Source: an uncultured Sphingomonadales bacterium
GTDB taxonomy: Bacteria > Pseudomonadota > Alphaproteobacteria > Sphingomonadales > Sphingomonadaceae
Direction: 5' to 3'
Length of the DNA: 47,578 nucleotides
Assembly (NCBI GenBank): GCA_937870585.1
Contig: CALMZE010000107.1
Location: 1-47,578 of the forward strand
Shown: positions 1 to 47,578 of the stretch, piece after piece
How the letters are laid out: every line of letters starts with the position of its first letter
Numbering within the stretch: the first letter of the stretch is position 1
Made by a program: the position numbers and the translations under genes
Notes under the pieces: generated by a model
What the model was told of the DNA's origin: nothing
Database searches by the model: none
The model's input: the letters and a program-made list of their open reading frames with translations, nothing else

Positions 1-25
1 AAGTAGAAAGCCGCTTTGGGTGCGC

Positions 26-118
26 TTGTCTTAGGGGGTTTGTCTGATTTGTCTTGAATGCAGGATATGCCTAGCGGCGCGTGTTGTCTTACATTGCCGG
101 TGTTTCACTACGTTTCAC
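26..118. repeat. Direct repeats upstream of mobC; candidate oriT or control region
   Basis: The octamer TTGTCTKR occurs four times, at 26-33, 40-47, 49-56 and 84-91. A second pair, GTTTCAC-TAC-GTTTCAC, lies at 102-118, just before the mobC start. Clusters of short repeats immediately upstream of a mobC-relaxase pair are where relaxosome binding sites and oriT are often found, so this is a candidate oriT or autoregulatory region (inference). I see no convincing nic-site consensus, and the window begins 25 bases before the first copy, so the repeat set may be incomplete. Confidence 0.4.
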
Positions 119-131
119 ACAGGCATGTTGG

Positions 132-686
132 ATGGCGACAAATCTCTCAGCGAACAGCGCGACGCTCACCATTCGGCTTGACGCCGATGCGCTCGCGGCG
201 TTCGACATCTTCGCGGTCGGTCGTGGCGGACGAAGCGCAGTGTTGCGGCAGATGATCGAACAGACGGTTCGGGAAATCGCAGATCGCCCTTTCATTGACC
301 GTCCCGAAGGCGCGGCGCGCAATCGTATTTCGCTGCGATTTACCGATGTCGAGATCGCCGTGATCGAGGTTCGGGCGGCGCAGCGTTCGACCGATCGCGC
401 CGGTTGGATAAAGGCCTTGGTGCGTCGCCACCTCGCGTTGAAATCGCGGGTCGATGACGGGCTGCTGGCCGAACTTGCACCGATCAGAATGCAGTTGCTG
501 CGTATCGGCCGCAATCTCAATCAGGCTATGAAAGCCGCCAATGCGTCGATGCTCGAAACCGGCGACAAACAGATCGAACCCGAGCTGCAACGGATCGCCG
601 ACATGCGGATGGAAATCTCCGAGCAGGTGACAGCGGTTGGCGAGGCCATGCGCGGCGATGCGAGCTACTGGACAGTTGCGGATTGA
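132..686 (+). CDS. mobC: MobC-like relaxosome accessory protein
   Basis: This 184-residue protein looks like a plasmid-type MobC accessory factor, which binds the transfer origin and helps the relaxase open it. The N-terminal part (about residues 8-45) has the look of a ribbon-helix-helix DNA-binding fold. The C-terminal part carries the family-typical segment with RIGRNLNQ and following helices. An ATG at 81 is also in frame, but the ATG at 132 fits better because family similarity begins there. The gene ends with a TGATG overlap into the relaxase gene, so the two are probably translated together. The name rests on pattern similarity and position beside a relaxase. A generic RHH regulator is the main alternative. 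Confidence 0.75.
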   Translation: MATNLSANSATLTIRLDADALAAFDIFAVGRGGRSAVLRQMIEQTVREIADRPFIDRPEGAARNRISLRFTDVEIAVIEVRAAQRSTDRAGWIKALVRRHLALKSRVDDGLLAELAPIRMQLLRIGRNLNQAMKAANASMLETGDKQIEPELQRIADMRMEISEQVTAVGEAMRGDASYWTVAD

Positions 687-1738
687 TGGGCCTAGAATCC
701 GCCTTGTGGGAAGCAACCCGTCCGGCGTTTCGGGTGCGCTATATCCATGACCCCACCAGCACGCCGCGCGTTCCGCTCTATGCCAGTTACGGCTTTGCCA
801 CCGGCCCGACGGCGCGGGCCAAGCTGTCGCGGATCGTTCGCAAGGCACCCGAGGTGGTAGTCAAGGTCACAGGTCGCCAGCGCGGCGGCGGCCACGTCAA
901 AGCCCATCTCGACTATATCGGGCGCAAGGGCGAAGTGGACATCGAAACCCGCGACGGCGAAATCCTGACAACCAAGGAAGACGTTGCCGAGCGCGCGGCG
1001 GAGTGGAGCGACACCCTCCAATGGCGGTCGCGGCCTACGGTGTCGTCGGTGTCGCTGATCTTCTCGATGCCCGAAGGCACCGACCCCGATAAAGTTCTGG
1101 GAGCCGTCCGCGCGCTGGCCCATGCCGAGCTGAGCGACAATCATGATTATGTCCTGGCGCTCCACACTGACACGCCGCGCCCGCATGTGCATCTGACGGT
1201 GCAGGCCGAGGGGCTGGATCGCAAAAGGTTCAATCCCCGACCGGTTCAGCTCAATCGTTTCCGGGAACGCTTTGCCCGTGAACTGCGTGCGCGGGGCGTT
1301 GCCGCCGAAGCAACGCCAAGACGGGCGCGCGGTCAGGGGATTGCCGGATCGAGCATGGCGCTAGTCAAATTGCGTGGGCGGCTGCGAACCGAAGGGAGCC
1401 GCCAGATCACCCAATCCGACCGCCGCACCAACGAGCAGGCCATCGCCGTCGCGCAGGGGCAGGATCAATTACCACCGTTCATCGCTGCCGGCACAGTGCG
1501 CTGGCAGGAGATACGCCGTGCTTATCAGCAGACCGCCGATTCGCTGGACGCCACCGGGCAAACGGACGACCGTGAGCTTGCCAAGGATGTTCGGACGTTC
1601 CTCGACAAGCATCAGGGTATGAATGCCACGCCCGAGGTGTTCGCCGCGCATCATGCAAAGCGTCTGGATCGCTCAGTGTCGCCAATGGACGCCAAACCGC
1701 CCGACCACATGCTGCCGGATAAAGGAAGAGGCCGGTAG
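686..1738 (+). CDS. Relaxase / mobilization nuclease (VirD2-like, MOBP type)
   Basis: This is the DNA-nicking enzyme that starts conjugative transfer: it cuts one strand at oriT through a tyrosine and stays attached as the pilot protein. The 350-residue protein has the three-histidine metal site as H160-T-D...R-P-H167-V-H169, the MOBP-type motif III. A candidate nicking tyrosine, Y77, sits in HLDYIGR. The C-terminal third is basic and lacks a recognisable helicase or primase domain, so this is a short relaxase. It starts at the ATG at 686, overlapping the mobC stop. A TTG just before it at 683 is less likely. The secretion operon on the opposite strand converges on this gene. The match to the relaxase family is strong; the exact MOB subfamily is less certain. 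Confidence 0.88.
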   Translation: MGLESALWEATRPAFRVRYIHDPTSTPRVPLYASYGFATGPTARAKLSRIVRKAPEVVVKVTGRQRGGGHVKAHLDYIGRKGEVDIETRDGEILTTKEDVAERAAEWSDTLQWRSRPTVSSVSLIFSMPEGTDPDKVLGAVRALAHAELSDNHDYVLALHTDTPRPHVHLTVQAEGLDRKRFNPRPVQLNRFRERFARELRARGVAAEATPRRARGQGIAGSSMALVKLRGRLRTEGSRQITQSDRRTNEQAIAVAQGQDQLPPFIAAGTVRWQEIRRAYQQTADSLDATGQTDDRELAKDVRTFLDKHQGMNATPEVFAAHHAKRLDRSVSPMDAKPPDHMLPDKGRGR

Positions 1739-1751
1739 TCCGTGTCGGTAT

Positions 1752-1792
1752 ATCCTTGCAAATCGAAAGCAATGGTTTTGATTTGCAAGGAT
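1752..1792. terminator. Perfect 13-bp inverted repeat between convergent genes
   Basis: ATCCTTGCAAATC at 1752-1764 is the exact reverse complement of GATTTGCAAGGAT at 1780-1792. Three A-T pairs and a G-T pair extend the stem inward. It lies between the relaxase stop (1738) and the stop of the opposing gene (1824), where a two-way terminator would be expected. No strong T-run follows on either side, so a protein-binding palindrome remains possible. Confidence 0.6.
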
Positions 1793-1823
1793 GCTTAGCC
1801 GCGCCCGGCGATCAATTCGCGGT

Positions 1824-2630
1824 CTATCTGGACCGCCCGTCACGTTGCAACACTTGCTCCTGCGTGATCTCGCGCACCCGCTGGGCTTGGCTGTTCCGAA
1901 CCTGAATGACGGCGATCCTGTCACCCTTGGCGATGCGGATCGCAACCTCCTGACGTCTGGCTTCGACCTCCTTTGACGCCTTGGCCTGATCGTCCGGGTA
2001 TTTCGCGCGGGCAATCGAAATGGTCTGGGCAACCAGACTTTGTGCGCGGCGCAGGTCCGGGTCACGGGCATTCTCGGCGTGGGACTGGCGCAGGAACCGA
2101 TCCGACAGGGCTTTGAGATTGCTCAGCTCGTTTTCGGACGGCAGCGACTTTGTGCCAGCCTTCTTGCCCTCGCGGCGTTTTTCCCGTTCGGTTAGCCTTG
2201 TCCGAAGACGGTCGGCTTCGGCCTGGACAACCTTGGTTGGGCTGTAATTCTCGACCGCCAGCCCTTGCGCGGCGGCGGCGAGATAGGCCGCCTTCTTGAA
2301 CCTGTCACCGCCGCCCACCTTGATCGACGTCCAGCCATTCGCCTTGGCAATCCGGATGATGTCGGGAAGGGCGTCGATGTTGCTGGTCTTGAGCCGGTCG
2401 CCTGCAATCCGCACGATCGGGGTCTTGTCGTCGGAGGTGCGATAGAGCTTGTTGCCGACGCGCAGAAATTTGCCGGTCAGGTCGTCGGTGATTGTGGGCG
2501 GCTCGGATTTGCGCTTCGGCTTTTCCGGGGCAGTCTTCGCCGTGACCGGCTTGGGCCTGGCCTGGTTCGACTCATTCGACCGGCTGCGCCCCGAAGGCAC
2601 GCTTCCTTCAAGTTCATCAGCCATTTTCAT
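1824..2630 (-). CDS. LPD7-like domain protein associated with conjugation
   Basis: This 268-residue soluble protein is rich in basic and polar residues. Residues about 45-125 resemble the LPD7 domain (large polyvalent protein-associated domain 7), with the typical GWTSIKVGGGDRFKKAAY block. That domain is usually fused to relaxases or primases of mobile elements. The C-terminal half is charged and probably coiled coil. Here it is free-standing and last in the virB-virD4 operon. It overlaps the virD4 end by 14 bases, which implies coupled translation. A GAGGAAGG ribosome site precedes two possible ATGs at 2630 and 2624; the second has the better spacing. The molecular function is unknown; a role in DNA processing is inferred from the neighbours and domain. 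Confidence 0.7.
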   Translation of the reverse strand: MKMADELEGSVPSGRSRSNESNQARPKPVTAKTAPEKPKRKSEPPTITDDLTGKFLRVGNKLYRTSDDKTPIVRIAGDRLKTSNIDALPDIIRIAKANGWTSIKVGGGDRFKKAAYLAAAAQGLAVENYSPTKVVQAEADRLRTRLTEREKRREGKKAGTKSLPSENELSNLKALSDRFLRQSHAENARDPDLRRAQSLVAQTISIARAKYPDDQAKASKEVEARRQEVAIRIAKGDRIAVIQVRNSQAQRVREITQEQVLQRDGRSR

Positions 2631-4452
2631 CGCCTTCCTCTATGATGATGCTTGCGTTGCCGTGACGATCCAAAGTCAGGAGATCGGCACAGAAACTCGG
2701 ATAGTCTTCGGTGCGGATGTCATCCTGCGTCAGCGGATGTGCTGGATTCCCCTCTGCCTCTTCGTCGGTCATGTCGCGGAATGGCGTGGGAGCTATCGTG
2801 GCGCGGATTGGCCTTTCGCGGGGCGGAATGATGGGTGGCGGAAATGTCCGCTTCTTGAAAAAGCGGCTCTTGTAATAGAAAATCTTGGTGCCGAGGATCG
2901 GCGGGATGCCGCCGCGCAGCAGTAGCAGTCTGTCCGTCGGGTATTGCATCAGCTCCTGGGGCAGCAGCAGGGCGCGGCGCTGTTCGGAAATGGATTTCGA
3001 GCGGTTGGCAAGCAGGCCGTGGATCGTGAGCGATCGGGTGATACTCTCGTGCCCGACATAGCCGATGCGATCCGACAACTCGTTCGCGACGCGCAGTTCC
3101 TTGGGAGTGAAGGCCACTTCAACCCCGCAGTTGGCGACGATTTCATCGGCCAGATGCTCGCCGTAAACCCCGCGCAATTGCGAGCGGGACTGGATGACGG
3201 GGAGCAGGCGAATGCCGTAGCCCGCCACATAGGAAAAGGCGCTGGCGATGACCGAGGCGCGGCCGAGGCGGGCAAATTCGTCGAGGATGACCAGCACGGG
3301 AACCGGCGTAGTGTCATCGGGCAGTTCCCGGACATTCAGATCAATCAGTTGCTGGAACAGCAAATTGTAGAGTGGGGCGATGCGGTCGAGTTCATCGGGT
3401 GATACGCCGAGGTAGATCGAGATATGGCGCTTACGCAGATCGCGCAGGTCGAAATCGCTCGCGGACGTTGCTGCATCGACCAGCGGATTGAGCCACAGGC
3501 CAAGGACGTTGGTGATGGTTTTCTTGATGTCGGCAAAACTGTTGTCAGAACCACCGGCAAAATCGGCCAGCGCCGTTCGGCATCCCGTGGAAAGGTTGAG
3601 TTTGGGATTGGCCAGTTCCTTTTTGAAGAAGCTGCGGGCATCGCCTTCGGTCAAATGGCGATAGATTGCGCCCATCGTCAGCGGTTCTTCGCTGGTTTCA
3701 GCTAGCCATGCCCCGACACCGGCGAAGCCGGTGCGCGCGCCGTTTGCCCAAAAGGCTTCGCCGCGTTCGGGCGTGGTGAACAGCATCGTCGCGATCTTTT
3801 GCAGCTCGATGATCACATCGTCGGGATCGGTGCGGTCGATATAGGCGAGCGGGTTATAGCGCGCGGTGCGGCCCTGCCGGTCGGTCGGATTGAACAGGAA
3901 AACCTGCTGCCCGTAGTGCGCCCGGAACCCCGCGCTCGCGTCGTAATTTTCGCGTTTGACGTCGAGAACCACCACCGAGCCTTGCCATGTCAGCAGATTG
4001 GGAATGACGATGCCGGTGCCTTTGCCCGAACGGGTCGGCGCTTCGACAAGGACATGCTCGCTCCCGCCAAAAGTCAGGAAGCGCCCGCGCTTGCGTCCGA
4101 CGACGATGCCTGAGGCCGAGCGGAAACCATGTCGCTTTAGTTCACGCTCATTGGCAAAACGAGCGGCCCCGTGGAGTGGAGCACTGCGCGACCAAACGGC
4201 ATAGACCAGCCCGGCAAGCAGCGTGACGCCGCCCACCAGACCGCCTGCCATAGCCTTCACGACGTGGGGGTCGCCGCGATAATACCAGACAAATTGCGGC
4301 ATCTTGAGCGGGTCATAAGCAGCCACGGGAAGGCCCAGAATTACCCAACCAATCATGCTGGCAATGGCGAGCGCGATCAAAGCCCCGAGCGGGATGGCGA
4401 TCAAATATCGTGCCGCCCCGCCGTCAGGCGAGGTGCCTGCTTTCTGGGTCAT
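2617..4452 (-). CDS. virD4: Type IV coupling protein (VirD4/TraG family)
   Basis: This inner-membrane ATPase links the relaxase-DNA complex to the secretion channel. The 611-residue protein has two N-terminal membrane segments (about residues 16-40 and 68-88). A TraG-type P-loop, APTRSGKGTG, lies at about 138-147. A Walker B stretch, VLVILDEF, lies near residue 387. The length is normal for the family. The start overlaps the virB11 end by 29 bases. The gene lies downstream of virB11 and upstream of the LPD7-like gene in one - strand operon. The match is strong throughout. Confidence 0.93.
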   Translation of the reverse strand: MTQKAGTSPDGGAARYLIAIPLGALIALAIASMIGWVILGLPVAAYDPLKMPQFVWYYRGDPHVVKAMAGGLVGGVTLLAGLVYAVWSRSAPLHGAARFANERELKRHGFRSASGIVVGRKRGRFLTFGGSEHVLVEAPTRSGKGTGIVIPNLLTWQGSVVVLDVKRENYDASAGFRAHYGQQVFLFNPTDRQGRTARYNPLAYIDRTDPDDVIIELQKIATMLFTTPERGEAFWANGARTGFAGVGAWLAETSEEPLTMGAIYRHLTEGDARSFFKKELANPKLNLSTGCRTALADFAGGSDNSFADIKKTITNVLGLWLNPLVDAATSASDFDLRDLRKRHISIYLGVSPDELDRIAPLYNLLFQQLIDLNVRELPDDTTPVPVLVILDEFARLGRASVIASAFSYVAGYGIRLLPVIQSRSQLRGVYGEHLADEIVANCGVEVAFTPKELRVANELSDRIGYVGHESITRSLTIHGLLANRSKSISEQRRALLLPQELMQYPTDRLLLLRGGIPPILGTKIFYYKSRFFKKRTFPPPIIPPRERPIRATIAPTPFRDMTDEEAEGNPAHPLTQDDIRTEDYPSFCADLLTLDRHGNASIIIEEGDENG

Positions 4453-5434
4453 AATAGATCTCCGTCACCCGAAAGTCGCCATCGGTTTTCTTGGTCTGGA
4501 CAACGACATCGACGAGCATTTTGAGCAGCGCGCGAATATCGCCGCGTGCCAGATCGGAGCCGCCTTCGCTTTCCTTGACCAACAGCGTAAGTTGCTCGAA
4601 CGCGAGTTCGGCGGAATCCGCATGGATGGTGGTGATCGAGCCGGGATGACCCGAGTTCACGTTGCGCAGGTAGAAGAACGCCGTCCCGTCGCGCAGCTCC
4701 TGGAGCAGGATGCGGTCAGGCCGCATTCTGAGCGCGCTTTCGAGCAAATGCTTGGCGGTGACATTCGCGGTGCCCTGACCATCCTTGGCATAAAGCATGT
4801 GGACGACATTCTTGTGCGGGACGATCAGTTCGCGGGTGTCCTCGATCGTCAGCAGCCGTTCCTCTGGTGGAATGAGCTGGATCAGTCCTTTGGACAGCGT
4901 GGTCTTGCCCGAGCCGGTCGCCCCCGAGATCAGGATGTTGAGCCTAGCCTTCACCGCGCGGTCGAAAAATTCGACATGACGGCCTGCTTTGAGCAGCGCG
5001 AGCAGGTCGAGTTCCTGGGCCGACACCCGTTTTTCGGCGATGCGCGTGTCCCTGAACAGCCCCGCTGCCTCGAAATCCGTCAGCGTCATCGTCACGGTCG
5101 ATGGCTTGCGCACGGTGATCGACACCGTTTCATCGGGAACCACGGGCGGGACGATGATTTGCACCCGTTCGCCGGTCGGGAAGATTGTCGAGACAATCGG
5201 ATTTTCGCGGGTGACGTCCTGCGATGTAAACGCGGCTGCCGCCGTGGCCAGTGCCATCAGACTCTTGAAATCAAGGCTGGGTTCGCTTTCCCACGTCCAG
5301 CCACCACGGCGTTCAATGCCGATTTCGCCGGGACGGTTGATGACAAGTTCGGTAACGCGCTCGTCATCGAGAAATTTGCGAAGCGGAGCCGTCACGCTGT
5401 CGAGGACAGCCGTGTTTTTGCCCGGCGCCGCCAT
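4424..5434 (-). CDS. virB11: VirB11-type secretion ATPase
   Basis: This is a cytoplasmic hexameric ATPase that powers pilus assembly and substrate transfer at the base of the type IV channel. The 336-residue protein has the VirB11/PulE layout. The N-terminal domain includes VTELVINRPGE near residues 30-40, followed by the P-loop SGATGSGKTT at about 172-180. The nearby IEDTREL and the later GHPGSITTIHA (His box) are characteristic. It begins with a TAATG overlap on the virB10 stop, so the genes are coupled. There are no unusual features. Confidence 0.95.
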   Translation of the reverse strand: MAAPGKNTAVLDSVTAPLRKFLDDERVTELVINRPGEIGIERRGGWTWESEPSLDFKSLMALATAAAAFTSQDVTRENPIVSTIFPTGERVQIIVPPVVPDETVSITVRKPSTVTMTLTDFEAAGLFRDTRIAEKRVSAQELDLLALLKAGRHVEFFDRAVKARLNILISGATGSGKTTLSKGLIQLIPPEERLLTIEDTRELIVPHKNVVHMLYAKDGQGTANVTAKHLLESALRMRPDRILLQELRDGTAFFYLRNVNSGHPGSITTIHADSAELAFEQLTLLVKESEGGSDLARGDIRALLKMLVDVVVQTKKTDGDFRVTEIYYDPESRHLA

Positions 5435-6603
5435 TACTTGAGTGCGAGGCCGTAAACGGTCGAGAAATCGAAATCCTGGGCGACGGTAATGCCGACATCT
5501 TCACCCTGATTTTTGCGCAGCACGGGTTTGATCTGGCCATTCTGCTGCAAGATCGTAGAGGCCGCGTCGGATGGAACGCGGGTGGTATTGGAGGCGCTGT
5601 TGCCGACGGCTTCTGCACCCACGGTTGCCGCGTCTTCGACAAGGCTGAAGAGCAGGGCGGTGCCGAAACGCTGCCAGAAGAAATTGTTCACGCGGCCATC
5701 CATCCCGCCGCGACCGAGAGCATCGGTCGCTGGCGAGGCGACATCGATCGCGATCCCGCGAGGGGTGACGGCGCGGGTCCACAGGACAAAGAGGCGGTAT
5801 TGGCCGCGATCAAGACCGCCCTGGTATTCACCAACGATCTTCGTGCCTTTTTCCATCAGCACGACACGGCCATTGTCGGAATAGATGTTGCGCGGGACGA
5901 TGCAGCTTACATAGCCGGGCTGACTTGAATCCATCGCGGATTGCAGGACGCACGGGATGAAGCTGCCTGCCGTGATGAGGAAATTGCGGTCGGGTAGCGT
6001 CCGGGCTTGCGCCTGTCCGATTGCCGATGCCTGGCGCAACGTGTCGAGATTGGTGGCCGGAGGCGAGGCCCGGGGGCCGGCGATCGCCGCGCCGCTATTG
6101 TCGCTATAGCGAACGCCTGCACTGCCACTGTCGCGCTCCCCGCCATAGGCAATCAGCGAAGACCGCCTTGCGGCTTCGCGCAACACTTCGGCTTGCGATG
6201 GCTGCCGGGCTTGCTGCGCGGCAGGCGGCGGAATCTGTGATGGCGCAGGTTGCGGGCCGATCGCGGGAACAATTGCAATCGGCGCGTTAGGATCGGTCGC
6301 AGCCCCCGCCAGCGTCGGTGCGATGACCGTTGCCGGGTCATACTGCGCCGGTTCGAGCGCCGGTCTGGGTTTGACCGGGGGAAGGGTCGAATTTCCAGTC
6401 AGCCCGGTTCCCAGTGCCAGCACGGTAAACATGATGGCGCCTGCGGCAGCGGCAAAGCCGATCATCTTTTTCGGGTCCATCGCCGTTCCCGGTATCGACG
6501 GCATCTTGCTCGCGCGTTCGGTAGCCGGGGCGCGGTCGATGTCCTCGGGATCAGGCGTTTGATCGACCGTAGCGCGCTCGCCCATTGGAATGTCGGCCAT
6601 CAT
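5434..6603 (-). CDS. virB10: VirB10-type channel scaffold protein
   Basis: VirB10 spans both membranes and forms the inner layer of the type IV core complex. The 389-residue protein has a short cytoplasmic start, one membrane segment at about residues 47-68, and a proline-rich periplasmic stretch. It ends in a conserved C-terminal domain with TRAVTPRGIAIDV and the following FFWQRFG segment that resembles the outer-membrane pore region. Two adjacent ATGs (6603 and 6600) are possible, and both overlap the virB9 stop. It is followed directly by virB11. Confidence 0.94.
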   Translation of the reverse strand: MMADIPMGERATVDQTPDPEDIDRAPATERASKMPSIPGTAMDPKKMIGFAAAAGAIMFTVLALGTGLTGNSTLPPVKPRPALEPAQYDPATVIAPTLAGAATDPNAPIAIVPAIGPQPAPSQIPPPAAQQARQPSQAEVLREAARRSSLIAYGGERDSGSAGVRYSDNSGAAIAGPRASPPATNLDTLRQASAIGQAQARTLPDRNFLITAGSFIPCVLQSAMDSSQPGYVSCIVPRNIYSDNGRVVLMEKGTKIVGEYQGGLDRGQYRLFVLWTRAVTPRGIAIDVASPATDALGRGGMDGRVNNFFWQRFGTALLFSLVEDAATVGAEAVGNSASNTTRVPSDAASTILQQNGQIKPVLRKNQGEDVGITVAQDFDFSTVYGLALK

Positions 6604-7469
6604 CTTCTCTCCCCATCCCCCTGAATTGGCGTGCGTTCGACGATGCTCGATGCTGTGCCCGTCTTCGGGTCGCGCCCGTAGAAATCGGGGGCTTCATTGA
6701 ACACGCACAGCACTTCCCTGCCGCGCCGGAGGCGAAGCTGGGCAAACACACCGTGGATCACGACAAATTCGTCGCGGACATCGAAGGGGACGATGCTTTC
6801 GCTTCCGTCCGGGTTGACCGCAAAGAATGCCGGAAGTTCGCGCTGGTTCGGAAAGCGCAGCGCGGTGAACTGGCCGTTGTCGGTAATCTCGCTAGGCTGG
6901 ATCGCCGACGAACCCTGGACCGAGTAGCTCAGGTTTCGCTTGCCTTCGAGCACGGCGAGATCGAGCGCCGAGCGGATCGCGCCCGCTTGCAGCGCAACCG
7001 CCCGGGTGTAAGCGGCCTGCGTTGCCGCTGCCTGCGCCGCCGCAGCTTCTTCGCGCGGATAGCGGAACACGACCTTGAAGAAGGTATCCGCAGACCGCGC
7101 GCCGATGGCGCCGCGCCGGGCCGATAACTCGAATGTATAGGTGCGATTACCGGTGCTGGACCGTGTGATGACGATCAGATTGGTCGATCCAGCCAATTCA
7201 CGCGGCTTGATGAACAGCGAGTTGTCGGCCGGGGCGACTTCCCATGAAACGGTGTCGCCAAGCGCGACATGCTCAACGCGCTCGCCGGGCGAAAACACGA
7301 TCTGGGTGGCGGAGCGGAAAACGCCGACGATACGGAAAACCTGGGTGTCGCTGTAAATGACTTCGCGGATGCGATTGTCCTGTGCGGTCGGTCGCGGGGT
7401 TTCGCTCGCCATTGCAGGTGGGCTGGTGAGCAGCAGTGCTATTGCCGTCAGGGAGCTCAAACGTTTCAT
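6600..7469 (-). CDS. virB9: VirB9-type core-complex protein
   Basis: VirB9 is a periplasmic and outer-membrane component of the core complex, partner of VirB7 and VirB10. From the ATG at 7469 the protein has 289 residues. It begins with a clear signal peptide (KRLSSLTAIALLL, cleavage near AMA-S at 22). The VirB9/CagX-type beta-rich domain follows, including YTFEL near residue 120 and the C-terminal DGRESIV-like block. The reading frame is open further upstream, but the signal peptide and an ATGA overlap with the virB8 stop fix this start. It is co-translated with virB8 and virB10. Confidence 0.92.
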   Translation of the reverse strand: MKRLSSLTAIALLLTSPPAMASETPRPTAQDNRIREVIYSDTQVFRIVGVFRSATQIVFSPGERVEHVALGDTVSWEVAPADNSLFIKPRELAGSTNLIVITRSSTGNRTYTFELSARRGAIGARSADTFFKVVFRYPREEAAAAQAAATQAAYTRAVALQAGAIRSALDLAVLEGKRNLSYSVQGSSAIQPSEITDNGQFTALRFPNQRELPAFFAVNPDGSESIVPFDVRDEFVVIHGVFAQLRLRRGREVLCVFNEAPDFYGRDPKTGTASSIVERTPIQGDGERR

Positions 7470-8152
7470 TGCGTCACCTCCAGGTCGGCGCGGTAGGTCT
7501 GCACTTCCAGCCCGAGAGGGTTCTTGAACCGCTGCTGTTCGGTGGTTGGCGTGTCGGTCGTGTCGTAAGTCACGGTCGCAATGGCGGGGGTGTCCGTGAC
7601 AGTCGCCCCGCGCTGAAGCGTCTTGGTGAAGCGGACCTGTGCGACTTTCGCGGAAACGAAGGTGACGGATTTGACCGCGACGAACACCGTATCGAGGTCG
7701 GTGAAGGTCGATTGCGGGGATTTGGGATTGTCCTTGCTGTAGAAGGCCGTCCACCGCGCCTGTTCGTCGCGAGATGACATCGCCAACACGCCCTCGAAGA
7801 ACTCTTGGCGCGCCTGCGGTATCCAGCCTTCGCGGTTGCGGACGTAATCGGCGAGGAAATATTTGGCGACGGCTTCGTTATAGGTGATTTGCTTATCGCC
7901 CGACATCGGGGAAGTAATCTCACTCGCGCCGGTCGCTTTATCGACGGTGATGACATAGGGCGCGACGGTCTTGAGCGGGGTCAGCATCGCCACCGCTGCA
8001 ACCCCGGTAATCGCAAGGCAGCTCGCGACACCCGCGACCATCCAGGCCAACCGCTTCGAGCGGTTGGCCGCGATCAGCCGGTCGTGATCCCAGCTTGCGG
8101 CTTCCGCAAAATAGGCTTTGAGATCGTCTCTGTCGGTGACGCCGCTGGCCAT
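7466..8152 (-). CDS. virB8: VirB8-type inner-membrane assembly protein
   Basis: VirB8 is a bitopic inner-membrane protein that nucleates channel assembly. The 228-residue sequence has a cytoplasmic N-terminus, one membrane helix at about residues 37-58, and a periplasmic NTF2-like domain. Typical blocks are KTVAPYVITVD after the helix and the YFLADYVRNREGW segment near residue 100. Its stop overlaps the virB9 start (ATGA), and five bases separate it from the small exported protein upstream. The length and order fit the family. Confidence 0.92.
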   Translation of the reverse strand: MASGVTDRDDLKAYFAEAASWDHDRLIAANRSKRLAWMVAGVASCLAITGVAAVAMLTPLKTVAPYVITVDKATGASEITSPMSGDKQITYNEAVAKYFLADYVRNREGWIPQARQEFFEGVLAMSSRDEQARWTAFYSKDNPKSPQSTFTDLDTVFVAVKSVTFVSAKVAQVRFTKTLQRGATVTDTPAIATVTYDTTDTPTTEQQRFKNPLGLEVQTYRADLEVTQ

Positions 8153-8157
8153 GACGC

Positions 8158-8499
8158 TCAGCAGCTCTGGTTGGAAATTTGCGGTGACAGGCTGCTGATT
8201 GGCGGCACTTGGCGTTCAGGCTTGCCATTTGGCCCTTCGGGCTTTGGTGCGGCCGGGTTTTTCTCGGGGAAGACCTCGACGCCCCTGCGTTCCCGTTCCT
8301 GACTTTGCGCCGGGTCCGCTGGCGTTACTGTTCCGCCGAGCGGATCGACACTTGGCAGGATCGAGCCATAGGGATTGGCCGGACGGCGCTGCTTGCCGTC
8401 GCATTTGGCCAGCTTTGGCGATTTTGGCGCTGCGATGACAGCATCGACCGGCACAATCAGTGCCAGTGTCACCACGATACTCAGAAGACGCTTACCCAT
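8158..8499 (-). CDS. Small exported protein in the VirB7 position
   Basis: This 113-residue protein sits between virB6 and virB8, where virB7 is found in most VirB operons. It has an N-terminal signal peptide (hydrophobic core at about 5-22, ending AVIAA). A short conserved-looking block follows with one cysteine and RRPANPYGS, then a long Pro/Glu/Lys-rich, probably disordered tail ending in a terminal cysteine. Unlike classical VirB7 it has no lipobox. The ATG at 8499 follows GGGAGTAGGTG and is preferred over a GTG one codon earlier. A VirB7 role is an inference from position; the sequence itself is not diagnostic. Confidence 0.6.
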   Translation of the reverse strand: MGKRLLSIVVTLALIVPVDAVIAAPKSPKLAKCDGKQRRPANPYGSILPSVDPLGGTVTPADPAQSQERERRGVEVFPEKNPAAPKPEGPNGKPERQVPPISSLSPQISNQSC

Positions 8500-8511
8500 C
8501 ACCTACTCCCT

Positions 8512-9507
8512 TTATTGTGTCCCGCGGCTGACCGAGCCTGACGTCCGCATCCGGGCTATGCCGCGCGCAAAACCGCGCTCGATGGCGCGGCTGGTTGCCT
8601 GTGTGGCACTCGCGCTGCGTCCGGCGACAAAGCCGCCCGCCGCTGCGATCGCCGATGCAAATTGGTTGGCCAGCGCCGGCCCGCCCCCGCCAAGCGAGGC
8701 GGCCAGCATCGGAATTTGCAGGAAGAAAAAGAAGCCGAGCGCGTAGAAGGCCAGCGCCTTGATCGCGGCCATGCCAATCTCGTCATTCTCGGAAATCGTG
8801 GCGATGATCGCGTCGCCGGTCTGCGTCAGGAACAGAGTCAGCACGAGCGCAAACACGATCAGCATCAGGTAGTTGATGCAGGCCCCCAGCCAGGCGAAGA
8901 AATAGCCGCGTGTGGATTCGAACAGCAGCCCGGCCACGAACAGTGGCCCGACGACCGATAACAGGGCGAGCGCAAACAATCCGAACGCGCTGATCACAAA
9001 GCCGATGGCGGCACAGAGCAGCGTGGCGACGATCACCATCACTACAAGGAAACCGGCAAAGACCGCATAGCCGATGTCGGGAAGTGTGCCCTGGGTATCC
9101 TGATAATCGGACGCGATTTTGCGCATCGTGTTGGCGGTCTCGAAGCCCGTTCCGGCGAGCTTGTCATAATATCCGCCGAGACCTCCGACGTCCGAGCCGC
9201 CAAGCGCGCTGGCGAACTGGCCGGGGAGGCCGCCGAGCGCAAACATGCCGATTTGGCTTCCGTAGAGCGAGGTCACGGCAAAATAGAGAAAAGCGAGCTG
9301 GCAACCGCGATAGGCATATTCGCGGAATGGATATTGGACCGCGCCGCGCATGATCGCGTAACCGAGCAGCGAGATGTAGATGACGATCCCGATGCGCAAT
9401 GCCGGCGAGACGATGCCGATCACAGTCGCATACTTCCCGACGATGCCCGCCAGCGCATTGTTGAGCGCCTCGAACATCGTGGTAAAAACATGATCGCTGA
9501 AATCCAT
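8512..9507 (-). CDS. virB6: VirB6-type polytopic membrane protein
   Basis: VirB6 is an inner-membrane channel component needed for DNA transfer and pilus formation. The 331-residue protein has an N-terminal amphipathic region, then five or more hydrophobic segments (about 28-50, 70-85, 150-185, 190-205 and 215-240). A soluble Ala/Gly/Arg-rich tail follows. The phrase RIGIVIYISLLGYAIMRG is typical of the family. It lies between the EexN-like gene and the VirB7-position gene. No strong ribosome site is seen (GAAGAAAG only). Confidence 0.9.
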   Translation of the reverse strand: MDFSDHVFTTMFEALNNALAGIVGKYATVIGIVSPALRIGIVIYISLLGYAIMRGAVQYPFREYAYRGCQLAFLYFAVTSLYGSQIGMFALGGLPGQFASALGGSDVGGLGGYYDKLAGTGFETANTMRKIASDYQDTQGTLPDIGYAVFAGFLVVMVIVATLLCAAIGFVISAFGLFALALLSVVGPLFVAGLLFESTRGYFFAWLGACINYLMLIVFALVLTLFLTQTGDAIIATISENDEIGMAAIKALAFYALGFFFFLQIPMLAASLGGGGPALANQFASAIAAAGGFVAGRSASATQATSRAIERGFARGIARMRTSGSVSRGTQ

Positions 9508-9516
9508 GCGCTTTCT

Positions 9517-9768
9517 TCAATCCCTGGACGTGATAGCAATTTGCGATTTGGCGAATGCCGCTGCGCGGCAGTTGGTCGTGACCACGGCAGGTTGCGTGTC
9601 CGAAGAGGCGTTTGAACCCGCCCATTCGCGGCAAATCTTCTGCATCGGCTCGATTTCGCCCGGATTGGCGACATAATATCGCCATGTCCGGGCCGGCATG
9701 TCGGTCTGGGGTGTGGGCCTGCCACACCCCGCCAGCAGCAGTGCCGTGCAGAAGATCGCCGACCGCAA
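9517..9768 (-). CDS. eexN: EexN-like entry-exclusion lipoprotein
   Basis: This small lipoprotein belongs to the group that in related systems blocks entry of a second copy of the same element. From a TTG at 9768 it has 83 residues, with a short signal and lipobox LLAGC. The family-like remainder has RTWRYYVANPGEIE, an internal cysteine, and a terminal C..A..A pattern. GGGGA lies eight bases before the TTG, right at the end of virB5. An in-frame ATG at 9801, inside virB5, would add 11 residues but has no ribosome site. The gene sits between virB5 and virB6, the usual EexN place. The start is uncertain; the family call is reasonable. Confidence 0.72.
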   Translation of the reverse strand: MRSAIFCTALLLAGCGRPTPQTDMPARTWRYYVANPGEIEPMQKICREWAGSNASSDTQPAVVTTNCRAAAFAKSQIAITSRD

Positions 9769-9769
9769 C

Positions 9770-10474
9770 TCATTGTCCCCGGTAATAGCGGCTCGCTTCA
9801 TCGAGCTTTTGGGCGAGGGCGGCTTGGCCTGCGGCGGCGCGCTGGCGTTCCTGCGCCTGCTGCTGCAAGGCGATTGCGGCCAGACGAAGCTGGTCGTTCT
9901 GCATTGCGGCGGATTCAAGTTGCAGTCGCGCAGTCAGATCAGCCACTTCCTTCGCGGTTGCCGCGCTGGCCAAGCGGCTGCGCAATTGGTCGAGCCCTTC
10001 CGTCCGCGACGTAACGGCGGCACCCATGTTTTCCGCGAGACCGGCATTGATACCGATATTGCGGGCGTTGAGATCATAGGCTGCGCGGGATTGTTCCGAA
10101 CCTGAAAGGCCCAACTGCTTGAGCAGATCGCGATAGACCGCATCGGCCTTGGCGCGGCCCGCGCCGACGACATCGAGATTGCCGGTGCCGAAGCCGTCGA
10201 GCGAGCCGCCCGATATGTCGAGATCGCGCAAGGCATCGGATTTGAGCTGCTGCGCCAGCGCCGGAATGTCGGTGAGCTTGTTCAGATCCTGATAGAGTTT
10301 CTGCGCTTCGGCGATTTGCTGTTTGCTCTGCGCCACGACCTGGATCGCCTGCCTGACCGCATTGATTTGCTGGATCAGATTGGCGCTGTCGTGAACTGCG
10401 ATTCCCTGCGCGAATGCAGGCACCGGGGCCGCGAACAGCAATGTTGCACAGAGTGCCTTGGTCAAATTCTTCAT
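9770..10474 (-). CDS. virB5: VirB5-type minor pilin
   Basis: VirB5 is an exported pilus-tip protein thought to contact the recipient cell. The 234-residue sequence opens with a signal peptide (cleavage at AFA-Q near 23). It is then almost entirely helical, with long coiled segments rich in Gln, Ala and Leu, as in the family. A Gly-rich loop around residues 93-105 separates the two helical parts. It lies 20 bases after virB4 and precedes the EexN-like gene. Confidence 0.88.
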   Translation of the reverse strand: MKNLTKALCATLLFAAPVPAFAQGIAVHDSANLIQQINAVRQAIQVVAQSKQQIAEAQKLYQDLNKLTDIPALAQQLKSDALRDLDISGGSLDGFGTGNLDVVGAGRAKADAVYRDLLKQLGLSGSEQSRAAYDLNARNIGINAGLAENMGAAVTSRTEGLDQLRSRLASAATAKEVADLTARLQLESAAMQNDQLRLAAIALQQQAQERQRAAAGQAALAQKLDEASRYYRGQ

Positions 10475-10494
10475 CGACTTACCTTTCTTTCAGT

Positions 10495-12888
10495 TCAGCT
10501 AGGACGCCTCCGACGGTGGAAGAGGGGGAGCCAGATGGCGGGATCGCTTCCCACCTCGGCTATAATCTCGTCGGCAACGGCAGTCGTTTCCGCGCGGCCC
10601 GACAGCACCGCCAGCTCGTCATCGAGTCCGGCAAGATCGAGTTCGACCACCACGCTGTCATGGCCCTGCTTGACCAGAAATTTGTGGCTCTCCGGCGCAA
10701 GCTCCTCGCGCACCAGCTTGAATTCGGCTTCGGACAGCGCGAAGCCTTCGACATAATCGCGCCGCGCGCCGAATGGATTCGGCAGCATGATTTTGGTGGC
10801 GACCTGTTCCAGAATCGAATGGCTGATGTCGCTCTTGAGTGCATCGGCAGGCGATTGCGTGGCGAACACCAGCACCGCGTTTCTCTTGCGGTAGGTTTTG
10901 AGGCCGTCCTGGGCGAAGCGGCGGAACGCCTCGTCGCCGAGCGCCTTCCAGAATTCGTCGATGCAGATCACCATACGCTCGCCGGTCAAAAGCTGATCGA
11001 TCCGGTGAAACAGATACAACATGACCGGGGTGCGAATGTCGGCATTGTCGAGAAAGTCGGTCATGTCGAAGCCGATGAACCGGGCATCGAGCGTCATGCT
11101 GTCATAGGGGTTGTCGAACACCCAGCCGAGCGATCCTTCGGACGTCCATTTTTCGAGCCGCGCGCCCACACCGCTGGCGTCCTTCATCCCAAGCATCGAG
11201 CGGAGTGCGCTGAGCGAACGATCGGCAACGTCGAGCTTCATCACGGCGCTGATGCCGTCCTCGATCAGCCGCTCTTCCTGGACCGAAATCGGCTTGCCAT
11301 CGGCACGCACGAGCTGGCGGATGAACAGCGACAGGAATGTCTTGTCCTCAGCGCGATTGGCGAGCGCCTTGAGCGGGGAGAAGCCGGTCGGAACGCCATT
11401 GTGAAGGGCGAGATAGGTGCCGCCACTTGCCTGAACAAAGATTTGCGCGCCGCGATCCTTGTCGATAAAAATCTGCCGCGCGCCGGTCTTCTCGGTCTGC
11501 GCCATCAGGAAGTTGAGCAGCACGGTCTTGCCGCCGCCCGATGGTCCGATGATGAGCGTATGGCCCAGGTCGCCCTTGTGGAAATTGAAGAAATAGGGGC
11601 TGCGAGCGTTGGTCTTCAGCAAGGCGATGGCATCACCCCAATGATTGCCGCTGGCACTTCCTGCCGGGAAGGTATGGAAGGGGGAGAAGGCCGCGAAGTT
11701 GAGCGAAGTGATCGGCGCGGGCCGGGCGCGCCATGCAAAATTGCCGACGAGCTGCGACCAGTAGGCCGCTTCAAGCGCCGCACCTTCGCGGGCCGCCACC
11801 ATGCCGGTGTCGGCGAGCGCCGCGCGCGCGACCGACATATGGTCGCGCAGGGCTTTCATCGAATTGGCATAGACCGCGAGCGTGAAGTGATGATCGCCCA
11901 GCACGAAGCGGTTCGACATCAGGTCGTCGCTCGCGTCGATCAGCGCATCGGCCTGGCTCACGGCGCGGTCGCCGGCATTTTCCATCTGCGTCATCCGCAG
12001 CCGGAATTTCTCGGTTGCCGCCGCCCGCCCGAGGAATGTGAAACTCTGCGTCAGCACGAACCCGAAATCGACCGACAGCAGCGCCTCGAACTGGCGCGGC
12101 GTGGTTTGGGCGGGATATTCGCGAATACCGAAGATTCCGCCGAAGGCCGAAGCATCGGCATCGCGCACCTCGATAGTTTCCGCGCCGAAGATGGTGCGCG
12201 AGCGATAGAGCGCACCGCCGAGTTGGCCGCGCACAACAGGAACGCGGCGGTGTCGGCCCGTCATCACCATGTCGGCCACTTCCATCGTTTCGGAGAACAT
12301 CAGCCCGCGATGTTCGTAGATGGTGCAGCGACGCGGCTCGCAGCGCGCCATCAGTTTCTCGAAATCGCGCGCCTTGTCATCAAGCAGCTCGACCAGCGCC
12401 GCGTCGATGACCGGGCCTTGCTGGACATCCTTGGAAACGCGGCGCTTGAACAGCTGGATGATCTTGTCGCCGCCTGTGGCACCGGGGCGGATAACCAGGG
12501 TTACGAAGAAGCGGTTGATGAACATCCGTTCGCGGCCCAGCCGTCCGAAATAGGCGCGGTCGAGATCGGCGGCGAAACCCGATTTGAAGGTGCCTCCGGG
12601 ATATTGATCGACCCGCATTCTGATCAGATGCGTCCAGATCGACAGCCGTTCATCGTGCAGGTTGCGCAGCAGGCCGTTGAGCTTGGTGTGCCAGTCGTTG
12701 AGGTCGCGGACATCGGCAGTCTCGAAGGCACGGCCTTGCAACTCGAAGGTCAGCATGATGTCGCCGGAATCCAGCGCCACCATGTCTTCGTTCAAATGCC
12801 GTGCGTAAGGCAGGAATTTGGCCGGGTCGGCCTCGCGCTGCGCGACCTTGAGCGGAACCGCATTTGCCGGGGCGAGAAGCCTAGCCAT
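10495..12888 (-). CDS. virB4: VirB4-type conjugation ATPase
   Basis: VirB4 is the largest ATPase of the channel and drives pilin extraction and assembly. From the ATG at 12888 the protein has 797 residues. The N-terminal CagE/VirB4 domain is followed by the P-loop IIGPSGGGKT near residue 446. The later Walker B-like VICIDEFWKALGD and FATQSPADAL are typical. The frame is open upstream to 13020, but that part overlaps virB3 and lacks family character. The chosen start overlaps the virB3 end by eight bases. The length is normal. Confidence 0.95.
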   Translation of the reverse strand: MARLLAPANAVPLKVAQREADPAKFLPYARHLNEDMVALDSGDIMLTFELQGRAFETADVRDLNDWHTKLNGLLRNLHDERLSIWTHLIRMRVDQYPGGTFKSGFAADLDRAYFGRLGRERMFINRFFVTLVIRPGATGGDKIIQLFKRRVSKDVQQGPVIDAALVELLDDKARDFEKLMARCEPRRCTIYEHRGLMFSETMEVADMVMTGRHRRVPVVRGQLGGALYRSRTIFGAETIEVRDADASAFGGIFGIREYPAQTTPRQFEALLSVDFGFVLTQSFTFLGRAAATEKFRLRMTQMENAGDRAVSQADALIDASDDLMSNRFVLGDHHFTLAVYANSMKALRDHMSVARAALADTGMVAAREGAALEAAYWSQLVGNFAWRARPAPITSLNFAAFSPFHTFPAGSASGNHWGDAIALLKTNARSPYFFNFHKGDLGHTLIIGPSGGGKTVLLNFLMAQTEKTGARQIFIDKDRGAQIFVQASGGTYLALHNGVPTGFSPLKALANRAEDKTFLSLFIRQLVRADGKPISVQEERLIEDGISAVMKLDVADRSLSALRSMLGMKDASGVGARLEKWTSEGSLGWVFDNPYDSMTLDARFIGFDMTDFLDNADIRTPVMLYLFHRIDQLLTGERMVICIDEFWKALGDEAFRRFAQDGLKTYRKRNAVLVFATQSPADALKSDISHSILEQVATKIMLPNPFGARRDYVEGFALSEAEFKLVREELAPESHKFLVKQGHDSVVVELDLAGLDDELAVLSGRAETTAVADEIIAEVGSDPAIWLPLFHRRRRPS

Positions 12889-13225
12889 GACGGCCAAAGC
12901 CTTTGCGGCGTAGCCCCGACAGCGGGAGCGGCGAATAGCTGCTGCCACCCCAGAACGCCCGGTTGCGGTTGCCGAGCTTCGTCCGACCCCACAGAAACAG
13001 CAAACGGAATGCGTTGACATCGTGGCGGACGATCAGCCGCGAGATCGAGTAGCCGAAGGCGACGACGAGCGCGGCATAAACCGGGCTGTTGCTCCATATC
13101 AGCACCGATGCGCTGGAGATCAGCAGCAACACCGCAGCCTCAATCGGAATCCCCGCCCATAGCGCCGGGCGTGTCACCGCGAGGAACAAGGTGTTCTTGG
13201 TCGGAATTTCGGTGTCGTCGATCAT
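12881..13225 (-). CDS. virB3: VirB3-type membrane protein
   Basis: VirB3 is a small inner-membrane partner of VirB4. From the ATG at 13225 it has 114 residues. Typical features are TLFLAVTRPALWAGIP near residue 12, two hydrophobic segments (about 25-42 and 48-64), and a basic C-terminus. The four-base gap to virB2 and the overlap into virB4 place it in the canonical B2-B3-B4 block. An upstream extension to 13273 is open but lies in virB2. Confidence 0.9.
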   Translation of the reverse strand: MIDDTEIPTKNTLFLAVTRPALWAGIPIEAAVLLLISSASVLIWSNSPVYAALVVAFGYSISRLIVRHDVNAFRLLFLWGRTKLGNRNRAFWGGSSYSPLPLSGLRRKGFGRHG

Positions 13226-13229
13226 CGCG

Positions 13230-13595
13230 CTATCCGGCGATCGCGCCGACAATCGCGTCAGCCGAAAAGACAATGGCGATCCCGATGATGACCGTGACCA
13301 GCACCGCAGTCGAAGCGCGGCCGGTAAACCAGAGCAGGCCTGTCACGATTACCGCGATTACCGCGAGTGTTCGCAGGAGCGTCGAAGAGAGCAAGCCGCG
13401 CACTTTGCTGGCGAAACTTTCCAGATTCTGCGCGTAGGCAGGATCGGAGTTCGCGACCGAAATGATCGTCGCCGCAGCCAATGCCGCGCCCCACAATATC
13501 GCGCTTTGGCGCGATTTCGGCATGGTATTGAAACTGGCGGTCAGCTTTGCCCGCCAGTTCCTGATACCGCGTCCGATACGCACGATGACATTCAT
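13230..13595 (-). CDS. virB2: VirB2-type major pilin
   Basis: This is the pilin subunit. The 121-residue precursor has a long leader with cleavage expected at AYA-Q (about residue 55). The mature part of about 66 residues has two hydrophobic helices (about 74-90 and 95-115) joined by a short basic loop, the classical VirB2 form. It starts at an ATG overlapping the virB1 stop (ATGA), with AGGAG six bases before it. Confidence 0.9.
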   Translation of the reverse strand: MNVIVRIGRGIRNWRAKLTASFNTMPKSRQSAILWGAALAAATIISVANSDPAYAQNLESFASKVRGLLSSTLLRTLAVIAVIVTGLLWFTGRASTAVLVTVIIGIAIVFSADAIVGAIAG

Positions 13596-14266
13596 ATGCT
13601 GCTCCTCTCGATTTCGGCGAGCATTTGGGTCTCGCGGTCGTAAGCGGCGCGCTCAAACACGTTCCACTTTGGTGGTGGTGCCGGGCGGGGCTGTGCCGCT
13701 GGTGTCTGGATTGCTGTGTTTTCGGAGGTCAGAAGCTCGCGCAGGTCGCTGGTCGCTGGTGGAGCAACGGGCGGCAGGGTTTCGAGGTATGGCACGCCCG
13801 TGTCAGCGACGCCTGCGTTCCCGACAACCTTGGTGACGTAGCCATTGCTAAATCCGCGCGTCTGGCTTCCCGTGTTATACATCGAGAGTGCGACCCGAAG
13901 GGCGGTTTGCGGATCACGACCGGCTTTCACCGCATTGTAGTTTGTGGTGAGGACACGGGCCAAGGCCGCGACATTGGTGCAGGGGTCGAATACGGTTTGC
14001 CAGGTCAGGCCAAGCCAGCGCATGTTGCGCGAGTTAATTGGGCCGAGCCCCAAATCGACCGTGTAGCCTGCTGCCACATAGCGCCGCGCTGTGGCGACGG
14101 CATCGGCGGCTTTGTTTTGGGGGGCGGGTTGCCGCCCGCCGTTGACGTTGAGAGCGAATTGCTCGCCGCTGCTCTCGGTTTGGATGATGGCCAGCACCGT
14201 TTGGGGCGCTACGCCGGGTGCGCACTGCGAAGCCAAGGCAAGTAGGGCAGCCGCAGAATAGGCCAT
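13592..14266 (-). CDS. virB1: VirB1-type lytic transglycosylase
   Basis: VirB1 locally opens the peptidoglycan so the channel can be built. From the ATG at 14266 it has 224 residues. The lysozyme-like domain covers about 1-150, with the catalytic glutamate in IIQTESSGEQF and the later GLGPINSRN and SMYNTG motifs. A Pro-rich tail follows. It is the first gene of the virB operon. No ribosome site is seen directly before the ATG. Instead a short reading frame with a good ribosome site ends seven bases upstream in the same frame, which could supply coupled translation. Confidence 0.88.
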   Translation of the reverse strand: MAYSAAALLALASQCAPGVAPQTVLAIIQTESSGEQFALNVNGGRQPAPQNKAADAVATARRYVAAGYTVDLGLGPINSRNMRWLGLTWQTVFDPCTNVAALARVLTTNYNAVKAGRDPQTALRVALSMYNTGSQTRGFSNGYVTKVVGNAGVADTGVPYLETLPPVAPPATSDLRELLTSENTAIQTPAAQPRPAPPPKWNVFERAAYDRETQMLAEIERSSI

Positions 14267-14272
14267 CAAAGG

Positions 14273-14329
14273 CTATTCCTGACCAGTCTGGCAACTGTTC
14301 TTGGCCCGGCCTTGCCCTTCATCGTTCAT
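14273..14329 (-). CDS. Possible 18-codon leader peptide before virB1
   Basis: An ATG at 14329, preceded by CAGGAGAG, opens an 18-residue frame beginning MNDEGQGR and ending at a TAG (14273-14275). The frame is the same as that of virB1, whose ATG lies two codons after the stop. Because virB1 itself lacks a ribosome site, this frame may deliver ribosomes to it. It could instead be the remnant of a longer VirB1 start broken by an amber codon. It is too short for any homology argument. Confidence 0.35.
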   Translation of the reverse strand: MNDEGQGRAKNSCQTGQE

Positions 14330-14331
14330 CT

Positions 14332-14466
14332 CTCCTGAATTGTCGTTTTCAGGAGCGAATACCCTGTTCGACTATCAAGCTATTGATAGCTAATGGACAA
14401 ATGCTTCAGCTATGGATTCAGAAAGGCGTTAGGGGCGTTTCGACCTGCCAATCGAAACCGCTAACG
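14332..14466. promoter_or_regulatory. Control region with three inverted repeats between virB1 and the Lrp gene
   Basis: The 364-base gap between divergent virB1 and the Lrp-family gene (14267-14630) holds three dyads. CTCCTGAA/TTCAGGAG lies at 14332-14355. CTATCAA-GCTA-TTGATAG lies at 14372-14389 and overlaps a second palindrome, AGCTAT-TG-ATAGCT. An imperfect long pair at 14427-14466 runs from CGTTAG...TTTCGA to TCGAAA...CTAACG. They are likely operators or transcript hairpins for the virB operon. I could not identify convincing -10 and -35 boxes for either side. From 14467 to 14630 I see nothing further except the ribosome site of the next gene. Confidence 0.45.
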
Positions 14467-14630
14467 GACTTTGACCTTCAATCTTGATCCTGCGGAATGG
14501 GTTCATCGCGTCGCCGGGTGAGTTCGCCAACAGCCGATTCTTGACGCAAGGTCACACAAGTAAGGCGAAATCGAACATTTGCCTTCGCAATCTCAAAGCC
14601 CCGCTGGCGTCATCCAGCTAGGGGCAAAAT

Positions 14631-15092
14631 ATGAACCGAAGCCGTTATGTCATCCGGCAACTCGATAAGATTGATCGAGCGATAATCGTGGCGTTGACCG
14701 AAGATGGCCGCATGACCATCCGCGAACTTGCCATCCTGATTGACATGTCCAGTCCCAGTGTAAGCGAGCGCATTCTCAAGTTGAAAGATGCGGGCGCGAT
14801 CCTGGGCTATGCGGTATTGATCGATCCCAAGGTTTTCGGACTCGGCACTTCGGCTTATGTGCGATTGAACGCGATGCCCGGCCAAGTGAAGAAGTTGGAG
14901 GCGCTACTCGCCGATTCACCCGAAGTCGTCGAGGCAGATCGAGTCACAGGTCAAGATTGCTTCATTGCAAAAGTCGTGGTCAATGATGAGCACGAATTAC
15001 AAAGTGTGGTTGATCGCTTCGTCCCATTCGCATCGACCGACACTGCCATCATCCAATCCTCACCAGTCGCCCGACGCCTGCCGAAATTGTAG
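14631..15092 (+). CDS. Lrp/AsnC-family transcriptional regulator
   Basis: This 153-residue DNA-binding protein of the Lrp/AsnC type usually responds to an amino acid or related small ligand. The N-terminal helix-turn-helix (about residues 12-60) has LDKIDRAII, the DGRMTIRELA turn and the SERILKLKDAGAI recognition helix. The C-terminal RAM-like sensing domain covers about 68-145. AGGGG lies eight bases before the ATG. It stands alone between the conjugation and copper modules, and the 145 bases after it (to cusF, convergent) hold nothing I recognise. Its target is unknown. Autoregulation through the upstream gap is plausible for this family. Confidence 0.88.
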   Translation: MNRSRYVIRQLDKIDRAIIVALTEDGRMTIRELAILIDMSSPSVSERILKLKDAGAILGYAVLIDPKVFGLGTSAYVRLNAMPGQVKKLEALLADSPEVVEADRVTGQDCFIAKVVVNDEHELQSVVDRFVPFASTDTAIIQSSPVARRLPKL

Positions 15093-15237
15093 GTGCCTTG
15101 CCTTGAAATGTCGCGTTGAAACCATCCGCGCCGCGCCGATAGCGCGAAGCCAGATTGCGCGGTCGTTCCGCAGAGGCGGAAAAATGCACGGCGCGGATTT
15201 GGTGGAAATTGCGGGCCTTCGCAAAGCTGTTGGGCGC

Positions 15238-15597
15238 TTATGGCTCCAGCCCAATGGCAGTCACTGTGCCCGCCTTGCCGTCCCAGTCGATCTCGAACGT
15301 CACCCTGTCGCCGACCTTCACGTCCTTCAGCACGTCCGGCTTGGCCGCAAATCCCATCTTCATCGCTGGCCATTGCAGTTCGGGGATTTCGCTGTGATCG
15401 AGCGTGACCGTGCCCTTGGCCGGATCGATGGCCGTCACAGTTCCGATGCCTTTGCCATGCTTGGCCTCGGCTGGCATCGCCATGCCTTCCATTGCATCGG
15501 CAGATGCTTCCGCCTTGGGTGTTTCAGCTTTCTTGTCACAGCCCGCCAGAACCATCGGCAAAACAACGGCCGCAGCCATTAAAACCAGCTTCTTCAT
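15238..15597 (-). CDS. cusF: CusF-like periplasmic copper-binding lipoprotein
   Basis: This is a periplasmic metallochaperone that hands Cu(I) or Ag(I) to a Cus efflux pump. The 119-residue protein has a lipoprotein signal with lipobox LAGC (C20) and a Met/Ala/Lys-rich linker. A CusF domain follows, in which the copper ligands are all present: H68, W76, M79 and M81, in DHSE and WPAMKM. Classical CusF is soluble; here it appears membrane-anchored. It is the last gene of the - strand copper operon, overlapping the cusA stop by four bases (ATGA). Confidence 0.9.
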
Positions 15598-18500
15598 TTC
15601 ACGTCTCCTTGATGTTGAGCTTGGGGGTGTTGAATTTGGGTGCGCCGCCGCATCAGCAGATAGGCGGCAGGGATGATGAGCATCGAGAGCAGGGGCGCTG
15701 TCAGCATCCCACCGATCATGGGTGCGGCAATCCGGCTCATCACTTCGGAACCGGTGCCGCTGCCGATCAGAATCGGGAACAGACCGGCGAGGATCACCGC
15801 CACTGTCATCGCCTTGGGTCGCACGCGGAGCAGTGCGCCTTCGCGGACCGCAGCCTTGACATCTTCGGGCGTGTGTTCGGCCAGCGCTTGCTTGAGATAG
15901 ATCAGCATCACCACGCCAAACTCAGCGGCAACCCCGGCCAGCGCAATGAACCCGACGCCGGTTGCGACCGACTGGTTGTAGCCCAGTAGATAAAGCAGCC
16001 AGACCCCGCCGGTCAGCGCGAAGGGCAATGTCGCCATGATCAGCGCGGCCTCGTCCCAGCGGCGGAAGGTCGCATAGAGCAGCGCGAAAATGATCAGCAG
16101 CGTTGCTGGCACCACGATTTTCAGGCGCTGCGTCGCGCGTTCGAGGAACTCGAACTGGCCGGTATAGGCCACGCTGATTCCGGGCGGCAGCTTGACCTTT
16201 TCAGTGACGGCGCGTTGCAGATCGCCGACGATTTCGGTGAGCGCACGGCCTCGTCCATCAACATAGACCCATGTGGCGGGGCGGCCATTCTCGCTGCGCA
16301 GCATCGGCGGGCCGTTGGCGATGCGGACATCGGCAATCGTCCCCAGAGTGATTTGCGCTCGGGCGGGCGTCAGCACGGGCAGGTTGATGAGTTCGTCGAG
16401 ACTGTCGCGGATTTCACGCGGGTAGCGCACATTGATCGGATAGCGCGCCAGTCCTTCGACCGTCTGGCCGACGACTTCGCCGCCAATCGCGCCCGAAACT
16501 ATGGCCTGCACATCGGTGACGTTCATGCCGTAACGCGCGGCAGCGGCGCGGTTGATTTCGACGTCGATATAGCGCCCGCCGGTCAGCCGTTCGGCCAAGG
16601 CAGAGCTGATCCCCGGCACGGTCTTTGCCACACCTTCGATCTCGCGGGCCACGCGGTCGATCTCATCGAGGTTCGAGCCCGAGACCTTCACCCCGATCGG
16701 GCTTTTGATTCCCGTCGCCAGCATATCGATCCGGTTGCGGATCGGCGGAATCCAGAAATTGGCGAGGCCGGGGACTCTGACCGTGTTGTCGAGTTCATCG
16801 ATCAGCTTTTCCTGCGTCATGCCTGCGCGCCATTCGCTCTTGGGCTTGAAGCGGATTGTGGTCTCGAACATTTCGAGCGGCGCGGGATCGGTTGCGGTAT
16901 CGGCGCGGCCAGCCTTACCGAACACGCTTTCGACCTCTGGCACGGTCTTGATTAGCCGGTCGGTTTGCTGGAGGAGCATCGACGCTTTCGCCGTCGAAAT
17001 TCCCGGCAGCGCCGAGGGCATGTAGAGCAAGTCGCCTTCATTCATCTGCGGCATGAACTCGCCGCCGGTCTGGCTGATCGGCCATAGGCTCGAAGCGAAG
17101 ACCAGGCCGGCAATGAGCAGCGCCAGCTTGGGCTTGGCCAGCACCCAATCGAGCGCGGGACGGTAGATGCGGGTGAGGTAGCGGTTGATGGGGTTCGCAT
17201 CTTCGGCGGGAATCCTGCCCCGGATCAGCCAGCCCATCAGCACCGGCACCAAGGTGATCGAGAGCAGGGCGGCGGCTGCCATCGCATAGGTCTTGGTGAA
17301 GGCAAGCGGCGCGAACAGCCGCCCTTCCTGGCCTTGCAGCGAGAAGATCGGGATGAACGAAAAGGTGATGATGAGCAGGCTGAGGAACAGCGCCGGGCCG
17401 ACCTCTGCGGCAGCATCGGTGATGACACGCCAGCGTTCGGCGCCTTTCAGCTCCTTGTCGGGGTTGTCATGCGCCCAGCGTTCGAGATGTTTGTGCGCAT
17501 TCTCGATCATCACCACCGCCGCATCGACCATCGCGCCAATGGCGATGGCGATGCCGCCGAGTGACAGGATATTGGCGTTCAGCCCTTGAACGCGCATTAC
17601 GATGAAGGCGATCAGGATGCCGAGCGGCAATGTCAGGATCGCCACCAGCGCCGAGCGCGCGTGCCAGAGGAACAGGCCGCAGACGAGCGCGACAATCGCA
17701 AATTCTTCGAGCAGCTTGGAGGTGAGGTTTTCGACCGCGCGGTCGATCAGGCCTGAGCGGTCATAGGTCGTGACAATCTCGACGCCCTTGGGCAGACCTG
17801 CTTTCAGTTCGGCCAGCTTTTCGCGGACGCCTTCGATCACCTCGCGGGCATTCTTGCCCTGGCGCATGACGATGACGCCGCCGGCCACTTCGCCCTCGCC
17901 ATTGAGTTCGGCAATCCCGCGCCGCATATCCGGGCCGAGCTGCACCGTCGCAACGTCGCCGATGGTGACGGGAACACCGCCCGCTGCGCTGCGCACCGGA
18001 ACGGCACGGAAATCGTCGAGCGTTTTCAGATAACCGGTGGCGCGCACGACATATTCGGCTTCTGCCATTTCGACGACCGCGCCGCCGGTTTCCTGATTGG
18101 CGCGCTTGAGGGCGTCGCTGACATCTGTTGCGGTCACGCCATAAGATGCAAGCCTCTGCGGATCGACCACGACCTGATACTGCTTCACCATCCCGCCGAT
18201 GCTGGCGACTTCGGCCACGCCGGGGACGGCCTTCAGCTCATAGCGCAGGAACCAGTCCTGGATGCTGCGCAGCTGGGCGAGATCATGCTGGCCGGTCTTG
18301 TCGACCAGCGCATATTCGTAAATCCAGCCCACGCCGGTTGCGTCTGGGCCAAGCGATGCGGTGGCACCCGGCGGCAAGCGGCCTTGCACCTGGCTGAGAT
18401 ACTCCAGCACCCGGCTTCGTGCCCAATAGAGGTCTGTGCCATCGTCGAACAGCACATAGACAAAACTGTCGCCCACGAACGAATAGCCGCGCACGACCCT

Positions 18501-18737
18501 CGCGCCGGGAACAGAGAGCATCGTCGTGGTCAGCGGGTATGTGACCTGGTTCTCGACAATCTGTGGCGCTTGGCCGGGATAGGTCGTGCGGATGATGACC
18601 TGCACGTCGGACAGGTCCGGCAACGCATCGACCGGCGTTGTGCGGGTTGCGCCGATGCCGATGAGGGTCAACACAAGCGCCGCGACGACGACCAGCCCGC
18701 GCGTCTTTACCGACCAGCGGATGATGGCTTCGATCAT
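15594..18737 (-). CDS. cusA: CusA-type copper/silver RND efflux pump
   Basis: This is the inner-membrane proton-driven pump of a tripartite copper or silver exporter. The 1047-residue protein is of normal heavy-metal RND length with 12 expected membrane segments. The methionine triad of E. coli CusA is conserved at the same numbers: M573 in LLYMPS, M623 in PLEMFET and M672 in RIDMLATG. The proton-relay aspartate D405 in [10 protein letters not shown] also matches. This supports monovalent copper or silver rather than zinc or cobalt (CzcA) as substrate. It overlaps both cusB and cusF by four bases. Confidence 0.95.
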
Positions 18738-19972
18738 TGACCACCACCAAGCGCGCGAACGGCAATCCCTGTCAGGCTGGCTTCCGAATCGAGCAGGAAT
18801 TGCCCCGATGTGACGACCTTTTCGCCAACTGCAAGACCTTCCAATATCTCGGTCTGCCCGCCGCCTTCGCGGCCTGCGCGAACCTCGGCAGGATGATAAC
18901 GACCGTCGCCCGTTGCCAGCATGACGATTGTTCGCGTGCCAGTGCGGATGACTGCTTCGCTCGGCACAAGGAGCGTGGGCGCTGCACTGTCGCCAAGCGC
19001 GACCTGCGCAAACATGCCGGGGCGCAGTCGGCCGCTGCGATTGGCAAGCTCGATACGGACGGTAAGCGTGCGGCTGTCGGCCTGCGCGGTGGGGAGGATC
19101 GCGATGATCCGTCCGCCAAACGTCTCGCCCGGAAAGGCAGTGAGTGTCGCGGTGGCATTTTGTCCGATCCGCACCGATCCTGACTGGGCTTCGGGAACGG
19201 CGGCATTGAGCCAGACCGTGCCGATGCCGCTAACCTGGGCGAGCGTCTGGCCTGCGCCAAGGGTGACGCCTTGCCGCGCATCGAGCGTCTGGATGACGCC
19301 CGAGATCGGCGAGGTGATGGTGACCGTGCCGTTCGTCCGTCCGCTGCGCTCGACGCTGGAAATAAGCCCGTCGGACATGCCCATCAGGCGCAATCTCTGG
19401 CGCGCTGCTGCCGTCAGCTCGGGCCTGCCGAGCCGCTTGACGCTAAGGAACTCGGTCTGTGCGCCGCCCCATTCGGGAAGCAGCACATCGGCAATCGGCG
19501 CACCGGCGCGGATCACATCACCCGGAGCGCGAGCATAGACTCGGGCAACAAAGCCGCCCGAACGCGCCTGAACGATCGCCACATCGCGCTGGTTGAAGTC
19601 GATGGTGCCTGTGACGTTGAGCGTCGCCGCCAGACTTCCCAATTTCGCTGCAACCACGCGGATGCCAAGATTCTGCATTGCCGAAGGGTCAATGCTGACA
19701 CCCGATGCCGAACCCGCCGCTCCGGCTGCTTCATCGGCATATTTCGGTTCAAGCTGCATATCCATGAACGGCGATTTTCCGGGCTTGTCGAATTTTTGCT
19801 GCGGAAACATCGGGTCGTAATAGTAGAGAACCTTGCGGCCATCGGCGCTTGCTGTGGGTGCTGTCGGAGCATCCCCGCGCTGCCCAAGCCAGTATCCGCC
19901 GCCACCCGCGATTAGAACCGCAGCCAGTAATCCCGCGCGCCAGCGTGCCGCAGTCGTCGCGTCCATGCTCAT
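18734..19972 (-). CDS. cusB: CusB-type periplasmic adaptor
   Basis: This is the membrane-fusion protein that joins CusA to the outer-membrane channel. The 412-residue protein has an N-terminal anchor (about 11-30). A small heavy-metal-binding domain follows, with [11 protein letters not shown] and [12 protein letters not shown] (about 49-78), and then lipoyl, barrel and membrane-proximal segments. The Met residues in the small domain may bind copper. A second ATG lies at 19966. The 5' end overlaps the cusC stop, and the 3' end overlaps the cusA start. Confidence 0.92.
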
Positions 19973-21201
19973 GGCCGCACCTCCCCATAAGTGAAATTGA
20001 TCCGGATGGCGTCGCGCGCGACGTCTGCCTCGCGCGCCAGGGCATCGACCTCGGCCTCGGCCAAGGTCAGGCTCGAAAGCAGTGCGCTGCCGAGATCGAG
20101 CCTGCCTGCGGCATAGCTCGCCATGTCGAGTTCGGCGCGGCGTTTGGCGAGCGGGACGAGTGTTTGCCGTGCGTTCATCAGCCGCTGATGGTGCATGGCA
20201 TGATCTGCGAGATCGCCGTCGAGTGCGGCCAGAACATCGCGTTCCCCGGCTTCACGCATGAGCCGCGCGCGGCTGGCTTCGCTCTCGCGCGCTGCGATCA
20301 ACGGATCTTGCCGCTTTCTGGAAAAGAACGGCAGGTCGATGCTGACCGTAACCGAAACCATGTCACCAAAGGCCGGATCGCGGCGGCCATACGACGTGCC
20401 AACGCTCCAATCTGGCCGCTTGTCCGCGCGCGCGAGTTCGGTGTCGGCGTCGGCAACGCGCGCCTCGGCATCGAGGGCTTGCAGGCGAGGCAGTGCCGCC
20501 AATCCTGCCCGCAAGGCGGAGCCATCGATTTCGAGAACGGGCGGATCGCCGGAAACGTCGGCGTCAGGATCGCCCGTCAGGCGCGCCAGTCTCGCCTTCG
20601 CCTTGGCGACTTCGGCGGTCAGCTCGCTGCGACGGTCGTTGACGGCCGCGCGCAATTGGTCAGGTTCGAGCGCCTGGCTTGGCCGCGCCGCCCCCGACGC
20701 CAGCCGCGCTGAAACTGTCGCTTGCAAATCTCCGAGGCTTTCATCGAGCAATTGGAGCTGAGCAAGTCGCCGCTTCGCATAGTAGAGATCGACCCAGGCG
20801 AGCGCGGTTTCAAGCCGCACATTCTGCGTCTCGACGGCAAGACCCGCTTCGGCAACGCCGATTTCCGCCTGCGCCCGTCCGCGCTGCGCGCGGCGCTTGG
20901 CTGGATTGGGGAATGCCTGCTCGATCCCCACGCGCGCCATCGTCATGTCGTCGCGGTTGAAGGTGAAGGCAGGCGGTCCCGAGATAGGGAAATTGTCGAT
21001 GCCGACCGACAAGGTTGGATCGGGAAGCTGTCCGGCGGCGATGGCCGACGAGCGCGAAGCCTCAACTCCAGCCGTGTTTGCCAGAATCGCCGGGGCGCTG
21101 CCCGCCGCGCGCTCCAGCGCGGTGTTGAAGGTCATTGGCTCCGCCCAGGCCAGCGAAGGCATGGCAGAGGCCAACAGAGCAGTGGAAATCAGGTATCGCA
21201 T
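19969..21201 (-). CDS. cusC: CusC/TolC-family outer-membrane efflux protein
   Basis: This is the outer-membrane exit duct of the Cus pump. From the ATG at 21201 it has 410 residues. A signal peptide ends at AWA-E (about 20), followed by the two long helical repeats typical of the family. An upstream in-frame codon at 21219 is open but would put charged residues before the signal peptide. No lipobox is seen, unlike E. coli CusC. The 98 bases before it hold no MerR-type or sigma-type promoter that I could recognise, so it is probably transcribed from further upstream. Confidence 0.88.
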   Translation of the reverse strand: MRYLISTALLASAMPSLAWAEPMTFNTALERAAGSAPAILANTAGVEASRSSAIAAGQLPDPTLSVGIDNFPISGPPAFTFNRDDMTMARVGIEQAFPNPAKRRAQRGRAQAEIGVAEAGLAVETQNVRLETALAWVDLYYAKRRLAQLQLLDESLGDLQATVSARLASGAARPSQALEPDQLRAAVNDRRSELTAEVAKAKARLARLTGDPDADVSGDPPVLEIDGSALRAGLAALPRLQALDAEARVADADTELARADKRPDWSVGTSYGRRDPAFGDMVSVTVSIDLPFFSRKRQDPLIAARESEASRARLMREAGERDVLAALDGDLADHAMHHQRLMNARQTLVPLAKRRAELDMASYAAGRLDLGSALLSSLTLAEAEVDALAREADVARDAIRINFTYGEVRP

Positions 21202-21299
21202 GGAATCGCCCCGTTTCAACGTCGGGGATGCCGGGTGACTGCCATCCAGTCGGCAAGGTGCGATAGCGCCCCACCGACCGGCATGGTCAGTTCAGGGCA

Positions 21300-21569
21300 T
21301 CAGCCGTGAGAGGAGCTTCCGCCCTTGTGCGGCATTGCCATGCAATCCGCGGCCATCGCGGTGTCCCGCATCATCGCGCAATCGCAATTGGCGACGGCAG
21401 GTGCATCGTTCACCCACACGCGAACCCGTGAAGGCAGGTTCGACTTGTTGGGGCCGGGAGCTGGCCGCGACTGCCATTCCCAATGGCCCGACCCGCGCTC
21501 ATGCGCGGAAGCAGCGGAAACGGAGGTGAGGGCCGCAAGAGCGACTGCGATAGATAGCAGAGTCTTCAT
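21300..21569 (-). CDS. Small exported protein with Met/Cys/His-rich C-terminus
   Basis: From the ATG at 21569 this 89-residue protein has a clear signal peptide (cleavage near ASA-H at 23). The mature part contains HWEWQSRP and a segment NCDCAMMRD, then DCMAMPHK, ending in Ser and His. The mix of Cys, Met and His suggests binding of soft metal ions such as Cu(I) (inference). No family is recognised with confidence. It lies between a second small exported Met-rich protein and cusC in the copper gene run. Confidence 0.65.
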   Translation of the reverse strand: MKTLLSIAVALAALTSVSAASAHERGSGHWEWQSRPAPGPNKSNLPSRVRVWVNDAPAVANCDCAMMRDTAMAADCMAMPHKGGSSSHG

Positions 21570-21638
21570 GTTGAATGTCCTTGGTTGAACTAGGAGGTGA
21601 CGCACGGCGAACGTGAATTCGCCGGGCGCCGCTGCGGT

Positions 21639-22013
21639 TCAGCCTAGGCGGGCGGGTGGATGGGGTTCCGGACCAGTTTCACGTCCGACAAGCGGCGCGA
21701 TCGGCACCTGTCGCGGCACCGATGGACGAAATTCGGGCGCTTGGTCGCTCAGCGCCGATGGAATGAGCGCAACGGGGACTGCACAGCCCATTTTAGCGAT
21801 ACAGTCTGGCGTCATGCCCTCACACGGCATGTCAGGCTGCGGATTCTGCTTTTCGAGCCCCATCATTTCGGCACAGTCCGGGCTCATTTGAACGGCGGTT
21901 ACTGCCTGATCGGCCATCATTTTGACGGGTATGGCACGAGCAAAAACGGCTTCCTGGCCCATGAGGCCAAGCAGTGCTCCCATGAGCAGCAGCAAGGAAA
22001 ACCAACGCTTCAT
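21639..22013 (-). CDS. Small exported Met/Cys-containing protein of the copper cluster
   Basis: This 124-residue protein has a strongly hydrophobic signal peptide (about 4-25, ending VFA-R). The mature part has regularly placed Cys and Met: PDCAEMMG, MPCEGMTPDCIAKMGC. A Pro/Arg-rich tail follows. The pattern suggests metal binding; no named family is recognised. GAGGA lies six bases before the ATG. The 31 bases before it, up to the cueR stop, contain the small palindrome TTGAC-A-GTCAA, but I could not pair it with -10 and -35 boxes. Confidence 0.65.
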   Translation of the reverse strand: MKRWFSLLLLMGALLGLMGQEAVFARAIPVKMMADQAVTAVQMSPDCAEMMGLEKQNPQPDMPCEGMTPDCIAKMGCAVPVALIPSALSDQAPEFRPSVPRQVPIAPLVGRETGPEPHPPARLG

Positions 22014-22044
22014 TATATCCTCATCGCAGGGGCTAACTTGACAG

Positions 22045-22476
22045 TCAATTCGATAGTCTCTTGCTGCTGGTTACAGACTTGGGCGCAACTCCGGCGGCAA
22101 GACCGGCTAGTATCGGACAATCGGGCCTTGCATCGCCGCTGCATCCCTCGACCAGTTCGAGCAGGGTGTGCCGCATCGCCTCCAGTGCCGCTGCCTTGCG
22201 GGCGAGTTCCTCGGCATGTTCGAGAGCGATGGCCTTGACCTCGCCGCTCGCTCGTGTCCGGTCGTCCCATAGGCTTAGAAGCGCTGATATCTCTTCGACC
22301 GAGAATCCGAGGTCGCGGGCATTGGCAATAAACCGCAGGCGCTCGATCGAAGGCGGCGGATAATCGCGATAGCCATTGTCCAGGCGATCGGGCAGCGGCA
22401 TCAGTCCGATACCCTCGTAGTGGCGGATCATCCGCAGCGACACGCCTGTTGCCTTTGAGACCTGGCCGATGTTCAT
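22045..22476 (-). CDS. cueR: CueR-type copper-responsive MerR regulator
   Basis: This cytoplasmic Cu(I) or Ag(I) sensor activates copper export genes by twisting promoters with over-long spacers. The 143-residue protein has the MerR winged helix at 1-70 ([13 protein letters not shown]...IRHYE). The metal loop has cysteines at 112 and 120, followed by PIL, the same spacing and numbers as E. coli CueR. It is co-translated with the DUF2933-like gene (ATGA overlap), downstream of the ATPase gene. A MerR-type promoter upstream of the ATPase gene is its likely target, which would also make it autoregulated. Confidence 0.92.
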   Translation of the reverse strand: MNIGQVSKATGVSLRMIRHYEGIGLMPLPDRLDNGYRDYPPPSIERLRFIANARDLGFSVEEISALLSLWDDRTRASGEVKAIALEHAEELARKAAALEAMRHTLLELVEGCSGDARPDCPILAGLAAGVAPKSVTSSKRLSN

Positions 22477-22676
22477 GGACGGTGCTCTTCCATTTGGTGA
22501 TGCTGCCCACGATGATGGCCGCCGTGGAAAAAGTGCAATAGCGGACAGACGAACAGGAAGGCGTAGGGAAGCAATCCGAAGAAGTGCGGGCGATGCTCGG
22601 GGTAGAGTAGGTAGGCGACGACGAGTGCCGCCGACAGAGTGGCCAGCAGCCAGGCCCGCTTGCTCGGGAAGCTCAT
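22473..22676 (-). CDS. DUF2933-like small membrane protein
   Basis: From the ATG at 22676 this 67-residue protein has two hydrophobic segments (about 10-24 and 32-49). A His-rich tail follows, [14 protein letters not shown]. Such short membrane proteins of the DUF2933 type are commonly found beside copper ATPases. The function is unknown; the His tail could bind metal. It overlaps the ATPase stop (ATGA) and the cueR start (ATGA), so the three genes form one translational unit. Two upstream codons beginning at 22688 are in frame but lie inside the ATPase gene. Confidence 0.75.
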
Positions 22677-25018
22677 AGCTCTATCCATCTGAGGCGCAGC
22701 GAATTGCCGATGACACTGACCGATGACAGCGCCATCGCCGCCGCTGCGATGATCGGCGAAAGCATGAGACCGAACAGCGGATAGAGCGCACCTGCCGCCA
22801 CGGGGATGCCCGCCACATTGTAGGCAAAGGCGAAAAACAGGTTCTGCCTGATATTGGCCATCGTTGCATGGCTGAGGTGCCGGGCGCGGGCGATCCCCGT
22901 CAAATCGCCCTTGAGCAGTGTGATGCCTGCGCTTTCAATCGCAACGTCTGTGCCGGTACCCATGGCGATGCCGACATCGGCGGCGGCGAGGGCTGGTGCA
23001 TCGTTCACGCCGTCGCCTGCCATTGCCACGATCCGCCCTTCGTCCCGCAAACGCTTGACGATGGCGCTTTTCTGATCGGGAAGGACATCGGCCTCGATAT
23101 CGTCGATGCCGAGACTTCGTGCGATGGCCTCTGCGGTGACGCGGTTGTCTCCCGTAAGCATGATGACGTGAATACCAGCTTCGCCCAGAGACTTGAGCGC
23201 CGCTGGTGTCGATACCTTGACCGGATCGGCGATGCCAATGGCGCCGACGATCTTTCCATCGACGCCAAGGTAGATCGCAGTTGCACCCTCCGCACGCAGG
23301 CGATTGGCCGGCTCGGCCAGATCGGCTGTCGAAATGCTCTGTTCTTCGAGAAAGCGGCCGTTGCCAGCGACGAGACGGTGCCCATCGACTATGCCGGTGA
23401 TGCCCTTGCCAACCGGTTGATCGACCTCGCCAGGCTCGCTGATGGCTAGGCCCCGCTCCGTGGCGGCTTTGACAATGGCGAGGGCAAGCGGATGTTCGCT
23501 GCTGCGTTCGAGACTGGCGGCAAGGCGCAGCACCTCGTCCTTGTCGAACCCGTTTGTCGTTTCGATGGCGACAACCGCAGGCTTGCCCTCAGTGAGCGTG
23601 CCGGTCTTGTCCACGACCAGCGTATCGACCTTCTCCATGCGCTCAAGTGCTTCGGCGTTCTTGATTAGGATTCCGGCCTGTGCACCGCGTCCGACGCCGA
23701 CCATGATCGACATCGGGGTGGCAAGGCCAAGCGCGCAGGGGCAGGCGATGATCAGCACGGCAACTGCCGCGATCAGACCATAGCCCATCGCCGGAGACGG
23801 GCCGACCAGCGACCAGATAATGAAGGCGATTCCCGCAACCGCGATTACCGCAGGCACGAACCAGCCTGAAACCGTGTCGGCAAGTCGCTGGATCGGCGCA
23901 CGGCTGCGCTGCGCGTCGGCGACCATCTGGACAATGCGCGCGAGCATGGTGTCGCGGCCGATCTTTTCGGCGCGCATCACCAGGCCACCGGTCTGGTTGA
24001 TCGTGCCGCCGATCAGCTTCGATGCTGCCTCCTTGGTAACGGGCATGGATTCGCCCGTCACCATCGATTCATCGACCGTGCCGCGTCCTTCCAGCACCAC
24101 GCCATCGACCGGCACCTTCTCGCCGGGGCGGACACGCAGGGTGTCGCCAACCTGCACTTGGTCGAGTGTAATCTCCTCGTCGCTCCCGTCAGCGCGAACT
24201 CGGCGAGCGAGCTTGGGCGAGAGATCGAGCAAGGCACGAATTGCGCCGCTGGTGGTCTCGCGGGCGCGCAGTTCGAGCAACTGGCCCAGGAGGACGAGGA
24301 CGGTGATGACTGCCGCTGCCTCGAAATAGACCGCGACCGCGCCGTCTGCCGCCCGGAACGCGGCTGGAAAAATGCCAGGTGCGAGCGTTGCCGCGACGCT
24401 GTAGATCCAGGCGACACCTGTCCCCATCGCGATCAGCGTGAACATGTTGAGGTGGCGGCTTCTGACCGAAGCCCAGCCACGTTGGAAGAAGGGCCAGCCA
24501 GCCCAGAGAACGACCGGCGTCGCCAGAGCCATCTGTATCAGGTTTGCGAGTTTGCCGTCGAAAAGGTGGCGAAGACCGGTCAGATGCCCGCCCATTTCAA
24601 GCGCGACCACAGGCAGGGCGAGGATGAGGCCGATCACGAACCGCCGCTTCATGTCCGCATATTCGCTCGACGGTCCGTCATCAAGCGTTGGCGTCATCGG
24701 CTCCAGCGCCATGCCGCAGATCGGGCAACTCCCCGGCCCAGGTTGCTGCACCTCGGGATGCATCGGGCAGGTCCAGATCGCTCCTTCGGGCGCCGTTTCC
24801 GTCCGGCGCGGCGCATCGCTCATATAACGCGCCGGGTCGGCTTCAAACTTGGCGAGGCAGCCAGCACTACAGAAATAATGATGGACCCCGCCATGGGTGG
24901 CGATGTGCGGCGTGGATGCGGGATCGACGCTCATTCCGCAAACGGGATCGATTGCCGTCCCCGAGGCTTTCGGCCCCGAATGGGCGCAATGTGCGTGATG
25001 TTGATGCGACTCGGTCAT
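22673..25018 (-). CDS. copA: CopA-type copper-exporting P1B ATPase
   Basis: This inner-membrane ATPase exports Cu(I) from the cytoplasm. From the ATG at 25018 it has 781 residues. A His-rich start (HQHHAHCAH) is followed by a YHS-type domain (DPVCGM...YFCSAGC) and a heavy-metal-binding domain (CPMHPEV...CPICGM). The P-type core then carries CPC near residue 425 and the phosphorylation motif DKTGTLTEG near 470. There is no classical HMA domain. A GTG at 25042 is in frame, but it lies between the -10 box and the expected transcript start, so 25018 is preferred. The adjacent multicopper oxidase is also called CopA by convention. Confidence 0.94.
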
Positions 25019-25042
25019 GGCATATATCCCTTCAGTCGCCAC

Positions 25043-25073
25043 TTTATGAACCTTGACATCATGTCAGGGTCAA
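25043..25073 (-). promoter_or_regulatory. MerR-type (CueR) operator-promoter for the copper ATPase operon
   Basis: On the - strand, -35 TTGACC (25073-25068) and -10 CATAAA (25048-25043) are separated by 19 bases, the stretched spacing typical of MerR-family promoters. The spacer is filled by a 21-bp dyad at 25050-25070, ACC.TGACAT.ATGTCA.GGT. The copD stop codon lies inside the -35 end. CueR, encoded two genes downstream, is the obvious regulator (inference). Confidence 0.82.
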
Positions 25074-26002
25074 GCGCCAATCTCTGCGAGCGGTTCGAGG
25101 GTGCCAAGCCAAGCCACCAAGGCGAGGATCGCGAACGCGGCACTCCCTTCCGCCAAGAGGCTCCACCGGAGTCTGACAATCGCCGAGGCTGGATCATTGT
25201 TGCTGATGGCGACTTCCAGTGCTGGCGTCAGCCGCCAGCGATTGACCCCGGCGATCGCCAGCATTGCGCCAAACAGCAGTAGCTTGATGATGAGCAGCTT
25301 GCCGTATGCGGAGAGCGGCAGCCGCGAGAAATGGGGAAACCCGACAACAGCAAGGCAATTGATAATGCCTGTGACCACGATCAGTCCGACTGCGAACGCG
25401 CCAATCCGCGAAAACTGGTTGAGCGCGCGGTGTGCCACGGCAATCTGCGCGCCCGAAATGGCGGTCAAGGGGCGAAGCAATATCCGCCCGAAAGCGGCAA
25501 TGCCGCCGAGCCAGACCGATGCCGCCAGCATGTGAACGATGTCGCTCGACCGATGGACCGTGCCGATCCAACCTTCCGTCGCACCGGCATGGCCGGTCCA
25601 GACCAGCGTGGCGATGGCAAGCGAGGTCGATGCGAGGACTACATACCGCGCCTTGGCAGTTCGGTTGATTGCGAAAGCAGACAAGACCGCAACCGCCAAC
25701 GCCGCCATCCGGACGATCCACGCGGTGCCGATTGCGCTCTCGCCGATGATCTCACGCAGGGCTTCGCGATCAACTGACCAGATGCTCGAACCGGTCATCG
25801 AAGCGGTCAGCGCAAGCATACCCAAACCGGAGACCGCGAACCCGGCCGAGGCGAGGACAAGACAGGGCGTTGCCAGCGGCAGAATGCCCGAATTGCGTTC
25901 TTTGGCCGTCAGAGCGTAAAGTGAGAATGCGACCATGCCCGCCAGCACCATCAGGTCGACATACAACACGAACCGGATGACGATGACGGGCAGATTGTCC
26001 AC
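25070..26002 (-). CDS. copD: CopD-family copper resistance membrane protein
   Basis: This polytopic inner-membrane protein is usually paired with CopC and is thought to move copper across the inner membrane or relay it. The 310-residue protein has about eight hydrophobic segments and family-typical motifs, including HRSSDIVHMLAASVWLGG near residues 150-167. The start is a GTG at 26002, with GAGATAGG just upstream, five bases after the copC stop. Its last codons overlap the promoter of the downstream ATPase gene. Confidence 0.88.
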   Translation of the reverse strand: MDNLPVIVIRFVLYVDLMVLAGMVAFSLYALTAKERNSGILPLATPCLVLASAGFAVSGLGMLALTASMTGSSIWSVDREALREIIGESAIGTAWIVRMAALAVAVLSAFAINRTAKARYVVLASTSLAIATLVWTGHAGATEGWIGTVHRSSDIVHMLAASVWLGGIAAFGRILLRPLTAISGAQIAVAHRALNQFSRIGAFAVGLIVVTGIINCLAVVGFPHFSRLPLSAYGKLLIIKLLLFGAMLAIAGVNRWRLTPALEVAISNNDPASAIVRLRWSLLAEGSAAFAILALVAWLGTLEPLAEIGA

Positions 26003-26007
26003 GTCGC

Positions 26008-26385
26008 CTATCTCACGGTGAAGCTGAAATTGCTGCCCATTCGGTGTGTGTCGGCTCCTGCGGCAGACCAGGTGACGCGGTAGGTGCCGGGCACTAGCGC
26101 GCGCTTGAGCAGCAGGGTCATCGACTTGCCGTCGCGGGCCATTTGCGAGGTATGGGCTATTTTCATTGGCGCGTGCTCGGCCATGCCCGGCATCCCGGTC
26201 ATCGCGACCTCGGTGCGGACCGTGGCGCTGATCAGCCGCTCATTGAAACGCAGCACAATCCGGGTCGGTGCGGCTACGGTCGCGCCCGCAGCGGGTGTCG
26301 AGCCGGTGAGCGAAGCGTGGGCGAAAGCTACCCCTGGCAAAGCGATCAGGGCGGCAAGGACGAAGGGCATGAATTGGCGGCGCAT
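26008..26385 (-). CDS. copC: CopC-type periplasmic copper-binding protein
   Basis: This is a periplasmic copper carrier. From the ATG at 26385 it has 125 residues. A signal peptide ends AFA-H, leaving the N-terminal histidine (H23) used for Cu(II) binding in this family. Further possible ligands are the Met-rich MTGMPGMAEHAPM stretch and a histidine in DTHRMGSNFSF. GGAG lies seven bases before the ATG. An open frame further upstream would run through the promoter region and is rejected. It is the first gene of the long - strand copper run. Confidence 0.92.
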   Translation of the reverse strand: MRRQFMPFVLAALIALPGVAFAHASLTGSTPAAGATVAAPTRIVLRFNERLISATVRTEVAMTGMPGMAEHAPMKIAHTSQMARDGKSMTLLLKRALVPGTYRVTWSAAGADTHRMGSNFSFTVR

Positions 26386-26417
26386 TGTGAAACTCCGGTC
26401 AGTTGCGTTCGATAGTG

Positions 26418-26444
26418 ATACGCACCCCTTCAGCGCATCCCTCA
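26418..26444 (-). promoter_or_regulatory. Predicted ECF sigma promoter for copCD
   Basis: Read on the - strand, TGAGGG (26444-26439) is followed after 14 bases by TGCGTAT (26424-26418). The 12 bases ending the first box, AAATTTTGAGGG, are identical in the promoter of the oxidase operon at 27783. The expected transcript start is about 25 bases before the copC ATG. The box faces the one for the cnrYXH-like genes back to back, forming the palindrome around 26439-26457. Confidence 0.75.
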
Positions 26445-26451
26445 AAATTTG

Positions 26452-26478
26452 TGAGGGGGATCGGCCGGCGTTGCGTAT
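26452..26478 (+). promoter_or_regulatory. Predicted ECF sigma promoter for the cnrYXH-like operon
   Basis: TGAGGG (26452-26457), 14 bases, then TGCGTAT (26472-26478). The layout equals the copCD and oxidase promoters. It stands 37 bases before the ATG of the anti-sigma-like gene, so the sigma factor probably drives its own operon. Confidence 0.75.
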
Positions 26479-26515
26479 AGATTTGCAGCAAACATGAATT
26501 GGATCGGAAGTAACG

Positions 26516-26779
26516 ATGGACGACTTGCTCAAACGGTTGGGCCAAGCGCCGCCCCCGGCGGCTTTGGGTCAAATCGACGATGCGATTATGGCAGCGTGGT
26601 TTGCCGAACAACGTGACCGGGCGACCCAAGCGCGCCTCTTGTCAGCCGCCGCGCTGGTTGCGCTGGGCCTGGGCCTTGCAGGCGGCAGCCTGTCAAGCGC
26701 GCCAGCACAAGCGTCGCCTGCCCTGTCGCCGTTCGCCTCGACTGCGCTCGCGCCATCCAATCTGCTGGACCCGCGTTGA
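26516..26779 (+). CDS. CnrY-like membrane anti-sigma factor
   Basis: This small protein of 87 residues has a cytoplasmic N-terminal part (about 1-40), one membrane segment (about 41-60) and a short periplasmic tail containing SPFAS. The size, layout and position match CnrY, the anti-sigma factor that holds CnrH at the membrane in Cupriavidus. Sequence similarity alone is weak, as is usual for this group. GGAAG lies before the ATG. It overlaps the sensor gene by one base (TGATG). Holding of the sigma factor encoded two genes downstream is the expected role (inference). Confidence 0.72.
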   Translation: MDDLLKRLGQAPPPAALGQIDDAIMAAWFAEQRDRATQARLLSAAALVALGLGLAGGSLSSAPAQASPALSPFASTALAPSNLLDPR

Positions 26780-27219
26780 TGGGATCGACCAAGCGCCTGT
26801 TGCTGATCGCGGTTATCGCCTTCGTAGCTGCCGCTGCGGGCGTCTTCGCAGCCCGGACTTATGTCGATGCTCCGCGCAAGAGCGAGAGCGAGATTCATGC
26901 CCTGCTTCACGACCAGCTCAGTCTTGATGCCACGCAGACAGCCAAGATCGAAGCGCTCGAAGCACGACATGCAACGCGCAAGACGGCGCTCGAACTGGAG
27001 ATGCGTGCAGCCAATGCGCGATTGGCCGAGGCGATTGACGCCGAGCATGGTTATGGACCGCAAGTCACGGCAGCGGTCGATCATGTGCACCATGTCATGG
27101 GCGAGATGCAAAAGGAGGTGCTTGAGCACCTGTTCGCCATGCGGGCCGTGCTCAACTCAGAACAGGCGAGCATCTTCGACAGGACCGTGGTCAAGGCGCT
27201 GACCGCCGAAGCGCGGTGA
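26779..27219 (+). CDS. CnrX-like periplasmic metal sensor
   Basis: This membrane-anchored periplasmic sensor would bind metal and release the anti-sigma complex. The 146-residue protein has one membrane helix (about 7-25) and then an all-helical domain. The residues matching the metal ligands of Cupriavidus CnrX are H40, H44, E61, H117 and M121, each exactly two lower than the CnrX numbers I recall (42, 46, 63, 119, 123). The surrounding blocks (IHALLH, RAANARLAEAI, EHLFAMR) also match. It overlaps the sigma gene (GTGA). In CnrX the signal is nickel or cobalt; here every neighbour is a copper gene. Confidence 0.88.
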   Translation: MGSTKRLLLIAVIAFVAAAAGVFAARTYVDAPRKSESEIHALLHDQLSLDATQTAKIEALEARHATRKTALELEMRAANARLAEAIDAEHGYGPQVTAAVDHVHHVMGEMQKEVLEHLFAMRAVLNSEQASIFDRTVVKALTAEAR

Positions 27220-27785
27220 GCCTCGATCTCTCCCAATGCAGCGACGGGGATCTCGCAGCGCTCGCACTTGGCGGGCAGCAGTTGGCATATCGCGAATTTC
27301 TGCGCCGCTACAAGGAGCCAGTTTATCGCCTGATCAGAGGAAGCATCGGCGACGCCGACGAAGCCTTGGATCTCACACAAGAGACGTTCGTTGCCGCCTT
27401 TTCTGCGCTCAAACGCTATGAGCCAGAGCGGCCTTTCCGGCATTGGGTGGCGCGTATCGCTCTCAACAAATGCCGTGACTGGTCGCGGCGCCAGGCTGTG
27501 CGCTCATTTTTCCGGAAGGCGCGGCCAATCGAAGAAGCCTTCGATCTTTCCAGCGACACCCCATCACCCGAAGTCGAAGCGGGCGACCGGGCCGAGCTGG
27601 CGCGGGTGGCGGGTGCCATGGCCAACCTGCCGCAGAAATTGCGGCAGGTTCTGGTGCTGCGCGCGGTCGAGGGGCTGACTCAGGCCGAAGCTGCCGATGC
27701 CCTCGGTGTTACCGAAAAGGCCGTCGAAACCCGGCTCTATCGCGCGCGACAGCAGCTCGCCCAATGGCTTGACGAAAAATTTTGA
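27216..27785 (+). CDS. ECF sigma factor (CnrH-like)
   Basis: This alternative sigma factor of the extracytoplasmic-function type would direct RNA polymerase to metal-stress promoters. The 189-residue protein has region 2 (DEALDLTQETFVAAFSAL, about 47-66, then RPFRHWVARIALN) and region 4 (LPQKLRQVLVLRAVEGLTQAEAADALGV, about 137-165). It starts at a GTG overlapping the sensor stop. Its own stop codon forms part of the next promoter, at 27783. Three matching promoter sequences nearby are its likely targets. Confidence 0.92.
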   Translation: MSLDLSQCSDGDLAALALGGQQLAYREFLRRYKEPVYRLIRGSIGDADEALDLTQETFVAAFSALKRYEPERPFRHWVARIALNKCRDWSRRQAVRSFFRKARPIEEAFDLSSDTPSPEVEAGDRAELARVAGAMANLPQKLRQVLVLRAVEGLTQAEAADALGVTEKAVETRLYRARQQLAQWLDEKF

Positions 27786-27809
27786 GGGGCGAGCGGTCGT
27801 GATGCGTAT
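27783..27809 (+). promoter_or_regulatory. Predicted ECF sigma promoter for the multicopper oxidase operon
   Basis: TGAGGG (27783-27788), 14 bases, then TGCGTAT (27803-27809), followed after 36 bases by the oxidase ATG. The TGA of the first box is also the stop codon of the sigma factor gene. The upstream AAATTTT is identical to that of the copCD promoter. Confidence 0.75.
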
Positions 27810-27845
27810 GGATTAAAACCCCTCTGAAATGGCACTCTCCAAGCT

Positions 27846-29699
27846 ATGTCCCTTGCTCTTAATCGACGCAATTTTGTCGCCGTCGCTGCCGCCGGGGGCG
27901 GCGGTGTCGCCTTGGCGTCGCTGTTTCCTGCATGGGCGCAGCCGGTTTCATCTGGGATCATTGCGCCTCTGCCGGTCGTTTCGGGCAACGACATAACCTT
28001 GCGTATCGCACGCCAGACGATGCGGATCGACGGCAAGCTGTCGCGCGCCATCGGCATCAATGGCACCGTTCCGGGGCCGCTTATCCGCTTGAAGCAGGGT
28101 CAGACCGCGCGGCTCAACGTGGTCAACGACCTAGATGTCGAAAGCTCGATCCACTGGCACGGCCTGTTGTTGCCGTTTCAGATGGACGGTGTGCCAGGGG
28201 TCAGCTTTCCGGGCATCAAGCCGCGCTCGACCTTCGTCTATGAATTCCCGGTCATTCAATCGGGGACATATTGGTATCACAGCCATTCGGGGTTGCAGGA
28301 GCAGCTGGGACATTACGGTCCCATTGTCATCGATCCCGAAGGCGCCGATCCCATCGGCTACGACCGCGAGCATGTCGTGGTGCTTTCCGACCACAGCCAG
28401 CTTTCGCCCGAAGCGATCTTCCGCAAGATGAAGGTCAACCCCGGCCACTTCAACATGCAGCGGCAGACGCTCAGCGGCCTGCTTGCCGGCAAAGACCAGC
28501 CGCTCAAGGAACGGATCGAATGGGGCCGGATGCGGATGGACCCGACCGACATCGCCGACGTCAACGGTTCGACCTATCAGTTCCTCGTCAACGGTCACGG
28601 GCCGAAAGACAACTGGACGGCGCTGTTCACGCCCGGCGAGCGCGTCCGGCTGCGCATCATCAATGCGTCGGCCATGTCGATCTTCAATGTCCGTATTCCG
28701 GGACTTCGCCTGACAATCGTTCAGGCCGATGGGCTCAATGTCCGCCCGGTCGAGGTCGATGAATTCCAGATCGCCGTCGCCGAAACCTATGATGTGATCG
28801 TCACCCCGGCTGGGGAGCATGCCTATACGCTGGTTGCCGAAGCCAATGACCGTTCCGGCATGGGCCGCGCGACATTGGCTCCGCGCGCAGGGATGGTGGC
28901 CGAAGTGCCGCCTTTGCGCGAACGCCCGCTCACCACGATGAAAGACATGGGCATGGGCGACATGGACATGTCGGGCGGCGCGATGGCGGGCATGGATCAT
29001 TCGGGTATGGCGATGGGAACGGCACCGAGCGCACCTGCCGCTTGCCCGCCCGAACACGCCAAGATGGGCCATTGCACGCCCGCCGCCGCCGCGCCCGCTG
29101 CGGTCGATCACAGCGCGATGGGGCATGGCAGCGGCGGTATGGATCACTCTATGCGCGACTTCTCGGTTGCCCCGCAGGTCGACAAAAATCCAGGTGTCCA
29201 GACGATCTCGCCGATGCCGGTCGACCGCGTGGGCGAACCCGGCCAGGGCTTGGAAAACGTCGGACACAAAGTGCTGACCTATCGCGATCTTGTCGCGCTC
29301 GACCGCAACCCGGACGTTCGCGCGCCCGAACGCTCGCTCGACATTCACCTGACCGGCAACATGGAGCGCTTCATGTGGTCGTTCGACGGCATGAAGATGT
29401 CCGATCATCACGAACCCATCCCGTTCCTCGAAGGCGAGCGCGTGCGGATCAACCTCATCAACGATTCGATGATGAGCCATCCCATTCACCTGCACGGTCA
29501 TTTCTTCGAGCTGGTCACGGGCAAGGGCGACCATTCACCGCGCAAGCATACCGTGCTGGTTCAGCCCGGCGGCACAGCGTCATTCGACTTTACAGCCGAC
29601 GCGCTCGGGGACTGGGCTTTCCACTGCCACATGCTCTATCACATGCACGCCGGGATGATGCGTGTCGTCAGCGTTCGCCCGCGCGGGGAAGCGGTATGA
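27846..29699 (+). CDS. copA: Multicopper oxidase CopA (PcoA type)
   Basis: This periplasmic oxidase probably oxidises Cu(I) to Cu(II). The 617-residue protein has a twin-arginine signal (NRRNF, cleavage near AWA-Q). Copper sites lie in HWHG (103-106), YHSHSG near 140-145, HPIHLHGH near 545 and HCHMLYHMH near 593. A Met/Asp/His-rich insert follows the second cupredoxin domain (MGMGDMDMSGG and onward). It contains the motif CPPEHAKMGHC from residue 400, also found twice in the next protein. It is expressed from a predicted ECF promoter and overlaps copB (ATGA). Confidence 0.95.
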   Translation: MSLALNRRNFVAVAAAGGGGVALASLFPAWAQPVSSGIIAPLPVVSGNDITLRIARQTMRIDGKLSRAIGINGTVPGPLIRLKQGQTARLNVVNDLDVESSIHWHGLLLPFQMDGVPGVSFPGIKPRSTFVYEFPVIQSGTYWYHSHSGLQEQLGHYGPIVIDPEGADPIGYDREHVVVLSDHSQLSPEAIFRKMKVNPGHFNMQRQTLSGLLAGKDQPLKERIEWGRMRMDPTDIADVNGSTYQFLVNGHGPKDNWTALFTPGERVRLRIINASAMSIFNVRIPGLRLTIVQADGLNVRPVEVDEFQIAVAETYDVIVTPAGEHAYTLVAEANDRSGMGRATLAPRAGMVAEVPPLRERPLTTMKDMGMGDMDMSGGAMAGMDHSGMAMGTAPSAPAACPPEHAKMGHCTPAAAAPAAVDHSAMGHGSGGMDHSMRDFSVAPQVDKNPGVQTISPMPVDRVGEPGQGLENVGHKVLTYRDLVALDRNPDVRAPERSLDIHLTGNMERFMWSFDGMKMSDHHEPIPFLEGERVRINLINDSMMSHPIHLHGHFFELVTGKGDHSPRKHTVLVQPGGTASFDFTADALGDWAFHCHMLYHMHAGMMRVVSVRPRGEAV

Positions 29700-30781
29700 A
29701 GCGCACCCGCCTATTTCTTGTTGGCCTCGCCGCTACGGCGTTCGCCCCGCCTGCCTTCGCCCAGCCGATGCAGGGGATGGACCATTCTTCGATGCCAGGA
29801 ATGCCTAAGCCCGAAACACCCGTGCCGCCTGCGCCGCCGCCTTCGGAATGCACGCCGGAACACGCGGAGATGGGGCACTGCACCCTTGCGCCCAGCCAGC
29901 CCGATACAGGTGCCGCTGCTTCGCCCGAAGTCATCGGCGACCCCGATTGTCCTCCCGAACACGCCGAGATGGGTCATTGCAAGCCGCAGTCGGGCAGCGA
30001 GCCGATTGCCGATGCCAACAAGTCAGGGACGGACCTGCCTCCCGGCGATGTCCCGGCCCCAGCGGCACCGGACGATTGGTATGCGGATCGCATATACTCG
30101 CCGTCCGAAATGGCGCGATCGCGCGATCAGATGATGAGGGAAAATGGCGGGCAGACGCTCGCATTCATCAGCTTCAATCTTGCCGAGTATCAGGCACGAC
30201 TAGGCCGCGACGGATATCGCTGGGACGGCGAAGGCTGGTATGGCGGCGACATCAACCGGGTGACGGTCAAGAGCGAGGGCGAAGGCACATTTGGCGAAGG
30301 GGTCGATGAGGCCGAGATCCAGCTACTCTACAGCCGCGCGGTCGGTCCCTATTTCAATCTTCAAGCCGGTGTGCGGCAAGATTTGGGGCCGAAGCCGCGG
30401 CGGACCTACGCGACCATCGGGTTCGAAGGCTTGGCACCCTACTGGTTCGAGGTTGAAGGCGCGCTGTTCCTGTCGAACAAGGGTGACGCGCTGGGTCGGC
30501 TCGAAGGCTATTACGATCAGCGGATCACTCAGCGGTTGATTCTTCAGCCGCGTGCGGAGGTGAATTTCGCGTTTCAAGACGTGCCGGAGAACCGTATCGG
30601 CTCGGGACTGTCCGATGTCGAATTGGGACTTCGCTTGCGCTATGAAGTGCGCAAAGAATTCGCGCCTTACATTGGGGTCGAATGGGCGAGGAAAGTTGGG
30701 GACACGGCGCGCTATGCCCGTGCTGCGGGGGAGGATGCAGACGTGACCAATTTCGTCGCCGGAATCCGCTTCTGGTTTTGA
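29696..30781 (+). CDS. copB: CopB/PcoB-type outer-membrane copper resistance protein
   Basis: This is an outer-membrane beta-barrel of the CopB/PcoB family, partner of the oxidase. From the ATG at 29696 it has 361 residues. A signal peptide ends AFA-Q, and a long linker follows with MDHSSMPGM and two copies of C.PEHAEMGHC. The barrel domain starts near residue 130 (GWYGGDINRV) and ends in the aromatic FWF expected of outer-membrane proteins. It overlaps copA before and the PepSY gene after. The duplicated Cys/His/Met motif is probably a metal-binding extension. Confidence 0.92.
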   Translation: MKRTRLFLVGLAATAFAPPAFAQPMQGMDHSSMPGMPKPETPVPPAPPPSECTPEHAEMGHCTLAPSQPDTGAAASPEVIGDPDCPPEHAEMGHCKPQSGSEPIADANKSGTDLPPGDVPAPAAPDDWYADRIYSPSEMARSRDQMMRENGGQTLAFISFNLAEYQARLGRDGYRWDGEGWYGGDINRVTVKSEGEGTFGEGVDEAEIQLLYSRAVGPYFNLQAGVRQDLGPKPRRTYATIGFEGLAPYWFEVEGALFLSNKGDALGRLEGYYDQRITQRLILQPRAEVNFAFQDVPENRIGSGLSDVELGLRLRYEVRKEFAPYIGVEWARKVGDTARYARAAGEDADVTNFVAGIRFWF

Positions 30782-31500
30782 TGGGAAGGCGAACGCGCTT
30801 CCACCTGGCCGCTAGCCGCGTCCACAAATGGCTGGCGGTGATCATCGGCGCGCAGCTCTTAATCTGGTTCGCCAGCGGTGCGTTGATGAGCTTCCTTTCG
30901 ATCGACAAGGTTCGCGGGGAGCATCTGGTCGACCGCGAAGCTATCGCAATCATTCCGCCCGATACGCGGATGGTCGCTTCGGAAACGCTGCTCACACAGG
31001 CCGACGCGCCGGTTGAAGCGATTGCCTGGCGGATGCTTGACGGAAAGCTGATTGCCGAGGTTGCGACGGGAAAGGGCGTCCGCCTGTTCGATGCCCGCAA
31101 CGGCGCGGCCTTGCCTCCGGTCGATGCGATCCAAGCCACCCGGATTGCCCGATCAGCCTGGAAAGATGCTGACAAACCTGCATCGCAGCCGAGCCGCGTG
31201 TCTACCGAAAGCCCAGAATATCGTGGCGCGCTGCCCGCATGGCGCATCGCCTTCGCCGACCCCGATCACACCAGCGTTTTCGTCGCGGCGGAAACCGGCA
31301 AGATTACCGCTGTCCGCAACGGGACGTGGCGGCTCTACGACTTCTTCTGGAGTCTGCACATCATGGACTGGAAGAACCATGAGGATTTCAATACCTGGTG
31401 GCTGCTGGCGTTTGCCATCGGCGGGCTGGCGTTGGGCGTCGCCGGGACAATCCTGCTGTTCATGCGCTGGCCTTTTCGGCGGGCGCGGCGCAATGCCTGA
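30781..31500 (+). CDS. PepSY-type membrane protein
   Basis: This 239-residue protein has an N-terminal membrane helix (about 17-40), a periplasmic part of about 150 residues, and a C-terminal helix (about 210-230). Motifs such as RVHKWLAVIIGAQLLIW and SLHIMDWKNHEDFNTWW are typical of PepSY-associated membrane proteins, some of which act in iron or copper reduction. The start is the ATG overlapping the copB stop (TGATG). Co-translation with copAB suggests a role in periplasmic copper chemistry, but no activity can be assigned. Confidence 0.82.
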   Translation: MGRRTRFHLAASRVHKWLAVIIGAQLLIWFASGALMSFLSIDKVRGEHLVDREAIAIIPPDTRMVASETLLTQADAPVEAIAWRMLDGKLIAEVATGKGVRLFDARNGAALPPVDAIQATRIARSAWKDADKPASQPSRVSTESPEYRGALPAWRIAFADPDHTSVFVAAETGKITAVRNGTWRLYDFFWSLHIMDWKNHEDFNTWWLLAFAIGGLALGVAGTILLFMRWPFRRARRNA

Positions 31501-32146
31501 AGCAGAATTCACCCCAGCCGCAGGCCGCTTCTTGCCGACCAGCATCTACGACCGCTTGCTCGCTCTGTTGACCCGTGAGTCGACATGGCGGGCCAGACTT
31601 CTCGAAGCCCTCGCACCCAAACCCGGCGAGCGCATCCTCGATGTCGGGTGCGGCACTGGCTCGTTCGCGATCCTGATCAAGCAGAAGGAGCCGCTAGCGA
31701 TCGTCGTAGGACTCGACCCCGATCCTGAAGCGCGCAGAATTGCAGCGGCAAAGGCGGACGCCGCCGATGTCGAGATAGAATGGGTGCCGGGCTTCGCCCG
31801 CGACGCTGCCAAATTCGGGCAGTTCGATAAGGTTGTCAGCAGCCTCGTCTTCCATCAAGTTCCGATCGAGGAGAAGCACGCTGGGCTTGAGGCGGTTTTC
31901 GAGGCGACGAAACCGGGCGGGTTGGCGCTAATTGCCGATTATTCCGAGCAGCGAAGCTGGCTGATGCGGCAAGCGTTCAAGATCGTGCAGTCCGCCGATG
32001 GCCGGACCAACACGCAACCAAACGCTGATGGTTTCCTTGAGCAAGAGTTGACGCGCCTCTGTGGCTCTCCGCAAACTGCCGTTTGGAGCCTGGACACACC
32101 GACAGGCACGATTTCGATATTCAGCGCGGCGGCGGCGTTTCGATAA
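31493..32146 (+). CDS. SAM-dependent methyltransferase
   Basis: This soluble class I methyltransferase of 217 residues has motif I as ILDVGCGTGSF (about 47-57), a following GLDPDP acidic strand and a later FDKVVSSLVFHQV block. The substrate is unknown. From the ATG at 31493 it overlaps the PepSY gene by eight bases, so it appears to be the last gene of the copA-copB operon. Family members of this kind methylate quinones, small molecules or metalloids, and nothing here separates these options. Confidence 0.85.
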   Translation: MPEAEFTPAAGRFLPTSIYDRLLALLTRESTWRARLLEALAPKPGERILDVGCGTGSFAILIKQKEPLAIVVGLDPDPEARRIAAAKADAADVEIEWVPGFARDAAKFGQFDKVVSSLVFHQVPIEEKHAGLEAVFEATKPGGLALIADYSEQRSWLMRQAFKIVQSADGRTNTQPNADGFLEQELTRLCGSPQTAVWSLDTPTGTISIFSAAAAFR

Positions 32147-32198
32147 TCCTGCAGTCGGCACAGTCCCTTGGCGGCAAGAGCCGATCACACGGTCAAGT

Positions 32199-32666
32199 TC
32201 AATGCGCAGCGCCGTCAGGTCGCCCAAGGTTCTCCCTCTGGTTTACAGCGCCGCAAAAGGGGGTGCCCGACAAGGCGTTCAATATCGGGCAACCGCAGAA
32301 ATCGCGCGATTCGCAGTCGGCAACTGCCCCAGCAAGAATCGCTTCCATCTCTTGTAAATCGGAAAGCTTGGAGCGCACCATTGCAAGGTTGGCCTTGGCA
32401 ATGTCATGCGCTTCATTGCAAGCATTGGGTTGCAACCCATCGAGGCCAAGCAGCGCTTTGACTTCTTCGAGCGAGAATCCAAGTTCCCGCGCGCGGAGGA
32501 TGAACTGCAACCTTTGCACCAGTTCCGGCGAATAGACCCTGTAACCATTGGCGCTACGCTGTGGTGCCGGGAGCAATCCGACCTTCTCGTAATAGCGGAT
32601 GGTTTCGAGATTACAGCCGGTCTTCCGGGCGAGTTGGGCACGCAAAATGCCGCCTTGTGGTTCCAT
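32199..32666 (-). CDS. merR: MerR mercury-responsive regulator
   Basis: This is the repressor and activator of the mercury operon. From the ATG at 32666 it has 155 residues. The N-terminal helix-turn-helix covers about 8-75 (RAQLARKTGCNLETIRYYE). The mercury ligands expected of MerR are present: C83, C118 and C126, with an extra cysteine at 124, before PIL. It is divergent from merT across a 75-base control region. Upstream codons in frame to 32729 would run through the operator and are rejected. Confidence 0.9.
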   Translation of the reverse strand: MEPQGGILRAQLARKTGCNLETIRYYEKVGLLPAPQRSANGYRVYSPELVQRLQFILRARELGFSLEEVKALLGLDGLQPNACNEAHDIAKANLAMVRSKLSDLQEMEAILAGAVADCESRDFCGCPILNALSGTPFCGAVNQRENLGRPDGAAH

Positions 32667-32676
32667 AAAAAACCCC

Positions 32677-32707
32677 TTGAGTCTGTAGTTACTACAGAGA
32701 TTACACT
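32677..32707 (+). promoter_or_regulatory. MerR operator-promoter for merTPA
   Basis: -35 TTGAGT (32677-32682), 19-base spacer, -10 TACACT (32702-32707). The spacer holds a perfect dyad TCTGTAG-TTA-CTACAGA at 32682-32698. The 19-base spacing and centred dyad are the hallmark of MerR control. The transcript would start about 30 bases before the merT GTG. Confidence 0.85.
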
Positions 32708-32741
32708 GCGAATCACAAAGTCGAAACAAAGGAATCTTGCC

Positions 32742-33137
32742 GTGGCCTCAACGCCTGAAAAGGGAACTCCCGTTGCTACCGAAATCCCGAAGGGCGACCG
32801 GTCGGGCTGGTTTGCAACTGGCGCTCTCATCGGCGCGGGGCTGGCCTCGGCTTGTTGTGTCGTGCCGCTACTGTTCGTCACTCTTGGCATTTCCGGGGCC
32901 TGGATTGCCAACCTGACGGCCTTGGAGCCCTACAAACCCTATGTTGCGGTGATCACGCTCGCGCTGCTCGGATTTGGTTTCTGGCATGTCTATTTCAAGC
33001 CGAAGCCACCTTGCGCAGACGGGACATACTGTGCCCGTCCGCGGTCGGCGCGCACCACCAAGGCGGCGCTGTGGCTGGGGCTGGCCATCGTCCTACTCGC
33101 GCTCTCCATCGATTGGTGGGCGCCCCTGTTCTATTGA
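32742..33137 (+). CDS. merT: MerT mercuric ion transporter
   Basis: This inner-membrane importer delivers Hg(II) to the cytoplasm for reduction. From a GTG at 32742 it has 131 residues. Three membrane segments are visible (about 22-45, 55-73 and 106-123), with the paired cysteines ACCVVP in the first and a second pair in the loop CADGTYC. AAAGGAA lies eight bases before the GTG. ATGs further upstream are in frame but lie before or within the promoter. Confidence 0.9.
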   Translation: MASTPEKGTPVATEIPKGDRSGWFATGALIGAGLASACCVVPLLFVTLGISGAWIANLTALEPYKPYVAVITLALLGFGFWHVYFKPKPPCADGTYCARPRSARTTKAALWLGLAIVLLALSIDWWAPLFY

Positions 33138-33149
33138 AAGGAAATACCC

Positions 33150-33476
33150 ATGAAAAAGACATCGCTCTTCGGACTTGCCGTGCTGGCAATGGCAGGCGGC
33201 GGGGTCGCATTCGCAGTTGGCGGCGCGGCCCAGGATCGGCCAGCGGCTGCAAGCGCGCAAACGCAAACCACTTTCGCGATCCAGAACATGACCTGCGCCA
33301 CCTGTCCCATCACTGTGAAGAAGGCGATGGAAGGTGTGACCGGGGTTAGCGCGGTCAGCGTTGATTTTGGTGCCAAGACCGCGCGCGCGACTTATGATCC
33401 GCGCCGGACCAATGCGACGGCGATTGCCGCTGCATCGACCAATGCAGGCTATCCGGCACGCGCCGTCAACAACTGA
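33150..33476 (+). CDS. merP: MerP periplasmic mercury-binding protein
   Basis: This periplasmic carrier passes Hg(II) to MerT. The 108-residue protein has a signal peptide (about 1-22) and an HMA-type domain with MTCATC (about 47-52) as the metal site. AAAGGAA precedes the ATG. It follows merT by 12 bases. Confidence 0.93.
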   Translation: MKKTSLFGLAVLAMAGGGVAFAVGGAAQDRPAAASAQTQTTFAIQNMTCATCPITVKKAMEGVTGVSAVSVDFGAKTARATYDPRRTNATAIAAASTNAGYPARAVNN

Positions 33477-33517
33477 GATCGGGCGGCGAACTGCGCGCCG
33501 GAGGAAAGCGACCTGTA

Positions 33518-34960
33518 ATGAACGACTGTTGTAACCGCCTTGTTGGGCGGGAGGGATACGATGTGGCCGTTGTCGGCGCGGGCTCGGCGGGGTTTTCCGC
33601 CGCGATTACCGCTGTCGAACTTGGTGCCAAGGTCGCACTGATCGGCCACGGCACCATTGGCGGCACCTGCGTCAATGTGGGTTGCGTCCCGTCCAAGACC
33701 CTGATCCGCGCCGCAGAGGCGGTGCATGGCGGAAAGGCTTCTGCGCGCTTTCCTGGTCTTGGCGGCAGTGTCAGTCTGGACAACTGGACTGCGCTTGCCA
33801 CGTCGAAAGATGATCTGGTTACGGAGTTGAGGCAGAAGAAATATGTCGACCTGCTGCCAGCCTATGAGAGCGTGACCTATATCGAGGGCAAGGCGCGCTT
33901 TGCCGATCGCAAGTTGCTGGTTGGCGATGCGCCGATGAAAGCCGGCAAGGTCATTTTGGCGATGGGCGCGCGCGCCGCCGTGCCGACAATTCCAGGTCTC
34001 GACAGTGTACCCTACCTTACCAGCACATCGGCGCTGGCGCTTGAGCGTCTGCCGAAATCCTTGCTGGTCATTGGCGGCGGCGTGATCGGCGTCGAGCTGG
34101 GGCAGATGTTTGCGCGCCTCGGTGTTTCCGTCACAATCTGTTGCCGCAGCCGCCTGCTGCCCGAAATGGACACGGAAGTCGGCGCGGCACTGCAAAGCTA
34201 TCTCGAAGCCGAGGGCGTGCGCGTGTGTTCGGGTATCGACTATCAGCGCATCGACTCCACGGCCAACGGAATAGAGTTGACCTGCGAAAGCCTGTCTTGC
34301 GACGCCGTTGCAGCGGTTAAGACCATTGCGGCCGAGCAAGTGTTGATCGCCACCGGACGTCGCCCCAACAGCAACGGCATGGGCCTCGAAGATCATGGCA
34401 TCGCGCTGGGCCGGAGCGGCGGCATCGTGGTTGACGAATATCTCGAAACCAGCGTTCCGGGCATCTACGCCGCAGGCGATGTCACGGGCCGCGACCAATT
34501 CGTCTATATGGCCGCCTATGGGGCGAAGCTGGCCGCGCGCAATGCTGTCGAAGGCAATCAGCGCCGCTACGACAATAGCACCATGCCATCGGTTGTGTTC
34601 ACCGATCCGCAGGTTGCCAGTGTTGGCCTCACCGAGATGGCGGCGCGCGCGCAAGGGCATGAGGTCAAGGTATCGCTGCTCCCGCTCGATGCGGTGCCTC
34701 GGGCCTTGGCCGCGCGTGACGCGCGCGGGCTCATCAAGCTGGTCGCCGACAAGGCGAGCGACCGGCTGCTCGGCGGCCAAATCATGGCCCCCGAAGGCGC
34801 GGATTCGATCCAGACGCTGGTCCTGGCGATCAAGCACGGAATGACCGCAGCCGATCTCGGCGCGACGATCTTCCCCTATCTGACTACGGTCGAGGGGTTG
34901 AAGCTGGCCGCGCAGACCTTCGACAAGGATGTGGCGAAACTCTCCTGCTGCGCTGGGTAG
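33518..34960 (+). CDS. merA: MerA mercuric reductase
   Basis: This cytoplasmic flavoenzyme reduces Hg(II) to Hg(0) with NADPH. The 480-residue protein has an FAD-binding start (VVGAGSAGFSAA), the redox-active pair C51 and C56 in GGTCVNVGC, an NADPH-binding GGGVIGVELG, and the C-terminal mercury-binding pair C477-C478. The N-terminal HMA domain found in many MerA proteins is absent; only a short tail with CC at residues 4-5 precedes the core. It is the last gene of the operon. No clear terminator hairpin follows. Confidence 0.95.
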   Translation: MNDCCNRLVGREGYDVAVVGAGSAGFSAAITAVELGAKVALIGHGTIGGTCVNVGCVPSKTLIRAAEAVHGGKASARFPGLGGSVSLDNWTALATSKDDLVTELRQKKYVDLLPAYESVTYIEGKARFADRKLLVGDAPMKAGKVILAMGARAAVPTIPGLDSVPYLTSTSALALERLPKSLLVIGGGVIGVELGQMFARLGVSVTICCRSRLLPEMDTEVGAALQSYLEAEGVRVCSGIDYQRIDSTANGIELTCESLSCDAVAAVKTIAAEQVLIATGRRPNSNGMGLEDHGIALGRSGGIVVDEYLETSVPGIYAAGDVTGRDQFVYMAAYGAKLAARNAVEGNQRRYDNSTMPSVVFTDPQVASVGLTEMAARAQGHEVKVSLLPLDAVPRALAARDARGLIKLVADKASDRLLGGQIMAPEGADSIQTLVLAIKHGMTAADLGATIFPYLTTVEGLKLAAQTFDKDVAKLSCCAG

Positions 34961-35086
34961 CATTCAGTAGGGCAGTTTGATGATTTCTGGAGGCGAGCAC
35001 AGCGCCTGCCGTTTGGACCTTTGGGATCATCGTCTGCGAAGGACGATCGGGCAACCCAAGGCGCGCCCAACTTTTTGTGGGAAAGC

Positions 35087-35125
35087 CTTACACAAGTCTT
35101 ACACACTTACACAAAACCTTGCACA
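35087..35125 (+). repeat. Four CTTRCACA repeats upstream of the asd promoter
   Basis: CTTACACA occurs at 35087-35094, 35098-35105 and 35106-35113, and CTTGCACA at 35118-35125. They end nine bases before a -35 box, where activator sites are common. The same stretch is also the border between accessory and core genes. From 34961 to 35086 I see nothing I can name. Confidence 0.5.
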
Positions 35126-35133
35126 AAAATCGA

Positions 35134-35162
35134 TTGACCGAGAAAGTTTAATTTGGTATCAA
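35134..35162 (+). promoter_or_regulatory. Sigma70-like promoter upstream of asd
   Basis: TTGACC (35134-35139), a 17-base AT-rich spacer, then TATCAA (35157-35162). The expected start is near 35170, which would leave a leader of about 250 bases before asd. Confidence 0.55.
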
Positions 35163-35241
35163 TTACTTAACATAGTCTTGGCCCACTCAAAAGCGGGTGG
35201 AGGTTTACAAACCCGCCCCACCCAGCTAACGCGCCCGCACC

Positions 35242-36478
<1,237 letters not shown>

Positions 36479-36485
36479 GATCAGA

Positions 36486-36512
36486 AGGCTCCGGGCAAGA
36501 AACCCGGAGCCT
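36486..36512. terminator. Bidirectional terminator between asd and fadJ-like gene
   Basis: AGGCTCCGGG (36486-36495) and CCCGGAGCCT (36503-36512) form a perfect 10-bp stem with a seven-base loop. It lies eight bases after the asd stop and eight bases from the stop of the opposing gene. The loop reads GTTTCTTG-like on the - strand. T-runs are short. Confidence 0.85.
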
Positions 36513-36519
36513 CTCTGTT

Positions 36520-38529
36520 TCAGGCCTTGGCGCGCAGGCTGTCCGCCACGGGCAGGCCGTGCTTTTCCAGCCCCTTCACCAGCACATCGCGGCCCACCAG
36601 ATCGCCCCAGAACATCGGGCCGCCGCGATAGACGGGGAAGCCATAGCCATAGATCCACACCACATCGATGTCCGATGCGCGCTGGGCCTTGCCTTCTTCA
36701 AGGATCTTGTAGCCTTCATTCACCAGCGGATAGAGGCAGCGTTCGGTGATTTCCTCGTTGCTGATCTCGCGCTTGGCCATGTTGGAGCGGCTTCGGAAAT
36801 CCTCGATGATGGCGAGGGCTTCGGCTGAGGGCGTGCGATTGCGCTTCTCGTCATAGTCATAAAAGCCCTTGCCATTCTTCTGGCCAAAGCGCCCCGCCTT
36901 GCACAGCGCCTCGCGGATGTTGGTCGGCTCTTTGGTCAGATCGCGGTGCCAGCCTATGTCCATACCCGCCAGATCGCTCATCTGGAACGGCCCCATCGGG
37001 AAGCCGAAATCGAGGAAGACGGTATCGATCTGCTCGGGCGTTGCGCCTTCCAGCAGCAGCTGGTTCGCGCCTTCATGCCGCTTGGAGAGCATCCGGTTGC
37101 CGATAAAGCCGTGGCAGACGCCCGCGACTACGCCGACCTTCCCGATCGTCTTGGAGAGCGCCATGACGGTGGCGAGCACATCGTCCGCCGTCTTGTCTCC
37201 GCGCACGATTTCCAGCAGCTTCATGACGTTTGCAGGCGAGAAGAAGTGCATCCCCAGCACATCCTGCGGACGCTTGGTGGCGGCACCAATCTCGTTCACA
37301 TCCAGATAGGAGGTGTTGGAGGCGAGGATTGCGCCCTGCTTGACGATGCCGTCCAGCTTGCCGAACACGTCCTTCTTCACGTCCATGCTTTCATAGACAG
37401 CTTCGATCACCAGATCGCAGTCGGCCAGATCGTCGAACGAGAGCGAGGGCGTGAGCAGGCCCATCATCGCCTCGACCTTGTCCTGCGTGAAGCGTCCCTT
37501 GGCAGCGGACGCCTCATAATTCTTGCGGATGATGCCCACACCGCGATCCAGCGCTTCCTGCGCCATCTCCACGATGGTGACGGGGATACCGGCGGAGAGG
37601 AAGTTCATCGTGATGCCGCCGCCCATCGTGCCAGCGCCGATCACGCCGACCTTCTTGATGGGGCGCAGCGCAACTTCCTTGGGCAGACCGTCAATCTTAG
37701 CGGCCTGACGTTCGGCAAAGAACATATGGCGCTGGGCAGCAGACTGGCTGCCGCTCAGCAGTTTGAGGAACTCCTCGCGCTCGACGGCCAGACCCTTGTC
37801 AATATCCGGATTGGCGGCAGCGGCAGCGATGCAGCGCAAATTGGCATAGGGCGCATCAAAGCCCTTCCACTTGCGTGCGTTCTCGGCCTCCAGCTTAGCG
37901 ATGATGCCAACGTCACCCTTCACTTCACGGTCGCGCGTGGGGCGTGGGCCTTTGGCGATGCACTCTTGCGCGAGCTTCACGGCATCTGCCGCAAGACTAT
38001 CTTCACCCGCCAGCGCGTCGATCAGGCCGATTTCAAGCGCCTTCTTGGCAGAGACGGGCGCACCAAGCGCAACCATCACAGCCGCCTGCTCCACGCCGAC
38101 CACGCGGGGCAGGCGCTGCGTGCCACCGCCGCCGGGCAGCAGGCCCAGCGCAACTTCTGGGAGCCCCAGCTTGGCCGAGGGCACGGCGATGCGATAATGG
38201 CAGCACAGCGCGGTTTCGAGGCCCCCGCCGAGCGCCGTGCCATGGATCGCCGCGACAATCGGCTTGGGGGCCTTTTCGATAGCCACCAGATCGGCGGCAA
38301 AATCGCGCGTTGTTCGGGTTGGGCCGCCCAGTTCGCTAATGTCTGCCCCGGCAATGAAAGTGCGGCCATCGCAGCGCAGCACAACCGCCTTCACGCTGTC
38401 ATCGGCCATCGCGGCTTCCATCGCCGCGCCAATGCCATCGCGCACATGCCAGCTCAGTGCGTTGACCGGCGGGTTGTTGACGGTGACGACCAGAATGTCG
38501 CCCTGTTGTTCGGTGGTGACGGATTGCAT
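36520..38529 (-). CDS. fadJ: Bifunctional enoyl-CoA hydratase / 3-hydroxyacyl-CoA dehydrogenase
   Basis: This fatty-acid beta-oxidation enzyme carries out hydration and NAD-linked oxidation. The 669-residue protein has an N-terminal crotonase domain with catalytic glutamates E105 and E125. The oxyanion-hole region [11 protein letters not shown] lies near 95-105. The dehydrogenase NAD motif GAGTMG lies at 298-303, followed by the two C-terminal 3HCDH domains. The form resembles the single-chain bifunctional enzyme of peroxisomes as much as FadJ. GGAG precedes the ATG. Confidence 0.92.
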
Positions 38530-38553
38530 GGTGTTTCTCCTATTCTCTAAATT

Positions 38554-38629
38554 CCGTTCGGGCTGAGCTTGTCGAAGCCCTGCCTTTCATCAAGGCAAGA
38601 CAGCCCTTCGACAAGCTCAGGGCGAGCGG
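38554..38629. repeat. Intergenic inverted repeat with TGAGCTTGTCGAAG core
   Basis: Two inverted copies of an element with core TGAGCTTGTCGAAG, flanked by partly matching CCGTTCG/CCGCTCG ends, lie about 20 bases apart. Copies of this core are common between genes in sphingomonad-type genomes (from memory). It can form a long stem in the transcript and may act as a terminator or REP-like element. Confidence 0.75.
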
Positions 38630-38650
38630 TGAAGGGTATAGATCCCCACT

Positions 38651-39853
38651 CTACGCCGCCAAAGCCGCGTACATCATCGTGCGGATTTCGCGCCGGATGG
38701 GGTAGGTGGATGAGGGGCTGAGCTGCGTCATGAACACCATGATGATGTGCTCAACGGGATCGACGAGGAACGCGGTCGAGAACATGCCGCCCCAGTAGAA
38801 TTCGCCTTTCGAGCCCGCGAGCATGGTCGCCGCCGGATCAATGTTGCAGGCGAAGCCAAAGCCAAAGCCTATCCCTGCATTCTCCGCTTCGCTGAACAGC
38901 GATTTGCTGTGCTGCGTCAGGTCTCCGCCGCCGGGCAGGTGGTTGGCGGTCATGAGTTCGAGCGTCTTGGGGCTGATCACCTGCTCGCCATCAAGCGCAC
39001 CACCGTTCAAGAGCATCCGGCAGAAGCGGTGATAATCATGCAGGGTGGAGGCGAGGCCGCCGCCGCCTGACTGAAAGGTATGGGCACCCGCCCATGTGCT
39101 CTCCGGCCCTGCCGGGTCGATGTGTTTCATCTTTTCGGCAGGATCATAGGTGTAGCAATCGGGCAGGCGGTGCGCCTGATCCTTGGGCACGGCAAACCCG
39201 GTATCGGTCATGCCCAGCGGGCCGAAGATATTCTGCGCAAAATAGTCGCCGAGCGACTGTCCGGACAGGCGCGAGACAATCACGCCCAACACATCGGTGG
39301 AGACCGAATAATTCCAGCAGGTGCCGGGATCGAATTCGAGCGGCAGCTTGGCGAGTTCGGCGATGAACGCGTCATCATCCACCTTGCGCCAATTCTCCAG
39401 CCCCGATTTGCGCTGCCCGGCATCGACCGGAGAGCGTTCCTGAAAGCCGTAGGTGAGGCCCGATGTGTGGCGCAGCAGATCGATGATGCGCATCGGCTGC
39501 ACGGGCGGGCGCGTGACATAAGGCATCTGCCCGCCGCCCGCCACGAACACGCCCAGATTCTTGAATTCCGGGATGTATTTGGCAACCGGATCAGAGAGCG
39601 CAATCTTGCCCTGCTCAACAAACTGCATCAGCGCGATGGAGGTGATCGGCTTGGTCATGCTGGCGATGCGGAAGATCGCGTCGGTCTCCACGCCCTGGCT
39701 CCAGAGATGCGCAATCTCGTCGCCGCGCCCGATCAGCAGGGCAGCGTGGGGCAGGCGGCCCGTATCGAGATATTTGCTCTGGATATGCGCGTTGATCCGC
39801 TCCAGCCGGTCGGGCAGAAAACCGAGATCGCGGGGGTTGGATGGTGTCAGCAT
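38651..39853 (-). CDS. Serine hydrolase (class C beta-lactamase-like)
   Basis: This is a beta-lactamase-fold esterase or peptidase, probably cytoplasmic because no signal peptide is seen. The 400-residue protein has the catalytic S-x-x-K as S65-M-T-K68. A tyrosine motif, YSV, at 182-184 takes the place of the usual Y-x-N. A late HTFQSGGGG-type block follows. The features fit EstB-like esterases rather than true beta-lactamases. The physiological substrate is unknown. Its setting among acyl-CoA and alcohol dehydrogenases suggests hydrolysis of an ester or lactone in catabolism (inference). Confidence 0.85.
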
Positions 39854-39896
39854 AAACTCACTCCGTCAAAGTCTCAGACTATTGATTTAATCGCGC

Positions 39897-39983
39897 TGTG
39901 CTCCGGCGAAGGCCTGAGCGTTGTGACGTGACAAAAGCATGTTTGTCTCACCATCACAGGGCTCCGGCCTTCGCCGGAGCACA
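39897..39983. repeat. Perfect 18-bp inverted repeat, REP-like
   Basis: TGTGCTCCGGCGAAGGCC (39897-39914) is the exact reverse complement of the bases at 39966-39983, with 51 bases between. The right copy is itself a hairpin, CTCCGGC-CTTC-GCCGGAG. It lies in the 158-base gap between two - strand genes. This looks like a dispersed intergenic palindrome. Confidence 0.8.
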
Positions 39984-40011
39984 AGATGATCTATGGGGGA
40001 GGGGAGATGGC

Positions 40012-40815
40012 TCAATGCGATGTCTGCCCCAGCAATTGCCGCGTGACCGGGTGCGAGCTGGTGAGCCCGCCATCCACCGCAATCGCCTGCCCGTTCACAT
40101 AGCTCGCCTGATCGGAGACGAGGAACAGCGCGACATTCGCCAGCTCTTCGGGCTGACCCGCGCGCTTCAATGGGTTCAGCTGCCCCACCTTGTGCATCAC
40201 ATCCTTGGAGCGGGCATAATCGAAGGTCGGTTTGGTCATGCCAGTTTCGGTGAGTCCGGGGCAGATGGCGTTGACGCGGACATTGGCAGTGGTCAGCTGC
40301 TGTGCGGCGGTCTTGGCAAGGTTGATGACGCCCGCCTTGGACGCGGAATAGGCTTCGGGGCCAGCGCCTGAGTTGATGCCTGCCACACTCGCCGTCATCA
40401 GCAGCGCGCCGCCGCGCCCCTGATCGACCAGCGCCTTGCCCGCATGTTTCACCATCAACGCCGGGCCGAGCAGGTTGACGCGCAGCGTTTCCATAAACTT
40501 TTCGGGCTCGATTTCGAAAATGCCGCCCATGTCTCCAATGATGCCTGCGTTCGCAAAGGCAATGTCCAGCCCGCCATAAGTGGCCTTGGCCGTCTCGACG
40601 AGCTCGATGACATCGGCTTCAAGTCCGGCGTCAATCTGGAGCGCCGTAACGGTGCCGCCCGCGTCTGTGATGGCCTTGGCGGTTTCATGCACCGCTTCGG
40701 TCTTGTCGCCAATGACGAGCTTTGCGCCTTCCGCCGCAAACCGCTTTGCCGATGCGCGACCAATGCCGGACCCAGCCCCGGTGATGATCGCGATTTTTCC
40801 GTCCAGTGCGCCCAT
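40012..40815 (-). CDS. Short-chain dehydrogenase/reductase
   Basis: This NAD(P)-dependent oxidoreductase of 267 residues has the cofactor motif TGAGSGIG (12-19), the catalytic S143, Y156 and K160 (YSASK), and NAG at about 89-91. The substrate is unknown; alcohol or 3-hydroxyacyl groups are typical for the classical SDR family. It is flanked on both sides by repeat-filled gaps, so it may be transcribed on its own. Confidence 0.9.
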   Translation of the reverse strand: MGALDGKIAIITGAGSGIGRASAKRFAAEGAKLVIGDKTEAVHETAKAITDAGGTVTALQIDAGLEADVIELVETAKATYGGLDIAFANAGIIGDMGGIFEIEPEKFMETLRVNLLGPALMVKHAGKALVDQGRGGALLMTASVAGINSGAGPEAYSASKAGVINLAKTAAQQLTTANVRVNAICPGLTETGMTKPTFDYARSKDVMHKVGQLNPLKRAGQPEELANVALFLVSDQASYVNGQAIAVDGGLTSSHPVTRQLLGQTSH

Positions 40816-40822
40816 ATTTCCT

Positions 40823-40942
40823 CCCTCTCCCCTTCAGGGGAGAGGGCCGGGGAGAGGGGACTGTCCGCCCGGCCCTGATTTGACATGGATTAGAAAGAGG
40901 ACAGTCCCCTCTCCCTAACCCTCTCCCCTGAAGGGGAGAGGG
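40823..40942. repeat. Large intergenic inverted repeat
   Basis: The bases at 40823-40866 and 40899-40942 are near-perfect reverse complements. Each arm contains its own smaller palindrome CCCTCTCCCC-TTCA-GGGGAGAGGG. The arms differ at two bases (CCGG against TTAG). The whole 132-base gap between two SDR genes is made of this element. Confidence 0.85.
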
Positions 40943-40947
40943 AATGA

Positions 40948-41721
40948 TTATCCGCCGCTATACGTTGCCCCGCCATCGATCACGATGGTCTGGCCCGTGG
41001 TGAAACCGCCTGCCTTTGACGCCAAAAACACCGCCATTCCGGCAATCTCTTCCGGCTCGCCAATGCGGCGCAGCGGGGAGCGTTCGGTGGAGCGTTTGTA
41101 CGTATCCGGATTTTCCCACAGCGCCTTGGCGAAATCTGTGCGGATCAGACCGGGCGCGATGCAGTTGACGCGGACGCCCTTGGGTCCGAATTCATCCGCC
41201 AGATTTCGCGCCATCTGCATATCTGCCGCCTTGGAGATGCAATAGGCCCCGATCACAGTCGAGCCTTTCAGGCCGCCCACGGAGGATACGATGGTGATGG
41301 AGCCTTCACCGCGTCCCATCATCTCGTCGGCCACCATATGGATCAGCCAATGGTTGGAGAGGACGTTATTGTCCATGATCTTGCGGAACTGGTCATCGCT
41401 GATGCCAGCCGCCGGGCCATAATAGGGGTTGGACGCAGCGTTGCAGACAAGAGCGGTCACCTTGCCGAACGCCTTGCGTGTCTCATCCACCAGATTTTGC
41501 AGCGCCTCCTTGGAAGAGATGCTGGCGGCGACCGCAATCGCAGTGCCTGCACCGTGTTTGGCATTGATCTCTGCGGCCACCGCCTCGCACGCGTCCTGCT
41601 TGCGGCTGGAGATGACGACCTTGGCACCGTGGACCGCCATTTCCTCGGCAATCGCCCGGCCAATGCCGCGCGAGCTTCCGGTGATAATGGCCACTTGGCC
41701 GGTCATGTCGAATATGGACAT
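40948..41721 (-). CDS. Short-chain dehydrogenase/reductase
   Basis: This classical SDR of 257 residues has TGSSRGIG (14-21), S146 or S147, Y160 and K164 (YCISK), and NAAS in place of NAG near 94-97. The substrate is unknown. It shares the family but not the close sequence of the neighbouring SDR, so a recent duplication is not indicated. A role in the acyl-CoA and alcohol catabolism suggested by the cluster is inferred from position. Confidence 0.9.
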   Translation of the reverse strand: MSIFDMTGQVAIITGSSRGIGRAIAEEMAVHGAKVVISSRKQDACEAVAAEINAKHGAGTAIAVAASISSKEALQNLVDETRKAFGKVTALVCNAASNPYYGPAAGISDDQFRKIMDNNVLSNHWLIHMVADEMMGRGEGSITIVSSVGGLKGSTVIGAYCISKAADMQMARNLADEFGPKGVRVNCIAPGLIRTDFAKALWENPDTYKRSTERSPLRRIGEPEEIAGMAVFLASKAGGFTTGQTIVIDGGATYSGG

Positions 41722-41744
41722 TAGTCGCTCCTCTCCCCTTCTTG

Positions 41745-41873
41745 ATCCTCCCCCTCGTCTTGCGAAGGGGAGGGGGACCGTCCGCAGGACGGTGGAGGGG
41801 CCGCTTGTCGAGGCTTTGCCCCTCCGTCATCGCTTCGCGCTGCCACCTCCCCATCGCAAGACGATGGGGAGGA
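41745..41873. repeat. Intergenic multi-hairpin repeat
   Basis: The 158-base gap before the phosphotransferase gene holds three stems. One is an imperfect CCTCCCC...GGGGAGG at about 41740-41775. The others are ACCGTCC-GCA-GGACGGT at 41777-41793 and CCTCCCCATCG-CAAGA-CGATGGGGAGG at 41846-41872. The style is that of a composite intergenic palindrome. Confidence 0.75.
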
Positions 41874-41879
41874 ACGCGG

Positions 41880-42956
41880 TTAAATCCCCGCCTTCTTTGC
41901 AAAATCCATCGCACGATCCACCAGCGGCTGCACGCGGGCGGACATTTCCGTTGCGTGTGCCGAGTTGGCGGTGCCGTCGATCACGCGCTTCTTGATGCCT
42001 TGCATGATGCCGGCTAGGCGGAAGAAGTTGTAGGCGAAATACCAGTTCATGTCCGGCAGGCTGTCGCGCCCGGTGGCCGCGCAATAACGCTCCACCGCTT
42101 CGTCCAGTTCCGGAATGCCCAGCGCCTTGCGGTCAAGATCCTGAACGCCAGACCGGCCACCATTGTCCGTCACCCATGCCATGGCGACATAGGTGAAATC
42201 GGCCAGCGGATCGCCGAGCGTCGAGAGCTCCCAATCGAGCACCGCAATGACTTCCGCCTTCTCCTTGTGGAAAATCATATTGTCGATGCGGTAGTCACCA
42301 TGCACCACGCTGGTGCGGTCCTGCTCCGGCAAGGTCGCGGGCAGCCATTCGATCAGCCGCTCCATGTCCGGCATCAGTTCGGTTTCAGACAGGCGGTACT
42401 GCTTGGTCCAGCGATCCACCTGACGCCCGAAATAGTTGCCCGGCTTGCCAAATTCGGAAAGGCCCGCCTTCTCCACGTCCACCTTGTGCAGCGCGGCGAG
42501 CGTGTCGATCATGGCGTTATAGGTGTCACGCCGGAATTCGGGTGTTGCCCCCGGCATCGCCCCGTCCCAGATGGTGCGGCCATCGGCCATGCCCATGATA
42601 TAGAACCAGCTGCCAATCACATCGTCATCAGTGCATAGGCCATAGGGTTTGGCGACCGGAAAACCGGTGGGATAAAGCCCGTCAATCGCCCGGAATTCGC
42701 GGTCCACCGCGTGCGCGGAGGGCAGCAGTTTTCCGAACGGCTTGCGGCGCAGCACATAGGATGTCTTGGCTGTGTCGATCCGGTAGGTCGGGTTGGACTG
42801 GCCGCCTGCAAATTTGCTCTGGCGCAGCGGGCCTTCAAAGCCCTCTACATTGGCTTCCATCCAGGCGGTCAGATTGGCTTCGTTGAGCAGGTCTGCCCCT
42901 TCCGGCAACACTGTGCCGGAAAAGAGTTCCTGCGCGTTCAAGGCTGTTGTGGTCAT
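41880..42956 (-). CDS. APH-family phosphotransferase (ACAD10/11-type kinase domain)
   Basis: This kinase-like protein of 358 residues has the aminoglycoside-phosphotransferase fold. The catalytic loop VVHGDYRIDN lies near 219-228, and the metal-binding LDWELSTLGDPLAD near 243-256. Proteins of this group, including the kinase domain of animal ACAD10/11, phosphorylate hydroxyacyl-CoA compounds rather than antibiotics. An acyl-CoA dehydrogenase lies nearby, at 46533. Seven bases separate it from the downstream side of the alcohol dehydrogenase gene, so the two are probably one operon. Confidence 0.88.
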   Translation of the reverse strand: MTTTALNAQELFSGTVLPEGADLLNEANLTAWMEANVEGFEGPLRQSKFAGGQSNPTYRIDTAKTSYVLRRKPFGKLLPSAHAVDREFRAIDGLYPTGFPVAKPYGLCTDDDVIGSWFYIMGMADGRTIWDGAMPGATPEFRRDTYNAMIDTLAALHKVDVEKAGLSEFGKPGNYFGRQVDRWTKQYRLSETELMPDMERLIEWLPATLPEQDRTSVVHGDYRIDNMIFHKEKAEVIAVLDWELSTLGDPLADFTYVAMAWVTDNGGRSGVQDLDRKALGIPELDEAVERYCAATGRDSLPDMNWYFAYNFFRLAGIMQGIKKRVIDGTANSAHATEMSARVQPLVDRAMDFAKKAGI

Positions 42957-42963
42957 GCGGCCC

Positions 42964-44052
42964 TCACTGATCGAACACGATGACGGAGCGGGCGCTGGCG
43001 CCGCCCTTCATCTTGTCGAAGCCGTCATTGATCGCCGAGAGCGGAATGCGCTCGGCAATGATGGTGTCGAGATCGAGCAGGCCGCGCATGTAGAAATCAA
43101 CGAGACGCGGCATATCAACCGGGAAGCGGTTCATGCCCATGATCGCGCCTTGCAGCTTCTTCCCGGAAAGCAGGTCCATGGCCGACAGGCTTACGGCGTG
43201 GTTCAAGGGCATCATGCCGAGGATCGTCGCCGTGCCACCACGCTTGAGCGATTGCACCGCGAGCGTGCCTGAGGCGGGACGACCGACGGCTTCAATCGCG
43301 TGATCCACGCCGCCCTTGGTGAGTTCGATGATCTGCGCTGCCGCGCCGTCTGCCATGGCGTCTACCGTATCGGTTGCGCCCAGCTTCATGGCGAGTTCGC
43401 GCTTTTCGGGCATCGGGTCCGCCGCGATGATGCGGCCCGCGCCTGCGATCTTCGCTGCGTTGATGGCCGCGAGGCCCACGCCGCCGCAGCCGACCACGGC
43501 GACAGTTTCACCCGGGGTCACCTTGCACGCATTGAACACAGTGCCTGCGCCGGTCGTGACCGCGCAGCCGATGACCGAAGCCACGTCGAGCGGCATTTCG
43601 GGATCAATGCGCGTGCAGGCATGTTCGTGGATCAGCATCTGCTCGGCAAAGGCGGAGAGGTTGAGCATCTGGTTGACCACTGTGCCATCGCCGCGCGTGA
43701 TGCGCGGGGCATCGCCCGGTGCGCGGCGCGTGTCGCCACCCAGACACAGTGCCATGCGGCCCGTGACGCAGAATTCGCAGTGGCCGCAAAAGGCAGACAG
43801 GCAGGTGATGACAGCATCGCCCACCTTCACCGTGCGCACTTCGGAGCCGACGGCTTCCACAATGCCAGCGGCTTCATGGCCGGGCACGGCGGGCAGGGGG
43901 TGGGGGTAGGTGTCTTCGATGAAGTGCAGGTCTGAATGGCACAGGCCACAGGCGGCGGTGCGGATCAGCACCTCATGCGGGCCGGGCTTTGAAATTTGCA
44001 GATCTTCAATTTCCAGCGGTTTGCCGGGCTCGATCAGGACAGCTGCCTTCAT
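42964..44052 (-). CDS. Zinc-dependent alcohol dehydrogenase
   Basis: This medium-chain NAD-dependent alcohol dehydrogenase has 362 residues. The catalytic zinc ligands include C38 and H59-E60 (GHE), and the structural zinc cysteines are C89, C92, C95 and C103. The NAD motif is VVGCGGVGLAA near 186-196. It is closest in feel to the class III or Rxyl_3153-like branch. The substrate is unknown. It is transcribed ahead of the phosphotransferase gene. Confidence 0.9.
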   Translation of the reverse strand: MKAAVLIEPGKPLEIEDLQISKPGPHEVLIRTAACGLCHSDLHFIEDTYPHPLPAVPGHEAAGIVEAVGSEVRTVKVGDAVITCLSAFCGHCEFCVTGRMALCLGGDTRRAPGDAPRITRGDGTVVNQMLNLSAFAEQMLIHEHACTRIDPEMPLDVASVIGCAVTTGAGTVFNACKVTPGETVAVVGCGGVGLAAINAAKIAGAGRIIAADPMPEKRELAMKLGATDTVDAMADGAAAQIIELTKGGVDHAIEAVGRPASGTLAVQSLKRGGTATILGMMPLNHAVSLSAMDLLSGKKLQGAIMGMNRFPVDMPRLVDFYMRGLLDLDTIIAERIPLSAINDGFDKMKGGASARSVIVFDQ

Positions 44053-44102
44053 GAATCATCTCCTTTGATTGAGGGTTGGCGTGGCGCATCTTTCCGTTAG
44101 CG

Positions 44103-45530
44103 TCAAGCGGCGGAACGCCGTTCTGCAAGGATACGCAGACGCTCTTCATGGTCGTCACGCGTGATAGGAAAATGGCGAACGCGCCATGCGAGGCCACTTG
44201 CCAGCAAAAGCACCAAGACGATGTAGATCAGCGTCAGTGTATCCACCACGCCGGGTGAAACCTTGGTCGGATCAGCTTTGGCTTCGAGTCCCGCAAAATC
44301 AATGATCAGGCCAGACAGCAGGATGCCCATGCCAGTTGCGCACTTCTGCACGAACAGGTTGCCGGCATAGAGAACGCCTTCGGAGCGCCGCCCCGTTTCC
44401 TGCTCAGACGCTTCGACGACTTCGGCGATCATCGAGGCGAGCGAGATCGACACGATCACCGCAAACAAATTGCCCATGAAGAAAAAGCCGAAAACAAGCG
44501 CGGTGGACAAATCTCCTCCCACTTCCGGCCAGATGCCGGACAGCCGCAAGAGGAAGGGGGCCGCCCAGAAGAAATTGCCGATCACGACAGCCCGCGCCAC
44601 GGCCTTGCGCTTGCCATGTTTGCGATGCGAATGGCTGACCAGATAGATGGCAATGAGCACGCTGAACAGGATCAGCAGCGGATAATAGCGGAACCACGCT
44701 TCCGGAAATTTCCACACGAAGATGTAGAGATAGTTGGATAGCGCGAACGTCACTTGCGCGCTCAGCGACCCAAGCGCGACGCAGCTAGCAAGAATGATGA
44801 AGGCGGGATGGCTGACAGCTTCCCAGATATGCCCCAACGCCTCGCGTGCCGTGGTCGCCTCAGGGCGCGAGGCGGGCAGGTGAGCAAGCCGTTTGTGCTG
44901 GCCGCGTGCCGAAATCAGCACAGCGGTGCCCATCAGAATGGCACCGGAGATGGCGTATTTGCCATAGCCTTCAGGCTGCAACTGCCCGACCACGCCGGGC
45001 TCATCCGAGACAAGGAACACGCTATAGGCGAGCACCGCAATCACCAGCCCGCCAATCCAGGCAAAAAGGTAGCGCATACTCATCAACTGCGTGCGTTCGT
45101 CATAATCCTGCGTGAGTTCGGGCAGGATGGCGACAGAGGGGACTTCGCAGCAGGAGATAAGCCCGCGCACCACGACAGCGGTTCCGGTCAGCCAGGCAAA
45201 GCCTGCCCAGCCTTCCACCGTGGGCGGATTCCACAGTGCCAGCCAAGCCAGCGAAAGCGGAATGGCCGCAGCGTAGAGCCAGGGCAGCCGCCGCCCGAAC
45301 CGGGAATAGGTGCGATCACTGGCGTGGCCAATGATCGGGTCCAGAAAGGCGTCGATCACCATGGCGATCAGCAGCGCGATGGACACGCGCCACGCATCCA
45401 TGCCCAGCACCTGATTGTAAAACAGCAGAAGGAAGGTGGAAAACCCGTTCTCCTTCACGCCATAAGCAATGCTGCCAAAGCCGTGAAAAATCTTGATCCG
45501 CGTCGGCAGGCGGCCAGCCTCTGCACTCAT
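44103..45530 (-). CDS. MFS transporter of the GPH (sugar:cation symporter) type
   Basis: This inner-membrane secondary transporter of 475 residues has about 12 membrane segments. The family signature DPIIGHASDRT...FGRRLPW lies at about 63-85. GPH members carry sugars, glycosides and related organic molecules with a cation. The cargo here is unknown; import of the substrate of the surrounding catabolic genes is a fair guess. The start overlaps the stop of the upstream SDR gene (ATGA). Confidence 0.88.
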   Translation of the reverse strand: MSAEAGRLPTRIKIFHGFGSIAYGVKENGFSTFLLLFYNQVLGMDAWRVSIALLIAMVIDAFLDPIIGHASDRTYSRFGRRLPWLYAAAIPLSLAWLALWNPPTVEGWAGFAWLTGTAVVVRGLISCCEVPSVAILPELTQDYDERTQLMSMRYLFAWIGGLVIAVLAYSVFLVSDEPGVVGQLQPEGYGKYAISGAILMGTAVLISARGQHKRLAHLPASRPEATTAREALGHIWEAVSHPAFIILASCVALGSLSAQVTFALSNYLYIFVWKFPEAWFRYYPLLILFSVLIAIYLVSHSHRKHGKRKAVARAVVIGNFFWAAPFLLRLSGIWPEVGGDLSTALVFGFFFMGNLFAVIVSISLASMIAEVVEASEQETGRRSEGVLYAGNLFVQKCATGMGILLSGLIIDFAGLEAKADPTKVSPGVVDTLTLIYIVLVLLLASGLAWRVRHFPITRDDHEERLRILAERRSAA

Positions 45531-46372
45531 TCTGCGGCGGGACCAGCCAGAGCTTCGATGGCCCCGAACAGGCCTGTGTCATTTTCATCCCAGCTGTGGC
45601 GCGGGCCGATGGTGATGCCGCCATCCACGATGAAATGCGTGCCGGTGATGAAGCGCGCTTCATCACTCGCCAGATAGGCGGCCATGGATGCGATGTCTTC
45701 CGGATTGCCGCCGCCTTTCACCGGCTGCGCATTCGCGGCGACCTCAAAAATCATCGCCGTCGCCATCTGCTTGGCCTCGGCAGGCACTTCCATCGCGGAG
45801 GTGAAGATGTTGGTCTTGATGAACCCGGGGCAGATCGCGTTGCAGCGAATTTCATATTTTGCGAGATCAGCGGCGGCTACCTTGGAAAGATGCAGCACGC
45901 CCATCTTCGCCACGGCATAAGCGGTGGGCGAATAGCCCGCACCCAGCGCCGCGATGCTGGCCGTGTTCACGAACGACGCGCCCTTGCGGCCTTTCATGTG
46001 CGGAATCGCATAGCGCATTCCCATCGCGACCGAGCGCAACAGCAGGTTCATGGTGAAGTCCCAGCCTTCGGCTTCGATCTCGTCAATGCCGGCGCGATCC
46101 CCGCCTGCGCCCGCATTGTTGAACACCGTGTCGATGCCGCCGGTATGGCTTGCAGCAAAATCCATCAGCGCCTTGATATCGGCCACATTGGTCACGTCGC
46201 AGCGGCGGAATAGCACCTTGCCACCGCTCGCATCGGCCACTTCCTGCCCGCCTTTTTCATCAATATCGCCCGCGATCACAGTCGCGCCTTCGCTTGCAAA
46301 GCGCAGCACGCTCGCCTTGCCAATGCCTGACGCGGCACCCGTGATGACGACCGTTTTTCCTGCGAATCTCAT
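45527..46372 (-). CDS. Short-chain dehydrogenase/reductase
   Basis: This classical SDR of 281 residues, from the ATG at 46372, has TGAASGIG (11-18), NNAG (85-88), S139, Y152 and K156. An extended C-terminus follows the usual GTHFIVDGG end. GGAGAG lies before the ATG. The open frame ten codons upstream has no ribosome site. It is co-translated with the MFS transporter gene and divergent from the acyl-CoA dehydrogenase. Confidence 0.9.
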   Translation of the reverse strand: MRFAGKTVVITGAASGIGKASVLRFASEGATVIAGDIDEKGGQEVADASGGKVLFRRCDVTNVADIKALMDFAASHTGGIDTVFNNAGAGGDRAGIDEIEAEGWDFTMNLLLRSVAMGMRYAIPHMKGRKGASFVNTASIAALGAGYSPTAYAVAKMGVLHLSKVAAADLAKYEIRCNAICPGFIKTNIFTSAMEVPAEAKQMATAMIFEVAANAQPVKGGGNPEDIASMAAYLASDEARFITGTHFIVDGGITIGPRHSWDENDTGLFGAIEALAGPAAE

Positions 46373-46381
46373 GGCATTCTC

Positions 46382-46461
46382 TCCTGTCTCTCTGCGACTC
46401 ATCCTGTCTCTTCAAACGGCCAAGTCAACGCCCGTCATGCTGCCGCTACGGCAAGGCGGGC
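46382..46461. promoter_or_regulatory. Divergent control region with direct repeats and hairpin
   Basis: The 160-base gap between the SDR and the divergent acyl-CoA dehydrogenase has TCCTGTCTCT twice (46382-46391 and 46402-46411), exactly 20 bases apart, about two helical turns. A stem-loop with TGCCG-CTA-CGGCA (46441-46453) is enclosed by GCCCG/CGGGC. These may be regulator sites. No clear -35/-10 pair was found. Confidence 0.35.
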
Positions 46462-46532
46462 TGCAAACTTGACGCTTGCGGAAAGCGACGGAAGCCAACA
46501 AAGAGAATCGCATTGGCTAAAGGAGAGTTTGA

Positions 46533-47578
46533 ATGGCTGAACTGGAGTCGTTCCGCGCGGAGATCCGTGCATGGCTGGAAGAGAACTGCCCGCCAGAGAT
46601 GCGCCAGCCGGTGCGCGGCGATGAAGATGTCTGCTGGGGCGGACGCAATTGCGAATTTCAGAGCGAAGCGCAAAAGCAGTGGCTCGAACGCTGCGCGGCC
46701 AAGGGCTATACCGTGCCCGATTGGCCCAAGGCCTATGGCGGGGCAGGGCTATCCGCTGCTGAAACCAAGATTTTCCGTGAGGAAATGGCTGCGCTCAAGT
46801 GCCGCTCTCCGCTCAACAGCTTCGGCATCTGGATGCTCGGCCCGGCTTTGCTCAAGTTCGGCACCGAAGAGCAGAAGGTGCACTATCTGAACCAGATCGC
46901 GCGCGGCGAAATCCGCTGGTGCCAAGGCTATTCCGAACCGGGTTCGGGGTCTGACCTTGTGAGCTTGCAGACCTTTGGTGAAGACAAGGGCGATCACTGG
47001 GTCGTCAACGGCTCCAAGATCTGGACGAGCTATGCCAACAAGGCGGACTGGATCTTCTGTCTGGTGCGGACCAACAAGGAAGACAAATATCGCGGCATCA
47101 GCTTCCTGCTGTTCGACATGACCTCTCCGGGCGTTTCGACCAAGCCGATCCTGCTGATCTCCGGTGCGTCACCCTTCTGCGAAACCTTCTTCGACAATGT
47201 GGAAGTGCCCAAGGCGCAGATCGTCGGCGAACTCAATCGCGGTTGGGATGTCGCCAAGTTCCTGCTCGGCCATGAACGCGAAATGATCTCCGGCATGGGT
47301 GGCGATGGCGGCATTGCCTCGCTCGGCGCGCTCTACAAGGATGTGATGGCGCACGAACCGATCCTGCGTGCTCAGATGGCGCTCTTCGATGTCGAAAGCC
47401 TTGCCTATCGCGCGCATGGCGAACGCTTCATGGACGAATGGAAGACCGGCCGGGCGCACCCGGCTTATTCCAACCTGATGAAATATGTCGGGACGGAGCT
47501 CAACAAGCGTCGCCATGAACTGGTGATGGCGGCAGGCGGCACCGAGGCTCTGGAATGGGAAAGCCAGCGCACCAATGA
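46533..47578 (+). CDS. Acyl-CoA dehydrogenase, 3' end cut by window
   Basis: This FAD enzyme introduces a double bond into an acyl-CoA. 348 residues are visible and the frame continues beyond the window. Family features are the N-terminal helices, WCQGYSEPGSGSDL near 128-141 and WTSYANKADW near 164-173. The C-terminal helical domain holds HGERFMDEWK and AAGGTEALEWE. The catalytic base is not yet reached or cannot be assigned with certainty. AAAGGAG lies before the ATG. Similar proteins take part in steroid, branched-chain or hydroxyacid breakdown; the exact substrate is open. Confidence 0.9.
   Translation, partial: MAELESFRAEIRAWLEENCPPEMRQPVRGDEDVCWGGRNCEFQSEAQKQWLERCAAKGYTVPDWPKAYGGAGLSAAETKIFREEMAALKCRSPLNSFGIWMLGPALLKFGTEEQKVHYLNQIARGEIRWCQGYSEPGSGSDLVSLQTFGEDKGDHWVVNGSKIWTSYANKADWIFCLVRTNKEDKYRGISFLLFDMTSPGVSTKPILLISGASPFCETFFDNVEVPKAQIVGELNRGWDVAKFLLGHEREMISGMGGDGGIASLGALYKDVMAHEPILRAQMALFDVESLAYRAHGERFMDEWKTGRAHPAYSNLMKYVGTELNKRRHELVMAAGGTEALEWESQRTN

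Follow-up and report, generated by a model that had tools for sequence, protein, structure and literature searches.

The 47,578-nucleotide stretch of DNA analyzed here (the window) carries a copper-resistance locus that, judged by its gene order, sensor fold, metal ligands, sigma factor, and promoter-like sites, is a circuit of the CnrYXH type, in what its neighbors mark as a copper-wired variant. We consider it likely that this locus encodes a membrane metal relay whose extracytoplasmic function (ECF) sigma factor drives copper defense. At rest, the CnrY-like protein would sequester the sigma factor at the inner membrane; binding of metal, most likely copper, by the CnrX-like periplasmic sensor would free it, and the freed sigma factor would guide RNA polymerase to promoters of the form TGAGGG-N14-TGCGTAT. 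The promoters served would be those of its own operon, of the copC-copD-ATPase genes, and of the copA-copB-PepSY genes, and the outcome would be periplasmic copper binding, copper oxidation and export, and positive autoregulation. We infer that copper is the inducer. The features of the locus are as follows.

22045-22476: MerR-family regulator gene
22673-25042, minus strand: copper-translocating P-type ATPase (TIGR01511, 592 bits; cut-off, 397), 27 bp past copD; start codon uncertain
25070-26002, minus strand: CopD copper membrane protein (NF033808, 261 bits; cut-off, 195)
26008-26385, minus strand: CopC periplasmic copper-binding protein (NF033814, 96.5 bits; cut-off, 95)
26418-26444, minus strand: putative ECF promoter facing copC-copD-copper ATPase; exact motif; predicted transcript start 26410, 25 nt ahead of the copC ATG
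26452-26478, plus strand: putative ECF promoter of the anti-sigma/sensor/sigma operon; exact motif; predicted transcript start 26486, leader of 30 nt
26516-26779, plus strand: CnrY-like small membrane anti-sigma protein, 87 amino acids, with a single hydrophobic segment and a CnrY-like PxxLL tail
26779-27219, plus strand: CnrX-like periplasmic metal sensor, 146 amino acids (Pfam Metal_resist, 3.8e-16; CnrX, 7.5e-18), with H40, H44, E61, H117, and M121 and an extra H104/M107 pair
27216-27785, plus strand: CnrH-like ECF sigma factor, 189 amino acids (best solved match, CnrH 4cxf, 1.4e-32; next, SigE, 1.3e-19)
27783-27809, plus strand: putative ECF promoter of the multicopper oxidase operon; exact motif; predicted transcript start 27817, 29 nt ahead of the ATG
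27846-29699, plus strand: multicopper oxidase CopA, copper resistance (TIGR01480, 804 bits; cut-off, 479)
29696-30781, plus strand: CopB outer-membrane copper resistance protein (PF05275, 2.7e-90; search run on 29699-30781)
30781-31500, plus strand: PepSY-TM protein, next in the operon (PF03929, 1.8e-10)

A CnrYXH-type circuit among copper genes

The anti-sigma, sensor, and sigma genes lie in the order Y-X-H, with overlaps of 1 nt (Y-X) and 4 nt (X-H), and both the order and the overlaps are the same in cnrY-cnrX-cnrH of plasmid pMOL28. When solved structures were searched by sequence, the sensor matched CnrX and NccX chains only, and comparison of its predicted structure (mean pLDDT, 90) with CnrX (2y3d) gave a TM score, on the target, of 0.86. 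It carries a metal site of the CnrX type, His/His/Glu/His/Met; in CnrX itself, E63 and M123 are named in the titles of PDB mutant entries, and H42, H46, and H119, positioned by alignment, are residues that we take to be ligands. Among sigma factors of solved structure, to which this comparison applies, CnrH is the closest to the sigma factor of the window, in which region 4 extends to residue 181 and is followed by a cysteine-free tail. Promoter-like sequence sites are present both before the Y gene and after the H gene. The fold and ligands of the sensor, the nearness of the sigma factor to CnrH, and the shared gene overlaps all agree with the preliminary description, which had called the circuit CnrYXH-like.

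The anti-sigma protein had no match in Pfam or the PDB. A strong first match to a CnrY profile was discarded as evidence because the profile itself contained two CnrY-type rows; the match vanished when these were left out, and a profile of copper-type anti-sigma rows alone did not find CnrY at E ≤ 10. Profile-profile comparison of the anti-sigma protein with CnrY (hhalign) gave a probability of 45.6 and an E value of 2.1e-4. Homology to CnrY is thus plausible, if weak at the level of sequence.

A search for an RND pump near the window sensor gave no match, and the neighbors are instead CopA, CopB, CopC, CopD, and the copper ATPase, which probably belongs to the copCD transcript. Since an efflux target of the CnrCBA or NccCBA type is missing, the locus does not qualify as a cnr or ncc determinant. 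On sphingomonad plasmids, the NCBI name for this sensor is “periplasmic heavy metal sensor.”

Copper neighbors, conserved ligands, and the His104/Met107 pair

The targets predicted in the window (CopC, CopD, and the copper ATPase on one side and CopA and CopB on the other) are copper genes, as had been proposed. The rival explanation that survives best accepts this wiring and holds that the sensor still reads nickel or cobalt, or any divalent metal, with the copper genes merely its output, so that the circuit would be cross-wired or a broad metal alarm. We regard this as unlikely, but it draws on the ligands themselves. Across 99 sensor loci (the window, 97 fetched loci that include a second copy in the same genome, and the locus of Cupriavidus metallidurans), the full His/His/Glu/His/Met set, H40, H44, E61, H117, and M121 in the window, is found in 96 sensors, the exceptions being one with Val for Met, one that is cut, and one with Asp and Ile. 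Because all five CnrX ligands are kept, the first-shell ligands give no reason for a preference for copper. Moreover, Met123 of CnrX is reported to be required for the nickel and cobalt response (PMC7689651), and its equivalent is kept in the window sensor. In Sphingobium sp. ba1, 10 mM nickel is reported to raise transcript levels for CopC and for an operon encoding CopA and CopB, a response described by its authors as unreported for nickel, and the same strain also induces a two-component system of the CopS type (PMC5557971). It is the retained Met123 and the nickel response of these cop genes that leave a nickel-sensitive or broad relay some probability.

The distribution of neighbors and residues points the other way. 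Only three of the 99 sensors, CnrX of C. metallidurans and those of two further loci (L200 and L201), adjoin a CnrA-like RND pump, and the sequence read around them is free of copper genes. These three CnrX-type sensors have Glu and Ala at the positions of His104 and Met107, as does NccX (from its PDB sequence), whereas all of the other 96, the copper-type sensors, have His104 and Met107. At least one of CopA, CopB, CopC, and CopD lies in the stretch read in 90 of these 96 loci. The remaining six, one of which (L126) is a 4-kb contig, comprise four with a relative of the window ATPase at 49 to 59% identity (L105, L126, L129, and L192) and two, L094 and L110, in which the stretch read contained neither CopA to CopD nor such a relative. 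An RND relative scoring above 300 bits was found in 13 of the 96 copper-type loci, 12 of them with copper genes. A second set, 80 named contigs retrieved with a plasmid-borne Sphingobium sensor as the query (the best 80 of 172), comes from organisms that partly overlap those of the first; here His104/Met107 was present in 80 of 80 sensors and a copper gene in 79 of 80 loci. Sphingobium sp. ba1 was absent from these best 80 of 172. In a tree of 42 sensors, copper-type and CnrX-type sensors are split by a branch with 100/100 support, beyond which the three CnrX-type sensors lie. Furthermore, the PDB title of 3epv describes a copper-bound CnrX structure, so a site of the CnrX type can hold copper.

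This single branch makes the residue change look like one event, and the link between His104/Met107 and copper is accordingly a correlation. In the sensor model, residues 94 to 124 form one helix, along which, by helix geometry, His104 and Met107 would lie about 20 and 15 Å, respectively, from His117. At such distances the pair would lie outside the first site and constitute a second one or a gate. We tentatively suggest, as a possibility that falls short of being our expectation, that a nickel/cobalt sensor of the CnrX type became a copper sensor with its nickel site kept and that His104/Met107, 10 to 13 residues before His117, may form a copper site or gate. If this is true, the copper switch would still be trippable by nickel, which would account for nickel-induced copper genes in a sphingomonad.

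Three matching promoter-like sites in the window and its genome

An exact pattern search for TGAGGG-N14-TGCGTAT returned exactly three matches in the window, at 26418 to 26444 (minus strand), 26452 to 26478 (plus strand), and 27783 to 27809 (plus strand), reproducing the observation from which this work started. As had also been noted, two sites have a sequence in common, AAATTTTGAGGG occurring at both the copC and the multicopper oxidase site; the anti-sigma site reads AATTTGTGAGGG. The first two motifs are divergent and lie between copC and the small anti-sigma gene, and in the third, at the end of the sigma gene, the TGA of TGAGGG doubles as the stop codon. An Rfam scan of positions 26300 to 28000 gave no match.

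In the 3.80-Mb assembly of the same genome, the exact motif occurs six times, compared with about 0.10 expected from the base composition of the window and no exact match to the reversed pattern. The remaining three matches repeat this trio on another contig (C78), at a further copper locus with the same genes and layout, the PepSY-TM gene included. All six exact matches therefore lie at two copper loci, and the refuting outcome envisaged at the outset, a motif equally common at random positions, did not materialize. One genomic match has a single mismatch and lies inside a 389-amino-acid open frame on the opposite strand, an acyl-CoA dehydrogenase to judge by its sequence on reading; 62 have two mismatches, giving 69 with up to two, versus 21 for the reversed pattern. 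With up to three mismatches, the window contains 13 matches versus 11.6 expected. Because the relaxed motif is thus at chance level in the window and has 63 matches at one or two mismatches in the genome, only exact or position-restricted matches were given weight. Between the two copies, the motif bases are all identical and the spacers share only 10, 5, and 6 of 14 bases, so that the motif is preserved while the spacer drifts. The conserved −10 core is CGTA, with T or C before GCG and T or A after it. The gap between the divergent −35 boxes, which is 7 bp in both copies, was rejected as a constant feature, being variable elsewhere.

The motif tracks the sensor in related genomes

The motif and the sensor were searched for separately in 199 genomes of the same family, including that of the window. 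Exact matches to the motif numbered 87, in 50 genomes, versus 1 for the reversed pattern, and the sensor was found at 100 places in 81 genomes. The sensor is present in 46 of the 50 motif-bearing genomes compared with 81 of 199 overall; 35 of the 81 sensor genomes are without an exact motif. Most exact matches (59 of 87) have a sensor within 5 kb. Measured from the sensor start, 54 cluster in three narrow bands, of which one precedes the anti-sigma gene (23 matches), one is divergent (14), and one follows closely on the sigma gene (17). The other 33 lie outside these bands, and at least seven of them look like chance.

Position-restricted searches extended this picture. Among 82 loci (two from the genome of the window and 80 fetched stretches, covering 81 of the other 98 sensor places), a motif with up to two mismatches precedes the anti-sigma gene in 77 and follows the sigma gene in 61, and 64 carry one on the divergent strand, compared with 0.5% and 0.95% of random control windows of these loci. 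The motif was then stripped to a core, GAGGG, AAGGG, or GAGTG followed after 15 to 18 bases by CGTA. In the 99 sensor loci, this core lies before the anti-sigma gene in 94 (0.95% of control windows), on the same strand as the copC-facing site of the window in 76, and past the sigma gene in 76 (2.07% of control windows). In the 64 distinct promoter regions of the named loci (best 80 of 172), the corresponding counts are 61, 61, and 58. Conservation extends to about 37% sensor identity and into other families. The spacer of the core is 16 bases in 235 cases and 17 in 12, and the lengths 15 and 18, although allowed, did not occur. Control windows also favor a spacer of 16, in 62 of 94 spacings (short windows) and 141 of 207 (long windows); perhaps some of the control matches are real sites. 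Spacer length was rejected as a mark of copper or nickel: copper loci mostly have 16, but a spacer of 17 is present at no fewer than one site in each of L147, L148, L193, L195, and L198.

Shared cores with the mapped cnr promoters

In C. metallidurans, transcript starts on pMOL28 are reported at 53286 and 54660, before cnrY and cnrC, respectively (PMC9045368). The pMOL28 sequence reads CAAGGG-N17-CGTAT at the cnrY start and CGAGGG-N17-CGTAT at the cnrC start, and both starts are the 8th base after CGTAT, which falls within the distance of 5 to 10 bases named at the outset. One of these sites precedes the Y gene and the other directly follows the H gene, the same two places as in the window; their spacer is one base longer. 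Carrying their start spacing over to the window gives the predicted starts 26486 (leader of 30 nt), 26410 (25 nt), and 27817 (29 nt). Of the other two CnrX-type loci, L200 shows an N17 form of the core at both places, and a search of L201 found no core at these places. A published table labels the cnrY start RpoD-type. Because the motifs stand where autoregulation would place them, recur at three fixed positions in relatives, and have −35 and −10 cores in common with the mapped cnrY and cnrC promoters, they are very probably promoters of the neighboring ECF sigma factor.

Copper genes are often under the control of CopR-type or CueR regulators, and a MerR-family gene lies nearby at 22045 to 22476; both facts would suit an explanation in which the motif is the binding site of a two-component CopR-type regulator or of CueR and not a sigma promoter. 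This is very unlikely, given two fixed boxes with a gap of 16 to 17 bases in one orientation per operon, predicted starts 25 to 30 nt before start codons, the same cores at the mapped cnr starts, and the way in which the motif tracks sensor and sigma genes. That the motif merely reflects shared ancestry or coding constraint in a recently spread island, without function, is scarcely credible: the module is mobile (an identical sensor occurs in 17 records, including that of Sphingobium sp. SYK-6, whose plasmid pSLPG carries the module, and of 79 plasmid records that match the sensor, 40 are typed as conjugative) and one motif overlaps the sigma stop codon, but the motif is conserved at distant sensor identities and in other families, it stays while spacers drift, and two of the three sites are intergenic and on opposite strands.

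Predicted targets beyond the sensor locus

We looked at 22 exact matches in 20 further stretches. The motif precedes CopC in L173, with a CopD-like frame behind it, and a multicopper oxidase in L186. It also precedes DUF411 proteins in L179, L182, and L185 (tested) and in L180 and L183 (by sequence), TonB receptors in L181, L184, and, by sequence, L183, a DUF2231 membrane protein in L187, and a small His/Met-rich protein, without a Pfam match, in L171. In L170 it lies upstream of another ECF sigma gene (genome G102), and the same string occurs in genome G099. Seven far matches (L169, L172, and L174 to L178) were attributed to chance on reading, given their location inside long open frames with no recognizable copper gene downstream. 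The types of gene downstream of exact motifs away from the sensor suggest that the targets are mostly, and not only, known copper genes. The preliminary proposal of a copper-dedicated circuit holds for the wiring only; a few further motifs in relatives precede genes not known as copper genes. In a divergent copy of the system, L188, the sensor has no ligands and the motif flanks the intergenic region on both sides, facing a DUF6152 gene. Given this ligand-less locus and the core shared with the cnr sites, the motif class is not copper specific in itself.

Comparison with known systems

The copper switches named in the literature searched are two-component systems, CueR-type regulators, CorE, SigF, and SigAb. 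A copper circuit of the CnrYXH type was not found described in this open-access literature, as far as its available text goes; subscription papers lay mostly outside the search, and published ECF classifications may list the group. We take the C. metallidurans counterpart of the SigF-NrsF system of Caulobacter crescentus to be gig. SigF-NrsF resembles the circuit of the window in that the ECF sigma factor and its regulon are reported to be copper induced and a sigF mutant to be copper sensitive (PMC8224329), but its promoter is given as GTAACC-N16-CGAA (PMC3511200), and its targets are DUF692, DUF2282, and DoxX proteins, with no CnrX-type sensor mentioned in the available portions of these reports. 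CorE of Myxococcus xanthus is likewise an ECF sigma factor reported to drive a multicopper oxidase and a copper ATPase; there, however, copper is bound by a Cys-rich C-terminal part of the sigma factor itself, without an anti-sigma relay (PMC10141476). SigAb-AabA-AabB of Acinetobacter is described as a copper-responsive ECF sigma system with a small membrane anti-sigma factor likened to CnrY, but it has the −35 element GTCAAC and the −10 element CGTT, its sigma gene is first in the operon, and its direct regulon, as given in the abstract, includes no copper gene (PMC12153292).

Closer relatives are the nickel systems. In NccYXH of strain 31A (nickel/cobalt/cadmium, according to the PDB title), NccX, whose structure is solved (4clv), is closely related to the sensor but has Glu and Ala where the sensor has H104 and M107. 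The target of NccYXH is efflux, through the NccCBA RND pump. With CnrYXH of C. metallidurans pMOL28, which responds to nickel and cobalt, the locus shares gene order, the 1-nt and 4-nt overlaps, the CnrX fold, the five ligands, a CnrH-like sigma factor, and GAGGG/AAGGG and CGTAT cores that precede the Y gene and directly follow the H gene. It differs in having copper genes in place of cnrCBAT as neighbors and a third, divergent promoter-like site on copCD, and loci of its type differ further in a spacer mostly of 16 and not 17 bases, in the extra H104/M107, and in an anti-sigma sequence that is barely alike. The finding thus amounts to the rewiring of a known relay, apparently joined to periplasmic copper operons in many members of one family (sensor in 81 of 199 genomes) and also on conjugative plasmids. 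Sensors wired to nickel and sensors wired to copper, alike in their five ligands, form a natural pair for asking how periplasmic sensors choose their metal, and His104 and Met107 are the obvious first candidate residues for that choice.

A second, diverged copy of the module and its spread

The genome to which the window belongs carries the copper module twice, the second copy (L009) lying on another contig, C78:

C78:4400-13000, second complete copper module, with all three ECF motifs as in the window

The sensors of the C78 and window copies are 88% identical and their multicopper oxidases only 62% identical, indicating that the assembly holds two diverged copies of the module. Among the best 80 of 172 matches, a sensor with 100% identity was found in 17 records (L231-L247) from Sphingobium, Sphingomonas and Novosphingobium, including pSLPG, the plasmid of Sphingobium sp. 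SYK-6 that carries the module, and such identity across 17 records implies that the spread is recent. The sensor had matches in 79 plasmid records, 40 of them typed as conjugative and 6 from Cupriavidus.

Divergent promoters and other genes behind the ECF motif

The divergent -35 boxes in the window (26439-26457) are separated by 7 bp (AAATTTG), making simultaneous occupancy by two polymerases hardly feasible. The gap in the C78 copy is likewise 7 bp, and its length varies in other genomes.

In several genomes, the exact motif TGAGGG-N14-TGCGTAT was also found upstream of genes encoding DUF411 proteins with a CGCC motif (L179, L180, L182, L183, and L185), which are probably metal-binding members of the regulon, and it precedes genes for TonB-dependent receptors of ~900 amino acids at L181, L183, and L184. 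At L170 (genome G102), it lies 34 nt upstream of another ECF sigma factor gene, with an identical string in G099, possibly reflecting a sigma cascade, or chance.

Relatives with altered sensors

Two related loci encode sensors with altered residues. One has the exact motif on both flanks of its intergenic region, with a DUF6152 protein gene as the divergent neighbor:

L188 (genome G138), 5255-7111, divergent sensor/sigma pair

The L188 sensor bears a weak likeness to Metal_resist, below the Pfam cutoff, and lacks the histidine ligands; L188 is possibly a sister circuit that responds to a different signal. In a copper-linked sensor from another bacterial family (L199, genome G333), His40 of the nickel-type site is replaced by Asp and Met121 by Ile, with His104 and Met107 retained, so that the nickel site of this sensor is naturally mutated.

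Neighboring metal genes

Two further features lie in the window:

32199-34960, mercury-type gene set, downstream of the copper operons
22045-22476, MerR-family regulator gene behind the copper ATPase gene, CueR-like by position

The mercury-type set comprises a MerR-family regulator, MerT, an HMA-domain protein, and a pyridine-nucleotide reductase, possibly MerA, and its presence after the copper operons marks the window as a multi-metal region. The regulator at 22045-22476 may sense cytoplasmic copper, with the ECF relay sensing the periplasm; in SYK-6, the corresponding place is occupied by an annotated cueR.
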